From contig JAVYVJ010000001.1 of assembly GCA_038727705.1 (NCBI GenBank), forward strand, positions 221,924 through 285,923: 64,000 nt of DNA, in the 5' to 3' direction. Below are positions 1 through 64,000 of this stretch, one piece after another. The position numbers and the translations under genes are program-made. The stretch's first letter is position 1, and each line of letters opens with the position of its first letter. The notes beneath the pieces are model-generated. The model saw only the letters and a list, made by a program, of their open reading frames with translations. It had not been told where the DNA came from and did not search any database. The DNA comes from Zestosphaera sp. (GTDB lineage Archaea > Thermoproteota > Thermoprotei_A > Sulfolobales > NBVN01).

Positions 1-171
1 TGACTATAAATGATGGCTGGGAACAGCTGAAGTGATCATAACGTGAGTGGAGGTCTGTTGAGGTCATTCAGTGAAGTACGCTTTCATCACATGCTCAGAT
101 CCCGGATTCCTCAACACCGTTATTGACCCTGCTTTCGGGTTAATATCTTTAAGCCATGGATATTCTACTTA

Positions 172-795
172 GTGGTGCGTGAGGTGCTTGGTAGAATTAG
201 GGTTTTAGTGACCCCTGCCCTACTGCGCCTGGGTTTAATGCTGTGGAGATTAGGAGTAACTCCGAACATTATTACGCTCGCAGGCCTGTTACTGAGTCTC
301 GTGGCCCCGTGCTTTGCTTTACTCGGTGAGGGTTCAGCTGTATTAGCACTCCTGGTAGCGAGTTTGGTCTGCGATATGCTTGACGGCGCCGTGGCTAAGG
401 CTTCAGGCAGTTCCTCGCCCAGGGGCGCCCTCCTAGATTCCGTGAGTGATAGGGTTGAGGAATTGATGTTCGCACTCTCGATAGGTCTTCTAGGCATTGA
501 CTGGGTTCTACTCACACTCTTTCTCGGAACCTCCTTCCTGATAAGCTATCTAAGAGCTATAGCCATACAACATGGCGTCAACCTTGAGGGCGTCGGCCTC
601 ATGGAGAGGGGGGAGAGGGGACTACTGACGGTCATCTCACTGACTTTACTGATTATTTCGCAACAGGTCTACGCTAAAGCGTCGATGTCTGTTGGGGTAT
701 TACTGAACGTGATCACGGTGCTGGAGCGGTTGAGGAGTTTAAGTAACTGTCTTAAGTCAAGCCCGCACCATAGAGGGAAGGACGTCCGTATATGA
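172..795 (+). CDS. CDP-alcohol phosphatidyltransferase family membrane protein
   Basis: Integral membrane enzyme expected to transfer an alcohol such as inositol phosphate, glycerol phosphate or serine onto a CDP-activated archaeal lipid. The family signature D-x2-DG-x2-A-[KR]-x8-G-x3-D-x3-D is present around residues 68-96 (DMLDGAVAK then RGALLDSVSDR); the four Asp residues bind the metals and CDP. About five or six hydrophobic segments and 207 residues fit the family. Two GTG codons in a row (172 and 175) can start it. A TATA-like stretch at 141-152 lies about 26 bases upstream, so the transcript may be leaderless. The alcohol substrate cannot be told from sequence. Confidence 0.85.
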   Translation: MVREVLGRIRVLVTPALLRLGLMLWRLGVTPNIITLAGLLLSLVAPCFALLGEGSAVLALLVASLVCDMLDGAVAKASGSSSPRGALLDSVSDRVEELMFALSIGLLGIDWVLLTLFLGTSFLISYLRAIAIQHGVNLEGVGLMERGERGLLTVISLTLLIISQQVYAKASMSVGVLLNVITVLERLRSLSNCLKSSPHHRGKDVRI

Positions 796-852
796 TTGAA
801 GTGCTAACCTTATATATTTGACCCTCATAAAATCTACTTAGGGTGTCTTTAA

Positions 853-1155
853 GTGGGTAGGGATCAACTCATAGGTTCATTACTCCTTGTGGCCTCTGCT
901 TTGGTTATAGTGATTTATGGTTGGCTGGTATTCGCCACCGAGTACGCTTTACTCATACTCAAGCTGACAGGGTTTGTGGCTGTGGCGGGGGTATTCGCAA
1001 TCCTTGCGTGGATAGGCTACACGTTAGCGACTACACCGCCGCCAAAACCCATAGAGGAGATTGAAAAGGAGATCGAGGCAGAATTAAAGAAGCTTGAGGG
1101 CGAGTCCAAGGAGGCTGGGCTCACCACCACCGAGGGAGCTGAGGGTAAGTCCTGA
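853..1155 (+). CDS. Small conserved-type membrane protein, function unknown
   Basis: A 100-residue protein with two hydrophobic segments (about residues 8-28 and 32-60), then a charged Glu/Lys-rich cytoplasmic or external tail containing TPPPKPIEEIEKEIEAELKK. GTG start is supported by GGTG at 842-845, seven bases upstream, and a TATA-like TTATATATTT near 810-819. I do not recognise a named family. It follows the CDP-alcohol transferase and converges on the GT2 gene. Confidence 0.6.
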   Translation: MGRDQLIGSLLLVASALVIVIYGWLVFATEYALLILKLTGFVAVAGVFAILAWIGYTLATTPPPKPIEEIEKEIEAELKKLEGESKEAGLTTTEGAEGKS

Positions 1156-1172
1156 ACTGAGTGAGCACGCAT

Positions 1173-2099
1173 TCACTTATCGTCAACCCCAGTTTTTCCT
1201 ACCTTCTCCAGGAACTCCTTCAATTCATTCACCTTGCGTAGATATCGGATCTCAGCTCTTTTCGTATATAAGGACATTATAGCCATTAAGAATGACTGAA
1301 AACCTGCTAAAGTCATCAGTATCGCGACAAGCCCTTTGAGGAAGTAATTCACTCCCACGAAGAAGTAATGGTAAGCCACATAAGCGCCCAGCGTCAGCCC
1401 AGGTATTAGAAGCATTGACCCGAAGAGGAATAACAGGTAGCTCGGGTTATACCTCCACGTGAGCCTGACCACGTCCCAGGTTATCTTGAACCCATGCACG
1501 ATGCCCAATTTCTTAGTTCCCTTCCGGACTCTGTACTTTATTGGGACTTCAATTATCTTCCCTGAAGTGCTGGCTACGTGGGAGAATATCTCGGCCTCCA
1601 CGCTGAAGCCCCTCATCTCATAGAAGATCTCCTTCAGCACGTCCGTCTTAACCAAGTACATTCCCGTCAGGACATCTGAGAACTTAGTGCCGTAGAGTAT
1701 GTTTACGAACTTAGTGATGAACCAATTCCCGAACTTGAATACGGGATTCATCGATCCCCTCTCAAGGATCTTCCTAGAACCAAGGACGAGTTCGTAGCCC
1801 TCCCTAGCCCTGTTTAAGAGTTCAGGTATGTGCGTTGCCGGGTAGGTGTAGTCGCCGTCCATGATCAGGACGTACGGTGTCTTAATAATTTTAACGCCGG
1901 TCCTGATAGCGTCGGCCTTGCCTGAACCCTCTTGAAAGATCACTCTAACACCCTTCTCCCTGGCTACCTCCGGAGTCCCGTCGTCGCTGCCTCCGTCGAC
2001 TACTAGGACGTTCTCTCTAGGAACTCCAACGGCAAGAACCTCGTCCAACACGTACCTCAGTCCGTCTGCCTCCTTAAGAGTGGGTATGATGACCGTCAG
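1173..2099 (-). CDS. GT2 family glycosyltransferase, dolichol-phosphate sugar synthase-like, with non-standard start
   Basis: Transfers a sugar from a nucleotide-sugar, probably to a polyprenyl phosphate for surface glycosylation. The GT-A fold is clear: IIPTLKE strand, VVDGGSDDGT loop, and IMDGDYTYP with the metal-binding DGD. Two C-terminal membrane segments follow (about residues 225-290). The first ATG/GTG/TTG in frame (GTG at 2051) would remove the first beta strand. The frame is open upstream to a stop at 2145-2147, with CTG at 2097-2099 giving the normal GT2 start (M)TVIIPTLKEAD. An ATG at 2102-2104 is out of frame by one base. Either CTG initiation or a one-base indel explains this. 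Confidence 0.85.
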   Translation of the reverse strand: MTVIIPTLKEADGLRYVLDEVLAVGVPRENVLVVDGGSDDGTPEVAREKGVRVIFQEGSGKADAIRTGVKIIKTPYVLIMDGDYTYPATHIPELLNRAREGYELVLGSRKILERGSMNPVFKFGNWFITKFVNILYGTKFSDVLTGMYLVKTDVLKEIFYEMRGFSVEAEIFSHVASTSGKIIEVPIKYRVRKGTKKLGIVHGFKITWDVVRLTWRYNPSYLLFLFGSMLLIPGLTLGAYVAYHYFFVGVNYFLKGLVAILMTLAGFQSFLMAIMSLYTKRAEIRYLRKVNELKEFLEKVGKTGVDDK

Positions 2100-2130
2100 G
2101 TCATCGTATGACGTGGAACTCCCCTTATAA

Positions 2131-2138
2131 CATATAAG
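2131..2138. promoter_or_regulatory. Shared near-palindromic TATA element between divergent genes
   Basis: CATATAAG reads as a TATA box on both strands. On the + strand its centre is about 26 bases before position 2161, followed by GGGGTG at 2166-2171. On the - strand it points to a start near 2108, next to the GT2 coding start. Placement fits archaeal TATA-to-start spacing. The assignment is by inspection only. Confidence 0.45.
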
Positions 2139-2156
2139 TAAGGATTAAAATATTAT

Positions 2157-2606
2157 TTGATATACGGGGTGTGCCAGCTGGAGGGCTGTTCATCAGCCGT
2201 GGCGTCAATCCTTGTTGTTACCCTCCTAATCTCCTCCATAATAGCTTGGTGTGAGACCCCTCATGAGAGATTTATCAGCATCTACTCGAGAGTCGCAGAT
2301 CTTGGCAGGAAGGGTATTGATGTAAGTCAATATGTTGAGGCCCTCGATGAGGTTCTGGAGTTGTTAAAGGTCGGCGACATTAGCAGGGCTGAGGAGATTA
2401 TGGACTCGATTAGCACTAATTTAAGTAGCGTTGAATCCAAGGTTGGTGAGATCCTCCTCGTAAATAATCTGAAGAGGTACGGCACGGCACTTACGTTGCT
2501 TATCACGCCGTTGCTCACGTACCTCCTACTTCCCAGAGTGTACATCTACCTGTGGTTTAGGAGCAGGAGGAAGTGGGTGATAGTTGGTGAACGTGGTAAG
2601 CGATGA
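2157..2606 (+). CDS. Membrane-anchored small protein opening the envelope locus
   Basis: A 149-residue protein with an N-terminal signal/anchor (SILVVTLLISSIIAW), a helical segment rich in Glu/Ser (residues about 38-105), a second membrane segment (ALTLLITPLLTYLLL) and a basic tail RSRRKW. The start is uncertain. TTG 2157 has no Shine-Dalgarno. GTG 2199 would still keep the signal. An in-frame CTG at 2178 sits exactly six bases after GGGGTG. No family recognised. It overlaps the next gene and heads a 14-kb run of same-strand genes. Confidence 0.6.
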   Translation: MIYGVCQLEGCSSAVASILVVTLLISSIIAWCETPHERFISIYSRVADLGRKGIDVSQYVEALDEVLELLKVGDISRAEEIMDSISTNLSSVESKVGEILLVNNLKRYGTALTLLITPLLTYLLLPRVYIYLWFRSRRKWVIVGERGKR

Positions 2607-3093
2607 GGTCTTCGCAGTAATTCTTGCACTGGTTGTGGTGGGCTCCGTCATCTCGACAGCCGCTATACTGAGGCCTGAGGTGACTGAAGCCTTCACAGCC
2701 CTAGGTCTTCTGAATAGAGAGTGTAGGATAGGGGATTATCCAGAGTACGTGATTATCGGCAGTAGCGTTGATTTATGCATGTACGTCTTCAACTACATGG
2801 GTTATCCAGTACTGGCCCAGATTAGGTATAAAGTGGGGAGTGTCAAGGATTTACCCACCAACACCACGCCAAGCGTTCTTGAAACTCTTGAGAACTTCAC
2901 AGTAGTCGTCGCCCACAATAATGAGAAGCTCGTCAAAGCGAGCCTGCCCGTAATGGTTAATGGGTTACCGGTAGGTAAGAACGTAACCCTTATTTTCGAG
3001 CTATGGCTCTACGACACGAATAGGGGTGAGTGGACGTACAGTGGTAGGTGGGCTCACCTACACGTTAAGGTTGTGGAGGTTCCTGTACCATGA
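2587..3093 (+). CDS. DUF1616 C-terminal-like extracytoplasmic protein
   Basis: A 168-residue protein with one N-terminal membrane segment followed by a beta-rich outer domain with several N-x-[ST] sites. The segment around DYPEYVIIGSSVDLCMYVFN and the end LIFELWLYD...LHVKV resemble the outer half of archaeal DUF1616 proteins, which carry a sandwich domain after a membrane domain. GTG 2587 is seven bases after GGTG at 2576-2579; TTG 2584 is an alternative. The matching membrane half is encoded by the next gene, so the two parts are split and in the reverse of the usual order. Confidence 0.6.
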   Translation: MNVVSDEVFAVILALVVVGSVISTAAILRPEVTEAFTALGLLNRECRIGDYPEYVIIGSSVDLCMYVFNYMGYPVLAQIRYKVGSVKDLPTNTTPSVLETLENFTVVVAHNNEKLVKASLPVMVNGLPVGKNVTLIFELWLYDTNRGEWTYSGRWAHLHVKVVEVPVP

Positions 3094-3611
3094 ACGGTAA
3101 GACTCTTGAGGAGTACGTGAACTCCCTCGGCAGGGGTTATAGAAATTTAAGGAGGGCCTACGATGAAGTGGTGAGTGGCAAACTGAACATCATGGATCCG
3201 AACCCCCCTAAGGTCTTTGTAGAATACCTTCTAAGGTTCGATTATAGCACCTGGTTTTGGGTGACGATATCACTCACAATAATCACCATCGCGTCGGTTT
3301 GCCTGACGAGCCTCATCCCTCAGGCAATTTACCTAAGGTACGTTGCGGGGTCGATCTTCACCCTCTTTATAGTCGGCTACACTACGGTGGAACTCCTTTA
3401 TCCGGAGGAGGGGTCTCTTAGTGACCTGGAGAGGCTCGCCTTATCGATAGGGCTCTCGCTGGCTGTAGTGCCTTTGATAGGACTAGCACTTAATTACACT
3501 CCATGGGGTATAAGGCTAGAGCCGGTTCTGACAGTGTTGACGCTGTATTCGACCCTCACAGCCTTAGGAGCTGCGTACAGGAAGTACATCAACCTAAGGA
3601 TGAGATCGTGA
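3090..3611 (+). CDS. DUF1616 membrane-domain protein
   Basis: A 173-residue protein with a soluble N-terminal stretch and four hydrophobic segments. The block from IYLRYVAGSIFTLFIVGYTT through ERLALSIGLSLAVVPLIGL and NYTPWGIRLEPVL matches the membrane domain of archaeal DUF1616 proteins closely by eye. The family has no known biochemical role. The ATG overlaps the previous stop (ATGA) and follows GAGGTTCC, so translation is likely coupled. Its position between the DUF1616-like outer domain and an FtsX-like permease suggests a part in the envelope complex. Confidence 0.7.
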   Translation: MNGKTLEEYVNSLGRGYRNLRRAYDEVVSGKLNIMDPNPPKVFVEYLLRFDYSTWFWVTISLTIITIASVCLTSLIPQAIYLRYVAGSIFTLFIVGYTTVELLYPEEGSLSDLERLALSIGLSLAVVPLIGLALNYTPWGIRLEPVLTVLTLYSTLTALGAAYRKYINLRMRS

Positions 3612-4588
3612 GCTACGCACACGCGTTCAAAGTGCTAGCGCTCTCGGTCATCAGGAAGAGGCAGGCAACACTACTGCTCCTGGTACTGTTGCCTCCTGTG
3701 CTCGTATCGCTGACCCTCACGTCATCGATCGTCGCGCTGAAAACCCAGGCAGATGCTCTAACAAGGTATTACGGCGGACCTTCCTTGGTATTGAGCGACA
3801 ACCAGGTAGGGGGCAAGTGCGTTCATGTGGGTTATGGGGTGCTGAGGGTTGTTGGCAATAACACGATGCACCAGCTACCAGTAGTTGCAACGGAAAGTGT
3901 TTACGAGCTGAATACAGTCCTAGCCATTAAATCACTTAACTCGAGCGTTACGTGCGTAAGTCCTAAAGCGTCGATCAGCGCTCCACTGCTTAGAGTACTT
4001 AACGCCTCCCCGGGCGTGACGCTTAACGTCTGTTTCCGCGATGAATGCCTCAGCATATGCCCGGCCTACCTGCACGTTGCAGGTCTTGAGGGTGTGGTCA
4101 TAGTTGAACACTCCATCACTCAGTTGGATGGTGGATTCCTGTGCATCGCCGATTCAGCGGAGGTGAGTAGCTTAGCAGTTAGATCCCTGTTGGGGGAGCT
4201 AGCCGACTTCTCCAACCTCTATGCTTTACTACTGTTAGTGGTCTACCTTCCTCTGCTATATGTAGTCAACATAAAGGTGTTGTATGAACTCAGGCAGGAG
4301 CTGAAGGCACTTAGGTTGCAGGGTTTGAGCATTTTCAAACTAAGTACGGTCTTCACCTCGCTGGCATGCATGCTTGTCGGCCTCCTCTCCATTTACAGTG
4401 TGACATTAAGCCATTTAATCCTGTATGTAGGAAGCGTTGCACTCAGGTTCTTAAGCGACTCGTTACTCCTAGGCCCTCAGCCCTGCCTTAGCGACCTAGC
4501 ACCAGCGCTATTTATGACGTTGGCGGAGGTTCCTGCCAGCTACGTAGCGTTCAGATTGGGTGAGCTTAATGCGTCTGGCGGTTCTTAA
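3608..4588 (+). CDS. FtsX/MacB-like ABC transporter permease
   Basis: A 326-residue membrane protein: one N-terminal membrane segment after a short basic start, a large outer domain (about residues 40-210) and three C-terminal membrane segments including a stretch with LYELRQELKALRLQGLSI. That topology (1 + outer domain + 3) is typical of FtsX/LolC/MacB permeases, where the E-x-x-x-L-[KR]-x-x-G loop contacts the ATPase. GTG 3608 overlaps the previous stop as GTGA; an upstream ATG at 3503 would lie inside the preceding gene and is less likely. It pairs with the next gene and the ATPase at 7194. Confidence 0.7.
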   Translation: MSYAHAFKVLALSVIRKRQATLLLLVLLPPVLVSLTLTSSIVALKTQADALTRYYGGPSLVLSDNQVGGKCVHVGYGVLRVVGNNTMHQLPVVATESVYELNTVLAIKSLNSSVTCVSPKASISAPLLRVLNASPGVTLNVCFRDECLSICPAYLHVAGLEGVVIVEHSITQLDGGFLCIADSAEVSSLAVRSLLGELADFSNLYALLLLVVYLPLLYVVNIKVLYELRQELKALRLQGLSIFKLSTVFTSLACMLVGLLSIYSVTLSHLILYVGSVALRFLSDSLLLGPQPCLSDLAPALFMTLAEVPASYVAFRLGELNASGGS

Positions 4589-5696
4589 AACTCTTGTTAA
4601 GTGCTTGCCTGCAACTACACATCTAGGGTTTATAACGTTGCTGTCTATGCTTCTGTTTATGTCAATAAGTGTTTTAGGTTATGTTAACTCTCTCTACGGT
4701 CTCTACGAGGAGCTCGTGCTCGGTCCTACTGGGGAGGGTTTAGTCGTATCGAGTTATGCAGTTTCACCCCTCACCTCACTTGTGAGTGAAGTCCGTGTGC
4801 GAAGCCTACTACACAACGTCAGTGGCGTTAGCGTGGAGTTCATCGTGCTCACCCCAGCATACACCATGGGTAGGGTGGTTGTAGTAAGGGGGTTGGAGAG
4901 GGACGTACTGCTGGGTCTGACCGGCGTTGAGCTTCTCAATGATCCCTGCGTTATCGTGGGTGAGGGGTTAGCCTCTGAACTTCATTTGAAGGAGGATGAC
5001 GTGCTACCTCTCTACTCGCCGTTCACCAGAGAGACGGTGTTATGCATAATCTGCTATGTTATACGTCTACCGAGCCTCCTCAACCATGAGGTGGTAACGA
5101 GTCTGGGGGTAGCTAGAACACTTAGAGGCATAGGTAGCGACTATTACTCTGTGGCTGTGTTGCGTGCAAGTAACTTAAGTTCCTTAAACACGCTAGCGGA
5201 AAGAATTGGTTTAAGCCGTGAGGAGGGGTCTCTGATTAGGAGGGCGCTCCTGATACTCGCTCAACAGGGCAGCGGCTTCAACCCCACGGTCTACAGGGAT
5301 ATTCCGGAAGCCTACATGGCTAGACTGGGTTTCCATAAGGATCTTATCTCCACCCTCGCTTACTCTATCGCAACGGTTGTATTGGTGAGCAATCCTCTAA
5401 TAGGTGAGTGCCTTGTCAGAGCCTTGAGGTCGAGTTTAGAGGTGTTTAGATCGTTAGGTCTCTCAAGAGGCTCGCTTATCACGTTACTGCTTCTCATAGC
5501 CTTCATGTACGGGATTGTGGCATTAGCGACAGTCCTCATTATCTCAGAGCATTTGAGAGGCCTGGTGGTGTTGAGGGTCTTGAACTACGTGGTCCAGCCT
5601 AAAATAGGTCTAGAGGACGTCTCCGTGGTGTTCTCTTCAGAAATGACTCTCCTGACGTTGGGAATCGTGTGGGGGTTTAGAAAACATGCGATGTAG
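4569..5696 (+). CDS. Second FtsX/MacB-like ABC transporter permease
   Basis: A 375-residue protein with an N-terminal membrane segment, a long extracytoplasmic domain (about residues 40-270) and three membrane segments at the C-terminus. The loop SSLEVFRSLGLSRGSL before the second of them is the usual FtsX-type coupling loop. The ATG at 4569 lies exactly six bases after GGTG at 4559-4562 and the gene overlaps the previous one by 20 bases. With its neighbour it could make a heterodimeric exporter channel of the LolCE kind. What it moves or pulls is not visible. Confidence 0.7.
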   Translation: MRLAVLKTLVKCLPATTHLGFITLLSMLLFMSISVLGYVNSLYGLYEELVLGPTGEGLVVSSYAVSPLTSLVSEVRVRSLLHNVSGVSVEFIVLTPAYTMGRVVVVRGLERDVLLGLTGVELLNDPCVIVGEGLASELHLKEDDVLPLYSPFTRETVLCIICYVIRLPSLLNHEVVTSLGVARTLRGIGSDYYSVAVLRASNLSSLNTLAERIGLSREEGSLIRRALLILAQQGSGFNPTVYRDIPEAYMARLGFHKDLISTLAYSIATVVLVSNPLIGECLVRALRSSLEVFRSLGLSRGSLITLLLLIAFMYGIVALATVLIISEHLRGLVVLRVLNYVVQPKIGLEDVSVVFSSEMTLLTLGIVWGFRKHAM

Positions 5697-7188
5697 AGCG
5701 CTTTTACTAGTCCTGCTGACCGCCACACTACTTCGGCTCATCCCCACCCTACTCACGAACGAGCCGTTCTCAACGGATGTATGGCCCTTGATCAGGCTGA
5801 GCGAGGAGTTATTGAGGAACCCTGAGTTTAGGGTATTGAGCAGTCCATCCCTCGAAGGCTATCACGGCAGGTGGCCGGCCACCTTGCTTGAAGCCGCCAT
5901 ATACTCAAGGCTCACAAACCTGGAGCCTGAACTGTATTTCAGGTACGTCGGAGTTGTCATCACTTCAGCCTGCCTAGCCATACTTGTTTACGTAACAGTG
6001 AAGAGATGTGCGGGGCTCCGTAGCGCCTTATTAAGCACGATTGTCCTTACTTCAATACCGTCCTTCATAATATTCACGTCAACAGCTCTGAAGGAGGTTC
6101 ACTCATATCCCCTACTGACCGTCCTCATCTTCTTGCTGGTAGTGGGAATCAGTAGGTCAGCTTTAGTCTTGACTGCCTTAACATCGCTGGCTCTAGTTAT
6201 CTCACACCCCTTATCCCCACTGATGTTTATAGCCTTCATGTGTAGCTACATTTTTGTAGCAGTCGCTAAGTATTTGGGGGGTGTTGGAGATCTTCCCCTG
6301 AATCTCAGAGGTCCTCTAATATTCCTCCTCATTCTAAGCCCTGTTTACCTCACCTATATGACCGCATACGGGTGGGAGGGACTTAAGTATAGACCCGGTT
6401 TCAACGACATTCTCGTACTAGGTGCATTCAGTACTGCCCTGTACGGGTGGTATGTCCTCCTGGGGCATGGCTCGGTCGGGTTCTCAGTAATGCCTCTGAT
6501 GCTTGTGGTCATCACCGTACTTGCCACTGGAACTAACTTGGTCTTCGACTGGTCGGTAGCTCTGTACGTGGCGCCGTTCATCCTGCTCCTCATACCATTA
6601 CTTGTTGAGGGGGGTGAGAACTCGCCCCCGGTGCTGGCCCCGATACTCCTCCCAATAACGACCGCAACCCTCTACATAGTCCTCGCATCCCCGGTTCTAA
6701 TGAGCGTACTGCATAGGGTGCTTAACTACCTTGTAATAGCCACTATTGTTGCTTCGTCCTTGCTGAGTAGGAGAGGTAGACTCCTCCATTTATACGTGAC
6801 CATTGTTTTAGCGGTCTCTCTGCTCATGTCTGTAGCTACGGTTGCTAGCGTGATATGTTGCGGTGATTCGATCAGCTTCTACTGGAGATATGGTGAGGGT
6901 GAGGTTCTTGGGGTGCGTAATCTCGTCAAATTCTTCAGCGATGGTATGCTATGCGGTGACGTTAAAATGCAGTACCTTGTCGGCCGGGATCTGAGTGTGG
7001 AGATTTTATGTGGGTTTAGAGCTACGCAGGGACATACCAGGGACACACCTACATTACTCTACCTCGATAACTTCAGATTCGGGTATGTGCTGTCGCCGGT
7101 GGATGTGTATAAGATTAAGAGTATAAACCGCTTAAGCATGTCTAGAGCATTAATCTACAGTAATGTGCATGTTTTCCTCCTGAAGTGA
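5686..7188 (+). CDS. Multi-spanning GT-C-like membrane glycosyltransferase candidate
   Basis: A 500-residue protein with about 11-12 hydrophobic segments. The first loop contains NEPFSTDVWPLI, an acidic motif just after the first membrane segment, as in GT-C glycosyltransferases (PMT, ArnT and AglB type) that use lipid-linked sugars outside the membrane. A soluble C-terminal stretch of about 90 residues follows. I see no longer diagnostic motif, so the catalytic call is tentative. It lies between an FtsX-like permease and its ATPase, with 11-base and 4-base overlaps, suggesting one operon. Confidence 0.5.
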   Translation: MRCRALLLVLLTATLLRLIPTLLTNEPFSTDVWPLIRLSEELLRNPEFRVLSSPSLEGYHGRWPATLLEAAIYSRLTNLEPELYFRYVGVVITSACLAILVYVTVKRCAGLRSALLSTIVLTSIPSFIIFTSTALKEVHSYPLLTVLIFLLVVGISRSALVLTALTSLALVISHPLSPLMFIAFMCSYIFVAVAKYLGGVGDLPLNLRGPLIFLLILSPVYLTYMTAYGWEGLKYRPGFNDILVLGAFSTALYGWYVLLGHGSVGFSVMPLMLVVITVLATGTNLVFDWSVALYVAPFILLLIPLLVEGGENSPPVLAPILLPITTATLYIVLASPVLMSVLHRVLNYLVIATIVASSLLSRRGRLLHLYVTIVLAVSLLMSVATVASVICCGDSISFYWRYGEGEVLGVRNLVKFFSDGMLCGDVKMQYLVGRDLSVEILCGFRATQGHTRDTPTLLYLDNFRFGYVLSPVDVYKIKSINRLSMSRALIYSNVHVFLLK

Positions 7189-7193
7189 TCGCG

Positions 7194-7850
7194 ATGATCA
7201 TACTGTCGTTGAGGGGCGTTAGTAAGGTTGTTGGTGGTGAGGACGTTCTGAGGGACGTCTCCCTCACCTTAGGCTCTGGCGAGACCTTAATTGTCAGGGG
7301 TCGTAGCGGCGTCGGTAAGACGACTCTAGCTAAGATAGCCTCACTACAGCTGATGCCCGATGATGGGATGGTGGAATTCATGGGTAGCAATGTAGCCGGA
7401 CTGAATGATTCAGCTAAATCTACTCTGAGGCTTAAGTATATTGGTTACGTTGATCAGGAGTTCACACTGCTTCCCCGACTCACGGTCCACGATAATGTTG
7501 AATTACCATTAGCCCTCCTTAATGTGCCGAGAAGTGAGAGACGCAGGCGGGTTGCTGAAGTGCTTAGTTACGTAGGTCTGGAGGGTCTGGGACGGAGGTA
7601 TCCGAGCGAGCTAAGCGGTGGCGAAAGGCAGAGAGTGGCTATAGCTAGAGCAGTGGTTAAAACACCTAAACTACTAGTAGCTGACGAGCCGTTCTCGAAT
7701 CTTGACGACGTCACATCGTCCAGAATCTTGACGTTGTTTAGGAGACTCACACATGAGTTTAAGATGGCTATACTGCTGACAACGACGGACTTAAACACTG
7801 AATACGGTGTAGGAGTGAGCAGGACCTTAGAAGGCGGGAAGCTCGTGTAG
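7194..7850 (+). CDS. ABC transporter ATP-binding protein, LolD/MacB type, lacking the H-loop histidine
   Basis: A 218-residue ATPase that should energise the two FtsX-like permeases upstream. Numbered from ATG 7194: Walker A GRSGVGKT at about 36-43, Q-loop Gln 88 in YVDQEFTLLPRLT, signature LSGGERQRV at about 140-148 and Walker B LLVADEP with Glu 165. The switch region reads LLTTTD where this family has THD, so the H-loop histidine is Thr, which is unusual. ATG 7194 lies six bases after the GTG of AAGTGATC; GTG 7185 is an alternative that overlaps the previous stop. Confidence 0.88.
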   Translation: MIILSLRGVSKVVGGEDVLRDVSLTLGSGETLIVRGRSGVGKTTLAKIASLQLMPDDGMVEFMGSNVAGLNDSAKSTLRLKYIGYVDQEFTLLPRLTVHDNVELPLALLNVPRSERRRRVAEVLSYVGLEGLGRRYPSELSGGERQRVAIARAVVKTPKLLVADEPFSNLDDVTSSRILTLFRRLTHEFKMAILLTTTDLNTEYGVGVSRTLEGGKLV

Positions 7851-7901
7851 CAACTTCTCGACCTCAGTTTTTATTGATCTGAGTCTCAGTAGTTTAGGGG
7901 C

Positions 7902-9605
7902 TTGGGTTACGTGACGGCTAATGATTCGGGAAGCCGCGTGAGGATGTTGACAGCCGGTTTCACTATCCTCACTAGCTTCATCGCCCTCCTATCTGAATCC
8001 GCCTATAGGGGGATTGTTGAAAGCTACCTTAAACTGATGTTCGTCGAGGAGTACAACTACTTACTTGTAGTCTTAGCCTCAACACTGACCCTCTTCTACT
8101 ATCTCTTCAGGAGCGTCGGTCTATCCTACGAGGTGAGGGTCAGTAAGGTTATTGTGTCGGTGTTGCTCGCTGACTTAAGCCTCATTTTTTATATTTCCTC
8201 CTTCCTGGATTTAGGGAACGCCGTCCAATATGGAAGCTTAAGTTTAGTTCTGCTTGTGTTGGCTCTCATTATCTTTATCTATAATCCACTCACGCTGAAA
8301 GACTTAATACCTTTGCTTTCGCTCTTCATGCTTGTCCCCCTGCCGACCTCGGTCATAGATTCCGTAACGCCACACTTATCAAGGTTCGTTGGTAGAGCAG
8401 TGGCCGTGCTGACTGGAGTTACATTCATCGAGAATCCTGTATACGCTCAGATAGTGGTTGTGACTCCCTCAGGCCCCGCGGTATTCAATGTTGAGATCGC
8501 CTGCACTGGTATAGTGTCACTCTTATCGGTTTTCGCTGTGATTCCGGTGGTGACGTATCTGGTTGCATTCAGTCCCTCCACTGCGAGGAGGAAAATAGTT
8601 AGCGTTGCAACGTCTCTGATGTTGGCCGTCCTCATAGGTTTTCTCGGAAATTTAGTGAGGGTCCTCCTCGTCATTTGGGGCAGTATGAGTTACGGTGTGG
8701 AGGTGGGCATGGAGTTGTTTCACTCCCCCCTCTCAATAGTTTTTTCAACGCTCTCGGTCCTCGCCGCGTTTTTTGTGGCCGACAGGTACGCGGGCTTAAG
8801 GCGCTTAACACCTAGATCCGTTGGAAGCTGGTCCAGGATTGAGTGGGGATTCGTTGCTGGAGTTCTCGCCGTGACGCTCATCTTCACCTCAGTTTACGCT
8901 GTGACACTGCATTACATAGCGTCACCCAACATTAACGATGCGTTGCGGAGGGATGGTATAGTGCTCGGTGACAACGAGCTGAGCGACTTCATGAACAATC
9001 CGCCGAGATACGTCTTCAGCGGGAGAGGGGACTTAACACTCACGCATCAGTCCTACAGCAGTTACTTGACGAGGGTCCTGGGGGCCTTCAGCGTCTATGA
9101 GGTCGTCCTTGTGAAAGATGGCGTTCCCCACTTCGGCTATGTTGAGGTAGCTGACACGCCCGGCAGGTTCCACACGTGGCAACTCTGCCTAAGGCTTCAG
9201 GGATACAGGGTCGTTAACTCGTGGAGTAGGATCTTCAATGGGACAAGGCTCTATTTCATAGAGGTTGAGAGGGACTCGATTGAGGGACTCCTAGGCTACG
9301 TCATAATGCCCGTCTTTATAGGTGATTCCAACGCGCAGGCGATAGCTTACGTCAGGGCGTCCCTGATGATGTTCTCACCGAACCTTGACGTGGGCAGGGT
9401 CGAGGGGAATTTATCAAAAGCTCTTGTGCTGGGCTCACCAGGTAGAAGTCCTAACTTAAGTCAGAGTTATACGGCGATGTTGTACTGGGCAACGCTAGCT
9501 TCCTATATCTTGACGATGATCCTGGTCGTTTACTTGACAGTAACATGGTCACCGCATTTAATCAACTCACTGAAAAACTTATTTGGCTTCTTGAAAGGGA
9601 AGTGA
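7902..9605 (+). CDS. Exosortase/archaeosortase family transpeptidase with EpsI-like C-terminal domain
   Basis: Predicted membrane cysteine transpeptidase that cuts and re-anchors surface proteins carrying a C-terminal sorting signal. About eight membrane segments hold the family triad: Cys 201 in IACTGIVSL, Arg 253 in GNLVRVLL and His 274 in ELFHSPLSI. After residue 305 comes another membrane segment, an outer domain with RFHTWQLCLRLQGY (His 424, Cys 429), which resembles the H-x-P-x-x-C-L motif of EpsI, and a last membrane segment. TTG 7902 is the earliest start; GTG 7911 is possible. A TATA-like TTTTTATT at about 7868-7875 suggests its own promoter. Confidence 0.8.
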   Translation: MGYVTANDSGSRVRMLTAGFTILTSFIALLSESAYRGIVESYLKLMFVEEYNYLLVVLASTLTLFYYLFRSVGLSYEVRVSKVIVSVLLADLSLIFYISSFLDLGNAVQYGSLSLVLLVLALIIFIYNPLTLKDLIPLLSLFMLVPLPTSVIDSVTPHLSRFVGRAVAVLTGVTFIENPVYAQIVVVTPSGPAVFNVEIACTGIVSLLSVFAVIPVVTYLVAFSPSTARRKIVSVATSLMLAVLIGFLGNLVRVLLVIWGSMSYGVEVGMELFHSPLSIVFSTLSVLAAFFVADRYAGLRRLTPRSVGSWSRIEWGFVAGVLAVTLIFTSVYAVTLHYIASPNINDALRRDGIVLGDNELSDFMNNPPRYVFSGRGDLTLTHQSYSSYLTRVLGAFSVYEVVLVKDGVPHFGYVEVADTPGRFHTWQLCLRLQGYRVVNSWSRIFNGTRLYFIEVERDSIEGLLGYVIMPVFIGDSNAQAIAYVRASLMMFSPNLDVGRVEGNLSKALVLGSPGRSPNLSQSYTAMLYWATLASYILTMILVVYLTVTWSPHLINSLKNLFGFLKGK

Positions 9606-10558
9606 GGGATGAGGGGTTGGATCTCGATAACATCAAACAGATTATGAGGGACTTCATGAATGAGCTTGGGAAAGTGTATGTTGGTAAGTTGGAAACAGTT
9701 AAACTGGCAGTCACTACCTTATTCAGCGGTGGGCATCTTCTGATAGAGGGTTACCCGGGAACCGGTAAGACTCTTCTGGCCAAATCCCTCTCCAAGGCGA
9801 TGGGGGGCGAGTTCAGAAGGATTCAAGGACATCCGGACATACTCCCAACAGACATTCTAGGATTTCATGTTTACAGGTTGAATGGCAGTAAGGAGTTCGT
9901 CAAGGGGCCTATCTTCACCAACATACTCATGTTCGACGAGCTTAACAGAGTCCCCACAAGGTCTCAGGCGGCCCTTCTGGAGGCGATGCAAGAGTATAGG
10001 GTGACTGTTGACGGGGTCCCTTACCCACTTCCTAAACCCTTTATGGTCATAGCTACTGAGGTCTCACCAAGAGTTGCTACAGGCTGGTATCAGATAATGG
10101 AGACGTTGGCCGATAGGTTCGCCGCCAGAGTTCCGAGCTACTACAACCCTCCCGACGAAGAGGTCGAGATAATTAAGAGGGCGGAGATGGCGGTGGATCC
10201 AGCCTTACAGCAGATTACAGCACTTGATACCGTGCTTGAGGTGAGCAGGGCCCTAGAGCACCTGATCCACCTCAGCGAGGTCGTTGTCGAGTATATCGTC
10301 AGGTTAATATCCTACTTAAGGGATCATGAAGCCGTTCTCTACGGACCCTCGCACAGGGCGTCAATACATTTAGCAATGTTAAGCAGGGCCTACGCCTCAA
10401 TGAATGGAAGGGACTACGTGATCCCCGATGACGTAAAAGCTCTTGCAGTTCCAGTAGTAGCTCACAAGGTCAAGGTTAAGGAGGAGTATGAGGCGGAAGG
10501 CGTAACGCCTGAATCCCTGGTTGAGGAGGCCCTCAGGAAGGTACCAGTGCCTAAGTAG
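9602..10558 (+). CDS. MoxR-family AAA+ ATPase
   Basis: AAA+ chaperone-like ATPase that usually works with DUF58/von Willebrand-type partners to mature or load membrane proteins. Walker A is EGYPGTGKT (about residues 49-57 from GTG 9602) and Walker B is ILMFDELNR (about 108-116), followed by the family's P-TRSQAALLEAMQE segment and a lid domain with PSHRASI. The GTG overlaps the preceding stop as GTGA; TTG 9617 and ATG 9545 are alternatives. Its DUF58 partner is encoded five genes downstream on the same strand. Confidence 0.9.
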   Translation: MRDEGLDLDNIKQIMRDFMNELGKVYVGKLETVKLAVTTLFSGGHLLIEGYPGTGKTLLAKSLSKAMGGEFRRIQGHPDILPTDILGFHVYRLNGSKEFVKGPIFTNILMFDELNRVPTRSQAALLEAMQEYRVTVDGVPYPLPKPFMVIATEVSPRVATGWYQIMETLADRFAARVPSYYNPPDEEVEIIKRAEMAVDPALQQITALDTVLEVSRALEHLIHLSEVVVEYIVRLISYLRDHEAVLYGPSHRASIHLAMLSRAYASMNGRDYVIPDDVKALAVPVVAHKVKVKEEYEAEGVTPESLVEEALRKVPVPK

Positions 10559-10567
10559 TTGATTGAT

Positions 10568-11224
10568 ATGCGGCTTGAGATAGTGAGTCTTCTTGGGGTC
10601 TGTGTGTCAAACTTGCTCACGATCTTGCTAGGACCCAGCATCTACGCCCTAGCTATAGTAGCTTTCACATTGCTCACGGTCTGCAACTTAACGTTCTACG
10701 GGATTTATAAGGGCGTGAACCCAACATTCATTCCCGCTGGACTCACTGCCGCCACGCTGGTTTACTTGATTGTTGAGTTCCTCTCATTACCTGACTTCAT
10801 TGTGGAAATCCCATTGCTTGCTGTTCTATTGATGTTAGCTAGCCTTCATTGGGACTCCCTAGGTGTTAGGGGGTCTTTCAGCTACGCAACGCCTCCAGCC
10901 CTCCTAGCAGGGGTTCTGATCGGTATTTGGGTTGGTCTAGGGACCCCGCTTAGGTTCTGCCTAGCCTCTATGATAGAGACTACTTACTACAGATTGTTAA
11001 GGGAGTATTATCGGTTGGGGGGTTTTGCTCTATGCTTGACGTCCCTTCTATTCATAGCCATTTATGTGAGCCCCTTACTCAGCATTAACGTCTCTTTCCT
11101 AGCGTTTAGCCTGCTTCTCTACGTTTGTAAAGCATACCTTTTCGAGAGAGGGCTTAGCAACGCGACTCATATAGCTGATCTGGACGTGTTTCTTAAGCCT
11201 CTGGCGGCGGGGTGGCTGGCATGA
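10568..11224 (+). CDS. Polytopic membrane protein of the MoxR/DUF58 cluster, unknown
   Basis: A 218-residue, mostly hydrophobic protein with six or seven predicted membrane segments and few charged loops; one loop contains YYRLLREYYRLGG. I recognise no motif. ATG 10568 is chosen over TTG 10559 by codon preference; neither has a clear ribosome site. It sits directly between the MoxR ATPase and a second membrane protein in a tightly spaced run. Confidence 0.55.
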   Translation: MRLEIVSLLGVCVSNLLTILLGPSIYALAIVAFTLLTVCNLTFYGIYKGVNPTFIPAGLTAATLVYLIVEFLSLPDFIVEIPLLAVLLMLASLHWDSLGVRGSFSYATPPALLAGVLIGIWVGLGTPLRFCLASMIETTYYRLLREYYRLGGFALCLTSLLFIAIYVSPLLSINVSFLAFSLLLYVCKAYLFERGLSNATHIADLDVFLKPLAAGWLA

Positions 11225-11919
11225 ACAGGAATCTACTGATTCTAGGCACTAACATCTTAGCGATATCCGCTCTAGCATTTCTCTATGGTCTCGTCACGGA
11301 CAAACCCCCCTTGGTGGGGGTGGCTCTCTCATCAATTCTCATGGGGTTAGTACTACTCGTGTCGAGTTTCGCAGCCACTGAAATTATTGCTAACGCACTA
11401 ATCGAGTACTCCAGGCTCCTCAGCAAAGCCCTGACAAGTATTGTGGAGGATGTGGACCTGCTCGAGTCTAAGCTTTGTGTAGTCCGGAGTGATGAAGGTT
11501 TACGGTTGATTATAGCTAAGGCGGGCAAGCTCAAGGACGTTGATCCGGGGCTAGGGGTCAGGTATGGAGGGCCTTACTTAGCAATACCGGTTGATGACGT
11601 GCTTAAGGACGTATCCCAGATTGAGGAGGTTGGGGAGGGGGTGATTGAATCTGGTTTGAATTCAGTGCTCGTCGAGTCGCTTGGTCTATGTAGTAGGGTT
11701 CTAGTAAGGCAGTCAGGGAGGTTTCTGAAGATAGAGCTGATAGAACCGAACAAAACTTTAGATAACTTCAGAGGGTTGCCTGTGAATCCCTTCAATATGT
11801 TGGTTTCTGTAGCGCTGAGTAGGATAGTGGGTAAGGACGTGATGTTAGTTGAGGCAGGGAGTTTCGCAGGGGGTGTGTACTTCACCCATGAGGTGATGGA
11901 TAGTGGTGGGCCTCATTGA
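11221..11919 (+). CDS. Membrane-anchored cytoplasmic-domain protein of the MoxR/DUF58 cluster
   Basis: A 232-residue protein with two adjacent N-terminal membrane segments followed by a soluble alpha/beta domain of about 160 residues. No family recognised. ATG 11221 lies exactly six bases after GGGGTG at 11210-11215 and overlaps the previous stop as ATGA. Codon use and spacing match the neighbours, so it is probably part of the same operon. Confidence 0.55.
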   Translation: MNRNLLILGTNILAISALAFLYGLVTDKPPLVGVALSSILMGLVLLVSSFAATEIIANALIEYSRLLSKALTSIVEDVDLLESKLCVVRSDEGLRLIIAKAGKLKDVDPGLGVRYGGPYLAIPVDDVLKDVSQIEEVGEGVIESGLNSVLVESLGLCSRVLVRQSGRFLKIELIEPNKTLDNFRGLPVNPFNMLVSVALSRIVGKDVMLVEAGSFAGGVYFTHEVMDSGGPH

Positions 11920-12157
11920 AAGGTTCGTAATGCTCTATACGGGCCTGACCTCCTCATTCAACGTATTACTTCTGCTTCTGAGGGAGTCAAGGATAGATGC
12001 CTACGTGGCTCTGAACATACTCTCATTTTACATTAGCTACTCCATCATGAGACCTTTCCCGAAAACGAACACTCCCGTCAAGCTGTTGCACGCGATGTTA
12101 CTCACGGTCTTCATGATGATAGTGGGGATTAGGGTGTACGAGGTTCTTGTGGGATGA
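11903..12157 (+). CDS. Small two-span membrane protein
   Basis: An 84-residue protein with two hydrophobic segments (about residues 8-28 and 60-82) joined by a loop with IMRPFPKTNTPVK. GTG 11903 follows AGGTGATGG with seven bases between; it overlaps the previous gene by 17 bases and the next by 4. Function unknown. The overlaps on both sides argue that it is a real, co-translated member of the cluster. Confidence 0.55.
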   Translation: MVGLIERFVMLYTGLTSSFNVLLLLLRESRIDAYVALNILSFYISYSIMRPFPKTNTPVKLLHAMLLTVFMMIVGIRVYEVLVG

Positions 12158-13941
12158 GGACAGCAATTCTATTATATTTAGCTACGTTGCTGATCCTCGC
12201 AGTAATCTTGCCTCAGCCCATCCAGGCCTCCAACCCAGAGCTTGTTGATTGTTCATGCTTACTGATTCTTCTTGAGAAAGCTTTGGATGCTGCGTCTTAC
12301 GGAACTCCTGGAGCGGATCGGGTGCTTCATGCCCTCAGGGAAGCATCCATACCTGGTGAGCTGGGCAGGTTACATAAGGAAGTATACAGCCTATTGCTTG
12401 AGTACTACGACTACGCTGTAGCGGCTACTCAAGACGTGTTGACTAGGGAGGAGATTCAGAGGGTAGTTGCTGAATTGACTGTTCTTCAGTCTAAACTTCC
12501 CGGCAGGATTGGTCAATATGTAGGTATGTTGAGCTCATGCGCTCACGACCCAGCGATCCCCACTATGTTGAGGGTAAGCATATCCTCCAGCGTTGATAGG
12601 ATAGCTGAAGAGATCATACCCCATTTAATCGACGCAGCCCTCTCCAAGCGTATGGGCTCTTCAGACACTATACACTTAGAGTTAAGTAAGGAGGCCTGCA
12701 TTCCGGGGGAGGTTGTAGAGCTGAAGGTAGTGTTAGGTAACCCGGCTTTAAGGCTGGAGAGTGTTTACATCCTCACGTGGCCTTCCCTAAGCAGGGTATC
12801 GACCATCAACGTGACTCCCAGTCCTTGGGGCTATTCAGGTCTGTTCAGAATACCGAAGGCCAGTGAGTTCGTAGGTTCAACTACTAGGTCTGGGCTATCG
12901 TTAGTTGCTGTGGCGGTAGCGCGTAACGTGTCGGACGGAGGGATCCTCACAAGCTACAGACTGTTTAAGGTAGCCTATAAGGTCCCCAACATCTCCGTGG
13001 AAGCTCCTGCTACAATCCGCAGGGGTGATACCATGGTTTTAAGAATTCACTCAGATAGCAATTACAGCTCATTGATCAGATTTAACGGTATGACGGTCGG
13101 CAACATAACCTTAATCCCCGGTGTGACTCTCTACTACTTGGACACCCTTGCACTAAACGTCTCAGCCGGCGTTAACCTGATTGAGATAGTCGTGGAGCCC
13201 ACGTCCGAGAGTGTTGGACTGACCGTCTCTAAGACTGTTTTGGCTGTATCTAAAACGCCTGAGGTTGAGATCGGATTCTCTGAGCCCTTTTTCACCAACG
13301 ACGGGTTTCTCACACTAGTGCTTATTAATAAGAACCCGGCAGACGCTCACCTAGTGGTTAAGGTGTACGTGGGTGGGAGATTCGCCGGCGAGTACATACT
13401 TAACGACAGTCTTACGGTGAGGGCATTCGCGAGCCCTCTCCCATCCTTAATCACGGACCTGTCGGTCATTGTCGAGCCTTCAACGCCTGGCCAAGACCCC
13501 TACATTTTCAGAGATTCAGTCTTAGTGATCAACCCCGTCGCAACGTTGTTACTGGGTCTAATTTCGGTTCCCGCGGTTGTCCTCACAGCAGGTAGTGAGA
13601 AGGGAATTACACTTATGCTTCGGAGCCTCGTGAGGGGTGGCGACAGGAGTTCGAGGAGATCGATGGGAGGCCCGCACGCCTCCCTAACTAAGCCTTACAT
13701 GATCTCTTCGAGAATTGCCGATCTATACTACGCAACGATTCGAAGGCTGAAGGTCTCCACACCCGAGGCTAGTGAGACGTTGAGAGAGCACTTCAGCAGA
13801 ACCTTTTCGGGCATTACAGGGATTAGGGAACTTCTCTGGAGATTCCTGGTGTTAGTTGAGCTGGACTTGTACTCCAGGAGGAGGCAGAACTACGTTGAGG
13901 CATTAAAGTTGGCGGAGGAGGTGATGAGGAATGAGGATTAA
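12154..13941 (+). CDS. Large secreted-domain protein with signal peptide and cytoplasmic helical tail
   Basis: A 595-residue protein: cleavable-type signal (ILLYLATLLILAVILPQPIQA), an alpha-helical outer part (to about residue 170), then beta-sandwich segments with many N-x-[ST] sites (about 180-460), one membrane segment (NPVATLLLGLISVPAVVLTA) and a helical cytoplasmic tail ending in LKLAEEVMRNED. The layout, outer sandwich domains plus a DUF4129-like tail, resembles BatD/DUF4129 partners of MoxR-DUF58 systems. Domain identity is inferred from layout, not from a motif. ATG overlaps the previous stop (ATGA). Confidence 0.55.
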   Translation: MRTAILLYLATLLILAVILPQPIQASNPELVDCSCLLILLEKALDAASYGTPGADRVLHALREASIPGELGRLHKEVYSLLLEYYDYAVAATQDVLTREEIQRVVAELTVLQSKLPGRIGQYVGMLSSCAHDPAIPTMLRVSISSSVDRIAEEIIPHLIDAALSKRMGSSDTIHLELSKEACIPGEVVELKVVLGNPALRLESVYILTWPSLSRVSTINVTPSPWGYSGLFRIPKASEFVGSTTRSGLSLVAVAVARNVSDGGILTSYRLFKVAYKVPNISVEAPATIRRGDTMVLRIHSDSNYSSLIRFNGMTVGNITLIPGVTLYYLDTLALNVSAGVNLIEIVVEPTSESVGLTVSKTVLAVSKTPEVEIGFSEPFFTNDGFLTLVLINKNPADAHLVVKVYVGGRFAGEYILNDSLTVRAFASPLPSLITDLSVIVEPSTPGQDPYIFRDSVLVINPVATLLLGLISVPAVVLTAGSEKGITLMLRSLVRGGDRSSRRSMGGPHASLTKPYMISSRIADLYYATIRRLKVSTPEASETLREHFSRTFSGITGIRELLWRFLVLVELDLYSRRRQNYVEALKLAEEVMRNED

Positions 13942-14761
13942 GGAGTTGATCCTGGTTGGTGTTCTATTAGGTCTAATGATGGGGTCTGCCGCGATATACG
14001 TATATCCATCCACAACCAGTTACAGCATCGTCAACTACGGTGATGAAGGCCTTTCTATGCTCGCGCATGTTTTTAACGCCTCCATATCGTTGGAGGCGGA
14101 CGTCTTACGTGATGTGGAGGCTTTGAAAACCGCGTACCTAATCATTCGTTCAAAAAGTGTAGCATCTAATGAAATAGAGGAAATCACGAACTTCCTCAGT
14201 AGGGGTGGTTACGTAGTGGCTTCAGGCACGCCTGAGTTCATAGGTAGTTTGATTAAACATCTGAACATCACCATGAAGGTTGAGGGCGGAACCATCTGTG
14301 ACATGGTTTACAACTACGGTGATAGATTTCACCCCCTAGGTTTCTCAAGTTATTGCAATACGATTGTCGTCCCTTACGTACCTTATCATGTAGTGACTGA
14401 GGGTTTGGTGGTGTTGTCATATACTAGTAACTTCTCGTACGTGGATGTTGATGAGGACGGCTACATGGACATTAACGAGCCGCTGGGACCGTTCCCCCTG
14501 GCGGTTCTAGCTGATGTGGGTGAGGGTCGTCTGGTCTTCATCTCATCCCCGCACATCTTCACAAATAAGTTGCTCAACCTAAACAGGGAATTCATTCAAT
14601 GCATCTTAGGAGGCAGGAACCTGATTATAGATCAGGCGGATGTTAGGCAATCCTTTTTAGAGTACTTTAGACTCCTAGTGAGTACCCGTGGTGTGACGTA
14701 TTACATGTTCGTATTTCTGGCAATCGTTCTGAGTCTGGTGATTTACTATGTATTTAGGTAG
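13931..14761 (+). CDS. DUF4350-like membrane protein
   Basis: A 276-residue protein with an N-terminal and a C-terminal membrane segment around a Rossmann-like outer domain: a strand and helix with DVEALKTAYLIIRSKS, the turn EEITNFLSRGGYVVASG and later GEGRLVFISSPHIFTN. This is the pattern of DUF4350 proteins, which sit next to MoxR and DUF58 genes in many archaea and bacteria. DEDGYMDIN in the outer domain looks like a calcium-binding loop. ATG 13931 is seven bases after GGTG at 13920-13923 and overlaps the upstream gene by 11 bases. Confidence 0.65.
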   Translation: MRIKELILVGVLLGLMMGSAAIYVYPSTTSYSIVNYGDEGLSMLAHVFNASISLEADVLRDVEALKTAYLIIRSKSVASNEIEEITNFLSRGGYVVASGTPEFIGSLIKHLNITMKVEGGTICDMVYNYGDRFHPLGFSSYCNTIVVPYVPYHVVTEGLVVLSYTSNFSYVDVDEDGYMDINEPLGPFPLAVLADVGEGRLVFISSPHIFTNKLLNLNREFIQCILGGRNLIIDQADVRQSFLEYFRLLVSTRGVTYYMFVFLAIVLSLVIYYVFR

Positions 14762-16442
14762 AGTCAGCACCTTAGTTCTCGCGGCGTCCTCCCTGATGAT
14801 TGTGACAGGCTTCTATAATGCGCTGACATTGGGTGATCTCATCTACATTGTGTACAGTTCGGTTGCCGCAGTGCTTTACGTACGTCTGACGGGCTTCCCC
14901 AGACTCTTGACGGGCTTGACGTGGTGTTTGCTTGCTGTAGGAGAGACCCCGCTCTCCACGCTGGCTAGCATCATCTTATCTGTTCTCACCCCTTACGTCC
15001 ATGATGTAGTGGCTCGCGAACCTTTGGAGGGGTTGCTCTCCTTGAGACTGTCTTCAATAGTCCTGGTCTTTACTCCGCTCTACCTACTGAGGCCATGCAC
15101 CTTGATCCCTGCCATGTCGTACGTAACGTCAATACTTGTCTTGACCACCATCTCGTACTTACATCTCTCCAGGTCGCGGGTCCTCTTAGAGAGGACTTCG
15201 TACTCAATTTATCTAGGCGAACATGCTGAGGTCACGGTTGGGGTTGATGTCCTCAACAATTCCTCGTACAGCATAGTAATCAATGACATTCCAGTGATGA
15301 GAGGCTCTACGAGGGGTTCCAACACTTTTACCGTCAGATTATCGCCTAGGACGGCAGGTGTGCACACGTACTTTCTGAAGGTTGCTTTAAGCGACTTGAG
15401 ACACTTCTCGAGACTCGTCCACGGCCCATACGCGATCAGGGTGAAGGCGATCCCTAAGTCGATGGTAATAGTCAGGAGGGTTAGAGAGTTGCTGAGCAGG
15501 TATGTGTCCCTAGTTAGAACTCCGACAATATATGTGGGCAGGTTAGAACTCATTGAGAGCCACAGGGCGTCACGCGGGGGAGGCAGTGATGGTGAGGGGG
15601 CTGGGGCAAGCGTTGCCGGGGCCACCCCTCTGAGGGTGGGTGAGGGCATAGTCGGCGACATTGTTGGTGAGGAGGGCTTAAGTAGCAGTCGACGAGTCGG
15701 AGCTAGGTTTAGGTTTAGATGGGTAATCCCTACCAAGATCCTTGAATCCATTGAACGTCAGACAGTCGGGACCCTTGCAGGTGATTATGTGGGTGTTAGA
15801 GAGTATTACCCCGGCGATCACCCGAGGAGTATTCACTGGAAGAAGAGCGCCAGCATTGGGGATTTAGTGGTTAAAGTGTTTACGCACGGCAAGGAAGGCG
15901 GTGGCGGCAGGCCAAGCCTCATCGTTGCCGACTGGGATGCTTCAAACCCGCTAGAACTTGATAACCTGATACAGGCAACCTACAGCGCCTTGCTAACGGT
16001 TGATTCCACGAAAACCCTCTACTTAAGGCTCCCGAACGGGAAGATATACTTCATCAAGGGGGACTTGGCGAGTGTCTTAAACGCTCTGGACCTAATAATC
16101 CGTATCGAGGATGTTGAGGCGAGGTTCAACTACGATAGTTGGGTCAGGGAGAGGGCTCGGAGCACCATTGAAGAGCTTAAAAATGGTAAGGGTTTTCTAA
16201 AATCTCTAGACCAGTACTATAGGGCGCTGACCCAATCGATTGTCGAGGGGCTGGAGGAGCACGGGCTGGTGAAGGGCTCGAACTTCTTCATACTACATCC
16301 CCGCGCCCACACACTTAAATATACATACCTAGCACACGCCTTGAGGATGAAGGGGTATACCACGACGCGCGTCGTGAAATTACTTCAGCCGGATGAAGTT
16401 GTTGAGAAGTTAAGAGACTCGATAACTTCACTCCCACCTTGA
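14748..16442 (+). CDS. DUF58 domain protein
   Basis: A 564-residue partner of the MoxR ATPase. Four or five N-terminal membrane segments are followed by a beta domain (about 150-235), a low-complexity Gly/Ser linker (275-315) and the DUF58 core, with REYYPGDHPRSIHWKKSAS at about 351-369; the R-x-Y-x-x-G-D-x-x-R-x-I-x-W pattern defines the family. A von Willebrand-like fold with VADWD follows. ATG 14748 lies seven bases after GGTG and overlaps the previous gene by 14 bases. It closes the same-strand envelope locus. Confidence 0.85.
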   Translation: MYLGRVSTLVLAASSLMIVTGFYNALTLGDLIYIVYSSVAAVLYVRLTGFPRLLTGLTWCLLAVGETPLSTLASIILSVLTPYVHDVVAREPLEGLLSLRLSSIVLVFTPLYLLRPCTLIPAMSYVTSILVLTTISYLHLSRSRVLLERTSYSIYLGEHAEVTVGVDVLNNSSYSIVINDIPVMRGSTRGSNTFTVRLSPRTAGVHTYFLKVALSDLRHFSRLVHGPYAIRVKAIPKSMVIVRRVRELLSRYVSLVRTPTIYVGRLELIESHRASRGGGSDGEGAGASVAGATPLRVGEGIVGDIVGEEGLSSSRRVGARFRFRWVIPTKILESIERQTVGTLAGDYVGVREYYPGDHPRSIHWKKSASIGDLVVKVFTHGKEGGGGRPSLIVADWDASNPLELDNLIQATYSALLTVDSTKTLYLRLPNGKIYFIKGDLASVLNALDLIIRIEDVEARFNYDSWVRERARSTIEELKNGKGFLKSLDQYYRALTQSIVEGLEEHGLVKGSNFFILHPRAHTLKYTYLAHALRMKGYTTTRVVKLLQPDEVVEKLRDSITSLPP

Positions 16443-16612
16443 AATGGAGCATGAGCAGGTAAGTTGTAAATCGGTAACCGGCCTTCTCCACACCCTGGAA
16501 GGTAGGGGATTCTTTTAGGCGACCTACTTGCTTGTGTTTTGCCGTCTTCACCTTGCTTCGGGTGGTGTGAATCGTGAGTTGGCCAGTATTTCACGCTGAT
16601 ATAGAGTCGTCC

Positions 16613-18061
16613 TCAGCGTTGGGGACTCGTCTGCTTTCTCCTGAACCTGGTGAGTGTGAAGGGTATGGCTGAAGCCATCACTATAGCTTGAACTAAGAAG
16701 GACTTACCGAGTGCTGTGGCCATGCTGTTTGCGTAACCCTCGACGTCCACTAGCTCGCCGGATATTATGATCCGAGTAGCTACATCGTACGGGATGTACT
16801 GAATTAGGGTTAGGACAGCCATGTTGAGGCTGGCTAGGAAGCCTATGTTGAACGTGAGCATCCTGAGTGCTGATGCTACGCCCCTCTTGTCCGGCTCCAC
16901 AGCACTCATTATAGAGCTTGTGTTAGGCGCTGTGAAGGCTCCAGTCCCAATCCCGAGAAGCACGGTCGCCAGTATGGTGGTGGTCAGACCGGCGTCGGCA
17001 GTGACTTCCGAGAGCATGTAGAGCGATATTGATGAAACGACCAACCCGGCGAGCGTTACGGGGGCGTAGCCAACCTTATCCGACAGCCTGCCACCTATAA
17101 CTCCGAAGATCAGGAAGGTTGCCTCGAAAGGCATGATTGCCAGACCCGTGACTGACGCGGAAACTCCTTTAGCGACTTCCAGGAGGAGCACCAGTAACGT
17201 CAGGGTTGAGCCGAACCCAAGGGCGTAGAGTAGCTGGGCTATCAGACCTCCCGTGAACTGCCACTTCCTGAACACGGTGAAGTCCAGTGAGGTGCACCGA
17301 GCCCTCATCTCCCAAGCCACGAAGGCAGCTAGCGATGATAGCGTAGCAATCACTAGAAGCACGCTCAAACCCCAGGATATGCCGCTGAGCAGGAGGGTCA
17401 GGTACATGAGGAGGAAGAAGGTGAAGGCGGTGAATGATGTGAAGCCGCCGACGTCTAGGCAGGGCGGGCGCGTCCTAGAGTACGTCTCACGCAGGACTTT
17501 AGCACTCCATAAAAGTGCCGCAAGACCTACGGGCACGTATGCTAGGTAGAGCCACCTCCATCCCAGCGAGTCTATCACGAACCCGCTTATGGATAGGCCG
17601 AGCAGCGCGCCAACCCTCCACGCAACTTGGTTAACGCCGAGCCACGTCCCCAGAACATTGCCGGGCACGTTATCTGTGAGTATAGTTATGCTGAGAGTCA
17701 TTAGGAAAGCCCCTCCCACGCCCTGAATTATCCTGGAAGCGATGAGGAGAACGGGACTGCCGGCCAGCCCCGCGGTGAGGGCCGCCACTGAGAATACCAG
17801 AAAGCCTATGTTGAACAACTTAATCCTGCCGTAGAGGTCTGCCAGACCACCAACTATAAGCTGTATGATGGTGGAGCCTATCATATAGCCCTGAACAATC
17901 CACAACATCTCGCCGACGCTAGCGTTCAGCTCACGGGCAACTATAGGGAAGCCAACCATAGCCAGCCTTGAATTCAACCCTGTCAGGAATGAAGCGAGGG
18001 TTGTAACGGACAGTACCATCAAAATCCTCCTGCGCTCACTGCTTGCCGACATACCCCGCAT
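16613..18061 (-). CDS. MFS drug/solute transporter, 14-span DHA2-like
   Basis: A 482-residue exporter with about 14 membrane segments. The motif-A equivalent GGLADLYGRIKLFN between helices 2 and 3 and the repeat GGRLSDKVGYAPV in the second half mark the major facilitator superfamily; WRWLYLAYVPVG is typical of the EmrB/QacA group. ATG 18061 is used, with ATG 18052 possible. A TATA-like stretch (CTTATATAG on the - strand near 18136-18144) lies upstream. Substrate unknown. It is transcribed towards the envelope locus and separated from it by 170 bases with no evident gene. Confidence 0.85.
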   Translation of the reverse strand: MRGMSASSERRRILMVLSVTTLASFLTGLNSRLAMVGFPIVARELNASVGEMLWIVQGYMIGSTIIQLIVGGLADLYGRIKLFNIGFLVFSVAALTAGLAGSPVLLIASRIIQGVGGAFLMTLSITILTDNVPGNVLGTWLGVNQVAWRVGALLGLSISGFVIDSLGWRWLYLAYVPVGLAALLWSAKVLRETYSRTRPPCLDVGGFTSFTAFTFFLLMYLTLLLSGISWGLSVLLVIATLSSLAAFVAWEMRARCTSLDFTVFRKWQFTGGLIAQLLYALGFGSTLTLLVLLLEVAKGVSASVTGLAIMPFEATFLIFGVIGGRLSDKVGYAPVTLAGLVVSSISLYMLSEVTADAGLTTTILATVLLGIGTGAFTAPNTSSIMSAVEPDKRGVASALRMLTFNIGFLASLNMAVLTLIQYIPYDVATRIIISGELVDVEGYANSMATALGKSFLVQAIVMASAIPFTLTRFRRKQTSPQR

Positions 18062-18211
18062 CGCCTCAAAGCGTTCGGACGAAGGAGTGTCCGCAGAACA
18101 TCACACCCATACCCGATAACATAGTAGGAACGCAGAACTATATAAGCTAGGGGTTTAAGCCAGTTTAAACATGTCCAAAACACCTTCGGGGATCTATCCC
18201 TCCGATGAGGA

Positions 18212-18249
18212 GTATTTAAATATAGCGAGACCTCATAACATAGGTGGGG
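18212..18249 (+). promoter_or_regulatory. TATA box and Shine-Dalgarno for the 18256 gene
   Basis: TATTTAAATA around 18213-18222 is a good archaeal TATA box. About 26 bases downstream lies GGTGGGGATT (18243-18252), a GGTGATCC-like ribosome site six bases before TTG 18256. The arrangement decides TTG 18256 over GTG 18244, which lies inside the ribosome site. Confidence 0.5.
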
Positions 18250-18255
18250 ATTGTC

Positions 18256-18579
18256 TTGAGTTTGGAGAGCCTGTTAAGCGAGGTTTTAGCGGATCCTAAG
18301 GTATCTGCCGTTATACTCGTTCAGTTCCTCCTGGGGCTAGGTCTAGGCTACATTGCCGTTAAAGTGCTTAAGTACATAATAGCCTTCATAGCAATACTCG
18401 TCTTAGGGACCTTCCTCTCAATATGGTCTCTGGGCGGATCCGTGGAGAACACCCTCTCCACGTTTGGGGAGCTCGCTAATACTGCAAAGAACTTCATAAC
18501 GATATTAGGACTAATGACGGTTGGGCCTGTCTCCATAGGCTTTATAGTTGGTGCATTACTAGGGTTACTCAGGAAGTAG
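18256..18579 (+). CDS. Small hydrophobic membrane protein, unknown
   Basis: A 107-residue protein with an amphipathic N-terminus (SLESLLSEVLADPKVS) and three hydrophobic segments, the last rich in Gly. It looks like a FUN14-type or similar small archaeal membrane protein but no diagnostic motif is visible. TTG start chosen from the upstream GGGGAT site. Monocistronic: a promoter lies upstream and T-rich DNA downstream. Confidence 0.5.
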   Translation: MSLESLLSEVLADPKVSAVILVQFLLGLGLGYIAVKVLKYIIAFIAILVLGTFLSIWSLGGSVENTLSTFGELANTAKNFITILGLMTVGPVSIGFIVGALLGLLRK

Positions 18580-18646
18580 GGTTTTTAGTTAAACAAAAAT
18601 GATGATTAAGGAAAAACAGGTTTTATACTTCTTCGTTTTAGTGCTT
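18580..18646. terminator. T-rich convergent termination region
   Basis: Between two converging genes there are GTTTTTAG and GGTTTT on the + strand and CTGTTTTTCC and CATTTTTGTTT on the - strand. Oligo-T runs just past a stop codon are the usual archaeal terminator. No stem is required and none is obvious. Confidence 0.4.
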
Positions 18647-21043
18647 CTAAACCATCGGTTCGCACGGTATGCCTACGACAGCATGCACGATCACGTAGAC
18701 CTGGCCTGAAAGCCCCGATACACTACCTTCGCTACCTGTGTATGGATACTGTCCTGGAGCCACTGTTTGCACTGTAGTCCGTCCCTTCTTATATGTTGGT
18801 AATGGATTAGATCCAACGTAGACGTGAACCTCCTCCTTATGCCCATCGTTCTCAAGTATGTATGGACTCACTAGATTTACCTTCCAAGTGAGGGTTCCAG
18901 TAGCGCTATCATACACTATACTCACGCTCCCGACTTTAGTTCCTTTAGTGAGGTCATTCCGACCCGCACCTGCATATATGTCCCACGTGTATGTTCCGTA
19001 ACCTATAGGTCCGTTAGTCCATCCCCAATTACTGAACCCGTAGTTAGTGAAAGGTATCGCATAGCTACCGCCGTAAGCGTAGGCCGTCTCCCAACAGTAC
19101 ACCAACGGCATCCTATTCCCGAAGTTTTTGTTTTGTATGTTTGCTCCTGATGTTATTGTTACTTGATGTGTTCCTGGTGCTGGTGGGTATGTCTGACTCC
19201 ACCCTGCCTGAAGAACCTCACTAACTGTGTAAGTTCCCGGAGGTAGATTCACGAACTCGTAGTAGCCGTTAATGTTCGTTGTCGTCGTGCCTATGAGGGT
19301 TGAGTCTCCATAGAGGTTAATAGTCCACCCTTCAAGACCTGGCTCATTAGTGTCCCACACACCGTCGCCGTTTAGGTCGTTCCACTTATAGCCGCTGATC
19401 TTGCCTAGTTTGAAGTTTGTGAATGTGTGGCTGTATGTTCCTCCGCTTGTTACTGTCCCGAAGTCGTGTTCTGTCGAAGCATCTAGTGAGGTCCATCCTG
19501 CGGGTATTACCTCGTCGACTTTGTAGCTTCCAGGTCCTAGATCGCTCCACGTATAGCATCCGTCACTGCCAGTAGTCTTAGCATCGAACAGTACGTTGTC
19601 CTTATAGAGCCTCACAGTCCATCCAGCTACGGGCGTGTCATCCGATGAGAATCCGTCACCAGTCACGTCCTCGTATTTGCATGCAGTTATCTCGACGTTC
19701 TTGAAGTTGCCGAAGTTTTTGTTCTGTATGTTTGCTCCTGAAGCGACGTTTACTATGTAACTACCTGTTGATGGCGCTGTTTGCGTCCATCCTGTGGGTA
19801 GCTCCTCACTTACCCTGTATAGGCCTGCCGTCAGTCCTGTGAATTCGTAGTAGCCGTTAATATCTGTTGTGGTTTGATCCACCAGCACGAAGTCGCTGCC
19901 ATCCCATTTCAACAGGTTAATAGTCCAGTCTTCAAGAGCAGGCTCACCTAAGCTCCACACACCATCACCGTTAAGGTCATTCCACTTATAGCCACTGATG
20001 TTACCTGGTTGATAGTTCCCAAAGTTCTTGTTGGTCACGACTCTTTGTTCTTCTGTTATTGTTACTTGATGTGTTCCTGGTGCTGGTGGGTATGTCTGGC
20101 TCCATCCCGCCTTGAGCGTCTCCATAATGTTGAAGGTTCCGAGCGGTAGCTCGGAGAAGGTATAGCTTCCGGTAGATGTGGTGGTTGTCTGCAGGACTAT
20201 GTGATGTCCAACCTCATCGTATCCATCTAACGTTATGACCCAACCCTCTAAACCTGGCTCGTCGGGCTCCATGTCAGCCCCATCAGCGTCTAAGTCGTTG
20301 AACTTGTACCCAGAGATACTTCCTGAGGCGTAGGTGACCGGGATACTCTGCGTCTCTGTCTTCGTCCCTGTGTAAACTAATGCTAACCCGACTTGTAGCG
20401 AGGCTCCGGGGAAAGATGCAGCACCGTTGTGAGGTCCTGGCACGGGTTGTTGGGACCCCGATTCGTCGGGGTCTATGGGCGTCATGACGGTTTTCCAATA
20501 GACTGTTTCAGCGAGGTGTGCCTGGAAGTATATAATCAACGTCTCACCTGGTCCTAGAGTCCCGAAGCTTCCTGCATTGAATTGATAATAGTTTTGCCTC
20601 ACCCCACCTTGGTATTTGAAGAACGCGTTGTAAACGTCTGGCGTGATAGAATTATAGCTGGCAGGAGGGAATCTAGATGTGAAGTCTATCGAGCTCCGAG
20701 GACCCTTGGCGTACATCCACATCACCTCTGCATCTATACCTACTGCGTTTTTCCCGGCGTTGAAGTAGTCGTAGAACGAGTTTATCTGTGGTACCTGCGC
20801 AGCCACGTTCTGCTTGTTCGTGATAATGAATTTGAAGCCGACGAGATCTCCCTCAGGATATCCTGCTAGGTTTCCGGAAACCCATGAATTGCTGACTCTA
20901 TCCCAACCCCAAAGCTCTGTAGTCCAGTCACTTGTTGCAAATGTTGTGACTGCTGTTGATAGCGTAATTAGTAATACTGCTGGGACCGCTAGTGAAACCA
21001 CTAGCACTAAAACCGCTACTATTCCTTTACTTTTCAATTCCAT
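18647..21043 (-). CDS. Secreted surface protein with SdrD-B/Cna-B-like repeats
   Basis: A 798-residue exported protein. It has a signal segment (GIVAVLVLVVSLAVPAVLLI), an N-terminal beta-rich domain resembling TasA/camelysin-type matrix proteins, then four collagen-binding-B-like units of about 95-110 residues. Three of these start ISGYK[FW]NDL and use [DN]-x-[DN]G calcium-type loops; the third unit starts ITACKYEDVTGDG. A final domain has WGWTNGPIGYGTYTWD. There is no C-terminal membrane anchor or sorting signal. ATG 21043 follows AAGGTGAG. Near-identical DNA blocks recur at about 19124-19197, 19713-19740 and 20054-20100. The upstream DNA is very AT-rich, suggesting acquisition. Confidence 0.75.
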   Translation of the reverse strand: MELKSKGIVAVLVLVVSLAVPAVLLITLSTAVTTFATSDWTTELWGWDRVSNSWVSGNLAGYPEGDLVGFKFIITNKQNVAAQVPQINSFYDYFNAGKNAVGIDAEVMWMYAKGPRSSIDFTSRFPPASYNSITPDVYNAFFKYQGGVRQNYYQFNAGSFGTLGPGETLIIYFQAHLAETVYWKTVMTPIDPDESGSQQPVPGPHNGAASFPGASLQVGLALVYTGTKTETQSIPVTYASGSISGYKFNDLDADGADMEPDEPGLEGWVITLDGYDEVGHHIVLQTTTTSTGSYTFSELPLGTFNIMETLKAGWSQTYPPAPGTHQVTITEEQRVVTNKNFGNYQPGNISGYKWNDLNGDGVWSLGEPALEDWTINLLKWDGSDFVLVDQTTTDINGYYEFTGLTAGLYRVSEELPTGWTQTAPSTGSYIVNVASGANIQNKNFGNFKNVEITACKYEDVTGDGFSSDDTPVAGWTVRLYKDNVLFDAKTTGSDGCYTWSDLGPGSYKVDEVIPAGWTSLDASTEHDFGTVTSGGTYSHTFTNFKLGKISGYKWNDLNGDGVWDTNEPGLEGWTINLYGDSTLIGTTTTNINGYYEFVNLPPGTYTVSEVLQAGWSQTYPPAPGTHQVTITSGANIQNKNFGNRMPLVYCWETAYAYGGSYAIPFTNYGFSNWGWTNGPIGYGTYTWDIYAGAGRNDLTKGTKVGSVSIVYDSATGTLTWKVNLVSPYILENDGHKEEVHVYVGSNPLPTYKKGRTTVQTVAPGQYPYTGSEGSVSGLSGQVYVIVHAVVGIPCEPMV

Positions 21044-21440
21044 TTCTCTACTCACCTTACTTGGCTGATGAGATGCTAAAAGCGTGGAAAGCCTTCCTGG
21101 AGTTTGTCCCTGAAAACCTCTCGCCGCTTTTGACATCTCGTTTTTAAATTTTGACTTCAAAGTTAATAAACCTATCGTTAACTTTATCAATTAAAAAATT
21201 TTAGTTACAATAACAACACCCTATAATTAACCTTAACAAACTATTCAAATAAATTTAAACACCTAGTCTTTAAATTTCAAAAACATAAATCACAAACTAG
21301 AATTAATATCGATCCTTATAACGGGGTGTAGGGATAGGCATCTACGGGATGCTCGTTGAAGACAAAGCATTCCTGATTATAGAGAAGCCCCTGGAAATGA
21401 GGCAGCGCTTCAAGTCCTCAATGGATCTGATTTAGAGGTT
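21044..21440. other. AT-rich intergenic stretch without a convincing gene
   Basis: About 400 bases between the surface-protein gene and a TnpB remnant. The part from 21160 to 21330 is far richer in A and T than the rest of the window and holds several TATA-like runs for the surface-protein gene. A 28-codon open stretch from ATG 21350 to TAG is too short to support. Together with the adjacent TnpB fragment it looks like the edge of transferred DNA. Confidence 0.4.
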
Positions 21441-21905
21441 TTATTCTCTCGATCCAGCTATCATGTTAGCAAAACTACGCTGAGAAGTATGATTAGAAGA
21501 TCCCGTTTTCCGTCCTAGGTTTTTGTAGGTTTTTCTAGGACGGGTTGTGCCTCTTGCCCTGCGGTTCACCGTGGCTACTAGCCACTCTACGCAGGGGTCA
21601 TGGACACCGTTCGAGCCCAACGGCACGGGGCTCACATCTAGTTTTAGAGCTATGTTCCATGCACCAACTACATCCCTGTCGTGGGTGAATCCGCACTTCC
21701 CGCACTTCACAAACCTAGGGGCTCAAGCTCTACGTGATGTTCTCCAGGAGTGTTAAGCAAGAGGAGAACTACAGTAAGGTTATCGGCGTAGCCCAGGACA
21801 ATCCTGCTGTGATTGGTTACGATCGTGATAGCCCTGCGATCGGGTAGTATGAGTAGAGTTACGTTGTTCTCGTTTACATCCACACCTCGTCGGAGGTGAT
21901 CTACG
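21441..21905 (-). pseudogene. tnpB: Decayed TnpB (IS200/IS605- or IS607-type) fragment
   Basis: Two recognisable pieces of a TnpB RNA-guided nuclease lie in order on the - strand. The first, near 21860-21900, encodes the RuvC-I motif GVDVNENNVTLL. The second, 21441-21710, encodes the zinc-ribbon end KCGKCGFTHDRDVVGAWNIALK. Stops, frame changes and a large deletion remove the RuvC-II region, and the CxxC pair of the ribbon's first half is missing. No transposase gene or clear element ends remain. It lies 140 bases from tRNA-Arg. Confidence 0.7.
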
Positions 21906-22043
21906 CTCTAACAATACCTGTCTGAGTGAATGATTGTTCAGACGCGTTGAGTCTTCGCGGAGGCGTTCAACGGGGAAGTTCTCGGGGGTTTTTGCGGAAC
22001 AGGGAACGCTGGAAGGACTTTTAATCAATGATGTAAAGAATCT

Positions 22044-22118
22044 CGGGCCCGCCGGGATTTGAACCCGGGATCTCCGGCTCCGAAGGCCGGCGCCTTATCC
22101 TGGCTAGGCCACGGGCCC
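22044..22118 (-). tRNA. tRNA-Arg (anticodon TCG)
   Basis: A full cloverleaf reads on the - strand: acceptor GGGCCCG pairing CGGGCCC, D-arm GCCT...AGGC, anticodon stem CCGGC/GCCGG around loop CTTCGGA with anticodon TCG, variable AGATC, and T-arm CCGGG-TTCAAAT-CCCGG. No intron. The discriminator base reads G and no CCA is encoded. TCG decodes CGA, so the charge is arginine. Confidence 0.92.
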
Positions 22119-22199
22119 AAGGTAGTATGGCGTCGCGTGTTTTAAGTATTCTCTGTTCTCATTAGTTCATATGGAATTATTGTCTTAACACGTTATTTA

Positions 22200-25031
22200 G
22201 TGTTACTCACAACTAAATCTTTAGGGTTGGGTGTGGCTAGAGGTAGAAGGAATTACGTGAACGGCGGGGCTAAGGCAGGTGGCTCTAGGAGACTTACTGA
22301 ATTCATTAAACGTGAATCTACTGAGGGCTCGGGATCCGGGACTGAAGTCCTTCCTTCTTCAGGCCGTTCCGGAGGGGCTGAGACCTCTGGCCCGCCATTG
22401 AGGAGACCTAGTTTCAGCGTTTCTGTTGGCGGCGTCGAGTTTGACGTTTTCCTTGACTCGATGAGGAACTCACCTTATTCCTCTTCTATCAGCAGTCTTG
22501 AGTTCTCCGATGAGGTTCCTGAGTCGTACTTCCTCGGCTCATATTACAGCGGCGAGCTGAGGAAGGCTTACCTCAAGTTCTACGACGATGTTAGTGGCAG
22601 AACGTACATCTGGGTCGATAAGACAGGTCACATGCCTTACTTCCTGACGGATACCCCCCCTGAGGAGCTTGGCCAGAAGATAATTAAGGATAAGTCTTTC
22701 GAGAGGGTCGAGGTCGTCAGGAAACATGACCTGCTGAGGGTCAAGGACGTCACGCTCACTAAGGTCGTTGCTAAGGACCCTCTCGCGATACCGCGGATGC
22801 GCACCCTCGTCGCAAGCGCCTGGGAGGCGAACATAAAGTATCACGACTGCTACGTCTTCGACAACGGGTTAATACCTGGCATGAGGTACACAGCCAACGG
22901 GAGGGGGGTAAGCATGATCCAGCCCAAGCTCGGCGATGACGTGATGAGCCTGTACAAGAATGTGGTCAAAGGCGAGGAGGAATTGCTGGAGCTAGCCCTC
23001 AGGATGGCCCCCCTCTTTGAGGAGAGACCACCGAGGATGAGGAGGCTGGCCGTCGATATAGAGGTCTACACGCCGACGAGATTAAGGGTCCCAGACCCCT
23101 CCGAGGCCCACTACCCGATCATAAGCATCGCCCTGGCTGGAAGCGACGGTCTCAGGAGGGTTTTGGTTGTCTACAGGGAGGGACTCAACATCGAGAGCGT
23201 TGACAGATTAAGAAATCTCAACACGGAGGTCGAGATCTTCGACAGTGAGAGGGGGTTGGTGCTGGAGGTCTTCAGGACGATGAACAGCTACCCCCTCATT
23301 ATAACCTTCAACGGCGATAACTTCGACCTACCCTACCTTCACAACAGGGCTGTGGCGCTCGGCATAGACCCGCTCTACATACCGATAGAGGACGTTAGGG
23401 ATTTTGTGGGCATCAGACATGGGTTCCACATAGACCTCTACAAGTTCTTCAGCATTGAGGCGATCCAGAACTACGCATTCAGTCAAGCATATAAAGAGAA
23501 AACCCTCGACGCAATAGCTCAGGCATTACTTGGCGAGACTAAGGTGGTGATAGAGGTGAGCGTGAGTGACCTAACGATGGACAGACTCGTTGAGTATAAC
23601 ATGAAGGACGCAGAGCTCTCGCTTAACCTAACCACATTCAACAACGAACTCGTCTGGAAGCTGATAGTGTTGATAATGCGTCTAGCTAAGATGTCGCTGG
23701 AGGACGTCACCAGGCATAAGGTCTCCGCATGGGTTAAGAACCTCATGTACTGGGAACATCGGAGGAGCAACTACTTAATACCTGAGAGGGAGGAGCTTAA
23801 GAGACTTAAGGGGGAGGTCAAGACCGCGGCCAAGATAGGAGGTAAGAGGTACGCAGGAGCGATAGTCATCGACCCGGTTCCGGGCGTCTACTTCAACGTG
23901 GTTGTGCTGGACTTCGCCTCCCTATACCCGAGCATCATCAAAGTGTGGAACCTCAGTTACGAGACTATAGATCCTCCGAGCGGGTGGTGTGAGGACGGCG
24001 AATTAATTAACGTGACGGACGAGAAGGGGGAGATCCTGCACAGGGTGTGTGTGTCTAGGAAGGGCATAACGTCGGCGCTCGTAGGGCTTCTGAGGGACTT
24101 CAGGGTCGGGGTTTACAAGAAGCTCGCTAAGCAGGCTAAGGTGGAGGAGCTGAAGAATTGGTATGATGTGGTTCAGAAGGCTCTTAAGGTATATGTCAAC
24201 GCGAGCTATGGGGTTTTCGGCCACGAGTCATTCCCATTCTACACGCCCTCACTAGCCGAGTCCGTCACGGCCCTCGGCAGATACGTGATAACCAGAACTC
24301 TCTCCAAAGCCGGAGAACTCGGCCTTAAGGTACTTTACGGGGACACCGATTCGCTCTTTGTGTGGAGTCCTGAACCTAAGGCTTTAAACACCCTCATTGA
24401 ATGGGTGGAGGATGAGCTCTCTCTTGAGATAGAGCAGGATAAGACGTACAAGTACGTGGCGTTCGCCCTCAAGAAGAACTATATAGGGGTTCTTGAAGGA
24501 GGCAGGGTGGACGTTAAGGGGTTGGTCGGGAAGAAGAAGAACGTGCCTAAGATACTTCAGGACTCCTTCATAAGGATCCTAGAACTCATCAGCAGGGTTG
24601 AGGGCACTGCAGACTCTCTTGAGGGTGTGAAGGATGAAATCAGGCGCGAGGTCAGGGAGTTGTACCTCAGGCTGCGGAATAAGGACTTCACGCTGGACGA
24701 CGTCGTCTTCAAGACTACGTTGAGTAAGGACGTAGAGTCCTACGTTAAGACCACGCCTATCCACGTTAAGGCGGCGCTCCAGCTCAAGAGGCACGGCGTG
24801 CCTGTCGAGAGCGGTGTGACCGTGCTCTACGTGAAGGTCAGAGGGTCGAGCGGTGTTAAGCCCGTCCAACTGGCTAAAGTGGAGGACGTGGATACTGCGG
24901 AGTACTTGAGAACTGCTAAGTCCATGTTCCAGCAACTGCTAATGCCCTTCAGCATATCGTGGGAGGAGGTTGCGGGGGGTGTTGGGCTCACGCACTTCAC
25001 TTCAGGAAATAACTCCACCCTCATTCATTAA
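22200..25031 (+). CDS. Family-B DNA polymerase with 3'-5' exonuclease
   Basis: Replicative-type DNA polymerase. Exonuclease motifs: DIE (about 286-288), FNGDNFDLPY (370-379) and Y466-x3-D470. Polymerase motifs: DFASLYPS (571-578), K663-x3-N667-x2-YG (670-671) and YGDTDS (713-718), so both activities look intact. The length of 943 residues includes an N-terminal Ser/Gly-rich extension of about 70 residues. GTG 22200 has no ribosome site. GTG 22233, after GGGTTGGG, would shorten the extension by 11 residues. It converges on the CinA-like gene with a 30-base tail overlap. Confidence 0.93.
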   Translation: MLLTTKSLGLGVARGRRNYVNGGAKAGGSRRLTEFIKRESTEGSGSGTEVLPSSGRSGGAETSGPPLRRPSFSVSVGGVEFDVFLDSMRNSPYSSSISSLEFSDEVPESYFLGSYYSGELRKAYLKFYDDVSGRTYIWVDKTGHMPYFLTDTPPEELGQKIIKDKSFERVEVVRKHDLLRVKDVTLTKVVAKDPLAIPRMRTLVASAWEANIKYHDCYVFDNGLIPGMRYTANGRGVSMIQPKLGDDVMSLYKNVVKGEEELLELALRMAPLFEERPPRMRRLAVDIEVYTPTRLRVPDPSEAHYPIISIALAGSDGLRRVLVVYREGLNIESVDRLRNLNTEVEIFDSERGLVLEVFRTMNSYPLIITFNGDNFDLPYLHNRAVALGIDPLYIPIEDVRDFVGIRHGFHIDLYKFFSIEAIQNYAFSQAYKEKTLDAIAQALLGETKVVIEVSVSDLTMDRLVEYNMKDAELSLNLTTFNNELVWKLIVLIMRLAKMSLEDVTRHKVSAWVKNLMYWEHRRSNYLIPEREELKRLKGEVKTAAKIGGKRYAGAIVIDPVPGVYFNVVVLDFASLYPSIIKVWNLSYETIDPPSGWCEDGELINVTDEKGEILHRVCVSRKGITSALVGLLRDFRVGVYKKLAKQAKVEELKNWYDVVQKALKVYVNASYGVFGHESFPFYTPSLAESVTALGRYVITRTLSKAGELGLKVLYGDTDSLFVWSPEPKALNTLIEWVEDELSLEIEQDKTYKYVAFALKKNYIGVLEGGRVDVKGLVGKKKNVPKILQDSFIRILELISRVEGTADSLEGVKDEIRREVRELYLRLRNKDFTLDDVVFKTTLSKDVESYVKTTPIHVKAALQLKRHGVPVESGVTVLYVKVRGSSGVKPVQLAKVEDVDTAEYLRTAKSMFQQLLMPFSISWEEVAGGVGLTHFTSGNNSTLIH

Positions 25032-25790
25032 CTCTCTCTTGAGATCCTCTAAAACCCTTTCGATAGTCCTTTCCGCGTCCTCCAGTCTCTCAGCAGACAC
25101 CTGAACGTAAACCTCGAGGACCGGCGCCCCCATCTCACGACCTTTCGGGTGCGTCTTTATGTAGATATTCCCGTACTTGTGGAGGAGCTCCTTAACCACC
25201 CTAGCGGCTGATGACTCGGGAACGTTGGTTACGGTGAAAGTCCTCTCGGCTAAAACCCTCTTAACGCCTAAACCCTTAAGCCTTGGCTCCACCCAGGACT
25301 CCCACATGGCCTCAAGCTCTTTAGGAACTCCCGGAAGTGAAACTATTAACGTCCTTCCGTGTCTCACTAAACACCCTGGCGCTGTCCCCACTTCATTAGG
25401 TATGACCTCACATCCTTCAGGCAGGCGGGCCATCTTAATCCTCTCGGGAGTCAGGGGTAGTTTAAGCTTCTCATACTTCTTCCTGACCATCTCTAGAGCG
25501 AGGTCGTTGATCGCTAGCCCTCTCCCCACCGCCTTAGCAACCGCCTCGAGGGTTACGTCGTCGTAGGTGGGGCCCAGACCGCCGGTGGTCACTATCAGGT
25601 CGGGCTCGCTCTCAAGCACGTAGGACAGGAACGTTGATATGAGTCCCACATCATCCACCAGCGACACAACCCCCAGAACGTCGAACCCTAGCAACGTGAG
25701 TCTCCTGCCTATGTATGAGGCATTGGTGTTCACAACCCTCCCGCTCACGACCTCAGTGCCTAACGTGAATACCCAGGCCTTGCTGTACAT
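25002..25790 (-). CDS. CinA/MoaB-like molybdopterin-binding domain protein
   Basis: A 262-residue protein of the competence-damage CinA N-terminal family (MoCF-binding fold); bacterial relatives are nicotinamide-nucleotide or ADP-ribose hydrolases. The family blocks are FTLGTEVVSGRVVNTNASYIGRRL, DLIVTTGGLGPTYDDVT and SLPGVPKELEAMW. The amidase domain of bacterial CinA is absent, as in other archaea. ATG 25790 follows GGGATGTCCTC and gives the usual N-terminus; an upstream ATG at 25868 would add 26 unlikely residues. Confidence 0.85.
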   Translation of the reverse strand: MYSKAWVFTLGTEVVSGRVVNTNASYIGRRLTLLGFDVLGVVSLVDDVGLISTFLSYVLESEPDLIVTTGGLGPTYDDVTLEAVAKAVGRGLAINDLALEMVRKKYEKLKLPLTPERIKMARLPEGCEVIPNEVGTAPGCLVRHGRTLIVSLPGVPKELEAMWESWVEPRLKGLGVKRVLAERTFTVTNVPESSAARVVKELLHKYGNIYIKTHPKGREMGAPVLEVYVQVSAERLEDAERTIERVLEDLKRELMNEGGVIS

Positions 25791-25870
25791 GAGGACATCC
25801 CATAAGGAAGTATGGGATCTAGCTAATATAGGATGGCTTGGGTTGTTCGCCGACGGTTTCTTCATCACCG

Positions 25871-26740
25871 TTATCTTAAGGTGATTTCCATACCTGCCTG
25901 GAGGGGGATGAATTTATCGCCGTATCTTTTGCTGAGCTCTGCCTGAGCTCTGAATCCCGTGCAGTGGCCTGCAGCTATCATGTCTATCTCGTACTGTGAG
26001 AGCTCTCTGACCACATCCTCTACCTCGTTTTGGAGTGCCTTAATTAGGTGCAGGCCGCCGACAATGGCTTTAACCCTCTTAGCGTTTGTGAGGTCCACAG
26101 CGTGCTTGACTATGTTCACTATGCCTGAGTGGCTGCAACCGGTCATTAAGGCAATCCCATCCCTCAACACGGCGATCACGGAGATGTCGTCCATCATAAC
26201 ATCATCAACCAGCCTGAAGTCGTCGTCAACGGTTTTGAATCCCTGCCACGCAACGGGGATGTACCTCCTCACCTCGCCGGTCGTCATCAATCCCGGCGCA
26301 AGCTTCAGAGGGTCTCGCGTGAGCACCAGCATCCCGCCTAGCCCAGCGACCCTCTCCCTGAAGTCCATCGGAACCCCCGTACATCTAAGCTTAGGCTCTA
26401 ACGCTAGACCGGGCTTCAGGAGGTTAGGGTGCGCGACTATAGGTATCCTCTCCCTGCCGACGGCCTCAAGCACTTTATAGAGACCGCCGACATGATCCCA
26501 GTGCCTGTGGGTCAACACTATTAAGTCTATGTCCTTCGGATTCACCCCCATCAGACTCATGTTGTGGAGGACGACGTCTCCGTTACCACCTGTGTCAATT
26601 AAGACCGTGATCTCGGAGTCCCGGCCGTACGCCTCAACCAGAAGCGAAATGCCGTGATGCCCTAGACACTGCGTTCCGAACATCACTTGATCGTCTGCGA
26701 GAACTCTCACCACGACGCTCTCTAAGAAGTCCCCAACCAA
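25871..26740 (-). CDS. Metallo-beta-lactamase fold hydrolase, MJ0301-like dihydropterin family
   Basis: A 289-residue metal hydrolase. The metal-binding motif is THRHWDHVGG, with later ligands in TGCSHSG and AAGHCTGF; GGLHL is also family-typical. This arrangement matches the MBL subgroup that includes the methanopterin-pathway dihydropterin-ribofuranosyl-aminobenzene-phosphate synthase, but the substrate cannot be fixed from sequence. TTG 26740 lies exactly six bases after GGTG. Divergent from the CutA1 gene. Confidence 0.8.
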   Translation of the reverse strand: MVGDFLESVVVRVLADDQVMFGTQCLGHHGISLLVEAYGRDSEITVLIDTGGNGDVVLHNMSLMGVNPKDIDLIVLTHRHWDHVGGLYKVLEAVGRERIPIVAHPNLLKPGLALEPKLRCTGVPMDFRERVAGLGGMLVLTRDPLKLAPGLMTTGEVRRYIPVAWQGFKTVDDDFRLVDDVMMDDISVIAVLRDGIALMTGCSHSGIVNIVKHAVDLTNAKRVKAIVGGLHLIKALQNEVEDVVRELSQYEIDMIAAGHCTGFRAQAELSKRYGDKFIPLQAGMEITLR

Positions 26741-26791
26741 TTATAACACCATTTTAAGATAACCAAGAGTAGTTTAATAAGGGTGTGTGGG

Positions 26792-27157
26792 TTGAGTTCC
26801 GCATCAGGTGATGAGATTCTCCAGTATTCAGTTGTGCTGGTTACGGGTCCTGAGGGCGAGATGGCTGAGCTTGCTAGGAAGCTTGTTGAGGCTGGTTTGG
26901 CCGCCTGCGTGAACGTTTTGAATGGGGTCAGGTCTATCTACTGGTGGGAGGGACGTGTTGTCGAGGACGTGGAGTCTCTGCTTGTGATAAAGACGGAATC
27001 GGGCAGGCTGAAAGATTTGATGGATTTTATTAGGGGGAGTCATCCATATGAGGTACCTGAGATCATATCCCTGAGCATAGCCTCAGGCAATCCAGACTAC
27101 CTGAGGTGGGTCTCAGACTCCGTTAGGAGGTTCGGGGAGCAGGTGGAAAGGGTTTGA
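26792..27157 (+). CDS. cutA: CutA1-like divalent-cation tolerance protein
   Basis: A 121-residue trimeric ferredoxin-like protein of the CutA1 family, linked to copper tolerance in bacteria but of uncertain role in archaea. Family blocks: LVEAGLAACVNVLNGVRSIYWW, VIKTESGRL and HPYEVPEIISL. TTG 26792 is six bases after GGTG at 26782-26785; GTG 26783 lies within the ribosome site and is rejected. Confidence 0.9.
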   Translation: MSSASGDEILQYSVVLVTGPEGEMAELARKLVEAGLAACVNVLNGVRSIYWWEGRVVEDVESLLVIKTESGRLKDLMDFIRGSHPYEVPEIISLSIASGNPDYLRWVSDSVRRFGEQVERV

Positions 27158-27180
27158 AGGACTTCGTTCTCAGGCACTCG

Positions 27181-27951
27181 CTACAGGTCTATGAAGCGGG
27201 ATGTAATTACATATCCCGTGTGTGTGACGCCCACAGACTTAGGCCTTAACGCCTCCGGGCTCGCCTGGTACTCCCTTAGAAGAAGTTCAGAGACTTTAAC
27301 TTTGATGAGACGCCTAAACCCCTTGACGTGCTCCAAGACCTTCAGAACTTGATTGACTGACGGGACGAACATTATCACGGGGGCTGAAGGCTTTAGAGAG
27401 TTCTTCAGATGGGGGAAGACCTCCCACGGGTTAGGCATGTCGAGGAACAGCGCGTCCAGATCCCTCTCATCTATCCCCTGCGTTATGTCCCTATTCTTTA
27501 TGACTACTCGCTCGGAGAGCCCTGCGTTCTCAAGGTTATTTAGAGCTACTTTAACATACTCTTCATTTATCTCGTACCCATAGACACGCCCGTCACGTCC
27601 TACAAACCAAGCCAGAACTGCCGTCAGGAAGCCCGTGCCTACCCCGGCCTCAGCAACTCTGGATCCTTCCCCAACACCGGATTCAAGTAACATGTACGCC
27701 AGGTCCTTAGGGTATATGACTTGAGTAGCCCTCCTGAAGAACTTCATCATGAGGTCCGTCAGCGTTGGCTTTACAACATATGCTGTAACGCCTGTACTGA
27801 GCCTAACTCTAGACCCCCACTCGAGTCCGATGAGATCGTCCAGTCTTAAGTACCCCCTGTCGGTGTGGAGGATCTTGCCCCCGGCCACCCTAACTATCTT
27901 AGACCTCCTCTCGTCAACGTATATCAGCACCAGGTCTCCCTCCACTATCAC
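27181..27951 (-). CDS. trmI: tRNA (adenine-N1)-methyltransferase, TrmI family
   Basis: SAM-dependent enzyme that methylates adenosine 57/58 in the tRNA T-loop. There is an N-terminal small beta domain (DLVLIYVDERRSKIVRVAGG), then the Rossmann core with VAEAGVGTGFLTAVLA as motif I, YGYEINEEYV as acidic loop and DALFLDMPNPWE as catalytic motif. The 256-residue length is normal for archaeal TrmI. GTG 27951 follows GGGTTC with five bases between. Confidence 0.9.
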   Translation of the reverse strand: MIVEGDLVLIYVDERRSKIVRVAGGKILHTDRGYLRLDDLIGLEWGSRVRLSTGVTAYVVKPTLTDLMMKFFRRATQVIYPKDLAYMLLESGVGEGSRVAEAGVGTGFLTAVLAWFVGRDGRVYGYEINEEYVKVALNNLENAGLSERVVIKNRDITQGIDERDLDALFLDMPNPWEVFPHLKNSLKPSAPVIMFVPSVNQVLKVLEHVKGFRRLIKVKVSELLLREYQASPEALRPKSVGVTHTGYVITSRFIDL

Positions 27952-28214
27952 AGCTGAACCCTCAAACTAATCTAATCAGCAACGTGTTTAAAGCAAGCAA
28001 TCAGTTCTGGTATTACTCTTCACCGATCCGAAATACCAGCCATCATCACTCAAGAGTAATCTATGTTACAACCCCTAAATATGTGTAGTACTGTGGGGTC
28101 CTAGTTGATAAGCCCGCATTACGTGTTCCCCCTGCCCACGACATTAAAGGGTCTAGCCTCTCCAACTGAAAGTTATTAATTCCGGTGAGATCCATATGAT
28201 ACGGGGTGAGTGGT

Positions 28215-28535
28215 TTGGGCGGCGGTAAGAAGAAGAAAACTATATCGGCTGCTGAGAAGCAGCAGAGGAAAGAGGAGTTAGGGGAAGTTAAAAAGCCTGA
28301 GAGGAGGGATAAAGGTGCATCAGCTATTGCATCACTCGAGATCGACGACGCGCTTCTGAACAGAGCGCTATCCACTATCAAATCCTCTGACGTGGTCACG
28401 ACCTACCAACTGGCTACCGCTTTGGGCGTGAGAATGTCTTTAGCTAGGAGGGTTATAAAGGAGTTAAGTGCGAGGGGCGATGTCAGGATTATAGATAAGT
28501 TCAGGGCCCTGTACGTGGTGGGTAAGGCGGCTTAA
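28215..28535 (+). CDS. rps25e: Ribosomal protein S25e
   Basis: Small-subunit ribosomal protein found in archaea and eukaryotes. A basic N-terminus GGGKKKKTISAAEKQQRKEE leads into a winged-helix core with DVVTTYQLATALGVRMSLARRV and GDVRIIDKFRALYVV. Length 106. TTG 28215 is six bases after GGGGTG (28203-28208). An earlier GTG lies inside that site. Confidence 0.9.
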   Translation: MGGGKKKKTISAAEKQQRKEELGEVKKPERRDKGASAIASLEIDDALLNRALSTIKSSDVVTTYQLATALGVRMSLARRVIKELSARGDVRIIDKFRALYVVGKAA

Positions 28536-28628
28536 CCCTACATGCCGGTTCTCAAGACGTCCACGCAATCTTTTTCACGCCATCAAGTTATATGTGCCTC
28601 ATCCTCAAGTATATTTAGGGATGTTTAG

Positions 28629-29273
28629 TTGGGCAGAAGCGATGATTGGGCTAGGCTTTCCTCTGAGATCTCCAGCTGTGTTAAGTGCAGGTTATCAGGG
28701 AGCCGATCTAAGGCGGTTCCGGGGGAGGGGTCTCTGAACGCTAAGCTCATGTTCATAGGGGAGGCTCCGGGGAGGAGTGAGGACGAGGTGGGCAGGCCTT
28801 TCGTCGGCGCTGCGGGGAAGCTCCTCACCCAGCTTCTGGAGGTGAACAGTATTAAGAGGGAGGAGGTGTTCATAACGAACGTCGTTAAGTGCAGACCGCC
28901 TGAGAATAGGGAGCCCCTCGAGGACGAGATAATGAGTTGCGCCCCCTTCACGAACAGCATAATCCAGCTGATTCAACCCTCAATCATAGTCACGTTAGGC
29001 AGTTACTCAGGTAGGTACGTTCTCGAGGACCTCGGCGGTCTCCGTTGGTACGGTGTCACTAGAATGAGGGGTAAGGTCTACAGCATCAACTTATTCGGGA
29101 GAAGCACTACGGTAGTGCCTACCTATCACCCGGCGGCCGCGCTTTATAACCCATCCCCGAGAGCCGCTCTAGAGGAGGACTTCAAGCTGATAGCATCTAA
29201 GTACAGGGAGGTTCTGCAGAGTGAGGTTAGGACGGGTGGGCGTAGGAGGACTCTCCTCGACTATGTGGGGTGA
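28629..29273 (+). CDS. udg: Family-4 uracil-DNA glycosylase with Fe-S cluster
   Basis: Removes uracil from DNA, a key repair step at high temperature. It has the FeS-binding cysteines (CVKCRLS near the N-terminus, later KCRPP and SCAPF), the active loop GEAPGRSEDEVGRPFVGAAG and the DNA-binding motif HPAA in TYHPAAALYN. Length 214 fits the thermophilic family. The frame continues without overlap into the next gene, which starts seven bases after the strong ribosome site GGGGTGATCC spanning this gene's stop. Confidence 0.92.
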   Translation: MGRSDDWARLSSEISSCVKCRLSGSRSKAVPGEGSLNAKLMFIGEAPGRSEDEVGRPFVGAAGKLLTQLLEVNSIKREEVFITNVVKCRPPENREPLEDEIMSCAPFTNSIIQLIQPSIIVTLGSYSGRYVLEDLGGLRWYGVTRMRGKVYSINLFGRSTTVVPTYHPAAALYNPSPRAALEEDFKLIASKYREVLQSEVRTGGRRRTLLDYVG

Positions 29274-29279
29274 TCCCGT

Positions 29280-29735
29280 TTGAGCAGTGAGGTTAAGGTT
29301 AACAACGAGGACCTGAGGAATTACGTGAGGAGGAAGATAGAGGAGCTGAGGAACGAGCTACAGTACTTGGAGGAGTTGCTGAGGATCCTCGAGGGTGAGA
29401 GAAGTCTCGACGCGTCGCTAATGCAGGCATCACGGGTCGATGTCATAACGGTGGACAACAACGTGGTCGCGAACGTGATAGTGTCTCAAGACACTATGAG
29501 GATAATACTCTCCGAGGCGTTACCCGCCAACCACCCGCTGATGACCTCATTCCTCGCCAGGATTCTTGAGGAGCAACGTGACAGAGGGCTCATAGAGTCC
29601 TACAGAATCAATGAGAAGAGGGGGTACGTGTACGACATAGAGATTAGGGGCAGGATAAATAATCTCCTGTTCAGAGAGCTTGAGGCCGCGGTGTCTTACG
29701 TGTGGTCTAACATGCGTGAGAAAACCTCCATATAA
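29280..29735 (+). CDS. Hypothetical archaeal protein with N-terminal coiled coil
   Basis: A 151-residue soluble protein: a helix of strong coiled-coil character (YVRRKIEELRNELQYLEEL), a short strand region (VDVITVDNNVVANVIVS), then helical and beta segments ending VSYVWSNM. No named family recognised. TTG 29280 follows one of the best Shine-Dalgarno matches in the window (GGGGTGATCC). It is co-directional with and directly behind the uracil-DNA glycosylase, so they are probably co-expressed. Confidence 0.6.
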   Translation: MSSEVKVNNEDLRNYVRRKIEELRNELQYLEELLRILEGERSLDASLMQASRVDVITVDNNVVANVIVSQDTMRIILSEALPANHPLMTSFLARILEEQRDRGLIESYRINEKRGYVYDIEIRGRINNLLFRELEAAVSYVWSNMREKTSI

Positions 29736-29780
29736 TTCAACATACACCACTATCTCCGAGAGTCGTTGACCTCAGCGTAA

Positions 29781-29838
29781 CACTGAGAAGGCATGGATAC
29801 CTTCTTGCCGGGTTCTCATCATCAAATTGTATGGCCCA
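29781..29838 (-). ncRNA. Possible C/D box guide RNA
   Basis: On the - strand ATGATGA (a C box) is followed about 40 bases later by CTGA (a D box) in GTTACGCTGAGG. The inner C'/D' boxes are poor. The region also forms a GAAGG/CCTTC hairpin. It lies in a 180-base gap before the ligase gene. Weak support. Confidence 0.25.
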
Positions 29839-29878
29839 ATCGAGTATTTAAGCGTTTCACACACCGCTATCTGTATGT

Positions 29879-29917
29879 GTATTTAAGCCCCGCTAACCGT
29901 AGTTTATCTCGGGTGTG
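29879..29917 (+). promoter_or_regulatory. TATA box and Shine-Dalgarno of the DNA ligase gene
   Basis: GTATTTAA at 29879-29886 points to a transcript start near 29909. GGGTGTG at 29911-29917 follows and its GGTG core ends six bases before ACG 29922. Another TATTTAA at 29844-29850 lies further up. This spacing is the same as at genes here with normal start codons. Confidence 0.5.
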
Positions 29918-29921
29918 ATGC

Positions 29922-31724
29922 ACGGAGTTTAGAGTTGTCGTCGATGTTCTAGATAAGATTGAGAAAGTATCCTCTAAGAATGCGAAGACTGCTTTGCTTG
30001 CAGGCCTCCTTAAAGACACCCCTAAGGAGGTTATTGACAAGGTAATATACATCATACTCGGTAAGATATGGCCTGAGTGGAGGGGGATGCCTGAGATAGG
30101 CATGGATGAAGAGCTACTGGTTAAGACCATAGCTAAGGCCACGGGGGTTAAGGAGGCGGAGGTAGATAAGATGCTCAGGGAGCTCGGCGATCCAGGGCTC
30201 GTCATAGAGAACTTGAAGAAGGGTGAGAAGGGCTCCGCAAGGGACTTGAGCAGGTTTATTGGTAAGGGTGCTGGGTCAGGCCAGCTCAGCGTTGAAAGGC
30301 TCTATGAGACGCTGGCTAGAGCCGCGATAGCCAGCGGCGAGGGGAGTAGAACCCTCAAGATAAACCTCATCGCCGGCCTCCTTAAGGAGGCCTCCCCCCT
30401 AGAGGCTAGATATATAGCTAGGTTCGTCACCGGCAGTATGAGGACTGGGATTCAGGACATGACGGTCATAGACGCGCTCGCTATAGTGTTCTACGGCAGT
30501 GCGGACTACGACACAATTATAGAGAAGGCGTACTACGTCAGGGCGGGGGATCTGGGTTTAGTGGGTAAGTTGCTGGCCACCCAAGGCACGAGCGCTATAG
30601 AGAAGATTAAGCCGGAGGTCGGGATACCTGTGAAGCCCATGCTCGCTGAGAGGGAGAGTGACCCTAAGACCATACTGAGTAAAGTCGGCGGTAGAGCGCT
30701 TGTTGAGTACAAGTACGACGGTGAGAGGGGGCAGATCCATAAGAAAGGTGATGAGGTCAGGATCTTCTCGAGGAATCTGGAGGATATAACTCATCAGTAC
30801 CCGGATGTTGCGAGGTTGGCTAGGGATAACATATTGAGTTCTGAGGCCATAGTCGAGGGAGAGATAGTGGCTGTAGACCCTGACACAGGTTTCCTTATGC
30901 CCTTCCAGGAGCTGATGCATAGGAAGAGGAAGCACGACGTCCATGAGGCTGTCGAGGAGATCCCTGTAAGCGTCTTCATCTTCGACGTGATGCTGAACGA
31001 AGGTGAGGACATGCTGGACAAGCCCCTCCCCTACAGGAGGGAGGTTCTGAGGAGGATAGTTAAGGAGGTCGAGAATTTCAAGATAGCGCACAACGTCCTC
31101 GCTGAAGACCCTCAGAAGCTTGAGGAGTTCTTCCTCAAGGCTATTGAGGATGGTGCTGAGGGCGTTATGGTGAAGGCAATCCACGACAACTCCATCTACC
31201 AAGCCGGGGCTAGGGGCTGGTTGTGGGTTAAGTATAAGCGTGATTACAAGAGCGAGATGGTTGATACGGTTGATCTGGTGGTCGTGGGGGCGTTCGCCGG
31301 CAGGGGGAGGAGGAGCGGCAGATACGGGGCGTTGCTCATGGCCGCCTACGACGAGGAGAGCGATTCCTTCAAGACTGTCTGTAAAGTCGGCACGGGCTTC
31401 AAGGACAGAGATCTAGAGGAGATGACTGAAATGCTGAAGCCTCATGCACTCAGTTATAAACCGCCCAATGTGGATTCGGAGATGGTGCCTGACGTGTGGG
31501 TGATGCCTCACTACGTGGCCGAGATAATAGGAGCTGAGTTAACGCTCTCGCCAGCGCACACATGCTGCAGGGATTTAGTGAGGAAGGGCGCCGGCATCTC
31601 CATAAGGTTTCCGAGATTTATTAGATGGCGTCTCGAGAAGTCGCCCGACGATGCAACAACGACTAAGGAGATCCTCGATATGTACAGAAGGCAGTTAAAG
31701 AAGATCGAGGAGTCTAAGACCTGA
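29922..31724 (+). CDS. lig: ATP-dependent DNA ligase, apparent ACG start
   Basis: Seals nicks in replication and repair. Numbered from ACG 29922 it has 600 residues, like other archaeal ligases. A DNA-binding domain occupies about 1-225; the nucleotidyl lysine is K264 in VEYKYDGERGQIH; motifs FIFDVML, EGVMVKA and WVKYKRDY follow, then the OB fold. The first standard start in frame, TTG 29994, would remove 24 residues that align with the family (TEFRVVVDVLDKIEK). ACG 29922 is six bases after the GGTG of GGGTGTG. ATG 29918 is out of frame. Either ACG initiation or a one-base insertion explains this. Confidence 0.93.
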   Translation, partial: TEFRVVVDVLDKIEKVSSKNAKTALLAGLLKDTPKEVIDKVIYIILGKIWPEWRGMPEIGMDEELLVKTIAKATGVKEAEVDKMLRELGDPGLVIENLKKGEKGSARDLSRFIGKGAGSGQLSVERLYETLARAAIASGEGSRTLKINLIAGLLKEASPLEARYIARFVTGSMRTGIQDMTVIDALAIVFYGSADYDTIIEKAYYVRAGDLGLVGKLLATQGTSAIEKIKPEVGIPVKPMLAERESDPKTILSKVGGRALVEYKYDGERGQIHKKGDEVRIFSRNLEDITHQYPDVARLARDNILSSEAIVEGEIVAVDPDTGFLMPFQELMHRKRKHDVHEAVEEIPVSVFIFDVMLNEGEDMLDKPLPYRREVLRRIVKEVENFKIAHNVLAEDPQKLEEFFLKAIEDGAEGVMVKAIHDNSIYQAGARGWLWVKYKRDYKSEMVDTVDLVVVGAFAGRGRRSGRYGALLMAAYDEESDSFKTVCKVGTGFKDRDLEEMTEMLKPHALSYKPPNVDSEMVPDVWVMPHYVAEIIGAELTLSPAHTCCRDLVRKGAGISIRFPRFIRWRLEKSPDDATTTKEILDMYRRQLKKIEESKT

Positions 31725-31799
31725 ATGTCGAGTATTAACTGGGTTGCGAGGGAAAATATTTTAAGAGGGTTCATCATTAATTCTTGCAGGGATTAGCGG

Positions 31800-32102
31800 A
31801 TGAGTTCGAGAATTCCGGTAGAGCTGGGTGTGGGGGTGCTGGTAGGCTATAGAGTCGGCTCCAGAGGGCAGAACAGTAGTCAGGTATTCGTGAAGGTCTT
31901 GACAACCATCCTTAAGAAGCCCCACAACTTAGTCGGGGCTAAGATCCTTGCGAAGGACGCTAAAGGGAACACGTACACAGGACGGGTTATTAAGGTTCAC
32001 GGGAGCGGCAGGAACGGAACGCTCATAGTCAGGTTCAACAAGAACATACCCGGCCAGCTACTCGGCGTTAAGGTCTCTATCTACAGGACTCGGAGCGGCT
32101 GA
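31800..32102 (+). CDS. rpl35ae: Ribosomal protein L35Ae
   Basis: A 100-residue large-subunit ribosomal protein, patchily present in archaea. Family signature: GYRVGSRGQNSSQVFVKV, then GRVIKVHGSGRNGTLIVRF and PGQLLGVKVSIY. ATG 31800 follows GGGATTAGCGG. It lies 75 bases after the ligase stop. Confidence 0.9.
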   Translation: MSSRIPVELGVGVLVGYRVGSRGQNSSQVFVKVLTTILKKPHNLVGAKILAKDAKGNTYTGRVIKVHGSGRNGTLIVRFNKNIPGQLLGVKVSIYRTRSG

Positions 32103-32154
32103 CCAGCTTCTGTTGCAGGTCCTCCGCTCAACACGCGGTTCAGACATTATTGTA

Positions 32155-32211
32155 GCACATGATGATTGTGGCTTACTGTGTGGCGGGCATTAATCAATTC
32201 GCGCTGAGCAT
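32155..32211 (+). ncRNA. Possible C/D box guide RNA
   Basis: ATGATGA at 32159-32165 and CTGA at 32204-32207 have C-to-D spacing typical of archaeal box C/D RNAs. The gap of 230 bases between the L35Ae and Mut7-C genes is otherwise empty. Internal boxes are not convincing and no target was sought. Confidence 0.25.
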
Positions 32212-32332
32212 TGTGATTTTTATACTGCTGAGCGTCGCCTGGGATGGTTAACGGGAATAGCGTCTCAGAATATGGTTCAAGCCTTGTCAACACTTATTAC
32301 AAGTGATAATGACTATAGTTTGGTAGCGCATA

Positions 32333-32812
32333 ATGAAGTTCGTTGCTGACGCGATGCTTGGGAACCTGGCTCGCTGGCTGAGGATGCTGGGTTACGACAC
32401 ACTCTACTCTAAAAGTTTTGAGGATTGGAAGCTGTTGCGTGTTGCCGAGGAGGACGGTAGAGTCCTCCTAACTAGGGATGAATCCCTCTTCAGGAGGGCG
32501 AGGAGCAGGGGCCTAAACGCCGTTCTCGTGATCTCAGACGACGTGGCCGAGATGCTCGCGTGCGTGACTGCTAGAACAGGTGTGAAGCTGTTCTTCGACC
32601 CCTCGAGGACCAGATGCCCCAGGTGCAACACGCCCTTAACTAAGATAAGCGGTGCTGAGGCGCTGTCTCTGCTTAAGAGTGAGTTAGTGAGTAAATATGA
32701 TGAGTTCTGGAAGTGTGGTAAGTGCGGCAGGCTATACTGGCAGGGTAACCATTGGAGAACAATTAACGAGACTCTTGAGAGGGCGAATAAATTAATTACG
32801 GAGTCGCAGTAA
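32333..32812 (+). CDS. Mut7-C/PIN-like RNase domain with zinc ribbon
   Basis: A 159-residue protein of the DUF82/Mut7-C type, a PIN-like nuclease fold predicted to act on RNA. The N-terminal acidic site is FVADAMLGNLARWLRMLG, followed by LLTRDE. A C-terminal zinc ribbon has CPRCNTPL and CGKCGRLYWQGNHW. ATG 32333 is seven bases after GGTA. The next gene starts 16 bases downstream. Confidence 0.85.
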   Translation: MKFVADAMLGNLARWLRMLGYDTLYSKSFEDWKLLRVAEEDGRVLLTRDESLFRRARSRGLNAVLVISDDVAEMLACVTARTGVKLFFDPSRTRCPRCNTPLTKISGAEALSLLKSELVSKYDEFWKCGKCGRLYWQGNHWRTINETLERANKLITESQ

Positions 32813-32828
32813 TCTATTAGGTTAGACT

Positions 32829-33503
32829 ATGGCTGAGACTTACGTAGATCCTGAGGAAGTGGGATTGGAGGACGGGTTCTTCCTAGTCAGGCTTGCCAGA
32901 AGCGCTGTGGAGGGGTACTTGAGGAGTGGTGTGGTGATGAGGATGCCTGACGACACACCGCAGAGGCTGAGGAAGCTTGGAGCGTCATTCGTCACGCTGT
33001 TAAAGCTCAGAGGTCGTGGAGGGCGTGAGTTAAGGGGATGCATAGGCTACGTGAAGCCTGTCGAGCCTTTAGCGCTTAACGTCATCCACGCGGCCATAGC
33101 TGCCGCAACGGAGGACCCGAGGTTCACACCGCTCAAGATCGAGGAGTTGGATGAAGTGGTGTTCGAAGTCTCTGTCCTATCAGGTATGGAGGAACTCCCG
33201 CGAGATCCTAGAAGAAGGCCTGAGGGGTTCATCATAGGTAGGGACGGCCTAATGGTTGTACACGGTTTCTACAGTGGATTGCTGTTGCCTGAAGTCCCTG
33301 TTGAGTATTGCTGGGACAATGAGGCGTTCCTTGCGGAGACCTGCTTCAAGGCAGGGTTAAGTCCTGACTGCTGGCTTGACGAGGATGTCAAGGTTCTCAG
33401 GTTCAGGACGCGCACGTTCAAGGAGGTCAAGCCGGGAGGGGGCGTAGTTCTCAGAGACCTAAGGGAGGAATATACTGCGGGTTGTGGGAGGGTGGTTAGG
33501 TAG
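32829..33503 (+). CDS. AMMECR1-domain protein
   Basis: A 224-residue protein of the widely conserved AMMECR1 family, of unknown reaction but linked to radical-SAM MEMO proteins. Signature blocks: LRGCIGYVKPVEPLALNVI, AAATEDPRFTPL, EVSVLSGMEELP and VPVEYCWDNEAFLAETCFKAGL. ATG 32829 follows GGTTAGACT. The stop lies 18 bases before the thyX start. Confidence 0.9.
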   Translation: MAETYVDPEEVGLEDGFFLVRLARSAVEGYLRSGVVMRMPDDTPQRLRKLGASFVTLLKLRGRGGRELRGCIGYVKPVEPLALNVIHAAIAAATEDPRFTPLKIEELDEVVFEVSVLSGMEELPRDPRRRPEGFIIGRDGLMVVHGFYSGLLLPEVPVEYCWDNEAFLAETCFKAGLSPDCWLDEDVKVLRFRTRTFKEVKPGGGVVLRDLREEYTAGCGRVVR

Positions 33504-33520
33504 CGGGTTCGGTGGGCCGT

Positions 33521-34183
33521 ATGGAGGTGAAGCTGATCGCTTGGACTGGAGGGCTTCCGAAGGACGCTAGGAGGTTGATAGTGCTGGCCATCAAGACCTC
33601 GGCCGGCAAGCTCGGGTTGAAGAGCGCGGAGCACTATCTGAAGCACTACAGCGAGGACGATGTGAGGAGACATATTGTTGAGTCCTTCAAGTATCCGACC
33701 GTCCTAGAGCACGTGGTCTTCACGTTCCTGATTGAGGGGATATCCAGAGTCGCTTCCCACCAGCTGGTCAGGCACAGGATAGCATCATATACGCAGGAGA
33801 GTCAGAGGTACTCAGCTGTCGAGAAGGGGTATGTAGTTCCCGAGACAGTCGTCAAATCCGGGTTTGAGAGCAGGTTCAGGGATTTCATGGAGAATGCCTA
33901 CAGACTCTACGACGAGATGGTGAAGGCAGGGATCCCGTACGAAGACGCGAGGTACGTCATGCCTCAAGCAGTGACTACGAGGTTACTGATGACCGTCAAC
34001 TTAAGGGAGTTAATGCACATAGCCTGCTTGAGGTTATCACCGCATGCCCAATGGGAGCTCAGAGAGGCTGTGAGGTTGATGGTTAAAGAGGCTAGTAGGG
34101 TGGTTCCTGAACTGCCACAGTTGCTGGAAAGCTCCTGTGATGATTTGATGCAGGGTTTAGGTGAGAACGTCAGTAGCCGCTAA
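33521..34183 (+). CDS. thyX: Flavin-dependent thymidylate synthase
   Basis: Makes dTMP from dUMP with FAD and methylene-folate. The ThyX motif RHR-x7-S appears as VRHRIASYTQESQRYS. Length 220 is normal. ATG 33521 lies exactly six bases after GGTG at 33511-33514; GTG 33512 is inside that site. Together with the dCTP deaminase gene downstream it covers the dUMP supply and use steps. Confidence 0.93.
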   Translation: MEVKLIAWTGGLPKDARRLIVLAIKTSAGKLGLKSAEHYLKHYSEDDVRRHIVESFKYPTVLEHVVFTFLIEGISRVASHQLVRHRIASYTQESQRYSAVEKGYVVPETVVKSGFESRFRDFMENAYRLYDEMVKAGIPYEDARYVMPQAVTTRLLMTVNLRELMHIACLRLSPHAQWELREAVRLMVKEASRVVPELPQLLESSCDDLMQGLGENVSSR

Positions 34184-34188
34184 CCACG

Positions 34189-34824
34189 CTATCTATAGCT
34201 TGCGATTAAACCTGCGAGTTCCCGCAGATCCTTTATGACGTGCTGAGGCCTTACATCAACCTTCCTGCATTCCTCTCTACATATGAGAACCGAGACCGCC
34301 CCCAAGGCGTTCGCCGGCATCACATCGTACTCAGTATCCCCTACTATAATGGCATTTGTCGGGTTTACGTTAATCATCCTAAGCGCACTCAAGAAGATCT
34401 CAGAATCTGGCTTCCCCCTGCTCACTAAGTCACTGCCCACTACAGAGTCGAAGAAGTCTCTGATTCCTTTAGCGTTAAGAACAGTCTCTATAGTTTCAAC
34501 GTTAGTGGATGAGGCCACTGCGAGTCTTAAGCTGTGGACACGCTTCAGACATTCTAGAACCTCCGGCACCTCGGGGTAGAGTCTCACCTCGTCCACTCTG
34601 GTCAGGTAGAGTCTTCTCTTGAGTCTTGCCAACCTCAAGGCCTGTGTTTCCTCGTTCACCAGCTTCCTAGCTATGTCCTCGGCGGACAGACCTACAAGAC
34701 CTCTCACGAACTTCTCGTCGACTGGTATATCTAGCCTCCGGCACGCCTCAATCCACGTCGAGACGTGCAGGTCTACAGTGTCTGCAAGAGTTCCATCCAG
34801 ATCAAACACCACTCCCTTGATCAT
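34189..34824 (-). CDS. HAD-superfamily phosphatase, beta-phosphoglucomutase/phosphoglycolate type
   Basis: A 211-residue HAD hydrolase: motif I VVFDLDGTLADT with the nucleophile Asp, motif II VASSTN, motif III lysine in VSRGKPDSEIF and motif IV VGDTEYDV. An alpha-helical cap lies between I and II. Substrate unknown. The ATG overlaps the upstream membrane-protein stop (ATGA) and is seven bases after GGTG, so the two are co-translated. Confidence 0.88.
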   Translation of the reverse strand: MIKGVVFDLDGTLADTVDLHVSTWIEACRRLDIPVDEKFVRGLVGLSAEDIARKLVNEETQALRLARLKRRLYLTRVDEVRLYPEVPEVLECLKRVHSLRLAVASSTNVETIETVLNAKGIRDFFDSVVGSDLVSRGKPDSEIFLSALRMINVNPTNAIIVGDTEYDVMPANALGAVSVLICREECRKVDVRPQHVIKDLRELAGLIASYR

Positions 34825-35114
34825 CGAGGGGCACCCAGGCCGCGCACGAGCATTTCGAACACAGCTATCCAGGCTATGAAGGATGAGGAGTAAATGAGTG
34901 AGAGGCCCCTAGGTCGTCCCCCGCCCCCTCTCATCCTATGTACTGCCACATAGATGGGATAGCTTACGAGGTAAGTGGTCAGAAGCACTATGTCCACGCT
35001 CATGTTCGTCGGGCCTAGCGTCGCTCTCAATGCGTAGGACATAAAACCTAAGAGGCTTCCGAACAGCAGTCCGAACATTAAAGCCTTACTCATTTCCGAC
35101 TTAGGCAGCCTCAT
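34821..35114 (-). CDS. Small three-span membrane protein
   Basis: A 97-residue protein with three hydrophobic segments and a Gly/Arg-rich loop MRGGGGRPRG. No family recognised. ATG 35114 is five bases after GGTG and overlaps the upstream gene by 14 bases; it overlaps the HAD gene by 4. The arrangement suggests a three-gene operon. Confidence 0.6.
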   Translation of the reverse strand: MRLPKSEMSKALMFGLLFGSLLGFMSYALRATLGPTNMSVDIVLLTTYLVSYPIYVAVHRMRGGGGRPRGLSLIYSSSFIAWIAVFEMLVRGLGAPR

Positions 35115-35652
35115 CGAGACACCTGCTCAAGTACTTACTAAACTCACACAGCACACTTAATAAGTCTCTCACTGAATCAATTCTGCAGTCGTAGGACTGC
35201 ACTGGGAGTTCCGTCGGGGAGGCTCCTAAGGTCTTGCGGACTGGGTAGGCTCTCAGCTTAAACGCATTCCCAACTCTCCTGACTTCTACAAGGACGTGGC
35301 CCCCTCCCAGAGCTTTAGCGCACCTTAAGGTGTCGCCTAACGTGATGCAGCTAATTGAATGCGCTTCAGGTGCGGCAAGGCACTTCCTCACGACCCCTAG
35401 TTGCTGGAGGTTCCGCACATACAGTACCCCACACCTACACCAGTCCAGTAAACCGCTAACACTTTCCACCAGCCCCAACACCCTAGCGACGTACCCCTCA
35501 CTACAGGGTGCTCCGTGAAGACGTACCCTCATGAAGCCGGTCGCGACGTCCGCATAACTCACCCAGCCCTCAAACTCCTCAACTAGTCTGTAGACTTTCA
35601 GGAAATCGCCTCTAGCACTGATTATGAACTCGCTTACTACGACCTCACGCAC
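35101..35652 (-). CDS. Hypothetical cysteine-rich archaeal protein
   Basis: A 183-residue soluble protein with about nine cysteines, including CRCG, and a predicted alpha/beta fold: VVSEFIISARGDFLKVYRLV, then GHVLVEVRRVG and KLRAYPV. I do not recognise the family. GTG 35652 follows GGGAGTTGAGA; TTG 35658 is an alternative. First gene of a three-gene operon ending in the HAD phosphatase. Confidence 0.55.
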   Translation of the reverse strand: MREVVVSEFIISARGDFLKVYRLVEEFEGWVSYADVATGFMRVRLHGAPCSEGYVARVLGLVESVSGLLDWCRCGVLYVRNLQQLGVVRKCLAAPEAHSISCITLGDTLRCAKALGGGHVLVEVRRVGNAFKLRAYPVRKTLGASPTELPVQSYDCRIDSVRDLLSVLCEFSKYLSRCLDEAA

Positions 35653-35713
35653 TCTCAACTCCCGAGGCTAATATTAAGATTCAGTTTAAGATATTGTTTT
35701 GAGGTGTGTTGAG

Positions 35714-35956
35714 TTGGGTCTTAAGCTAGAGTGTATTGTGTGTGGAAGGAAGTTCAGCCAAGGTCAGGGCGTGGTTGTGACTTTAGGCGGGAGGAGCTAC
35801 AGCTTCCACAGCAAGGGATGCGCTTTAAAGTTCCTTAAGAAAGTGTTGGAGGGCGTTGAGCAGCAGAAGATCCTCGAAGTCGCTGAGAGGGTTGCTGAGG
35901 AGTTCAAAACAGTGCTTAAGGAGAAGGCCGAGAGCGTGGCTAAGAAGATAGCCTGA
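35714..35956 (+). CDS. Small TRASH/YHS-like zinc-finger protein
   Basis: An 80-residue protein. LECIVCGRKFSQGQGVVVTL followed by SYSFHSKGCALKFLKKVL gives two zinc-binding pairs (C-x2-C and H/C) as in TRASH or YHS-type metal-sensing fingers, followed by a long charged helix. Possibly a metal-handling or regulatory protein. TTG 35714 is seven bases after GAGGTG (35701-35706). Confidence 0.55.
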   Translation: MGLKLECIVCGRKFSQGQGVVVTLGGRSYSFHSKGCALKFLKKVLEGVEQQKILEVAERVAEEFKTVLKEKAESVAKKIA

Positions 35957-36151
35957 GGTCACTTAAGTCCTTTGGCAGGACTCCGCCGATAAAGGTTATT
36001 ATGCCTCGACGTGAGGAGATCCTGGAATGAGGAGTGTGGCGGTCTCTGACACGTGATGTCTTAGGAGCCCACTGACCGGCTATCAAGCATGTTGTTGCCA
36101 CTGCTCCACTGCCCTTTAATGTCGTCACTCAGTATGTTATTGGTGGTGTGT

Positions 36152-36682
36152 TTGATACTCTCGGATTTCGACTTGACGTGGTACTTAAAATCTGGGAGGT
36201 TAGTGATAGACCCATACGATGAGGAGATCATTAGGGAGAATGGGATTGACCTGCGCATCGGTAGTGAGATAGCCAGGCTGAAGCCGGTTAACAAGGTTCT
36301 TGACACTAAAGACTGCACCGCAGATTTGAGCGAGTTCTATGAAATAATATCTGGCGATGAGTTCGTGATATATCCTGGCGAGAGGGTCCTTATGACGACC
36401 CTCGAGTACGTTAAACTACCTAACGATATAATGGGCTTTGTGGAGCTCAGATCTTCCTTCGCCAGACTGGGTCTCACAATACCACCCACGATAATCGATG
36501 CGGGCTTCGAGGGCAACATAACCTTAGAAGTGCACGGATCCATATTCCCGGTGAAGGTATATAGGAGTCAGAGGTTCGCGCACATCATATTCTCTAAAAC
36601 ACTGAACCCGGTTATGAAGCCCTACAAGGGCAAATACCAAGGGCAGAGGGGAGTTACATTACCTAAACTGACTTTAACGTGA
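36152..36682 (+). CDS. dcd: dCTP deaminase
   Basis: Converts dCTP to dUTP (some archaeal forms go on to dUMP). The start ILSDFDLTWYLKSGRLVIDP is family-typical. The trimer-core motif appears as ELRSSFARLGLTIPPTIIDAG and GNITLEVHGS, with the catalytic Glu in the second. TTG 36152 is six bases after GGTG at 36142-36145 and gives the standard N-terminus; earlier starts add 21 unrelated residues. Confidence 0.9.
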   Translation: MILSDFDLTWYLKSGRLVIDPYDEEIIRENGIDLRIGSEIARLKPVNKVLDTKDCTADLSEFYEIISGDEFVIYPGERVLMTTLEYVKLPNDIMGFVELRSSFARLGLTIPPTIIDAGFEGNITLEVHGSIFPVKVYRSQRFAHIIFSKTLNPVMKPYKGKYQGQRGVTLPKLTLT

Positions 36683-36800
36683 TGCGTTGGATCTCAGGTC
36701 CTTACGGATTTAATGCGATGCAAACCTCACCCGCCGAAATCCGCATCGCATTAGCTTTCTAGGCTTGTAGTACATTTAGTACAACAATAATATCATTCGA

Positions 36801-36839
36801 ATATATATAACTTGTCCCAATAATAATGAACTTGAGGTG
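36801..36839 (+). promoter_or_regulatory. TATA box and Shine-Dalgarno of the M14 peptidase gene
   Basis: ATATATATAA at 36801-36810 is a strong TATA box. GAGGTG at 36834-36839 begins about 28 bases after its centre. The in-frame codon five bases further on is ATA 36845, not ATG; the next in-frame ATG is 36863. Confidence 0.5.
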
Positions 36840-36844
36840 TAGCT

Positions 36845-39420
36845 ATAAAACGTGCTCACCTCATGGCGGTTGCTACACTAGCCTTAGTGGTGTTGGCCGT
36901 GAATGCTACGGGTGTTGTGGGCATTGGAGGCCGCTCATGGTTGCCCATATTAAGTGATCAGAAATTAATACCCTCGCCCGAGGAATACTTTGGCTACTTC
37001 ATAGGTGATAACTACAGGCTGACGTACTGGAGTGATGAAGTCAGCTATCTTCGACTAGTCGCCAACCTATCGGACAGGGTTGAGGTTGCTGAAATCGGCA
37101 GGACTTCAGGCGGTAGACCAATCATATTGGTCGTGGTTTCAAGTCCTGACAACCTAGCCCGTCTGGAGTACTTAGAGATATAGCTCGCAAGTTAAGTGAT
37201 CCGAGAACAGTTCACGTTGATGATGCTGTTCAACTAGCGCGTGCAGGTAAGCCTATTGTATTTCTGATGGGTGATCAACACTCCAACGAAGTGGATCATT
37301 CTGAGGCGGTGATGCAGTTCGTGTATGAGTTGGCTACCAGGAACGACGCTAAGACGGTCGACATACTTAACAACGTCATAATAGTGTTCTTACCTTACAG
37401 CTAATCCGGACGGACATGACGTCTATAGAGACTGGTACTACACATACTCAAAGACCGCTTATGCGGGGACGATCCCGCCGGTTTACGGTGTGCCGGTGTC
37501 TCATGATAATAATAGAGACTGGTACGCCCTTAACTTGTATGAGACTCAAGTCATAACGTCATCCATACTGTACTGGAGACCGCAGATCTTAGTCGATAAT
37601 CACCAGATGGGGTCTTACGGTTACCGTATGTTCGTGCCTCCTGAGATGGATCCAATAAATCCAAACGTTAATCCCCTTATCCAACAACTGAAGTTCATGG
37701 CTGGAGGAGCTGTTGTGACCGGCCTCCAGGCTAACGGGCACCACGGAGTCACGTCCTTGCAGGTCTACGACCTCTTCTACCCTGGCTACACGGATTCGAG
37801 TTGGTCCCTCCGCAACATAGTCAGCATGACTTGGGAGATAGCTAGGAGCAACGGCGCTGACCCGATATATATTCAGCCGAGTGAACTAAGCTCTGCTGCA
37901 AAAACCCAAGCTACGTACCACATGCAGCCGTTGGAAGGCGGTTGGTGGACTCTAAGGGATCAGGTCAACTATCGTATAACGGCGTGGTGGTCCCTGCTGG
38001 AGAATGTAGCTCTGAACAGGTTCCAGTGCCTCTACTACACCTACCTAGCGGCCAAGGATAACGTTGAGAGGGGTATGAACGAACCGCCGTACGCCTTTCT
38101 GATACCTCCATATTCTAGAGACCCTGCCTACTTGTGTGAGATGATAAACAGGCTAACACAGTTAGGCATAGAGGTCAGGCAATTACGGACTTCCTTCTTC
38201 TACGATGGTGTGACCTACCAAGCCGGCACCTACGTGATTTTGATGAACCAGCCTAATAGGGGATTTGCTAAAACATTCTTGAAACCCAGGTGCTTGGGAT
38301 CGAGTACTTCTACGACGTGACCGCTTGGTCCTACGGACTAATGTGGAACCTTCCCGTGGTTCAGGTGAACAGCAAGGAAATCTTAAGCGTTAGCGTTAGT
38401 GCTTCGCTCTCAACATGTACACCGCCTAAAGGGTCTGTGACTGGAACAGCGACGTACGCCTACGTATTCAACCACACCCTCACAGGCATTAAGGCGGTAA
38501 ACGATTTACTGAGAGACGGTCTATGGGTCTATTTCCACGCCGGGGCCTCAACAAAAGTTGACGGAATGACCCTGGAGTCAGGCGCTGTGGTGGTTCCTGT
38601 ACTCAATGCTAAGACACCCACCTACAGCTACATGAATTCCCTGGCCGAGAAGTTCGGTCTGAAGATCTATGCTGTGAACGCGACATTGAAGGTTCCTCTG
38701 TATGAGATACGGGGTGAGCCGCGGATAGCTCTCTACGCACCTCAGAGGTCCGGCACTCAGTCAATGAACGCGGGATGGATTAAGATAATTCTAGGGAGGT
38801 ATAACTTCAAGTACGATGTAATAAGTGATAATAACATAACCACCGTTGACTTAGGCAAATACAACGCGATAATAATACCTGATGAATCGCCAGCCACAAG
38901 GATAGTGACAGGCATCACGGGCTATCCACTTAAGAACGGCATCGGCACGGACGGGTTGGCAAGGCTGAGAAAGTTCGTTGAGGATGGAGGTGTGCTTGTA
39001 CTGCTTAACAGAGCCTGTAGCCTGCCTATAACCTACGAAATGACGACGGAAGTTAAACTCGCTGAGATGACAGGGGTCTCCCTACCAGGAACCATCGTCA
39101 GAGCTTACGTCAATACAACGCATTTCCTTGGGTGCGGGTTAACGCCGGAGATTGGGGTGTTTGCACTAAGCAGCCCTGCATTCATAGCCCCTTCAAAATA
39201 CGTCGTGTCTAGATATCCTGACACATCGGATAAGGTCTGGCTCAGCGGGTTCATCAAGGGACAGGGGGCGCTGGCCGGTAAGGCCTCACTACTGGACCTG
39301 CAGCTGGGTAAGGGTCGCCTGGTAATGTTCGGCTTCGACCCTACGTACAGGGCCCAATCAGCAGGGACTTTCCTCTTCGTCTTTAACGCGATATACTATG
39401 GTTTAGCTCGCCTTAAATAA
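36845..39420 (+). pseudogene. M14-family zinc carboxypeptidase, interrupted by three frameshifts
   Basis: Secreted M14 metallopeptidase: signal segment MAVATLALVVLAV, prodomain-like start, zinc site QHSNEVDHSEA (H-x2-E), NPDGH, HDNNRDWYALN and a second histidine in DNHQMGSYGYRM, then a long C-terminal domain. Reading needs three frame corrections: a missing base near 37178 (after LEYLE), an extra T at 37402 (in PYS-NPDG) and a missing base near 38276-38282 (in KTFLETQVLG). Between these the protein reads without stops and key residues are kept, so the decay is recent or the indels are sequencing errors. It would be about 855 residues when repaired. Confidence 0.8.
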
Positions 39421-39546
39421 TCTTTTTTATTAGGCAAACCGACACAGTCCTCACCTACCATGTTTGCGCGAGTTAGGAGTTATGCGTGGTCTTAACTTAA
39501 GAGGTCCTAATTAACTGTTAGCAAGTTGCAAGGGCTGAGGGTAGAG

Positions 39547-39583
39547 CTATATAAGCTCCATGGCCTATAACACTAATTGGGTG
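39547..39583 (+). promoter_or_regulatory. TATA box and Shine-Dalgarno of the 39589 gene
   Basis: CTATATAAGC at 39547-39556 points to a transcript start near 39577. GGGTG at 39579-39583 follows, five bases before TTG 39589. Confidence 0.5.
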
Positions 39584-39588
39584 TTTGG

Positions 39589-39951
39589 TTGATGGAGAGC
39601 TTCCTCAAAGCTACTGAAGGTTTGAAAAGCGTCATGGGGGATGTACTCAGAGTGCTTTACACATGTATGGGAGCCCTATGGCTGAGCGAGCTGATCGGTG
39701 AATATAGAGTGTTTGTTGAGACTTTAGGCGGTGTGCCGGCCTCTGAGGAGAGCATTAAGAAAGCGGTTGAGGAGTTGGGTAACGTGGGGTTAGTTAGCGT
39801 GAGGGAGGGCATCAGAGCCACTATGAGTGAGGAGGGTGAGAGGACGTACTTAATCTCGCTCAACATTGACAGTCGTCTACTTCAGACTTTAAGGAATGAT
39901 GAGAAGATAGCTAAGTATAGAGAGTTGTGGAGTTCGTATCTGAGAGCTTGA
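39589..39951 (+). CDS. Possible winged-helix protein, unknown
   Basis: A 120-residue protein, largely helical with a likely helix-turn-helix: VLRVLYTCMGALWLSELIGE, then SEESIKKAVEELGNVGLVSV and a beta hairpin GIRATMSEEGERTYLIS, which fits a winged-helix layout. No known family is certain. TTG 39589 or ATG 39592; both follow GGGTG. Confidence 0.5.
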   Translation: MMESFLKATEGLKSVMGDVLRVLYTCMGALWLSELIGEYRVFVETLGGVPASEESIKKAVEELGNVGLVSVREGIRATMSEEGERTYLISLNIDSRLLQTLRNDEKIAKYRELWSSYLRA

Positions 39952-40006
39952 GGGTTCATGCATCACCTACACCCGTTGGAGGAGCTATCTGATAGAGGTA
40001 TCCGAG

Positions 40007-40576
40007 TTGACTGATGATCCATCCGAGGATCTGAGTGAGTATGACGTGTTGACATGGTATGATGAGTTGAGCGGTGGTTACGACGAACTCTATCTGGAGG
40101 AGCAGTTAAGTAAGTACAGGGTGCTCGCTGGCGCGGTTCTGTTGAAGAGCGTTACGGGCAACGTCCGAGTAGTTCTAGACGTTGGTTGCGGCACAGGGGG
40201 CCTGGCGGCTTTCTTGAAGTCACTTGGGGTAATTCCCTTCTACGTTGGCCTGGATCTAAGCCCGTCCATGTGCGAATCGACTAGAGAGAGACTCAAGAAC
40301 TTAAGCGTTCTGGGGGATGTTGTAGTGGGTGACTTGTCAAGCCCTCCCTTCAGAGATCGTGTAGCGGATCTAGTGCTGTCGATCACCGTGCTGACCTGCA
40401 GAAAGTCACTTGAAAGTGATGTGGGGTCCCTGAGCCGCATGGTCAGAAATGGAGGTTATTTGATATACACGGTCTTGTGCTCGTCAGGGGTCTTTAACGT
40501 TAGTGATGGTTTATGCGGCTTCAGTGTGCGGTTAAGTCCTAGGGAGCTCCTCTGCGTCAGCTTGATCCACGCCTAG
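40007..40576 (+). CDS. Class I SAM-dependent methyltransferase
   Basis: A 189-residue methyltransferase. WYDELSGGYDELYLEEQ is the common N-terminal helix of small-molecule/RNA methyltransferases; motif I is VVLDVGCGTGGLAAF, the acidic loop is VGLDLSPSM and motif IV region is DLVLSITVL. Substrate unknown. TTG 40007 is six bases after GAGGTA. It lies 23 bases before the NEMF gene. Confidence 0.8.
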   Translation: MTDDPSEDLSEYDVLTWYDELSGGYDELYLEEQLSKYRVLAGAVLLKSVTGNVRVVLDVGCGTGGLAAFLKSLGVIPFYVGLDLSPSMCESTRERLKNLSVLGDVVVGDLSSPPFRDRVADLVLSITVLTCRKSLESDVGSLSRMVRNGGYLIYTVLCSSGVFNVSDGLCGFSVRLSPRELLCVSLIHA

Positions 40577-40598
40577 CGAGCACTGGGAGGTGGCTCAG

Positions 40599-42524
40599 GT
40601 GAGGATCAAGAGGGCTCTAAGCTCGTTGGATGTGGCCGTCCTGACTAAGGAGTTAGGTGCGGTGCTGTTAGGCTCAAGGGTGGATAACGTGTTCCAGTTG
40701 AGCGGTGACTCGCTACTTCTTAAACTTATTCTCAGAGATGGAAGGCACGCTTTCCTAGTGGTTGAAGCGGGTTTGAGGGTCTGTCTAACTACTCACTTCA
40801 TTTCAGGCAGCTCTTCAGGCAGGGTCGTGCTCTTCAGACGTTACCTGAGGGGATGCACGGTGACTGAAGTCTCGCAGTACGCCTTTGAGAGGATTATGGT
40901 GCTCGGTCTCAGGGGGCGGGAGGGTTATTTGAGGCTCACCGCAGAGCTCCTACCTAGGGGAGTCATCGTACTTACGGACCCGACTGGAAGGATACTCATC
41001 AGCACCACAGACCTGAAGACTAAGGACAGGATGATAAGACCCGGTGTTCAGTATGAATACCCCCCAGCATTTCCTGACGTAAGGCTGGTTAGTAGTGAGG
41101 AATTTGCTACTAAAGTACGTGATGAGGAGGGGGACTTAGGCAGGGTTCTCGTAAGGGTTTTCGGAATTCCTCCAGAGGTAGTTAATGAGGTTCTGGAGGA
41201 AAGTATCAGGGCTAGATCGTCGAGGTCCTTAAGCACTGAAGAGTTGCGGTTCGTCCAGGAATCTCTTAAGTCATTCATAAGCACTGTCATCGAGAACCCT
41301 AAGCCAATCATAGTGTCCTGTGGCGGGGATTACGTCTCATTCCATCCCTTCATCCCTAGGAAGTTGGGAGAGGGTTGCAACATCCACTATTTCAATACAT
41401 TCAACGAAGCGGTCGACGAGTTCTTCGTTAAGGTAGGTCGCGAGGCCTCTGATGAGGTGGGGGGGAGGTCGAGGGTGGAAATTACCTTAAGTAAGGCGCG
41501 CGCAGAGTATGAGAAGTTGCTAAAGACCTACAGTGAGTTAAGCGAAGCTCTGAGGCTCGTTCAAGAGAACTACGCTCTGCTGGAGGGTGTTTGGCTATGT
41601 GTATCAAGTAAGGTGAGAGGTGAAGGCTGGGGGGCTGTGGCTTCATGCGGCATCGCCGGGTATGACGCAAGTACCGGAGTCTACAGAGTAGATCTGGAGG
41701 GTAAGATCCTCAACTTCACTGTGGTGAAGGACTTTAAGACGCAATACTTTGAACTAGTGAAAGAGTTGAAAAGCCTGGAGAGTAAGCTAGGCAGGACTAA
41801 ACAGAGTCTAGAGGCTCTCGAGGCGAGGTTGCGTGAGGCTGAGTTAAGAGTGGAGGGCAGGCTGAGGAAGAAGCCCCTGGTAAGAAGGTTCCAATGGTAT
41901 CATGTCTTTCGGTGGGTCGTTACCAGGAACGGATTCCTAGCAATAGGGGGCAGGGACGCCGGGCAGAATGAGAAGATAATCCGTAAATTCTTAAGGGAGG
42001 GGGACATATTCATGCATGCCGACATTCACGGGGCGCCTGTCTTTCTCGTTTTCACTGGCGGTGCAGAACCCTCAGAGGAGGATCTGCTTGATGTCGCCTC
42101 CCTGGCAGCGTCATATAGTAGGGCGTGGAGGGAATCCCTCCCCTCAGTGGATGTTTTTTGGGTGAAGGGCTCCCAGGTAAGCACCGCAGCTCCACCGGGT
42201 CAGTACCTGCCCAGAGGATCCTTCATGATTTATGGTAAGAAAAACTTCATAAAGGGTGTTAGATTGAGGATCTCCGTAGGTCTTCAAGTTATTGATGGGA
42301 GGTACTATGAGATAGTCGTGGGTCCGGCCGAGCTACTGAGAGGTAGATGCGTTGCCCTGATTACACTGGAGCCAGGGGATGAGAGCCCGAGTAAGGTAGC
42401 TGCTGAGTTCATCGAGCTGATTGAGAAGACGGACTATTTGGTGGAGGATCTGAGGGTCGATGAGGTAGTTAAGCACGTGCCGGGCCCGTCTAAAATCGTT
42501 GAGGTCACAACCAGTAAGTTGTGA
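40599..42524 (+). CDS. rqcH: NEMF/RqcH (Rqc2) family ribosome-quality-control protein
   Basis: Binds stalled large ribosomal subunits and, in bacteria and probably archaea, guides alanine tailing of blocked chains. A 641-residue protein: NFACT-N domain (IKRALSSLDVAVLTKELG through PTGRILIS), a central coiled coil (around EYEKLLKTYSELSEALRLV and KSLESKLGRTKQSLEALEAR) and the C-terminal NFACT-R domain with WVVTRNGFLAIGGRDAGQNE, GDIFMHADIHGAPV and KNFIKGVRL. GTG 40599 is six bases after GGTG; GTG 40590 is inside that site. Confidence 0.9.
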   Translation: MRIKRALSSLDVAVLTKELGAVLLGSRVDNVFQLSGDSLLLKLILRDGRHAFLVVEAGLRVCLTTHFISGSSSGRVVLFRRYLRGCTVTEVSQYAFERIMVLGLRGREGYLRLTAELLPRGVIVLTDPTGRILISTTDLKTKDRMIRPGVQYEYPPAFPDVRLVSSEEFATKVRDEEGDLGRVLVRVFGIPPEVVNEVLEESIRARSSRSLSTEELRFVQESLKSFISTVIENPKPIIVSCGGDYVSFHPFIPRKLGEGCNIHYFNTFNEAVDEFFVKVGREASDEVGGRSRVEITLSKARAEYEKLLKTYSELSEALRLVQENYALLEGVWLCVSSKVRGEGWGAVASCGIAGYDASTGVYRVDLEGKILNFTVVKDFKTQYFELVKELKSLESKLGRTKQSLEALEARLREAELRVEGRLRKKPLVRRFQWYHVFRWVVTRNGFLAIGGRDAGQNEKIIRKFLREGDIFMHADIHGAPVFLVFTGGAEPSEEDLLDVASLAASYSRAWRESLPSVDVFWVKGSQVSTAAPPGQYLPRGSFMIYGKKNFIKGVRLRISVGLQVIDGRYYEIVVGPAELLRGRCVALITLEPGDESPSKVAAEFIELIEKTDYLVEDLRVDEVVKHVPGPSKIVEVTTSKL

Positions 42525-42588
42525 GCACGCCAACCACTTAAGCTGAAAGTATATTTTCTGGGTAAGCATATAGTTAATTGGTGTGAGT

Positions 42589-43380
42589 TTGAAAGTTGGG
42601 TCTCTTACACATCCTAATTATCCTAGAGTGCACCCTGAAACTCCGCTTACGCGTGCTAGAGCCCTCATGCGTGACCTGAGTTTAAGGGTGGTTCCCGTGG
42701 TTAGGGAGGGGGGTTTCCTAGAGGGTCTTCTCAGGAGGGAGCACGTGCTCGGCGTGGCCTCGACTAAGTCCGACGTGTTGGTTTCTCAGGTCATGGAGAA
42801 CTCGCCACTGGTCTTCAAGACCGATGAAGACGCTACTAAATCTTTCAGGGCTATGATTGAGTTTGACGAGTGGTACGTACCAGTGGTGAACGAGTCTACT
42901 GGGAGGTACGTTGGCATGCTTTCGCTTGATTCCTTCCTACGTGAGGTCCTGTCCGCTGACGTTAAAACTCATGAGAAACGCATATCCGAGATCATGACCA
43001 CCGAGGTTGAGTATGTGAGTCCGGAGGATTTCATCAGTAGGGTCTGGAGGAAAATGCTAACACTCAAGTATGCAGGCTTTCCGGTCGTCAGGGGCAGAGA
43101 TCGAGTGGTGGTCGGTATAATAACGCAACATGACTTGCTTAGGAAGGGTTACACAAGGATAGAGCTTGAGTCCGAGTCAGGGCCTCGCGTGGGGCCCAGG
43201 GTTAAGGAGGCTATGACCTCCCCGGCAGTGACTCTTAAACCATATAATAAGGCACGTGATGCGCTACTCATGATGGTTAAGAATGACTTCGGTAGGGTAC
43301 CTATAGTCAACGACATCGGAGTCCTGGTGGGGATCGTTGACAGGAGTGACCTGTGTAATAATTATTTAGGGGGTCTGTGA
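42589..43380 (+). CDS. CBS-domain protein 1 of 4
   Basis: A 263-residue protein made of four CBS motifs and nothing else; two CBS motifs make one Bateman module that binds adenosyl ligands (AMP, ATP, SAM). Repeat marks include VPVVREGGFLEGLLRREHV, VPVVNESTGRYVGMLS, GFPVVRGRDRVVVGIITQHDL and VPIVNDIGVLVGIVDRSDL. TTG 42589 is five bases after GGTG. It starts a run of four such genes with overlaps. Confidence 0.85.
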   Translation: MKVGSLTHPNYPRVHPETPLTRARALMRDLSLRVVPVVREGGFLEGLLRREHVLGVASTKSDVLVSQVMENSPLVFKTDEDATKSFRAMIEFDEWYVPVVNESTGRYVGMLSLDSFLREVLSADVKTHEKRISEIMTTEVEYVSPEDFISRVWRKMLTLKYAGFPVVRGRDRVVVGIITQHDLLRKGYTRIELESESGPRVGPRVKEAMTSPAVTLKPYNKARDALLMMVKNDFGRVPIVNDIGVLVGIVDRSDLCNNYLGGL

Positions 43381-44309
43381 GGTTGGTTAAGGTTTACACC
43401 CCACGTAGGTTGCGTGAGAAGAACAGGTGGTTGCGGAGTGACGGCAGGCCAAACTTTAAGGACAGGGTCTATGAGAGGGAGCCCGAGTTAAGCCCTATCG
43501 TTAGGAGGGACGTGCCGTCGGTGAACACCTCGTCCACGATACTTAGAGTGTGCGAGCTCATGAGCAAGCATAACTCGCGGTTGATATCGGTGGCTTCCGG
43601 AGGTGGTGAGGTGGTGGGTGTTCTCACAGCCATGGATTTAATAGATTATCTGGGCGGCGGGCCCAAACACAACTTAGTTAAAGCGTCCGGGCTAGACACC
43701 ATTCACGAGGCCCTCAACGTCCCTGCTGGTAAGGTGATGCATGAGAACCCGTTGAAGGTTGATGTAAATACACCGCTCTATAGGGTGCTTGAGTTGATGG
43801 TCAACTACGGGTTGGGGGCGGTCCCAGTGACAAGCAACGAGATGTATGTGGGTGTGTTAACAGAGTTTGAGATAATGAAGTACCTCTCTATTAAGTATGT
43901 GGGCATTCCGGTGTGTAAGGTGATGAGTAAGGAGGTCATCACGATTCCCAGCACTGCCTCGTTGGGGGAGGCTATGAAGATGATGGTGTCTTTGGGGATC
44001 AGGAGGTTGCCGGTGATAGACGGTGAATCGCTGAGGGGTATGATTACGTGGAAGGATGTGATAGACTTGATAGGGACGCATAAGGTGTATGGGATGCTGA
44101 AATACGGGTTCTTGAGTGAGCTCGCATCATTGAGGATTCCGGATGTCATGAACACGGAGGTGTTCGTTATAGATCCTCAAGCAGATTTAGGCGAGGCTGC
44201 GTCGATGATAGTCAAGACTGCAACGTCGTCCCTGCTGGTGGTTGAAAACGGAGTGGTTACAGGTATAATAACTGAGAGGGACGTTATTTACGGATTGGTG
44301 GTTGGTTGA
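43377..44309 (+). CDS. CBS-domain protein 2 of 4
   Basis: A 310-residue protein with a basic N-terminal stretch (YTPRRLREKNRWLRSDGRP) and four CBS motifs, marked by VVGVLTAMDLIDYL, YVGVLTEFEIMKYL, LRGMITWKDVIDLI and VTGIITERDVIYGL. GTG 43377 overlaps the previous stop as GTGA; TTG 43383 is possible. Paralogous to its neighbours. Confidence 0.85.
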   Translation: MRLVKVYTPRRLREKNRWLRSDGRPNFKDRVYEREPELSPIVRRDVPSVNTSSTILRVCELMSKHNSRLISVASGGGEVVGVLTAMDLIDYLGGGPKHNLVKASGLDTIHEALNVPAGKVMHENPLKVDVNTPLYRVLELMVNYGLGAVPVTSNEMYVGVLTEFEIMKYLSIKYVGIPVCKVMSKEVITIPSTASLGEAMKMMVSLGIRRLPVIDGESLRGMITWKDVIDLIGTHKVYGMLKYGFLSELASLRIPDVMNTEVFVIDPQADLGEAASMIVKTATSSLLVVENGVVTGIITERDVIYGLVVG

Positions 44310-44310
44310 G

Positions 44311-45165
44311 ATGCCTCCCAGAGTCACATCATACATGAGTAGTCCAGTCATAACGGCTAAGAAGAGCGATAACTTAGCTCACATCAGGAATTTGATGATT
44401 AGACACAAGATAGGTAAGGTCGTGATCACTGAGGAGGACATGGAGACCATTTATGGTATAATAAGCAAGAGCGACTTCGTCCGTATACTATATAATCGGA
44501 AGAAATATATAAAACCCCTCGAAATGCTCTTCGCTTACGAGATAGCGACCACTCCAGTGCTGGCCGTTAGGGACAACAGAACCATTAAAGCAGTAGCTCA
44601 GATAATGATTAAGAGGAACATTGGTTCCCTACTGGTTCTAGATAAGGACCAGAAGCTCATAGGGATAGTGACTAGAGCCGACCTTGTGAGGGCTTACGCT
44701 GAGAAGTACCATGGCAGGTATGAGGTAAAGGACTTCATGAATAAGAGCCCGCCAGTGGTGTCGCTCTCCCACTCAATATTCTATGTGATTGACTTGATGA
44801 ACGAGAGCGGGATAGGTAAGGTGGTCGTAGTTGAGAAGGATAAGCCTGTGGGGGTTGTGACGAAGTCTGACGTGATGTTCATGAATATAGAGGGCCTGCT
44901 CAGCACTGGCAGGTTGAAGTTCATCAAGAAACGTGGTATCAGCGGCAGAGGTTTCGAGGGCGTTGTCCGTGTATACTCGCTTCCAATAGCCGGTGACGTC
45001 ATGACACCAGATCCCATAACCGTGAAGCCTAATGAGGACCTCTCAATAGCTGCTGATATCATGACTAAGAATAGAATAGGGACGTTGCCGGTGGTTAATG
45101 AAGGAGGCAACCTCATAGGACTGCTGACCAAACATGATATCCTCAACGCCCTGAAGCAGGTGTAG
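44311..45165 (+). CDS. CBS-domain protein 3 of 4
   Basis: A 284-residue protein with four CBS motifs (IYGIISKSDFVRIL, LIGIVTRADLVRAY, PVGVVTKSDVMFM and LIGLLTKHDILNAL). The linker before the fourth motif carries IKKRGISGRGFEGVVRVYS. ATG 44311 chosen; TTG 44302 overlaps the previous stop. Cytoplasmic; no other domain. Confidence 0.85.
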   Translation: MPPRVTSYMSSPVITAKKSDNLAHIRNLMIRHKIGKVVITEEDMETIYGIISKSDFVRILYNRKKYIKPLEMLFAYEIATTPVLAVRDNRTIKAVAQIMIKRNIGSLLVLDKDQKLIGIVTRADLVRAYAEKYHGRYEVKDFMNKSPPVVSLSHSIFYVIDLMNESGIGKVVVVEKDKPVGVVTKSDVMFMNIEGLLSTGRLKFIKKRGISGRGFEGVVRVYSLPIAGDVMTPDPITVKPNEDLSIAADIMTKNRIGTLPVVNEGGNLIGLLTKHDILNALKQV

Positions 45166-45168
45166 TGC

Positions 45169-45978
45169 ATGGATTCTCTACTCCTAGTTAAGGAGGTAGC
45201 TTCGAAGGAGTTTCTAAAGGTAAGTAAGAACGAGTCTCTGGTAAGTTTAATCAAGGAGATGGGTAGGAGAGGCACCGACAGAGCGCTGATATACAGGGAG
45301 GGCCTCCCTGAGGGTATAGTCACTAAGAAGGACATAGTTACTAAAGTTGCCACCAGTAGGGTGAGGAGGTACCCGGTGTCAGTGTTGCATGTGTCCTCCG
45401 TGATGAACTCGCCATTAATAACTGTTAAAGGGGAGGTGCTTCTGAACAAGGCTGCCAACATCATGATTGAGAAGAACATAAGCAGTCTCCCAGTGCTTGA
45501 GGGTAGGGACGTGGTTGCCTTGCTGACAAAGTGGGATATCGCTAAAGCGCTTAGCAGAGTCCCCATACCGCTCTCGGAGATCATGACCCGGGACGTGACT
45601 ACAATCAAAGACACTAACTCCATACTTGTAGCCAGGAAGCTGATGGTGGAGGAAGGCTATTCTTCACTTCCAGTGACCAGCGAGGAGGATAGGGTGGTAG
45701 GGATTATAACCCTTGACGAGATCTTAGATGCGCTTGTCAGCTTGATGAACGTAGTTGGAGATTCTGGCTCTAAGACCTCCCTGAAGAACGTGACGGTGAG
45801 AGACGTCATGAGGCCTTTAATCCCTGCATTAAGCGCGGAAGATACCGTAGGAACGGCGGCATCGTTAATGCTTGAGAGGCACGTCAGAGCCGTCATCATC
45901 ATGAGCCGTGAGGGTCTAGTTAAAGGTATAGCGACCTTAACGGACTTAACGCGTTATGTTGCCAGAATGGGCGTCTGA
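45169..45978 (+). CDS. CBS-domain protein 4 of 4
   Basis: A 269-residue protein with four CBS motifs (PEGIVTKKDIVTKV, VVALLTKWDIAKAL, VVGIITLDEILDAL and VKGIATLTDLTRYV). ATG 45169 is exactly six bases after GGTG at 45159-45162. Last gene of the run; it converges on deoC. Confidence 0.85.
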   Translation: MDSLLLVKEVASKEFLKVSKNESLVSLIKEMGRRGTDRALIYREGLPEGIVTKKDIVTKVATSRVRRYPVSVLHVSSVMNSPLITVKGEVLLNKAANIMIEKNISSLPVLEGRDVVALLTKWDIAKALSRVPIPLSEIMTRDVTTIKDTNSILVARKLMVEEGYSSLPVTSEEDRVVGIITLDEILDALVSLMNVVGDSGSKTSLKNVTVRDVMRPLIPALSAEDTVGTAASLMLERHVRAVIIMSREGLVKGIATLTDLTRYVARMGV

Positions 45979-46043
45979 TCTCGCTCTGAGGGATTGGGTT
46001 CCTCCACGAGCCCGCAGGTTTTTGGTAATCACAGGTTGAGGTT

Positions 46044-46799
46044 TCAGTCGGATCGAGTTCCACGCCCGGGCTCAGGTGCGGCATTCCCACCCTGTGTGAG
46101 GATCAGCTCCAATATTCTATCTCTGTCCTTAATTATCTCCACCCCCGAGCTTGTCCCTATCACATCAGCCCCAAGCAACACAAGATTGAGGGCTTCCATA
46201 GCGTTCCTTACGCCTCCTGACGCCTTAATCCTGAGTTCTCCGCCGACCAACTTCTTGATAAGGACCACGTCCCTAGGGCTGACGCCCCTTGAGCCGAAGC
46301 CTGTGTTCGTCTTTATGAAGTCCGGCCTATGTCTCAGCAATATCTCACACACCCTAGCAAGTTCCTCGTCTGTTAAAGCACTGGTCTCAACTATAATCTT
46401 AATACCTAAACCTACGCTCCTCGCACTCTCGACTAACTCCCTCACTTCAGCGTCGACTTCCTCAAATCTCTTGGACTTCACGTTGACGATGTTTAGGACT
46501 ACATCCACCTCCTTCCCCCCAGCGCTTCCTATGAGTTCAATCTCCTTTACCTTGGCACTCACCGGGTGATAGCCGTAGGGGAAGCCTGCCACCCCTGCTA
46601 CTGAGGTCCTGACGACAGGCGTTATATGGTGAACTACTGTGGAGGGGACTACCAGGGCTCTGAACGAGTATTTATCGGATTCCTCGGCAAACCTCAGATA
46701 CTCATCGATGTCCTTGTCGTGCTTGAGCATTGTCTGATCTATTCTGGAGTTTATGCTCTTCAGCACCTCGGGCACTCCACTAGCTTTTAAGTCAAGCAA
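46044..46799 (-). CDS. deoC: Deoxyribose-phosphate aldolase
   Basis: Class I aldolase that splits 2-deoxyribose 5-phosphate into glyceraldehyde 3-phosphate and acetaldehyde. Schiff-base lysine in FIKTNTGFG and a second lysine in RIKASGGVR; IDQTMLKHD at the N-terminus and VLNIVNVKS are also typical. TTG 46799 follows GGTG by six bases, inside the last codons of the Topo VI A gene, so the two are coupled. A 251-residue length is normal. Confidence 0.9.
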   Translation of the reverse strand: MLDLKASGVPEVLKSINSRIDQTMLKHDKDIDEYLRFAEESDKYSFRALVVPSTVVHHITPVVRTSVAGVAGFPYGYHPVSAKVKEIELIGSAGGKEVDVVLNIVNVKSKRFEEVDAEVRELVESARSVGLGIKIIVETSALTDEELARVCEILLRHRPDFIKTNTGFGSRGVSPRDVVLIKKLVGGELRIKASGGVRNAMEALNLVLLGADVIGTSSGVEIIKDRDRILELILTQGGNAAPEPGRGTRSD

Positions 46800-49347
46800 T
46801 CCAATCACCGGCCTCAACTTTATCGGGCAGGTACTTTTCAGCCAAAAACCTGAGTCCCTTGCTGGTTAGGGCCTCTATCTCGAGCTTTGATCGAGTGTTC
46901 ATAAATATTTCTATTTCTGCCTTCCAGCGTGGCATTCTAAACCACTTGTAATTCATTAATTCCTTGGCTCTCTTAACATCCATGTCCTTGGCTTTAATGA
47001 TGTAGTTCCTTCTCTCGCTCTCGGTCAGGTAGGGCTTCTTGCCTAGTTCGAGGGATCCGTAAATATCTGACATCATTACTCCCAAGAACCTTGCTTGAGG
47101 GGTGGCCAACCTCTCACTCTCGTACGAGAGCGTTATAGATCCTACCTTAAATACGCTGTAGATATACCACCCGTAAGGATCGCTGTTATGGTACACAACG
47201 CCGAACCCGCCTATGAACGAATTACCGCCGGGTACGGCGAAATCGTAAACGTAACCTTCGTAACTCTCTTCCCTGACGGTCTCCACCTTTACTACCGCTG
47301 CATCATCGCCTAGAAGGAGGTTGTAGATGGTGCCACCATCCAAGGAGTACGAGGTTAATCCCTCGATCGTTGACTTTGTTAGTTCCTTCTCAGGTGCCTC
47401 ACTAGCGGGTAAACCGTGAATCTGTTCAGTTAGTAATTCGCAGTGCAATGCCGACTCTTCACCAGATAAGTACTTGTACACTTCAGGCGGTGTTAGGTGG
47501 GAACTCCTGCTAATACTTATAACATGGTCAGCCCTACTTTGAACTAATTCTGGATTAACGTGGAGGAATTGAAGCAGGAGGAAAACCTGACGTGCTAATA
47601 TAGGACTTCGAGTTGAATAGACAATGCTCCCGGACTCGTCAACATATCCGCCTCCATCTATAAGACCCTTCAGATAGGCTAGGACGACGCTTCTAGGTGA
47701 ATTGAGTATAATGTTGGGTACACGTTTATCCCTAGCTGTTCCGATTAACCTCAGCTCTTCGAAGACCACGCGCAATATTCTGGAAGCAACCACCACTTTT
47801 AACCGGCCCTTCATTTCGTCGACGCTTACTTTAACCTGCCCACCGAATTTCTTCTTCAAGATCCCAGCAACTCTTTCAGCGATCTCACGTTGCCTGAGAT
47901 CAAGGTTGAACGTAAGGCATCTATCACCCTCCCTGCCGCCTTCTGCCGTATAGAGGCCCATAAGCCATGCCAAATCCTCGTCCACCTCTACTCTATTCGG
48001 GATGGGACATCTTGACCTAGAAAGGTTGAGTGATTCAGCACTATATAGATCCTCGTCAGAGGCCTCCTCAAGCCCGACTTCACGCCCGTTTACGAGGAGC
48101 AGTTTGGGGGTGTTGAGTAATTTAAACCTCTTAGGGAGTCTTTGGACGGATCTTCTTAGTAGTTCGGCCATGACTATAACTGGGTTATCGGACCTTGTTG
48201 GGGTAGGCAATCGCTTGGCCACGATTATGAAATCACCAGGCTTCACATCCTTGGCTGGAATGACCTCCACCTTATCATTCCTAAACACGAAGAGAGAGTG
48301 CGCTTTGGTAACTCTAATCACTCCACGACCTTTAGTCTCTATCCTCAGTATCGGTTCTTTTACCGCATGCCTATATATGTAGGCAATGGGGGACCACGTG
48401 ATTCTCCCTGTAGCAGGACTCCATGAAAGCACCTCCAGGGGGGCTTCGGATCTCTCCATCTCCAAGTCGGAGAAGTAGTTCTTAGTTAGTTCTTCGACAG
48501 GCCCTATCTTTACCTCCATGTTCATCGGATCCCTCACCACCACTACCTCATCGGCCGGGATACTATCGGTTAGAATGTACACCGGAAGTTTCAGTTCCTC
48601 ATTCAGTCTTCTAACAAATCTTCTGGACGCTCTGTCCGGCTGTCCGGCACTAGTAACTAGTAGTGCCCTATTGGTCTTCCAGTAGCCTATTCTATGTAGT
48701 TGCTGGAATACGGCGTCCTTCTCAACCACTAAGACGTACTCAGCGTCGTAGTCCAGGAACTCTATGAGGTCTGGGGTGGGCTCTATGGAGTAAGCGCCAT
48801 GCCCCATCTTACTCAAGTCTATAACATCGTCCCCCGACCTGATCCTCATGTTACCAACTATCTTGCCTTTCTCCTTACTAAGTATTAACATGTCCTCTCT
48901 GAGCATGTCGATGAACACTTCAAGATCGCGTATCACGGCGTCAGACTCTTTCTGCTCTTCCCACGTATTCTCCTCTTTAACCTTACGCGTTACTAGATCA
49001 CGGTACTTGATTGTGTGCTTTCCCCTGTAGTACAGATCTCTTATCGTTGGGTACTCATTGTTTTTGAGCGCCTCATATATTATGCTTGCTATGAGGAGAG
49101 TCTGCATAAATTTCTTAGATTCACCCACGTTTAAGAAGCTTCTCTTAAGAGTCTCATTACCTAGTCTGAGCAACCCGTTCACTTCATCGTATATGGTGTT
49201 GGTCAGCGTCCTCTTCCGTATTACTAGAGTAGGCGCCCTGCCGGCCATTACCTCATCAACTAGGGCTATGAACTTGCTCTTCAGTATCTCCATTGCTTTG
49301 CTACGGGCTTCAACATCCTTCCTAGTCAGGCGCGGTTCATGAGTCAT
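46792..49347 (-). CDS. top6A: DNA topoisomerase VI subunit A precursor with in-frame intein
   Basis: Spo11-like subunit that cuts both DNA strands. N-extein residues 1-261 carry the winged-helix with the catalytic Tyr in YPTIRDLYYRGKH and the TOPRIM Glu in LVVEKDAVF. The chain is then interrupted at LPVYILTD-261. C-extein residues 722-851 resume with SDPYGWYIYSVFK. Splicing gives a 391-residue protein of normal length with an intact D-x-D (DSD). ATG 49347 follows GGTGAG and is directly downstream of subunit B. Confidence 0.95.
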   Translation of the reverse strand: MTHEPRLTRKDVEARSKAMEILKSKFIALVDEVMAGRAPTLVIRKRTLTNTIYDEVNGLLRLGNETLKRSFLNVGESKKFMQTLLIASIIYEALKNNEYPTIRDLYYRGKHTIKYRDLVTRKVKEENTWEEQKESDAVIRDLEVFIDMLREDMLILSKEKGKIVGNMRIRSGDDVIDLSKMGHGAYSIEPTPDLIEFLDYDAEYVLVVEKDAVFQQLHRIGYWKTNRALLVTSAGQPDRASRRFVRRLNEELKLPVYILTDSIPADEVVVVRDPMNMEVKIGPVEELTKNYFSDLEMERSEAPLEVLSWSPATGRITWSPIAYIYRHAVKEPILRIETKGRGVIRVTKAHSLFVFRNDKVEVIPAKDVKPGDFIIVAKRLPTPTRSDNPVIVMAELLRRSVQRLPKRFKLLNTPKLLLVNGREVGLEEASDEDLYSAESLNLSRSRCPIPNRVEVDEDLAWLMGLYTAEGGREGDRCLTFNLDLRQREIAERVAGILKKKFGGQVKVSVDEMKGRLKVVVASRILRVVFEELRLIGTARDKRVPNIILNSPRSVVLAYLKGLIDGGGYVDESGSIVYSTRSPILARQVFLLLQFLHVNPELVQSRADHVISISRSSHLTPPEVYKYLSGEESALHCELLTEQIHGLPASEAPEKELTKSTIEGLTSYSLDGGTIYNLLLGDDAAVVKVETVREESYEGYVYDFAVPGGNSFIGGFGVVYHNSDPYGWYIYSVFKVGSITLSYESERLATPQARFLGVMMSDIYGSLELGKKPYLTESERRNYIIKAKDMDVKRAKELMNYKWFRMPRWKAEIEIFMNTRSKLEIEALTSKGLRFLAEKYLPDKVEAGDWIA
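47185..48564 (-). other. Intein with LAGLIDADG endonuclease domain inside Topo VI A
   Basis: 460 residues (262-721 of the precursor). Block A starts at Ser 262 (SIPADEVVVV); block B has T347-x2-H350 in RVTKAHSLFV; block F is EGYVYDFAVPGGNSFIG; block G ends VVYHN-721 with Ser 722 as the +1 residue, so all splicing residues are present. The endonuclease motifs are LAWLMGLYTAEGG (acid E469) and LAYLKGLIDGGGY, where Gly 566 stands at the second catalytic acid position. The insertion separates the two Asp of the TOPRIM metal site. Confidence 0.93.
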
Positions 49348-49349
49348 GA

Positions 49350-50966
49350 TTAACTCACCTCAATCACGACATCCTTAAGGGACTTGATCTTAAGTAGAGT
49401 GAGTTTCCTGTTAAGTAGGTTCAGTAACTCCCTCTCCACGTCCTCCTGCCTAACCTTACCGTCAGAAAGTTTGAGGAGCGCGCGGGTGACGTCCGGTATG
49501 TACTTAGCTATGCTCACAGCCCTTTCAGCTTCCTCATACTCCTTCGCCTTCATGGAAAGGTAGGCTTTCAGCTTCCTCGCTACATCCCTCACTGCTAGCT
49601 CTATCTCCTTCTCCACCTCAGGGACGTCGGCGACGGCCTCCTTACCCACGCCCTTATAAGGTACCTTCGTACTGCATATGTGTATTAACACCGCCAGAGG
49701 TGACGGTCTTGGAGCGCCGTATCTGTTCCACTCAATCCTGTCGATGACTTTGCGCATAACGTCCGCCGACTCATCGTAGAGGAGAGGTATCTTGTTAGCG
49801 TATCTAAGCAGTATGGGGCTCTCCGATAACGGTATCTTACCGCCGTAGGCTATCCCAGCCTCAACCACGAACGCGTGTCCTTCGTAAACGTTGGTGTTTC
49901 TAGTTGTCGCCGCCGCGAATTCAGGCCTCAGCGTTTCCCTCAAACCGATCTCTATCAACTTCTCACCTAGTGCCGAGAGGTGCCTGCCTGACGGTGCTTT
50001 AATTTTAACGGCTTTAACACCTTTAATGAGCTCCGCTATGTCGTTTATGCTTACTTCGGATGGTTTGAGGTCAGGCTTAAGTCCCGCAGCCTCCACTATC
50101 TTCAGCGCCGTGGATTCTCCAACGTTCTGGAACTCCTTAATAAGGAAGTCCTTCAAAGTGCCGGCAGTAGTGTCGGAGAGCATCCTCTTAAGTAACTCAA
50201 TGTCAACCCCGTAGGGATGTGGTTTGACCTCGCGCGGCGGTGCCGGCATCTCCTCCGTCGACCTCTTGAACATAACTATGTCGCCATCAGGATCCTCGAA
50301 ATATATGTTAGCATACGGCGCTATCACGGCAGTTCTCTTGAGGTAGTCGTAGACCTTCTGCTTAGACCTCTGCCAGTCTCCTATCAGGTAAACCTTAACG
50401 GCGGTCCCGTGCCAGTCCGTGTTCTTGGAAAGAATAGAGTATTCATGAATTAAGGGGGAGTTGCTAGCTATGTCTATGCTTACCTTGAAGTAGTAGATCT
50501 TCTTAGACAGTATCTGTGACGTGATTATCTCTGCAGGTCTTCCAGTAGTTATCTGCCCGTATAGGATGGCCATCTTAGCGCCTAAGCCGAACATGCCCCG
50601 CGACTGTCTTAGGACGTACTTAGAGCTGTATAGTAGTTGCCCAAAGGCTTTCGGCACGTGCTGCGGTGGCAGGCCGATCCCGTTGTCCTCAACTTGGATG
50701 CTGTACAGGTTTCCCTCATAGCTCTCGCCCGCATCGGCCTTAACGTCCACACCCCCAACTCCAGGGCCTTCGGACTTCACTATCACCTTCACATCCGGGA
50801 GTATATAGTGAGTGTCCGTGGCGTCGAGCGCGTTCTCGACCAGTTCCCTCACAGTCTGGTACAGGGCTCTCGCAGGATTGCTGAAGCCGGCGATTTCCTT
50901 GTTGCGGTAAAAGAACTCTGAAGGCGATAGCGCTCTAAATTTCTCAACGCTTAATACCTCGTCCAT
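49350..50966 (-). CDS. top6B: DNA topoisomerase VI subunit B
   Basis: ATPase subunit of topoisomerase VI. The GHKL ATP site shows as LVENALDATD, QVEDNGIGLP and GMFGLGAKMA, then the H2TH region (TAGTLKDFLIKEFQNVGESTA) and the transducer domain with the lysine finger in NKIPLLYD. Length 538 residues. ATG 50966 is six bases after GAGGTG; an upstream codon at 50975 lies in the ribosome site. It is transcribed before the A subunit with only two bases between. Confidence 0.95.
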   Translation of the reverse strand: MDEVLSVEKFRALSPSEFFYRNKEIAGFSNPARALYQTVRELVENALDATDTHYILPDVKVIVKSEGPGVGGVDVKADAGESYEGNLYSIQVEDNGIGLPPQHVPKAFGQLLYSSKYVLRQSRGMFGLGAKMAILYGQITTGRPAEIITSQILSKKIYYFKVSIDIASNSPLIHEYSILSKNTDWHGTAVKVYLIGDWQRSKQKVYDYLKRTAVIAPYANIYFEDPDGDIVMFKRSTEEMPAPPREVKPHPYGVDIELLKRMLSDTTAGTLKDFLIKEFQNVGESTALKIVEAAGLKPDLKPSEVSINDIAELIKGVKAVKIKAPSGRHLSALGEKLIEIGLRETLRPEFAAATTRNTNVYEGHAFVVEAGIAYGGKIPLSESPILLRYANKIPLLYDESADVMRKVIDRIEWNRYGAPRPSPLAVLIHICSTKVPYKGVGKEAVADVPEVEKEIELAVRDVARKLKAYLSMKAKEYEEAERAVSIAKYIPDVTRALLKLSDGKVRQEDVERELLNLLNRKLTLLKIKSLKDVVIEVS

Positions 50967-51026
50967 TCTCCCCACCTCAAATCTCTAGCTAGAATAACTT
51001 ATAAGGGTTGAGCTAACGTAGCGTGC

Positions 51027-51959
51027 TCACGTGGAGTCGATCATGCAGGTCGCCAGCAACGGGAGTATGAGTGTAGCATCGCCGTAGACAGTCACGTGCC
51101 TTGCGTTAGGCTTTATCTTACCCCAGCTTATGGCCTCCTTACTTCTAGCCCCGCTGAGGCTACCGTCCCATTCGACAGCGGTGGTTACGTAGACAGCGTA
51201 GTCCAGACCGCCTTTGAACTGATTCCACCAGATCGTATGGTGCTTACTTATACCTCCCCCAAGAACCAACGCTAGGCTGACCCTGGATTGGAAGACCAGG
51301 TCGGAGAGCTCCTTCATATCCTTCAGTAGGTTCAACCTAAACCTAGTGAACTGCGACTGTATGAAGAGGCTGGTTCCGAATGCTCCATCGACCACGCCGG
51401 GCACATATATGGGAACCCCCCTCCTGCTGGCAGCCCCCAGTATAGAGTTGGTCACGCCCCTCAACTCCTCGCCTGCCAACGTAGCGAGCTCCCTCACGCC
51501 CCACTCTTCCTTCATGAGGGAAGCCTTGCGCATTAGGTTCTGGACGAACGCCTCAACAGGGGGTCCATATGAATCCTTAGGTATGAAGATATTGCCTAAC
51601 CTGTGAATCCCCTCCTCCTCAAGCCTCACGTCATCGGCGTCCAGGGAGCCCTTCAGGTAGGAGCCGCCTACAGATCTAGCTATATCGTGATCTAGAGCGC
51701 CGCAAGTGGTGATCACCACGTTGAAGAACCCTTCATCTATCAGCTGGGCTATAACCCCCCTAAGCCCAGTAGCTACTAAATTGCCTGTGAATGAAAGAAA
51801 CTTCAGATCAGCTCTCTTGACGCCTTCCCTAAGCACCTCACACGCCTCGTAAAGGCTAGATGCCGTGAACCCGTGTATATCGCCGTAGAGCCTTACTAAA
51901 TCCTGTACGAGCATCCCCTTCCAGAGCCTTACGTCCCTAACTCCGCCCTGACCATTCAA
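51027..51959 (-). CDS. dys: Deoxyhypusine synthase
   Basis: NAD-dependent transfer of the aminobutyl group of spermidine to a lysine of aIF5A. Family blocks: SFTGNLVATGLRG, TTCGALDHDIARS, GRHRLG-type loop as IHRLGNIFIP, and the active lysine in GGGISKHHTIWWNQFKGG, then TAVEWDGSLSGA. Length 310. TTG 51959 follows GGGTGATC by seven bases and overlaps the hisS stop by 4 bases. Confidence 0.92.
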   Translation of the reverse strand: MNGQGGVRDVRLWKGMLVQDLVRLYGDIHGFTASSLYEACEVLREGVKRADLKFLSFTGNLVATGLRGVIAQLIDEGFFNVVITTCGALDHDIARSVGGSYLKGSLDADDVRLEEEGIHRLGNIFIPKDSYGPPVEAFVQNLMRKASLMKEEWGVRELATLAGEELRGVTNSILGAASRRGVPIYVPGVVDGAFGTSLFIQSQFTRFRLNLLKDMKELSDLVFQSRVSLALVLGGGISKHHTIWWNQFKGGLDYAVYVTTAVEWDGSLSGARSKEAISWGKIKPNARHVTVYGDATLILPLLATCMIDST

Positions 51960-53233
51960 GGAAGATCACCCGCGTTAAGTCCTTCCAGCCTGAGAACTTT
52001 CTGGGCCTTCCTCCTCAGGTTCTTCACACTAACCAACCCTTCCTTGACCTCCTTCTCCCCTATGAAGACTGCATACTCGTAATCCCCTCCTGAGACATCA
52101 CTTAGGACATCGCTCATTCTCTTCTTAGTGGTTACCTTAACGTCCACGGAGTGCCCGAGCTCCCTAAACGTAGTTGCTACTCTATCCACATATGTTATGT
52201 CCGCATCGAGGACTATCAGGGCGGTCTTGACGTACCTCCTGGGCGGGCTCCAGCCCTTACTCCTGAGCACAAGGAGCTGTCTATCCAGTCCTAGGGCGAA
52301 GCCCGTGGCAGGTAGATCCTCACTACCGTATAGCGAGACTAGCTTATCGTACCTACCGCCACCCCCTATGCTGAAGCCCGCGTCGGGAACCGTTATCTCG
52401 AATATGAAGCCTGTGTAGTACGCTAGTCCTCTGGCGAAGCCTAAGTCTATGTAGGGCTCGCTAACGCCGAGACCCTTAACGATCTCCAACACTTTAATAA
52501 GCCTCTCCACCTCCTCGAGGGACTCCCTACTTAATCCAACTCGATCCACGAGGTTTCTGATCTCATCAGGCTCCGGGGAGCTCACCGTGCTCAGCTCCTC
52601 GATTATTGGGGCGCCTGACATGCTATACCGCTTAACAAGCTTCAGCGCGTCATCCAGTTGCCTCTTGTCGAGGTAGTGTATTATTAGGTCTTGAGTCTCC
52701 TCAGGTATTCCCCACTCACTGAAGAGGTTCCTGTAGATCGCTATCGTCCCCATCTTCACCTTGTAGCCTGTGAGACCTACCGCCCTGTAGTAGTCTCTTA
52801 TCAGGAGTAGTAACTCAATATCTGCATAGATGGATGAGTCGCCTAAATACTCCACACCCGCCTGGAAGAACTCCCTATACCTACCTGCTTGGGGCTCCTC
52901 GTACCTGAACGCTGACCCGACGTAGAAGAGCTTAACAGGCTTCGGTCTATTGCGCATTAACCTGAGGTAAGCCCTGGCAACCCCTGCTGTGAATTCAGGT
53001 CGCAGGCAAACCTGCCGTCCTCCCTTATCGGCGAACACATACATGCTCCTCTTAATCTCGGGGCCTGACTTGATGGCGAACAGTTCGAAAAACTCCACTG
53101 TAGGCAGGATGACCAGCTCATATCCGTACTTACTGGCAACGTTCGCGAAGGTGCTCCCAAGGTACTCCAGACAGTCTGACTCAGGAGGCGTTAAGTCCCT
53201 CATTCCCCTAACCGGTTCCAGCGGGATCTTCAT
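51956..53233 (-). CDS. hisS: Histidyl-tRNA synthetase
   Basis: Class II synthetase, 425 residues. Motif 1 is GMRDLTPPE with YGYELVILPTVE, motif 2 is FYVGSAFRYEEPQAGRYREFFQAG, the HisA/B blocks are LGFARGLAYYTGFIFE and GGGGRYDKL, and motif 3 is ATGFALGLDR. The C-terminal anticodon-binding domain is complete. ATG 53233 is exactly six bases after GGTG. Three bases separate it from the gene upstream. Confidence 0.95.
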   Translation of the reverse strand: MKIPLEPVRGMRDLTPPESDCLEYLGSTFANVASKYGYELVILPTVEFFELFAIKSGPEIKRSMYVFADKGGRQVCLRPEFTAGVARAYLRLMRNRPKPVKLFYVGSAFRYEEPQAGRYREFFQAGVEYLGDSSIYADIELLLLIRDYYRAVGLTGYKVKMGTIAIYRNLFSEWGIPEETQDLIIHYLDKRQLDDALKLVKRYSMSGAPIIEELSTVSSPEPDEIRNLVDRVGLSRESLEEVERLIKVLEIVKGLGVSEPYIDLGFARGLAYYTGFIFEITVPDAGFSIGGGGRYDKLVSLYGSEDLPATGFALGLDRQLLVLRSKGWSPPRRYVKTALIVLDADITYVDRVATTFRELGHSVDVKVTTKKRMSDVLSDVSGGDYEYAVFIGEKEVKEGLVSVKNLRRKAQKVLRLEGLNAGDLP

Positions 53234-53236
53234 GGC

Positions 53237-53752
53237 CTACACCATTAAATCCTCTACCCTGCATATTCTTAAGGTGTAGTAAGTCACATCCCCGTTGGCG
53301 TCCACGAGTGCTAGGAGGGGCTCCAGATTCTTCAGTAGGGCGCTCTCGATCCACGACATTAACTCCTTAGTGTCGAGGGGGGAGTTTTCCTCTACTACGT
53401 AGACCGCGTATTTCTGTCCCTTCATCTCGAAGAGAAGTATGTTCTCACCGTAACCAGGTAGTGCAACCCTGCCCCTCCCCCTTAGGTCGGTGAACGTGGT
53501 GAATTTAATCCAATCATACCTACTCTGCGAATACTTGGAGAAGATGTCCTCCAATCTGAGATTGCGCTCATCAACATCCACGACTTCACACTCCTTGGCA
53601 TATACGAGATATGCTAGCTCAACTAAATCCAATATGAAGATGACTTGTTCAGGGGTTCTCGATCCTACCCTTGACTCAGCAAAGAGATCCGGAGGTCCCT
53701 TGACGAGCAGTTTCCCGTCCTTGACCCCAACGATCTTAACTGATCTCTCCAC
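53237..53752 (-). CDS. tRNA-splicing endonuclease subunit, non-catalytic type
   Basis: A 171-residue protein resembling the EndA fold. Its N-terminal half ends with WIKFTTFTDLRGRGRVALP, and the C-terminal half QKYAVYVVEENSPLDTKELM...EPLLALVDANGDVTYYTL aligns with the catalytic domain. The usual His (in H-[AS]-x-[YF]-[LA]-V) is Gln and the catalytic Lys before the last strand is Glu, so this looks like the structural subunit of a heteromeric enzyme. The catalytic partner is not in the window. GTG 53752 lies eight bases after GGTG. Confidence 0.6.
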   Translation of the reverse strand: MERSVKIVGVKDGKLLVKGPPDLFAESRVGSRTPEQVIFILDLVELAYLVYAKECEVVDVDERNLRLEDIFSKYSQSRYDWIKFTTFTDLRGRGRVALPGYGENILLFEMKGQKYAVYVVEENSPLDTKELMSWIESALLKNLEPLLALVDANGDVTYYTLRICRVEDLMV

Positions 53753-53937
53753 CTGCTCAGCACCCCACTAATGTGTTATAACATCTTTAAGACTAATTAA
53801 TCGTTCCTTCAGACCTTCCACCCACGCAGTCAAGGGCTAACACCCTCCCCGCAGCCGTAGAACAGGCTGGTGGACATCTATCCCCAGTCATGGATGGGAT
53901 TACTTCAACCAGCTTCCTCAAGCTGTGTTAGCTCACT

Positions 53938-53972
53938 CTATAAAAGCAGGTATTTAAACTTGTAATTTGGTG
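53938..53972 (+). promoter_or_regulatory. Promoter region of the mtnA-like gene
   Basis: Two TATA-like elements, CTATAAAA at 53939-53946 and TATTTAAA at 53951-53958, precede GGTG at 53969-53972. GTG 53979 lies six bases further on. The first element suits a short leader and the second would give a leaderless transcript. Confidence 0.45.
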
Positions 53973-53978
53973 TTTGAC

Positions 53979-55019
53979 GTGTCTCTGCGAGTTAAGGCCA
54001 TAGAGTGGATTGACGGTAGAGTCAGGTGGTTGAACACCCTGAAGTTGCCTTGGGAGGAGGAGTACCTGGAGACGGAAGAGTACGAGAGGCTGGCTAAAGC
54101 CATAGAGAGTATGGAGATCAGAGGGGCTCCAGCCATAGGTGTGGCAGCAGCTTTCGGCGTCGCCCTGGCGGCGAGCAAGTACGTCGGCGACCTGGAGGGG
54201 CTTAGGTCTGAATTACTTAAATCCATAGAGAGGTTCTCAAGGACTAGGCCGACCGCCGTCAATCTCTTCTGGGCCCTTAACAGGATGAAGGATGTGGTGC
54301 TCAGGAGGTATGGTAGTGTTGAGGAGTTACGTGGGAGCGTCATAGGCGAAGCTCTTAGAATATATGAGGAGGACGTGAGGGTTAACATCTCCATAGGTGA
54401 GGTGGGTAGCAAACTGATTGCGGACGGGGACACTATACTAACACACTGCAATGCAGGGTCTCTGGCCACCGCCGGCTATGGAACGGCCCTCGGCGTCATT
54501 AGATCGGCATGGTACTCTGGGAAGAGGGTTAAAGTAATAGCTACCGAGACCAGACCTATGCTTCAGGGAGCCCGCCTCACCGTGTGGGAGCTCATGAGGG
54601 AAGGCATACCAGTGACTTTAATCAGCGATAGTATGGTGGGTTACGTCATGAGTAAGGGCCTTGTGAATAAGGTGGTGGTAGGTGCGGACAGAATACTCAC
54701 GTCAGGACACGTCATAAACAAGATAGGAACCTACACCATAGCCGTTCTGGCACACCATCATGGAGTACCCTTTTACTCCGCCGCCCCTACCTCCACCATA
54801 GACCCTGTGGGGAGAATTGAGGGGGTGGTTATTGAGGAACGCGATCCGGATGAGGTACGCAGAATTCTTGGAAGACTCTTGATAACAGTTCCTGAAGTTA
54901 AGACCATGAATCCCGCTTTCGACGTGACTCCTCCGGACTTAGTGAGCGGGATAATAACTGAGAAGGGCATTGCCACAGAACCGTATGAGGAGACCATAGC
55001 AAAGCTCCTGAGGTCATAG
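53979..55019 (+). CDS. mtnA: MtnA/eIF2B-like sugar-phosphate isomerase
   Basis: A 346-residue aldose-ketose isomerase: methylthioribose 1-phosphate isomerase, or the related ribose 1,5-bisphosphate isomerase of archaeal nucleotide breakdown. Family blocks: MEIRGAPAIGVAAAFG, the catalytic Cys in THCNAGSLATAGYGTALG, ETRPMLQGARLTVWEL and the Asp in VVGADRIL, then KIGTYTIAVLA. The MEIRGAPAIG and length favour MtnA. GTG 53979 is six bases after GGTG; an upstream TTG is rejected. Confidence 0.88.
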   Translation: MSLRVKAIEWIDGRVRWLNTLKLPWEEEYLETEEYERLAKAIESMEIRGAPAIGVAAAFGVALAASKYVGDLEGLRSELLKSIERFSRTRPTAVNLFWALNRMKDVVLRRYGSVEELRGSVIGEALRIYEEDVRVNISIGEVGSKLIADGDTILTHCNAGSLATAGYGTALGVIRSAWYSGKRVKVIATETRPMLQGARLTVWELMREGIPVTLISDSMVGYVMSKGLVNKVVVGADRILTSGHVINKIGTYTIAVLAHHHGVPFYSAAPTSTIDPVGRIEGVVIEERDPDEVRRILGRLLITVPEVKTMNPAFDVTPPDLVSGIITEKGIATEPYEETIAKLLRS

Positions 55020-55664
55020 CTAATCTGGAGGCGTCATCCTACTGCGTTGTAGCGTGATGGATATAATTAATGCCGTGACGATCAAGGCCAGGGAGGCCTC
55101 CGTTAACCAGGGGTTGTTAGTTAGCTCCAGCGTCATCACTCCAGCCATGTTGAGCGTCCCGTGGGTTACTACCGCCAGAAGGAGGTACTTAATGTTACTC
55201 AGGGATCTTGCTACAAGCGTTGAGAAAGCAACATGTGCGGTAATGGCTACATTCCTCTCTACAGCCCCCGGCATCAGGTCGAGGAGGCCGTATCTCATGT
55301 GGCTGTAGGTGAGGACAGGTATTACGTACAGCAGCAAAGCCTCGACAAGCCCCCACCCTAAACCTAAAACTACAGCACTACCTACCTTATCGTCCCTGAC
55401 TACAGGGCTTCTGAGTATAAGGTATCTAACAGGCTCCTCGAAGACTCCAGCCATGTAGGAAGCTATCACCAAGTACGTACTCCTCTCGAGGACGCTAGCG
55501 CTCACATACAATGCTGGGGTTCTGAGCAGTAACGCGATCAACCACCCACCACCCCCTAACACGGGGAGGAGCCACCCAACCTTCCTTCGGCGAAGAATGT
55601 AAGCTAGGCCAGCGAGCCCAGGGGTAATGGCCACGAAGGCCGCGATCACCGAGTCTACAAGCAC
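55020..55664 (-). CDS. YhfC-like intramembrane metalloprotease candidate
   Basis: A 214-residue protein with about seven membrane segments. Conserved polar residues sit in membrane helices as FEEPVRYLIL (E-E-x2-R), AHVAFS and VTHGTLNMAG (H-x3-N), the pattern of YhfC/CPBP-type glutamic intramembrane proteases. Substrate unknown. GTG 55664 follows GGGTGATTACGC. The stop abuts mtnA's stop, so the genes converge. Confidence 0.65.
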   Translation of the reverse strand: MLVDSVIAAFVAITPGLAGLAYILRRRKVGWLLPVLGGGGWLIALLLRTPALYVSASVLERSTYLVIASYMAGVFEEPVRYLILRSPVVRDDKVGSAVVLGLGWGLVEALLLYVIPVLTYSHMRYGLLDLMPGAVERNVAITAHVAFSTLVARSLSNIKYLLLAVVTHGTLNMAGVMTLELTNNPWLTEASLALIVTALIISITLQRSRMTPPD

Positions 55665-55688
55665 GCGTAATCACCCTCAAGAACTTTG

Positions 55689-56225
55689 TTAATACGTTGA
55701 GGGCTTAGCCTCCAGCACTCTACTCCAGGGACCTCTGACGCGATGAATGATGATTAGGAAGAGTGTGTAGAGAATTCCCTGGAGGCCTGAGTACAGGTAT
55801 ATCGAAGGACTTAGCTTCCCCATCACGGCTGATAGTAAGGGCCCTCCGAAATACTGCACGGCTATTAACGGGATGTAACCGAGGAGTGAAGTAAATATAA
55901 TCCCAGTCAGCAGTACGGAGGTCATTAACCTGGTTTTAAGCTTCACCATTAGGTAGTGTTGCAGGAGCCCGAAAATCGCGCCTATTAAAGCGTACTGAAG
56001 TGGGTAAACAAACGGGGCTATGAGGTTAGTGATTGACGTGGTTCCGGAGAGCTGATCATATATGATCTCGTACGGCACGCCGTAAGTTGATGACATCTGC
56101 CTAGAGAGTTCAATCACCAGTTCATTGACTAGGCTGGAGAGAACTGCGATATAAAGCAACCCTATCACAACGCCGCTCAGCAGTCCAGCAAATATCCCCG
56201 CGAGGGCAGACTTACTATAGCTCAT
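55689..56225 (-). CDS. Four-span membrane protein, unknown
   Basis: A 178-residue protein with four hydrophobic segments and Gly-rich helices (AGIFAGLLSGVVIGLLY and ALIGAIFGLLQHYL). No family recognised. ATG 56225 is five bases after GGTG. Probably co-transcribed with the YhfC-like gene 24 bases downstream. Confidence 0.55.
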   Translation of the reverse strand: MSYSKSALAGIFAGLLSGVVIGLLYIAVLSSLVNELVIELSRQMSSTYGVPYEIIYDQLSGTTSITNLIAPFVYPLQYALIGAIFGLLQHYLMVKLKTRLMTSVLLTGIIFTSLLGYIPLIAVQYFGGPLLSAVMGKLSPSIYLYSGLQGILYTLFLIIIHRVRGPWSRVLEAKPSTY

Positions 56226-56615
56226 GCTAACACCACGCTAACAACACCTATGCTTTGATTTAATAAACACAAGCGTTTTAGACTCATCTTGAGCGGTGAC
56301 TATTGCGATCAACCGCAAAGGGGGGCTTCATCCGGCCTCACGACTTCAGCTGAGACAGCTCTAATCACGGTTCAGTCCCTTCTCCTCATCATCATTACAT
56401 GAATTTAATAGCCCGTTAATAAGTTATATCGCGAATGATGTCACGACGCTCTCCTGAATCAATGATGTCTCTTCTCTTCACTGACGAAGATAGGCTCTGC
56501 CTCCTCAAACGTCAGTACGTAGGTGGTCTATGGAGTAGCTCCGCTTGAGTGCTGTAAGACGACTCCCTCCCCGAGGCTCGACACGTTAGCTTAATGCTTG
56601 ACGTAGGAGCGTCCA
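56226..56615. other. Intergenic stretch without a supported gene
   Basis: About 390 bases next to a decayed insertion element. A 29-codon open stretch on the + strand from ATG 56461 ending in TGA (MMSLLFTDEDRLCLLKRQ...) is too short and has no neighbour support; it may be a gene remnant. A TATA-like TTAATAAGTTATA lies near 56415-56428. Confidence 0.35.
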
Positions 56616-57673
56616 TCAAGCAGTTACAGTTGTGGGATTCATAGATTTTCGCCCCTTCCCTCTCACCTCCATTGTTTGAGGCTCATGGAGGGCTTTCGGA
56701 GGCAACGGTAAAGCACCCCACATTAAACGTTTCATGGCGATGTTCCATGCAGCGAGAATGTGTCTATCTGCTTGGAGGCCGCACTTCCTACACTTGAAGA
56801 CATGCTCATTCGGCTTACTCAATTCCCCACATATCGGGCATGTCCTGGAAGTGTTCTCAGCATCAACCATCTCAGGATTAAAGCAGCGCTCCACAGCCTT
56901 TAGGGAATATAAGACTGAATTCTTCTGAACGACATGGCGTGAAGCCTCCTATTCATCTTCCTACCTCCCCCTAATGTGAGTGAGTTTATCCATTACTGGT
57001 TCAACGTTTTCTTCGGCGATTATACCAGCTATAATCTTCGTTGCTCTATGGAGTATGTTGTTTATCCCCCGCTTTTCCCTTCCAGAATACTTTGCTAACA
57101 GCTCAGCCTTTGTTTTCCCTGAAGTCTTACTCTGAATGCTTCTCCCCTTCCTGAAGTATCTGTCTCTAATGTATTTCACCTCAGCTGATATCTATCTTGA
57201 TGAACTTAACCTTGTTCGGCTTCACGACAGCCAGCTCTATGCTACTCTCGTTAACATCGATACCTAGTATGCCTTCAGCCTTCCTCTCCTCAACCGTCTT
57301 TCTAAAAGTGGCATGAAGATAGTATTCATTACATTAAATCTCACAAGCCTTGAGCCTTTAACCTGCCAGCGCATGAACTTCCTTGAATGTTCATGAACCT
57401 TGAACGGAATCGTAATATGTCCTTTATGCGCGGCCAGCTTTAGGCTCCCCCAACTGAACCAGAATAGGTGTGTATTGTCCAAGAGGATTGTGTTTAGTTT
57501 TTTAAATTATTCCAAGGAGCCTTTTCAACTCGCTTTCAGGTACTCTCCTCCTGCCTCCAGGCGTCCTCGCGCACCTAATTAATCCTTGCTTATCCCAGAT
57601 CTGAATGTCGTCTAACGCTTACACCGGGGATCCTGTCGGCCTCTTTCATCGTATGATGCTTCTCTATGCTCAT
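56616..57673 (-). mobile_element. Decayed IS607-type element: tnpA HTH remnant plus tnpB pseudogene
   Basis: On the - strand, 57502-57673 encodes the MerR-like DNA-binding part of an IS607 serine-recombinase TnpA in two frames (PGVSVRR, then [28 protein letters not shown] and a stop); the catalytic domain is gone. TnpB follows in pieces. 57264-57482 has KGHITIPFKVHEHSRKFM. A shifted segment has the RuvC-I motif ILGIDVNESSIELAVVK. 56961-57179 has YIRDRYFRKGRSIQSKTSG. 56616-56894 has the zinc ribbon CPICGEL/CRKCGLQADRH. At least four frame breaks make it non-functional. Confidence 0.75.
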
Positions 57674-57771
57674 CAAGATAAAATACTAATGAACGTCTAA
57701 AATCTATCTATTTGAGAGCTGCTGTCCAACCCTGCACCCGATTCTCGCCCTAGCCTCCCTCCCCTTCCTTC

Positions 57772-58812
57772 CTATATGCAATGGAAATCCTCGTCATAAT
57801 CCTCACTCTCGCGTGTTTTGAGTCTCATCGTTAGTTCCTTTACGGCTGCCTCGCTGAGCATGCTTGGCAGAACGGTCTTCCTCATTATGAATTCATCCAG
57901 CGCGTAATCCGGAACCTCCCTAAGTAGTAGTCTGCACATTTCAACCAACTTGCCGATGTTATGCAGGCCGACGGCTTCTCCCATCCTCTCGAGGTGCTTA
58001 TTCACGTTGTTAGCTACGGCGTCCGCGTGTCTGGAGCTTAACCACTTGTCCCTGAGTAACTTAAGGACTTCGTCCCTATGCCTCCCTATAGCTTTAGGGA
58101 AGTTTTCTATGATCTCTTCAAGTGTTGGTGGCTCCTCCACCATCCTGAGAAGTCCTTGCAACAGTTCTAGTTCCTCGGCAGTCTCCTTAGTCTCGTGCCC
58201 CTTCACGTGCTGGTTGTACAGGTACTTCTTCATGATAGCCCCGCAGATACTGCAACTGACTAACTCCAGATCCTGTGGTGAGCACCTGGACAGGATCGCC
58301 TCCCCTTCCTCGCTAATCAACCCCAGCAGGTCGTAGATCCAGCTATTGACACTTCTTACACACTCAATAACGTCCCATAATCTGCACGAGAGTATAAAGT
58401 GATGGTCAATAGGTGTGAGGTTGTGGTCGAGCACTATGTTGAGGCCCCTCTCCCCGCCGAACTTGTCAACAAGTTCAAACCCAAGGTACTCAACACTCTC
58501 ATCGCCAGCCGTGTTCGCAACCCTGTCAATGAGGACCCCTGGAAAGCTTTTAGCATACAAGTAGAGGTCCAGCTCACTCAGGTAATCAGTAATCTCTAGA
58601 TCTGAGCCCTTAACGCACACATAACCCCAATCATAGAAACCGCAGAGGCAATCGGTGGCAGTGTAATACGGAATCCCATGGAATCCACCGGACTCGTCGT
58701 AGTACTCCCCACTAACGCACTTAACCATTCTGAAGCCCTCCACCACCAAAGCATTGTATATATCGTCACCACGAAGGTTGAAGCTATCTGAAGATCTCGT
58801 GAGGAACACCAC
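57772..58812 (-). CDS. Orphan protein with a single C2H2 zinc finger
   Basis: A 346-residue soluble protein I do not recognise. The N-terminal half is Cys/Tyr/Asp-rich (TATDCLCGFYDWGYVCVKGS) and includes VLDHNLTPIDHHF. A classical C187-x2-C190-x11-H202-x3-H206 finger follows, then an all-helical half with LEEIIENFPKAIGRHRDEVLKLLRDKW. GTG 58812 has a TATA-like CTATAAAAT about 25 bases upstream, so the transcript is probably leaderless. It is divergent from reverse gyrase and next to a dead IS607 element. It could be acquired DNA, though codon use does not stand out. Confidence 0.6.
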   Translation of the reverse strand: MVFLTRSSDSFNLRGDDIYNALVVEGFRMVKCVSGEYYDESGGFHGIPYYTATDCLCGFYDWGYVCVKGSDLEITDYLSELDLYLYAKSFPGVLIDRVANTAGDESVEYLGFELVDKFGGERGLNIVLDHNLTPIDHHFILSCRLWDVIECVRSVNSWIYDLLGLISEEGEAILSRCSPQDLELVSCSICGAIMKKYLYNQHVKGHETKETAEELELLQGLLRMVEEPPTLEEIIENFPKAIGRHRDEVLKLLRDKWLSSRHADAVANNVNKHLERMGEAVGLHNIGKLVEMCRLLLREVPDYALDEFIMRKTVLPSMLSEAAVKELTMRLKTRESEDYDEDFHCI

Positions 58813-58932
58813 TGTAATTATTACACTATAATTTTATAGTTAAGAATAAATTTAACGTGAGGACTGACGAGTCTCACGCTCATGCAATTCTTAATAATTC
58901 CTTGAACCAGGATTATAATCTTGAGGTTGAGG

Positions 58933-61900
58933 ATGTCAATTGATAGGGAGTTAATAGAAGCTGACTTGGTCGTGTATGGGGCTTCATGCCCGAACTGCGG
59001 GGGCTTCATAAGTGACACTAGGTTGCGTAGAGGACTGCCATGTCGTGATTGTCTTCCAACGGTCTCTGAGGGAGACGGTGACGTAGACTCTGTAGCCAGC
59101 GTGTTGCGGAAGATGGGTAGGTTGAGGGGGTTGAGGCCCCTGTATGAGGCACGTAGTGAGGAGCTGAGATTAAGTAGGTTCTTCAGAAGATGCGTCGGCA
59201 GTGAGCCTTGGAGCGTACAGAATCTGTGGATCAGGAGGGTTAGTAAGGGAGAGTCTTTCGCCATGATAGCTCCGACAGGGGTTGGTAAGACCACCTTCGG
59301 TCTTGTTACAGCGCTCTACTACGCCTACAGGGGTAGGAAGTCCTACATCATAGTACCTACAACAACGCTGGTCGTGCAGGCTGAGAGAAGGATAACGGAG
59401 TTGCTTGAACGTTTAGGCGGTGGAGCCAGTGTTTTGGCGATACACTCAAAGCTTGGGAGAAGGGAGAGAATGGAGAGGGAGAGCAGACTCAGGGATCCTG
59501 AAGGCTTTGACATACTGATAACGACCTCCAAGTATTTCATGAGGAACTTCAACGAGGTGAGAAGGCATAACTTCACGTTTGTGTTCGTTGACGACGTGGA
59601 CGCGGTCCTCAAGGGGTCCAGGGCTGTGAACTACATACTGAATCTCATGGGGTTTACTGAGGAAGATATTGAGAAGGGGTTGAGGATCCTTAGGCTCGTG
59701 AGGGAGGTCGGGCTGAGAGGGGGGTCCGGTGGAGCGTTGAGCGAGTTGATGAGGTTGAGACGTGAGGTGAGAAGGCGTAGGGGTGATGGCAAGGTTCTGA
59801 TAATAGCGTCCGCTACTGGGAACCCCAGAGGAGACAGGGTTAGATTATTTAGAGAGTTAATGGGTTTCGAGATAGGGGCTAGGCCTGAACTCATAAGAAA
59901 CGTGGAGGACGCCTACGTTAAGGTCGGTAATTTAGAGGAGGCGTCAGAGAGGGTTGTAGAGCTATCTAAAAAGCTGGGGGGCGGCGGTTTAGTCTTCGTT
60001 CCTGCTGATCTCGGTGCGGGGTTCGCTGAGAGGGTTGCCGCTACGTTGAGGGCAAATGGCATTAACGCTGAAGCCATGCATAGCAGGAAAATAGATGTCC
60101 TAGATCACTTCATCTCAGGGGAGGTTGACGTTCTTGTGGGCGTTGCCACCTACTACGGCGTGCTAGTCCGGGGCGTGGATCTCCCGGTCCGGATAAGGTA
60201 TGCGTTATTCATCGACGTGCCGAGGCACAGGATTAACCTGAGGTTTGAGGGGCTGGAGCCTGCTGACCTACTGAGGCTATTGCCGTTGCTGAGGGGGGTT
60301 GTTCCAGACGCTGATAGTAAGCGCTTCATAGAGAGGGCCTTCCTCAGGTTAAGACGAATCGTGAGAAGGTCTGGCGTTCTCTTCCTTGAGGACGCTAGGA
60401 AGCTGATTGAGGGTAGTAAAGCGCCCCAAACTCCCGGTGAGGCCTTGTTTTTAGAGGCTTACACGAGAGTTCAGGAGTTACTCAGGAAGCCTGAGGTTCT
60501 GGAGGGTTTGAGGAACCATCCTGAAGCAGTGGTGGTTGATGGGGGCGACTCCCTCCACCTATTGATACCTGACGCTTCAACGTACGTGCAAGCCAGTGGA
60601 AGAACCTCAAGACTCTACCTGGGCGGTATAAGCAAGGGGCTTTCTATAGTTGTGGCGACTGACATGAGGATGCTTAACGCTCTCGGCAGGAGGCTGAGAT
60701 TCCTCATAGAGGGTTTCAGATTTAGGAGCTTAGATGAGGTGGATCTAGGTAGAGTGCTTAATGAGGTAGATCGTACTAGGAATGAGATTCTCGCTATCCA
60801 GAAGGGGGAAGTCCCTGAGGGACTTAAGAGTAGAGTGGAATTTAAGACCGCCCTAATGATAGTTGAGTCCCCCAATAAAGCTAAGACTATAGCCCGCATG
60901 TTTGGAAGGCCAAGTAGCAGAGAATACGGTAGGCTGAGGGTGTATGAGGTGGGTCTGGGTAATTACACGTTGCTGATAACGGCTAGCGGCGGACATATCT
61001 ACGAACTAGTTACTGACTGGAGCTTCTGTGATGAGGGAGTGATTGAATGCGTTTATGGAGTGCTACGTCGTAGGGACAGCTCAGGCAAACCCGGCTTCAT
61101 CCCCGTGTTCGCCCCCTTAAGTAGATGCAGAAGTTGTGGTCACCAATTCGTCGCGGTGGAAGCACGGACTAAGTGCCCTGTCTGCGGGTCGGAGGACGTG
61201 CTCAACGCTTCAGAGATCGTTCAGGCCCTGAGGGACGTCGCTTACGAGGTCGATGAGGTTCTCATCGGGACCGACCCGGACACGGAGGGCGAGAAGATAG
61301 CGTACGATCTCTATCACACCCTCAGGCCGTATAACAGTAACTTAAAACGCATTGAGTTTCATGAGGTGACCCGCAACGCCGTTCTGAATGCCTTAGTAAG
61401 CCCTCGCGACCTGGACGTGAGGCTTGTTAAGGCTCAGCTCCTGAGGAGAGTTGAGGATAGGTGGGTAGGTTTTTCACTCTCAGGCATGTTACAGAATGAG
61501 TTCTGGAGGGATTACTTCTGTAAACATGTTAGATCTATGGCGTGTGGGGGAGGAGGTCCCCCTACCTCCTACAGGACCTACTTGACGCTATGTGAGAGGT
61601 TTAGTGAGTCCTACAGAAACCTTAGTGCAGGCAGGGTTCAGACTCCAGTGCTTGGGTGGATAATCAACGGTTTCAAGGATCATAAGGCTTCTAAAGCACT
61701 CTACCTAGTGATCGACTTAGAAGGCTTCAGAGTCAGGGTGAAGATACCGAGGGATCTGAGTGATTTAATTAGTAAGGATTACGTAGGCGGTGTTGTTATG
61801 CACGTTAAAAACTGGGAGTCTCGAGTGGAACGCGTAAATCCCCCACCACCATACACCACCGACGCAGCACTTTCAGAGATCTCAAACGTTCTGGGCTTGC

Positions 61901-62802
61901 CTGCAACCCGAGTCATGGAGGTTATGCAAGGTCTCTTCGAATCCGGGCTTATAACCTACCACAGGACGGACAGCACTAGAGTCTCTGATGTGGGGATGAG
62001 CGTGGCTAAGGAGTATCTCAGCGAGAAGTTCGGTGACTTATGGATTAACTATTACGAGGGAAGGGCATGGGGGGCTGGTGGCGCTCACGAATGTATAAGG
62101 CCTACAAGACCTGTTGATGTTGAGATGTTAAGGGAGCTCATAAGTGAGGGACTCATAGAGCCTCCCAAGATGTTAAGGAATGAGCACTTCAGGGTTTACG
62201 AGATGATCTTCAAGAGATTCATAGCCTCTCAAATGACTCCCGCAGTGGTGAGTAGGAGGAGTGTTGAAGTGATTGTTGAACTGGTTTTCAAGGATCTTCA
62301 GCGCGTGGCACTCCCAACAGTCACTGAGGATTTGGTGGAAGGAGTGGTTTTTGACGGGTTTAATAGGGTTCTAAACGTAATTAAGGTGCGTAACGTCCCT
62401 CCCTCGGGGCACTACTCTTTAGACACTCCCAACCTCAAGTACGAGTTCAAGTCCAGGTATGAGATTCCATTACATACTCAAGCATCGATAATTAGCCTCA
62501 TGAAGGAGAGGGGGATCGGAAGACCTTCTACGTACGCCAAGATACTTGAGACTCTTATTAAGCGCAGGTACGCAGTTTCTAGAGGTAGGGGCAGTTTGAT
62601 TCCGTTACGTTTAGGTATTGAGGTTTTCAACTACTTAACAGAGAGGTATAATAGACTCGTTAGTGAGGAGAGGACCAGAGTCCTAGAGGGGAAGATGAGA
62701 AGTATAGAGACTAACGACGCTCCCTATGCCGACCTTTTGCTGGAGCTATATGAGGAGTTGCGCTCTCATAATTTACTGGGTGTAACGGGGTATGAGTTAT
62801 AA
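58933..62802 (+). CDS. rgy: Reverse gyrase
   Basis: Introduces positive supercoils; the hallmark enzyme of hyperthermophiles. Numbered from TTG 58921: N-terminal zinc finger (C23, C26, C41, C44), helicase half with Walker A APTGVGKTT (117-125), DDVD (224-227) and ASGRTSRLYLGG, then topoisomerase IA half with TOPRIM VES-649 and D785-x-D787, second zinc finger (C736, C739, C752, C755) and catalytic Tyr 1013 in ITYHRTDSTR. All parts intact. ATG 58933 follows GAGGTTGAGG; TTG 58921 is possible. It overlaps the next gene by 11 bases. Confidence 0.95.
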   Translation: MSIDRELIEADLVVYGASCPNCGGFISDTRLRRGLPCRDCLPTVSEGDGDVDSVASVLRKMGRLRGLRPLYEARSEELRLSRFFRRCVGSEPWSVQNLWIRRVSKGESFAMIAPTGVGKTTFGLVTALYYAYRGRKSYIIVPTTTLVVQAERRITELLERLGGGASVLAIHSKLGRRERMERESRLRDPEGFDILITTSKYFMRNFNEVRRHNFTFVFVDDVDAVLKGSRAVNYILNLMGFTEEDIEKGLRILRLVREVGLRGGSGGALSELMRLRREVRRRRGDGKVLIIASATGNPRGDRVRLFRELMGFEIGARPELIRNVEDAYVKVGNLEEASERVVELSKKLGGGGLVFVPADLGAGFAERVAATLRANGINAEAMHSRKIDVLDHFISGEVDVLVGVATYYGVLVRGVDLPVRIRYALFIDVPRHRINLRFEGLEPADLLRLLPLLRGVVPDADSKRFIERAFLRLRRIVRRSGVLFLEDARKLIEGSKAPQTPGEALFLEAYTRVQELLRKPEVLEGLRNHPEAVVVDGGDSLHLLIPDASTYVQASGRTSRLYLGGISKGLSIVVATDMRMLNALGRRLRFLIEGFRFRSLDEVDLGRVLNEVDRTRNEILAIQKGEVPEGLKSRVEFKTALMIVESPNKAKTIARMFGRPSSREYGRLRVYEVGLGNYTLLITASGGHIYELVTDWSFCDEGVIECVYGVLRRRDSSGKPGFIPVFAPLSRCRSCGHQFVAVEARTKCPVCGSEDVLNASEIVQALRDVAYEVDEVLIGTDPDTEGEKIAYDLYHTLRPYNSNLKRIEFHEVTRNAVLNALVSPRDLDVRLVKAQLLRRVEDRWVGFSLSGMLQNEFWRDYFCKHVRSMACGGGGPPTSYRTYLTLCERFSESYRNLSAGRVQTPVLGWIINGFKDHKASKALYLVIDLEGFRVRVKIPRDLSDLISKDYVGGVVMHVKNWESRVERVNPPPPYTTDAALSEISNVLGLPATRVMEVMQGLFESGLITYHRTDSTRVSDVGMSVAKEYLSEKFGDLWINYYEGRAWGAGGAHECIRPTRPVDVEMLRELISEGLIEPPKMLRNEHFRVYEMIFKRFIASQMTPAVVSRRSVEVIVELVFKDLQRVALPTVTEDLVEGVVFDGFNRVLNVIKVRNVPPSGHYSLDTPNLKYEFKSRYEIPLHTQASIISLMKERGIGRPSTYAKILETLIKRRYAVSRGRGSLIPLRLGIEVFNYLTERYNRLVSEERTRVLEGKMRSIETNDAPYADLLLELYEELRSHNLLGVTGYEL

Positions 62803-63598
62803 GAGGAGTTCTGTGGCGGTGGTCAGGCTCGACCTGGGTAGCAGCTCGAGGAGATATGCCGAGGCTATTGACGAGGTTTTGGGTCAGATTTCAGACAGCG
62901 TGTCAATCCTGTTGACACTATCGCTGGTGTCACCACTCAACGACTTTCTGAACGGGTACAGGAGGTATCCAAACTATAAGAGCTTCATGAAGAGCGTCAA
63001 TAAGAAGCTATTGAGCGTTGCTCGACGGAGGAGTGTGTCGATAATCGTAACGCCTGTTATAAGGAAAGGGGGAGATAAAGCATACCTATCAACCGGGGTG
63101 ATGTCGCCGCTTGGGCAACCCCTATACAGGGCCAGCAATACAGTCCCTGTTGGGGATAGGATCTCGTCAAATAAGAATCCTGAAGTCCTGCAGGTCGGCG
63201 GGGTTAAGTTCTGCTTCACGTACATTAAGGAGTTGGAGATACCTGAGGTTGGCAGGATCTGTAAATTCCTTGGAAGCGACGCGATAGTGGCAGTTAACCC
63301 TCCCCTACTGACGGAGCGGGATCCCGAACTAACGCTTAAGCTGGGCGTTGTTCGGGCGGTAGAGAACAACGTACCCATTATAGGTCTTGGAGGATACCTA
63401 ACTGAGAAGAAGATCCAGCAACCAACATTTCTAGTCAGTAGCTCCGGCGAGGTGATTGACTTTTATAACGACTACGAGCCGGCGGTGTTCGAGGTCGAGG
63501 TCGAGGGCCTGGAACGCATGGTCAGGCTTGACTTAATGAGGAAGTACTTGAGACTAATTAGGGAGACGTCATCGAGGTTTGGTCCTAGTGAAGTGTAA
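62792..63598 (+). CDS. Nitrilase-superfamily-like protein
   Basis: A 268-residue protein with the alpha-beta-beta-alpha outline of carbon-nitrogen hydrolases. The nucleophile region reads VGGVKFCFTYIKELEIPEVGRI (Cys in place), followed by SDAIVAVNPP and ENNVPIIGLGGYL. The usual catalytic Glu (near the N-terminal PE motif) and Lys (before the L-x-P loop) are not evident, so it may be inactive or changed in specificity. ATG 62792 overlaps reverse gyrase; GTG 62813, after GAGGAG, is possible. Family call is moderate. Confidence 0.55.
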   Translation: MSYKRSSVAVVRLDLGSSSRRYAEAIDEVLGQISDSVSILLTLSLVSPLNDFLNGYRRYPNYKSFMKSVNKKLLSVARRRSVSIIVTPVIRKGGDKAYLSTGVMSPLGQPLYRASNTVPVGDRISSNKNPEVLQVGGVKFCFTYIKELEIPEVGRICKFLGSDAIVAVNPPLLTERDPELTLKLGVVRAVENNVPIIGLGGYLTEKKIQQPTFLVSSSGEVIDFYNDYEPAVFEVEVEGLERMVRLDLMRKYLRLIRETSSRFGPSEV

Positions 63599-63625
63599 GT
63601 ACTAAAAATAGTTCCGCCAGTTAAA

Positions 63626-64000
63626 TCAGCTTTCCACAGGGCCTATTACTTCCTTGCCCGCTAGTTTGTTGATGTAGGCCACGCGCTCGTCTACGAGTTC
63701 CTGAATCTTCTTCGTCTCTTCACTCGTTAGGTGTCTGAACCTCCCCTGTAGCTTCAGATACTCCGTAACTGGTTTCCTCTTAGGCACTGGCGTCGTTACG
63801 TTGAGCACCCCCTTCTCGATCTCGTAGTTGATCCATATACCTGTCTGAACAGCTAGCTTGGCTATCGTCACAGTCAGCGACGGTTCATATCTCCAACCGG
63901 GAACGCATGGTGAGTAAGCATGTATTAACTTAGGTCCGAGAGTCTGCATCGCCTTATTGACCTTCATGTAGAGATCTGGAATGTATGCAGGGTTCACCGT
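63626..64000 (-). CDS. porB: 2-oxoacid:ferredoxin oxidoreductase beta subunit, C-terminal part
   Basis: The last 124 residues of a thiamine-diphosphate- and Fe-S-containing beta subunit, most likely of pyruvate:ferredoxin oxidoreductase. KLIHAYSPCVPGWRYEPS holds the last cluster cysteine, AVQTGIWINYEIEKG and RKPVTEYLKLQGRFRHL are typical, and the end ELVDERVAYINKL is complete. The reading frame runs off the window edge, so the start is not seen. Converges on the nitrilase-like gene. Confidence 0.85.
   Translation of the reverse strand, partial: TVNPAYIPDLYMKVNKAMQTLGPKLIHAYSPCVPGWRYEPSLTVTIAKLAVQTGIWINYEIEKGVLNVTTPVPKRKPVTEYLKLQGRFRHLTSEETKKIQELVDERVAYINKLAGKEVIGPVES

Follow-up and report, generated by a model that had tools for sequence, protein, structure and literature searches.

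Does a predicted archaeal sorting enzyme work together with the MoxR-DUF58 genes beside it, or do the two merely share a stretch of chromosome? The window, that is the whole 64-kb stretch of DNA analysed, carries 15 co-directional ORFs at 2157-16442 (+ strand, as for all genes below), arranged nearly without intergenic space. The original prediction of a tight, same-strand locus was borne out, although it had counted thirteen genes, most of them with overlaps of 4-20 bases, whereas the overlaps of the 15 ORFs as called span 4-109 bp. The largest of them disappears when the start of g4 is moved to GTG 3608, leaving a 4-bp overlap with the stop of g3. The sole gap, 51 bp, lies between the genes for the ABC ATPase (g7) and the sortase (g8), which makes a division into two transcription units (g1-g7 and g8-g15) plausible. 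The locus consists of three layers: a core predicted in 2015, an exosortase-like archaeosortase, and a MacB/FtsX-type ABC cassette around a multi-TM protein.

Most of the core follows the sortase gene, starting with g9 (9545..10558), a MoxR-type AAA+ ATPase (AAA_3, 2.4e-41; AAA_lid_2, 4.4e-19). Three membrane proteins come next: g10 (10559..11224), polytopic with about 7 TM helices and 17 orthologous ORFs; g11 (11212..11919), with two N-terminal TM helices, a soluble domain and 25 orthologues; and g12 (11903..12157), a small protein with 2 TM helices and 24 orthologues. The protein encoded by g13 (12154..13941) comprises a signal peptide, a helical bundle, Ig-like domains, a TM helix and a cytosolic DUF4129-like domain, the last being matched in 5 of 17 orthologues (best 1.1e-7). 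Its AF2 model (pLDDT 76) gave Ig-type fold matches in the PDB, which were generic Ig-domain matches with low TM-scores, and its Ig-rich ectodomain is similar to S-layer modules. The arCOG01314-like DUF4350 protein g14 (13931..14761; PF14258, 3.7e-8) has an extracellular domain and a C-terminal TM helix. The final gene, g15 (14748..16442), encodes a predicted DUF58 protein (vWA-like) with N-terminal TM helices. The MoxR and DUF4350 assignments of the original prediction held for the window copies; its DUF58 assignment fell under the Pfam cut-off in the window (19.6 against 23.4 bits) and was recovered in 6 of 15 orthologues. The g15 family has a conserved GEYxGxREYxPGDxPRxIHWKK motif. In some relatives, proteins of g15 length carry DUF4350, an indication that g14 and g15 are fused there.

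The remaining core genes lie at the upstream end. DUF1616 is split, as had been proposed: g3 (3090..3611) is the N-terminal TM half (PF07760, 2.5e-26, profile positions 4-117), and g2 (2584..3093), which begins with an anchor helix, is the C-terminal ectodomain half, its orthologues matching profile positions 152-286 (2.2e-8) and sharing conserved NHMGYP and ELW motifs. The order of the halves is reversed, with the TM half downstream. A small membrane protein with 2 TM helices, g1 (2157..2606), had no family above cut-off in a profile search with the window copy; it is a recurrent core member, with 20 orthologous ORFs in the loci of relatives, usually placed after the DUF58 gene.

Clusters of MoxR, DUF58, DUF4350 and DUF4129 genes are known, and the same four families are found here, with DUF4129 riding on the Ig-bearing surface protein and with a sortase and DUF1616 added. 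The arCOG01314-associated putative secretion system, predicted by Makarova, Galperin and Koonin in 2015, has a neighbourhood of DUF4350, a MoxR-family ATPase, a vWA-type partner, an Ig-like predicted surface protein, pfam07760 (DUF1616) and small TM proteins (PMC5898192). Of these, DUF4350, the MoxR ATPase, pfam07760 and the Ig-like surface protein also occur together in the window. The original prediction knew of no description of the whole combination; most of the core had in fact been described. Unlike the system as published, which makes no mention of a sortase (0 occurrences; PMC5898192), the locus includes an exosortase-like enzyme, has DUF1616 in two pieces and is joined in part of the genomes by a MacB/FtsX-type ABC cassette. 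What looks new is the coupling of a PEP-CTERM-like sortase to an envelope machine already predicted.

The sortase gene g8 (7902..9605) exceeded the cut-offs of both PF09721 (Exosortase_EpsH; 9.1e-13, 48.6 against 25.7 bits) and TIGR04178 (exo_archaeo; 30.9 against 23 bits). By alignment its triad is intact, with Cys in VEIACTG, Arg in GNLVRV and His in LFHSP, and the protein has a long conserved C-terminal ectodomain. Its profile matches and triad identify g8 as an exosortase/archaeosortase superfamily member and predicted transpeptidase/protease, in agreement with the sorting enzyme originally proposed. It fell under the cut-offs of the named subfamilies 8TM_EpsH (33.7 against 105.55) and XrtS (16.7 against 145) and did not match the ArtA-E models. 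Sortases of the set matched the XrtA and 8TM_EpsH models. A scan of genome contigs with a narrow sortase alignment gave nine named relatives, all of them Thermoproteota MAGs.

The extent to which the sortase is tied to the core was assessed across 214 genomes of the order Sulfolobales. The sortase was present in 43 genomes, g13 in 54 and both in 39, a co-occurrence with a Fisher value of 8e-26 when the kinship of the genomes is ignored. The core, represented by g13, thus accompanies the sortase in 39 of 43 genomes. In 32 genomes the two share a contig, and in 31 of these no more than 4.1 kb separates them. Because this set of genes recurs in over 20 genomes from several families, its clustering is far above chance. 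The combination of sortase and core is conserved: it is neither unique to one genome nor made of parts that occur independently, contrary to the condition under which the original prediction would have been refuted, although its gene order varies. The sortase gene may precede MoxR, follow DUF58 or lie on the opposite strand, and 15 genomes have a core without a detectable sortase, which indicates that the core has a function of its own. Such mobility and the 15 sortase-free cores, together with sorting signals that fall on varied proteins and never on core subunits, would fit two independent systems that share an envelope gene island and do not cooperate. We regard this as quite improbable, because the sortase is almost nested within the distribution of the core and stays close to it despite rearrangement, and because the lone distant case, G220, has a sortase without Cys and His.

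If the sortase is active, substrates are expected to carry a C-terminal sorting signal. Relatives with the locus encode secreted proteins that end in P[IV]PEP, a TM helix and a basic tail, resembling PEP-CTERM; they include a nuclease, a subtilase, a GH57 protein and Ig/beta-helix adhesins. A protein of G223 exceeded the TIGR02595 PEP-CTERM cut-off. As a scan on its own TIGR02595 was too weak and was set aside, since 12 of the 14 control genomes also gave matches at E<=10. With a profile built from the signals of sortase-positive genomes, matches at E<=1e-5 were found in 18 of 43 sortase-positive and 2 of 171 sortase-negative genomes. The tripartite signals sit exactly at the C-termini of many unrelated proteins, some of them outside the set used to build the profile. 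The few sortase-negative drafts with signals (G282, G337, G195 and G196) are all congeners of positive genomes; two further sortase-negative matches were rejected, one not at a C-terminus (G218) and one in a 47-aa frame (G254). In G224 and G221 tagged genes adjoin the core; in G227 they lie next to the sortase. Orthologues of a nuclease-propeller protein end in PIPEP, PIPEN or PIPED in five sortase-positive genomes, and in two related genomes without an intact sortase they have a Thr-rich stalk and a plain TM helix instead; the sortase-positive G226 also has the stalked form. In most genomes the tagged proteins are few. The papers searched gave no report of PEP-CTERM-like signals in hyperthermophilic Thermoproteota.

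The window genome itself (98.6% complete, triad intact) yielded no P[IV]PEP-type signal by profile or pattern search, and none was found in five further intact-triad genomes. Its congener G289 has a signal on an SNase-domain protein. Among candidate substrates, profile hits in G000 such as L167, L171 and L173 were rejected, having a TM helix and tail without the motif, like ordinary stalked membrane anchors, as was the neighbouring SdrD_B-domain protein (18647-21190), which is without a C-terminal TM helix and tail.

Triad residues are missing in 8 of 34 readable sortases, through at least 5-7 separate losses, and 7 of these 8 genes still adjoin core genes. Their retention in the locus in several genomes makes a non-catalytic role possible: the sortase homologue might now serve the MoxR-DUF58 complex mainly as a chaperone or a structural component, its catalytic activity having been lost repeatedly and perhaps no longer being needed in the window genome. 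The want of a substrate there would suit such a role, as would the sortase tree, in which the window enzyme groups weakly (support 87) with the broken-triad G215 and G131. We nevertheless think this rather unlikely. The window triad is complete, the broken copies may simply be decaying genes, and signals were found in 20 of 26 intact-triad genomes and in none of the 8 whose triad is broken, an association that was not significant once corrected for relatedness. Contrasts on the tree numbered 3.3 in the same direction and 0 in the opposite one (median p 0.25), with few independent contrasts.

Based on these results, the locus probably serves envelope assembly and protein sorting in hyperthermophilic Thermoproteota, with the sortase as the dedicated partner of the core. 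The observations behind this reading are the gene content, the conserved linkage, the nested phyletic pattern and the tripartite signals of relatives, with none where the triad is broken. MoxR, DUF58, DUF4350, the Ig/DUF4129 protein, the split DUF1616 and the small membrane proteins would form a membrane complex that is remodelled by ATP and belongs to the arCOG01314 type. Secreted proteins would exit via Sec and be retained by the C-terminal P[IV]PEP motif, TM helix and basic tail. The sortase Cys would then cut at the motif and hand the protein over to an acceptor, which by analogy with haloarchaea is most likely a membrane lipid, and the core would present, assemble or quality-control the sorted products at the surface. 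The window genome presumably has a divergent or missed substrate. A stronger version is put forward tentatively, at somewhat short of even chances: Thermoproteota would have a PEP-CTERM-type sorting pathway in which the exosortase-like enzyme is built into the MoxR-DUF58-DUF4350-DUF1616 machine as one of its subunits, and the machine would, in these archaea, process and anchor surface hydrolases and adhesins after their export.

The proposed pathway shares with bacterial exosortase/PEP-CTERM systems (EpsH, XrtA; PMC1569441) an EpsH-type enzyme and a tripartite C-terminal signal, in which a PEP motif is followed by a TM helix and a basic tail. It differs in being archaeal, in lying beside a MoxR-DUF58 core, in its P[IV]PEP signal and mostly few tagged proteins per genome, and in the score of g8, far under the 8TM_EpsH cut-off. 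Haloarchaeal ArtA/PGF-CTERM is likewise an archaeal branch of the superfamily acting on surface proteins, and the available text of PMC7157517 has the lipid anchoring of ArtA substrates as its topic. The signal motif there is another one, the window protein is unmatched by ArtA models, and that text reports no locus of comparable kind.

Alternatively, the locus could build one dedicated surface structure, either an S-layer anchor, which the S-layer-like Ig ectodomains might suggest, or cannulae, as proposed for DUF58 proteins of Pyrodictiaceae in the accessible part of PMC13140500. That suggestion covers one genome and comes without a test in the same text; the spread of the locus across several families and the diversity of the tagged hydrolases and adhesins make a single structure very improbable. 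For the core, which is widespread in archaea and has so far been a bioinformatic prediction, a partnership with the sortase provides testable clients: the nuclease, the subtilase, the GH57 protein and the adhesin-like proteins that carry the tag. The same partnership suggests that hyperthermophilic Thermoproteota use a sorting code similar to PEP-CTERM, and genomes in which the sortase has been lost or inactivated, or the tag has been lost, offer natural contrasts that can be used without genetics.

The original prediction had further suggested that the locus could export, glycosylate, anchor and mature surface proteins. The conserved sortase-core pairing and the candidate substrates of relatives speak for sorting; against it, no substrate with the signal was found in the window's own genome. 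The ABC cassette, with g6, was present in 7 of 32 relative stretches compared (window not counted) and is therefore an accessory of the locus, not part of the core. It may supply or move lipid or the anchored protein. The ATPase g7 (7185..7850; PF00005, 9.2e-32) was confirmed. Of the two predicted FtsX-like permeases, the window copy of g4 (3503..4588, or from the likely GTG start at 3608) had no family match in a profile search, and an orthologue matched FtsX weakly (0.025). Orthologues of g5 (4560..5696) matched MacB_PCD (2.1e-5) and FtsX (0.0018-0.013), and the g5 profile matched LolC (6.4e-4). As indicated by the orthologues and the LolC match, g4 is probably FtsX-like and g5 probably of MacB/LolC type. 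With one ATPase and two permeases of probable MacB/LolC-type similarity, the cassette resembles type VII ABC transporters (MacB, LolCDE, FtsEX); here, unlike there, a multi-TM protein is encoded between permease and ATPase, and an archaeon is not expected to have an outer membrane. This protein, g6 (5686..7188; about 12 helices), had been suggested to be GT-C-like and a possible lipid-sugar transferase. No Pfam or PDB relative was found for it, and its AF2 model (pLDDT 34.7) was unusable. Glycosylation by the locus could follow from this one gene of unconfirmed family, and is putative. The motifs STDVW, GYxxxWP and KE are conserved in g6.

The 15 ORFs of the locus (g1-g15, 2157-16442) all lay on the forward strand and were separated only once, by 51 bp of intergenic sequence after g7 and before g8. 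The genome comprises 1.59 Mb in four contigs (completeness 98.6%), and the presence of reverse gyrase, family B DNA polymerase and deoxyhypusine synthase within the window indicates a hyperthermophilic archaeon. Family searches agreed with the original prediction for the archaeosortase (g8, Exosortase_EpsH protein), MoxR (g9), DUF4350 (g14), DUF1616 (g3) and an ABC ATPase (g7); g15 matched DUF58 with a score under the cut-off. Orthologues revealed g2 as the second half of DUF1616, a DUF4129-like cytosolic domain in g13 and, indirectly favouring the predicted FtsX-like permeases, MacB/FtsX similarity in g4 and g5. The model of g13 was usable (pLDDT 76) and contained a helical bundle, several Ig-like domains in a row, a TM helix and, on the cytosolic side, a helical portion. 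Assignment of g6 as a GT-C protein could not be confirmed, neither Pfam nor PDB searches giving a relative.

A search of 151 genomes of the phylum for the sortase gave five matches including the window genome, all within the window's order. By profile search, the sortase was present in 43 of the 214 genomes of this order, and g13, used as the marker for the MoxR-DUF58 core in genome counts, in 54. The distribution was nested, with both found together in 39 genomes (Fisher 8e-26, uncorrected for relatedness), and the two genes were at most 4.1 kb apart in 31 of the 32 genomes having both on one contig. The sole genome with a larger distance, G220, has a sortase from which the catalytic Cys and His are absent. 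Named relatives in the genome collection included Thermosphaera sp., Thermogladius sp. and other Desulfurococcaceae. The constant part of the locus was the g9-g15 block plus g1-g3, the latter located behind g15 in most relatives. Linkage of sortase and core was kept while the order varied: the sortase was ahead of MoxR, behind DUF58 or on the opposite strand, and the ABC cassette (g4-g7) was found in the window and in 7 of 32 fetched relative stretches, some of them incomplete. Long g15-type ORFs lacking a separate g14, consistent with a DUF4350-DUF58 fusion, were seen in fetched stretches at L080:3922-6291, L081:2645-5140, L082:3125-5569, L083:2283-4733 and L092:5503-7998; within the g15 alignment, three sequences carried a detectable DUF4350.

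The same core was proposed as a putative secretion system around arCOG01314 (DUF4350) by Makarova, Galperin and Koonin in 2015 (PMC5898192); in their proposal a MoxR-family ATPase and a vWA-type protein are accompanied by pfam07760 proteins, Ig-like predicted surface proteins and small membrane proteins. The word 'sortase' is absent from that paper, whereas the window locus includes one. Archaeosortase papers in the literature searched mainly concerned haloarchaea and methanogens, the 2012 archaeosortase survey being outside that search. As judged from this literature, the data fit an already predicted core with sortase coupling as the new element.

Candidate substrates were sought by scanning ORFs around the relatives' loci. 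Proteins with a C-terminal motif, TM helix and basic tail adjoined the core in G224 and G221, and the sortase in G227. A homologue in G223, with the C-terminus PPYYPVPEPGLLIGIATAVSVLAMLLLLKRRR, exceeded the cut-off curated for the bacterial PEP-CTERM model. Of the 12 genomes with homologues of this protein, 11 were sortase-positive, and most of the homologues' tails kept the motif while the TM sequence diverged. Unlike most relatives, which had one or a few, G193 had at least eight PEP-tagged surface proteins (stretches L158-L164 and L130); others were found in G281, G335 and G338. A profile built from 22 signals was run on all 214 genomes, counting matches that spanned motif and TM at E<=1e-5. 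Signals were detected in 18/43 sortase-positive versus 2/171 sortase-negative genomes. Inspected matches outside the training set were at exact C-termini in G212, G281, G282, G174, G336, G337, G213, G235, G255, G195, G196 and G276. Tagged proteins included one with an SNase domain, a subtilase, a GH57 protein and Ig/beta-helix proteins.

Nuclease-propeller orthologues ended in PIPEP, PIPEN or PIPED plus a TM in G224, G289, G214, G234 and G235, all sortase-positive, whereas those of G107, which lacks a sortase, and of G101, which has a remnant of one, ended in a Thr-rich stalk and plain TM helix. G226 was an exception, its copy being stalked despite a sortase. Of the 34 sortases that could be read, 26 had an intact Cys-Arg-His triad. 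Signals were present in 20/26 intact-triad versus 0/8 broken-triad genomes (raw p 1.7e-4); on the tree this reduced to about five independent contrasts, none opposing, and was not significant. Broken-triad homologues, reflecting at least five losses on the tree, remained beside the core (L064:10564-12291, L074:3518-5206, L082:9927-11507 and L080:10606-12141).

In the favoured mechanism, proteins would be exported via Sec and held by the C-terminal tail until the sortase cuts at the motif and transfers them to an acceptor; this is probably a lipid, in line with the report on ArtA substrates (PMC7157517). The MoxR-driven core would assemble or present the sorted proteins, and the ABC cassette may also contribute. 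What the data show directly are the linkage, the nested distribution and the signals, while the cutting step, the acceptor and the parts played by core and cassette are inferred.

The sorting signals were found in relatives with the locus but not in the window genome, where profile and pattern searches gave no tagged protein; its congener G289 has one. The window sortase has an intact triad; its closest grouping on the tree, modestly supported, was with two broken-triad sequences whose genomes likewise lack tagged proteins. Together these suggest a divergent substrate signal, a missed substrate or a non-catalytic role of the sortase.

Near the locus, a large secreted SdrD_B-type protein (18647-21190, reverse strand; four domains, 3.9e-46) has an N-terminal hydrophobic segment and no C-terminal TM or tail. 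Short reverse-strand ORFs at 21441-21710 and 56616-56894 matched a Cas12f1-like TNB domain and are apparently remnants of TnpB-type transposon genes. An ORF series in differing frames at 36089-39420 (forward strand) resembled a single, disrupted secreted-protein gene; the three pieces scanned against Pfam gave no match. At 42583-45978 (forward strand), four successive genes of similar size were observed, the first with four CBS domains (9.1e-42) and the remaining three looking alike by eye.
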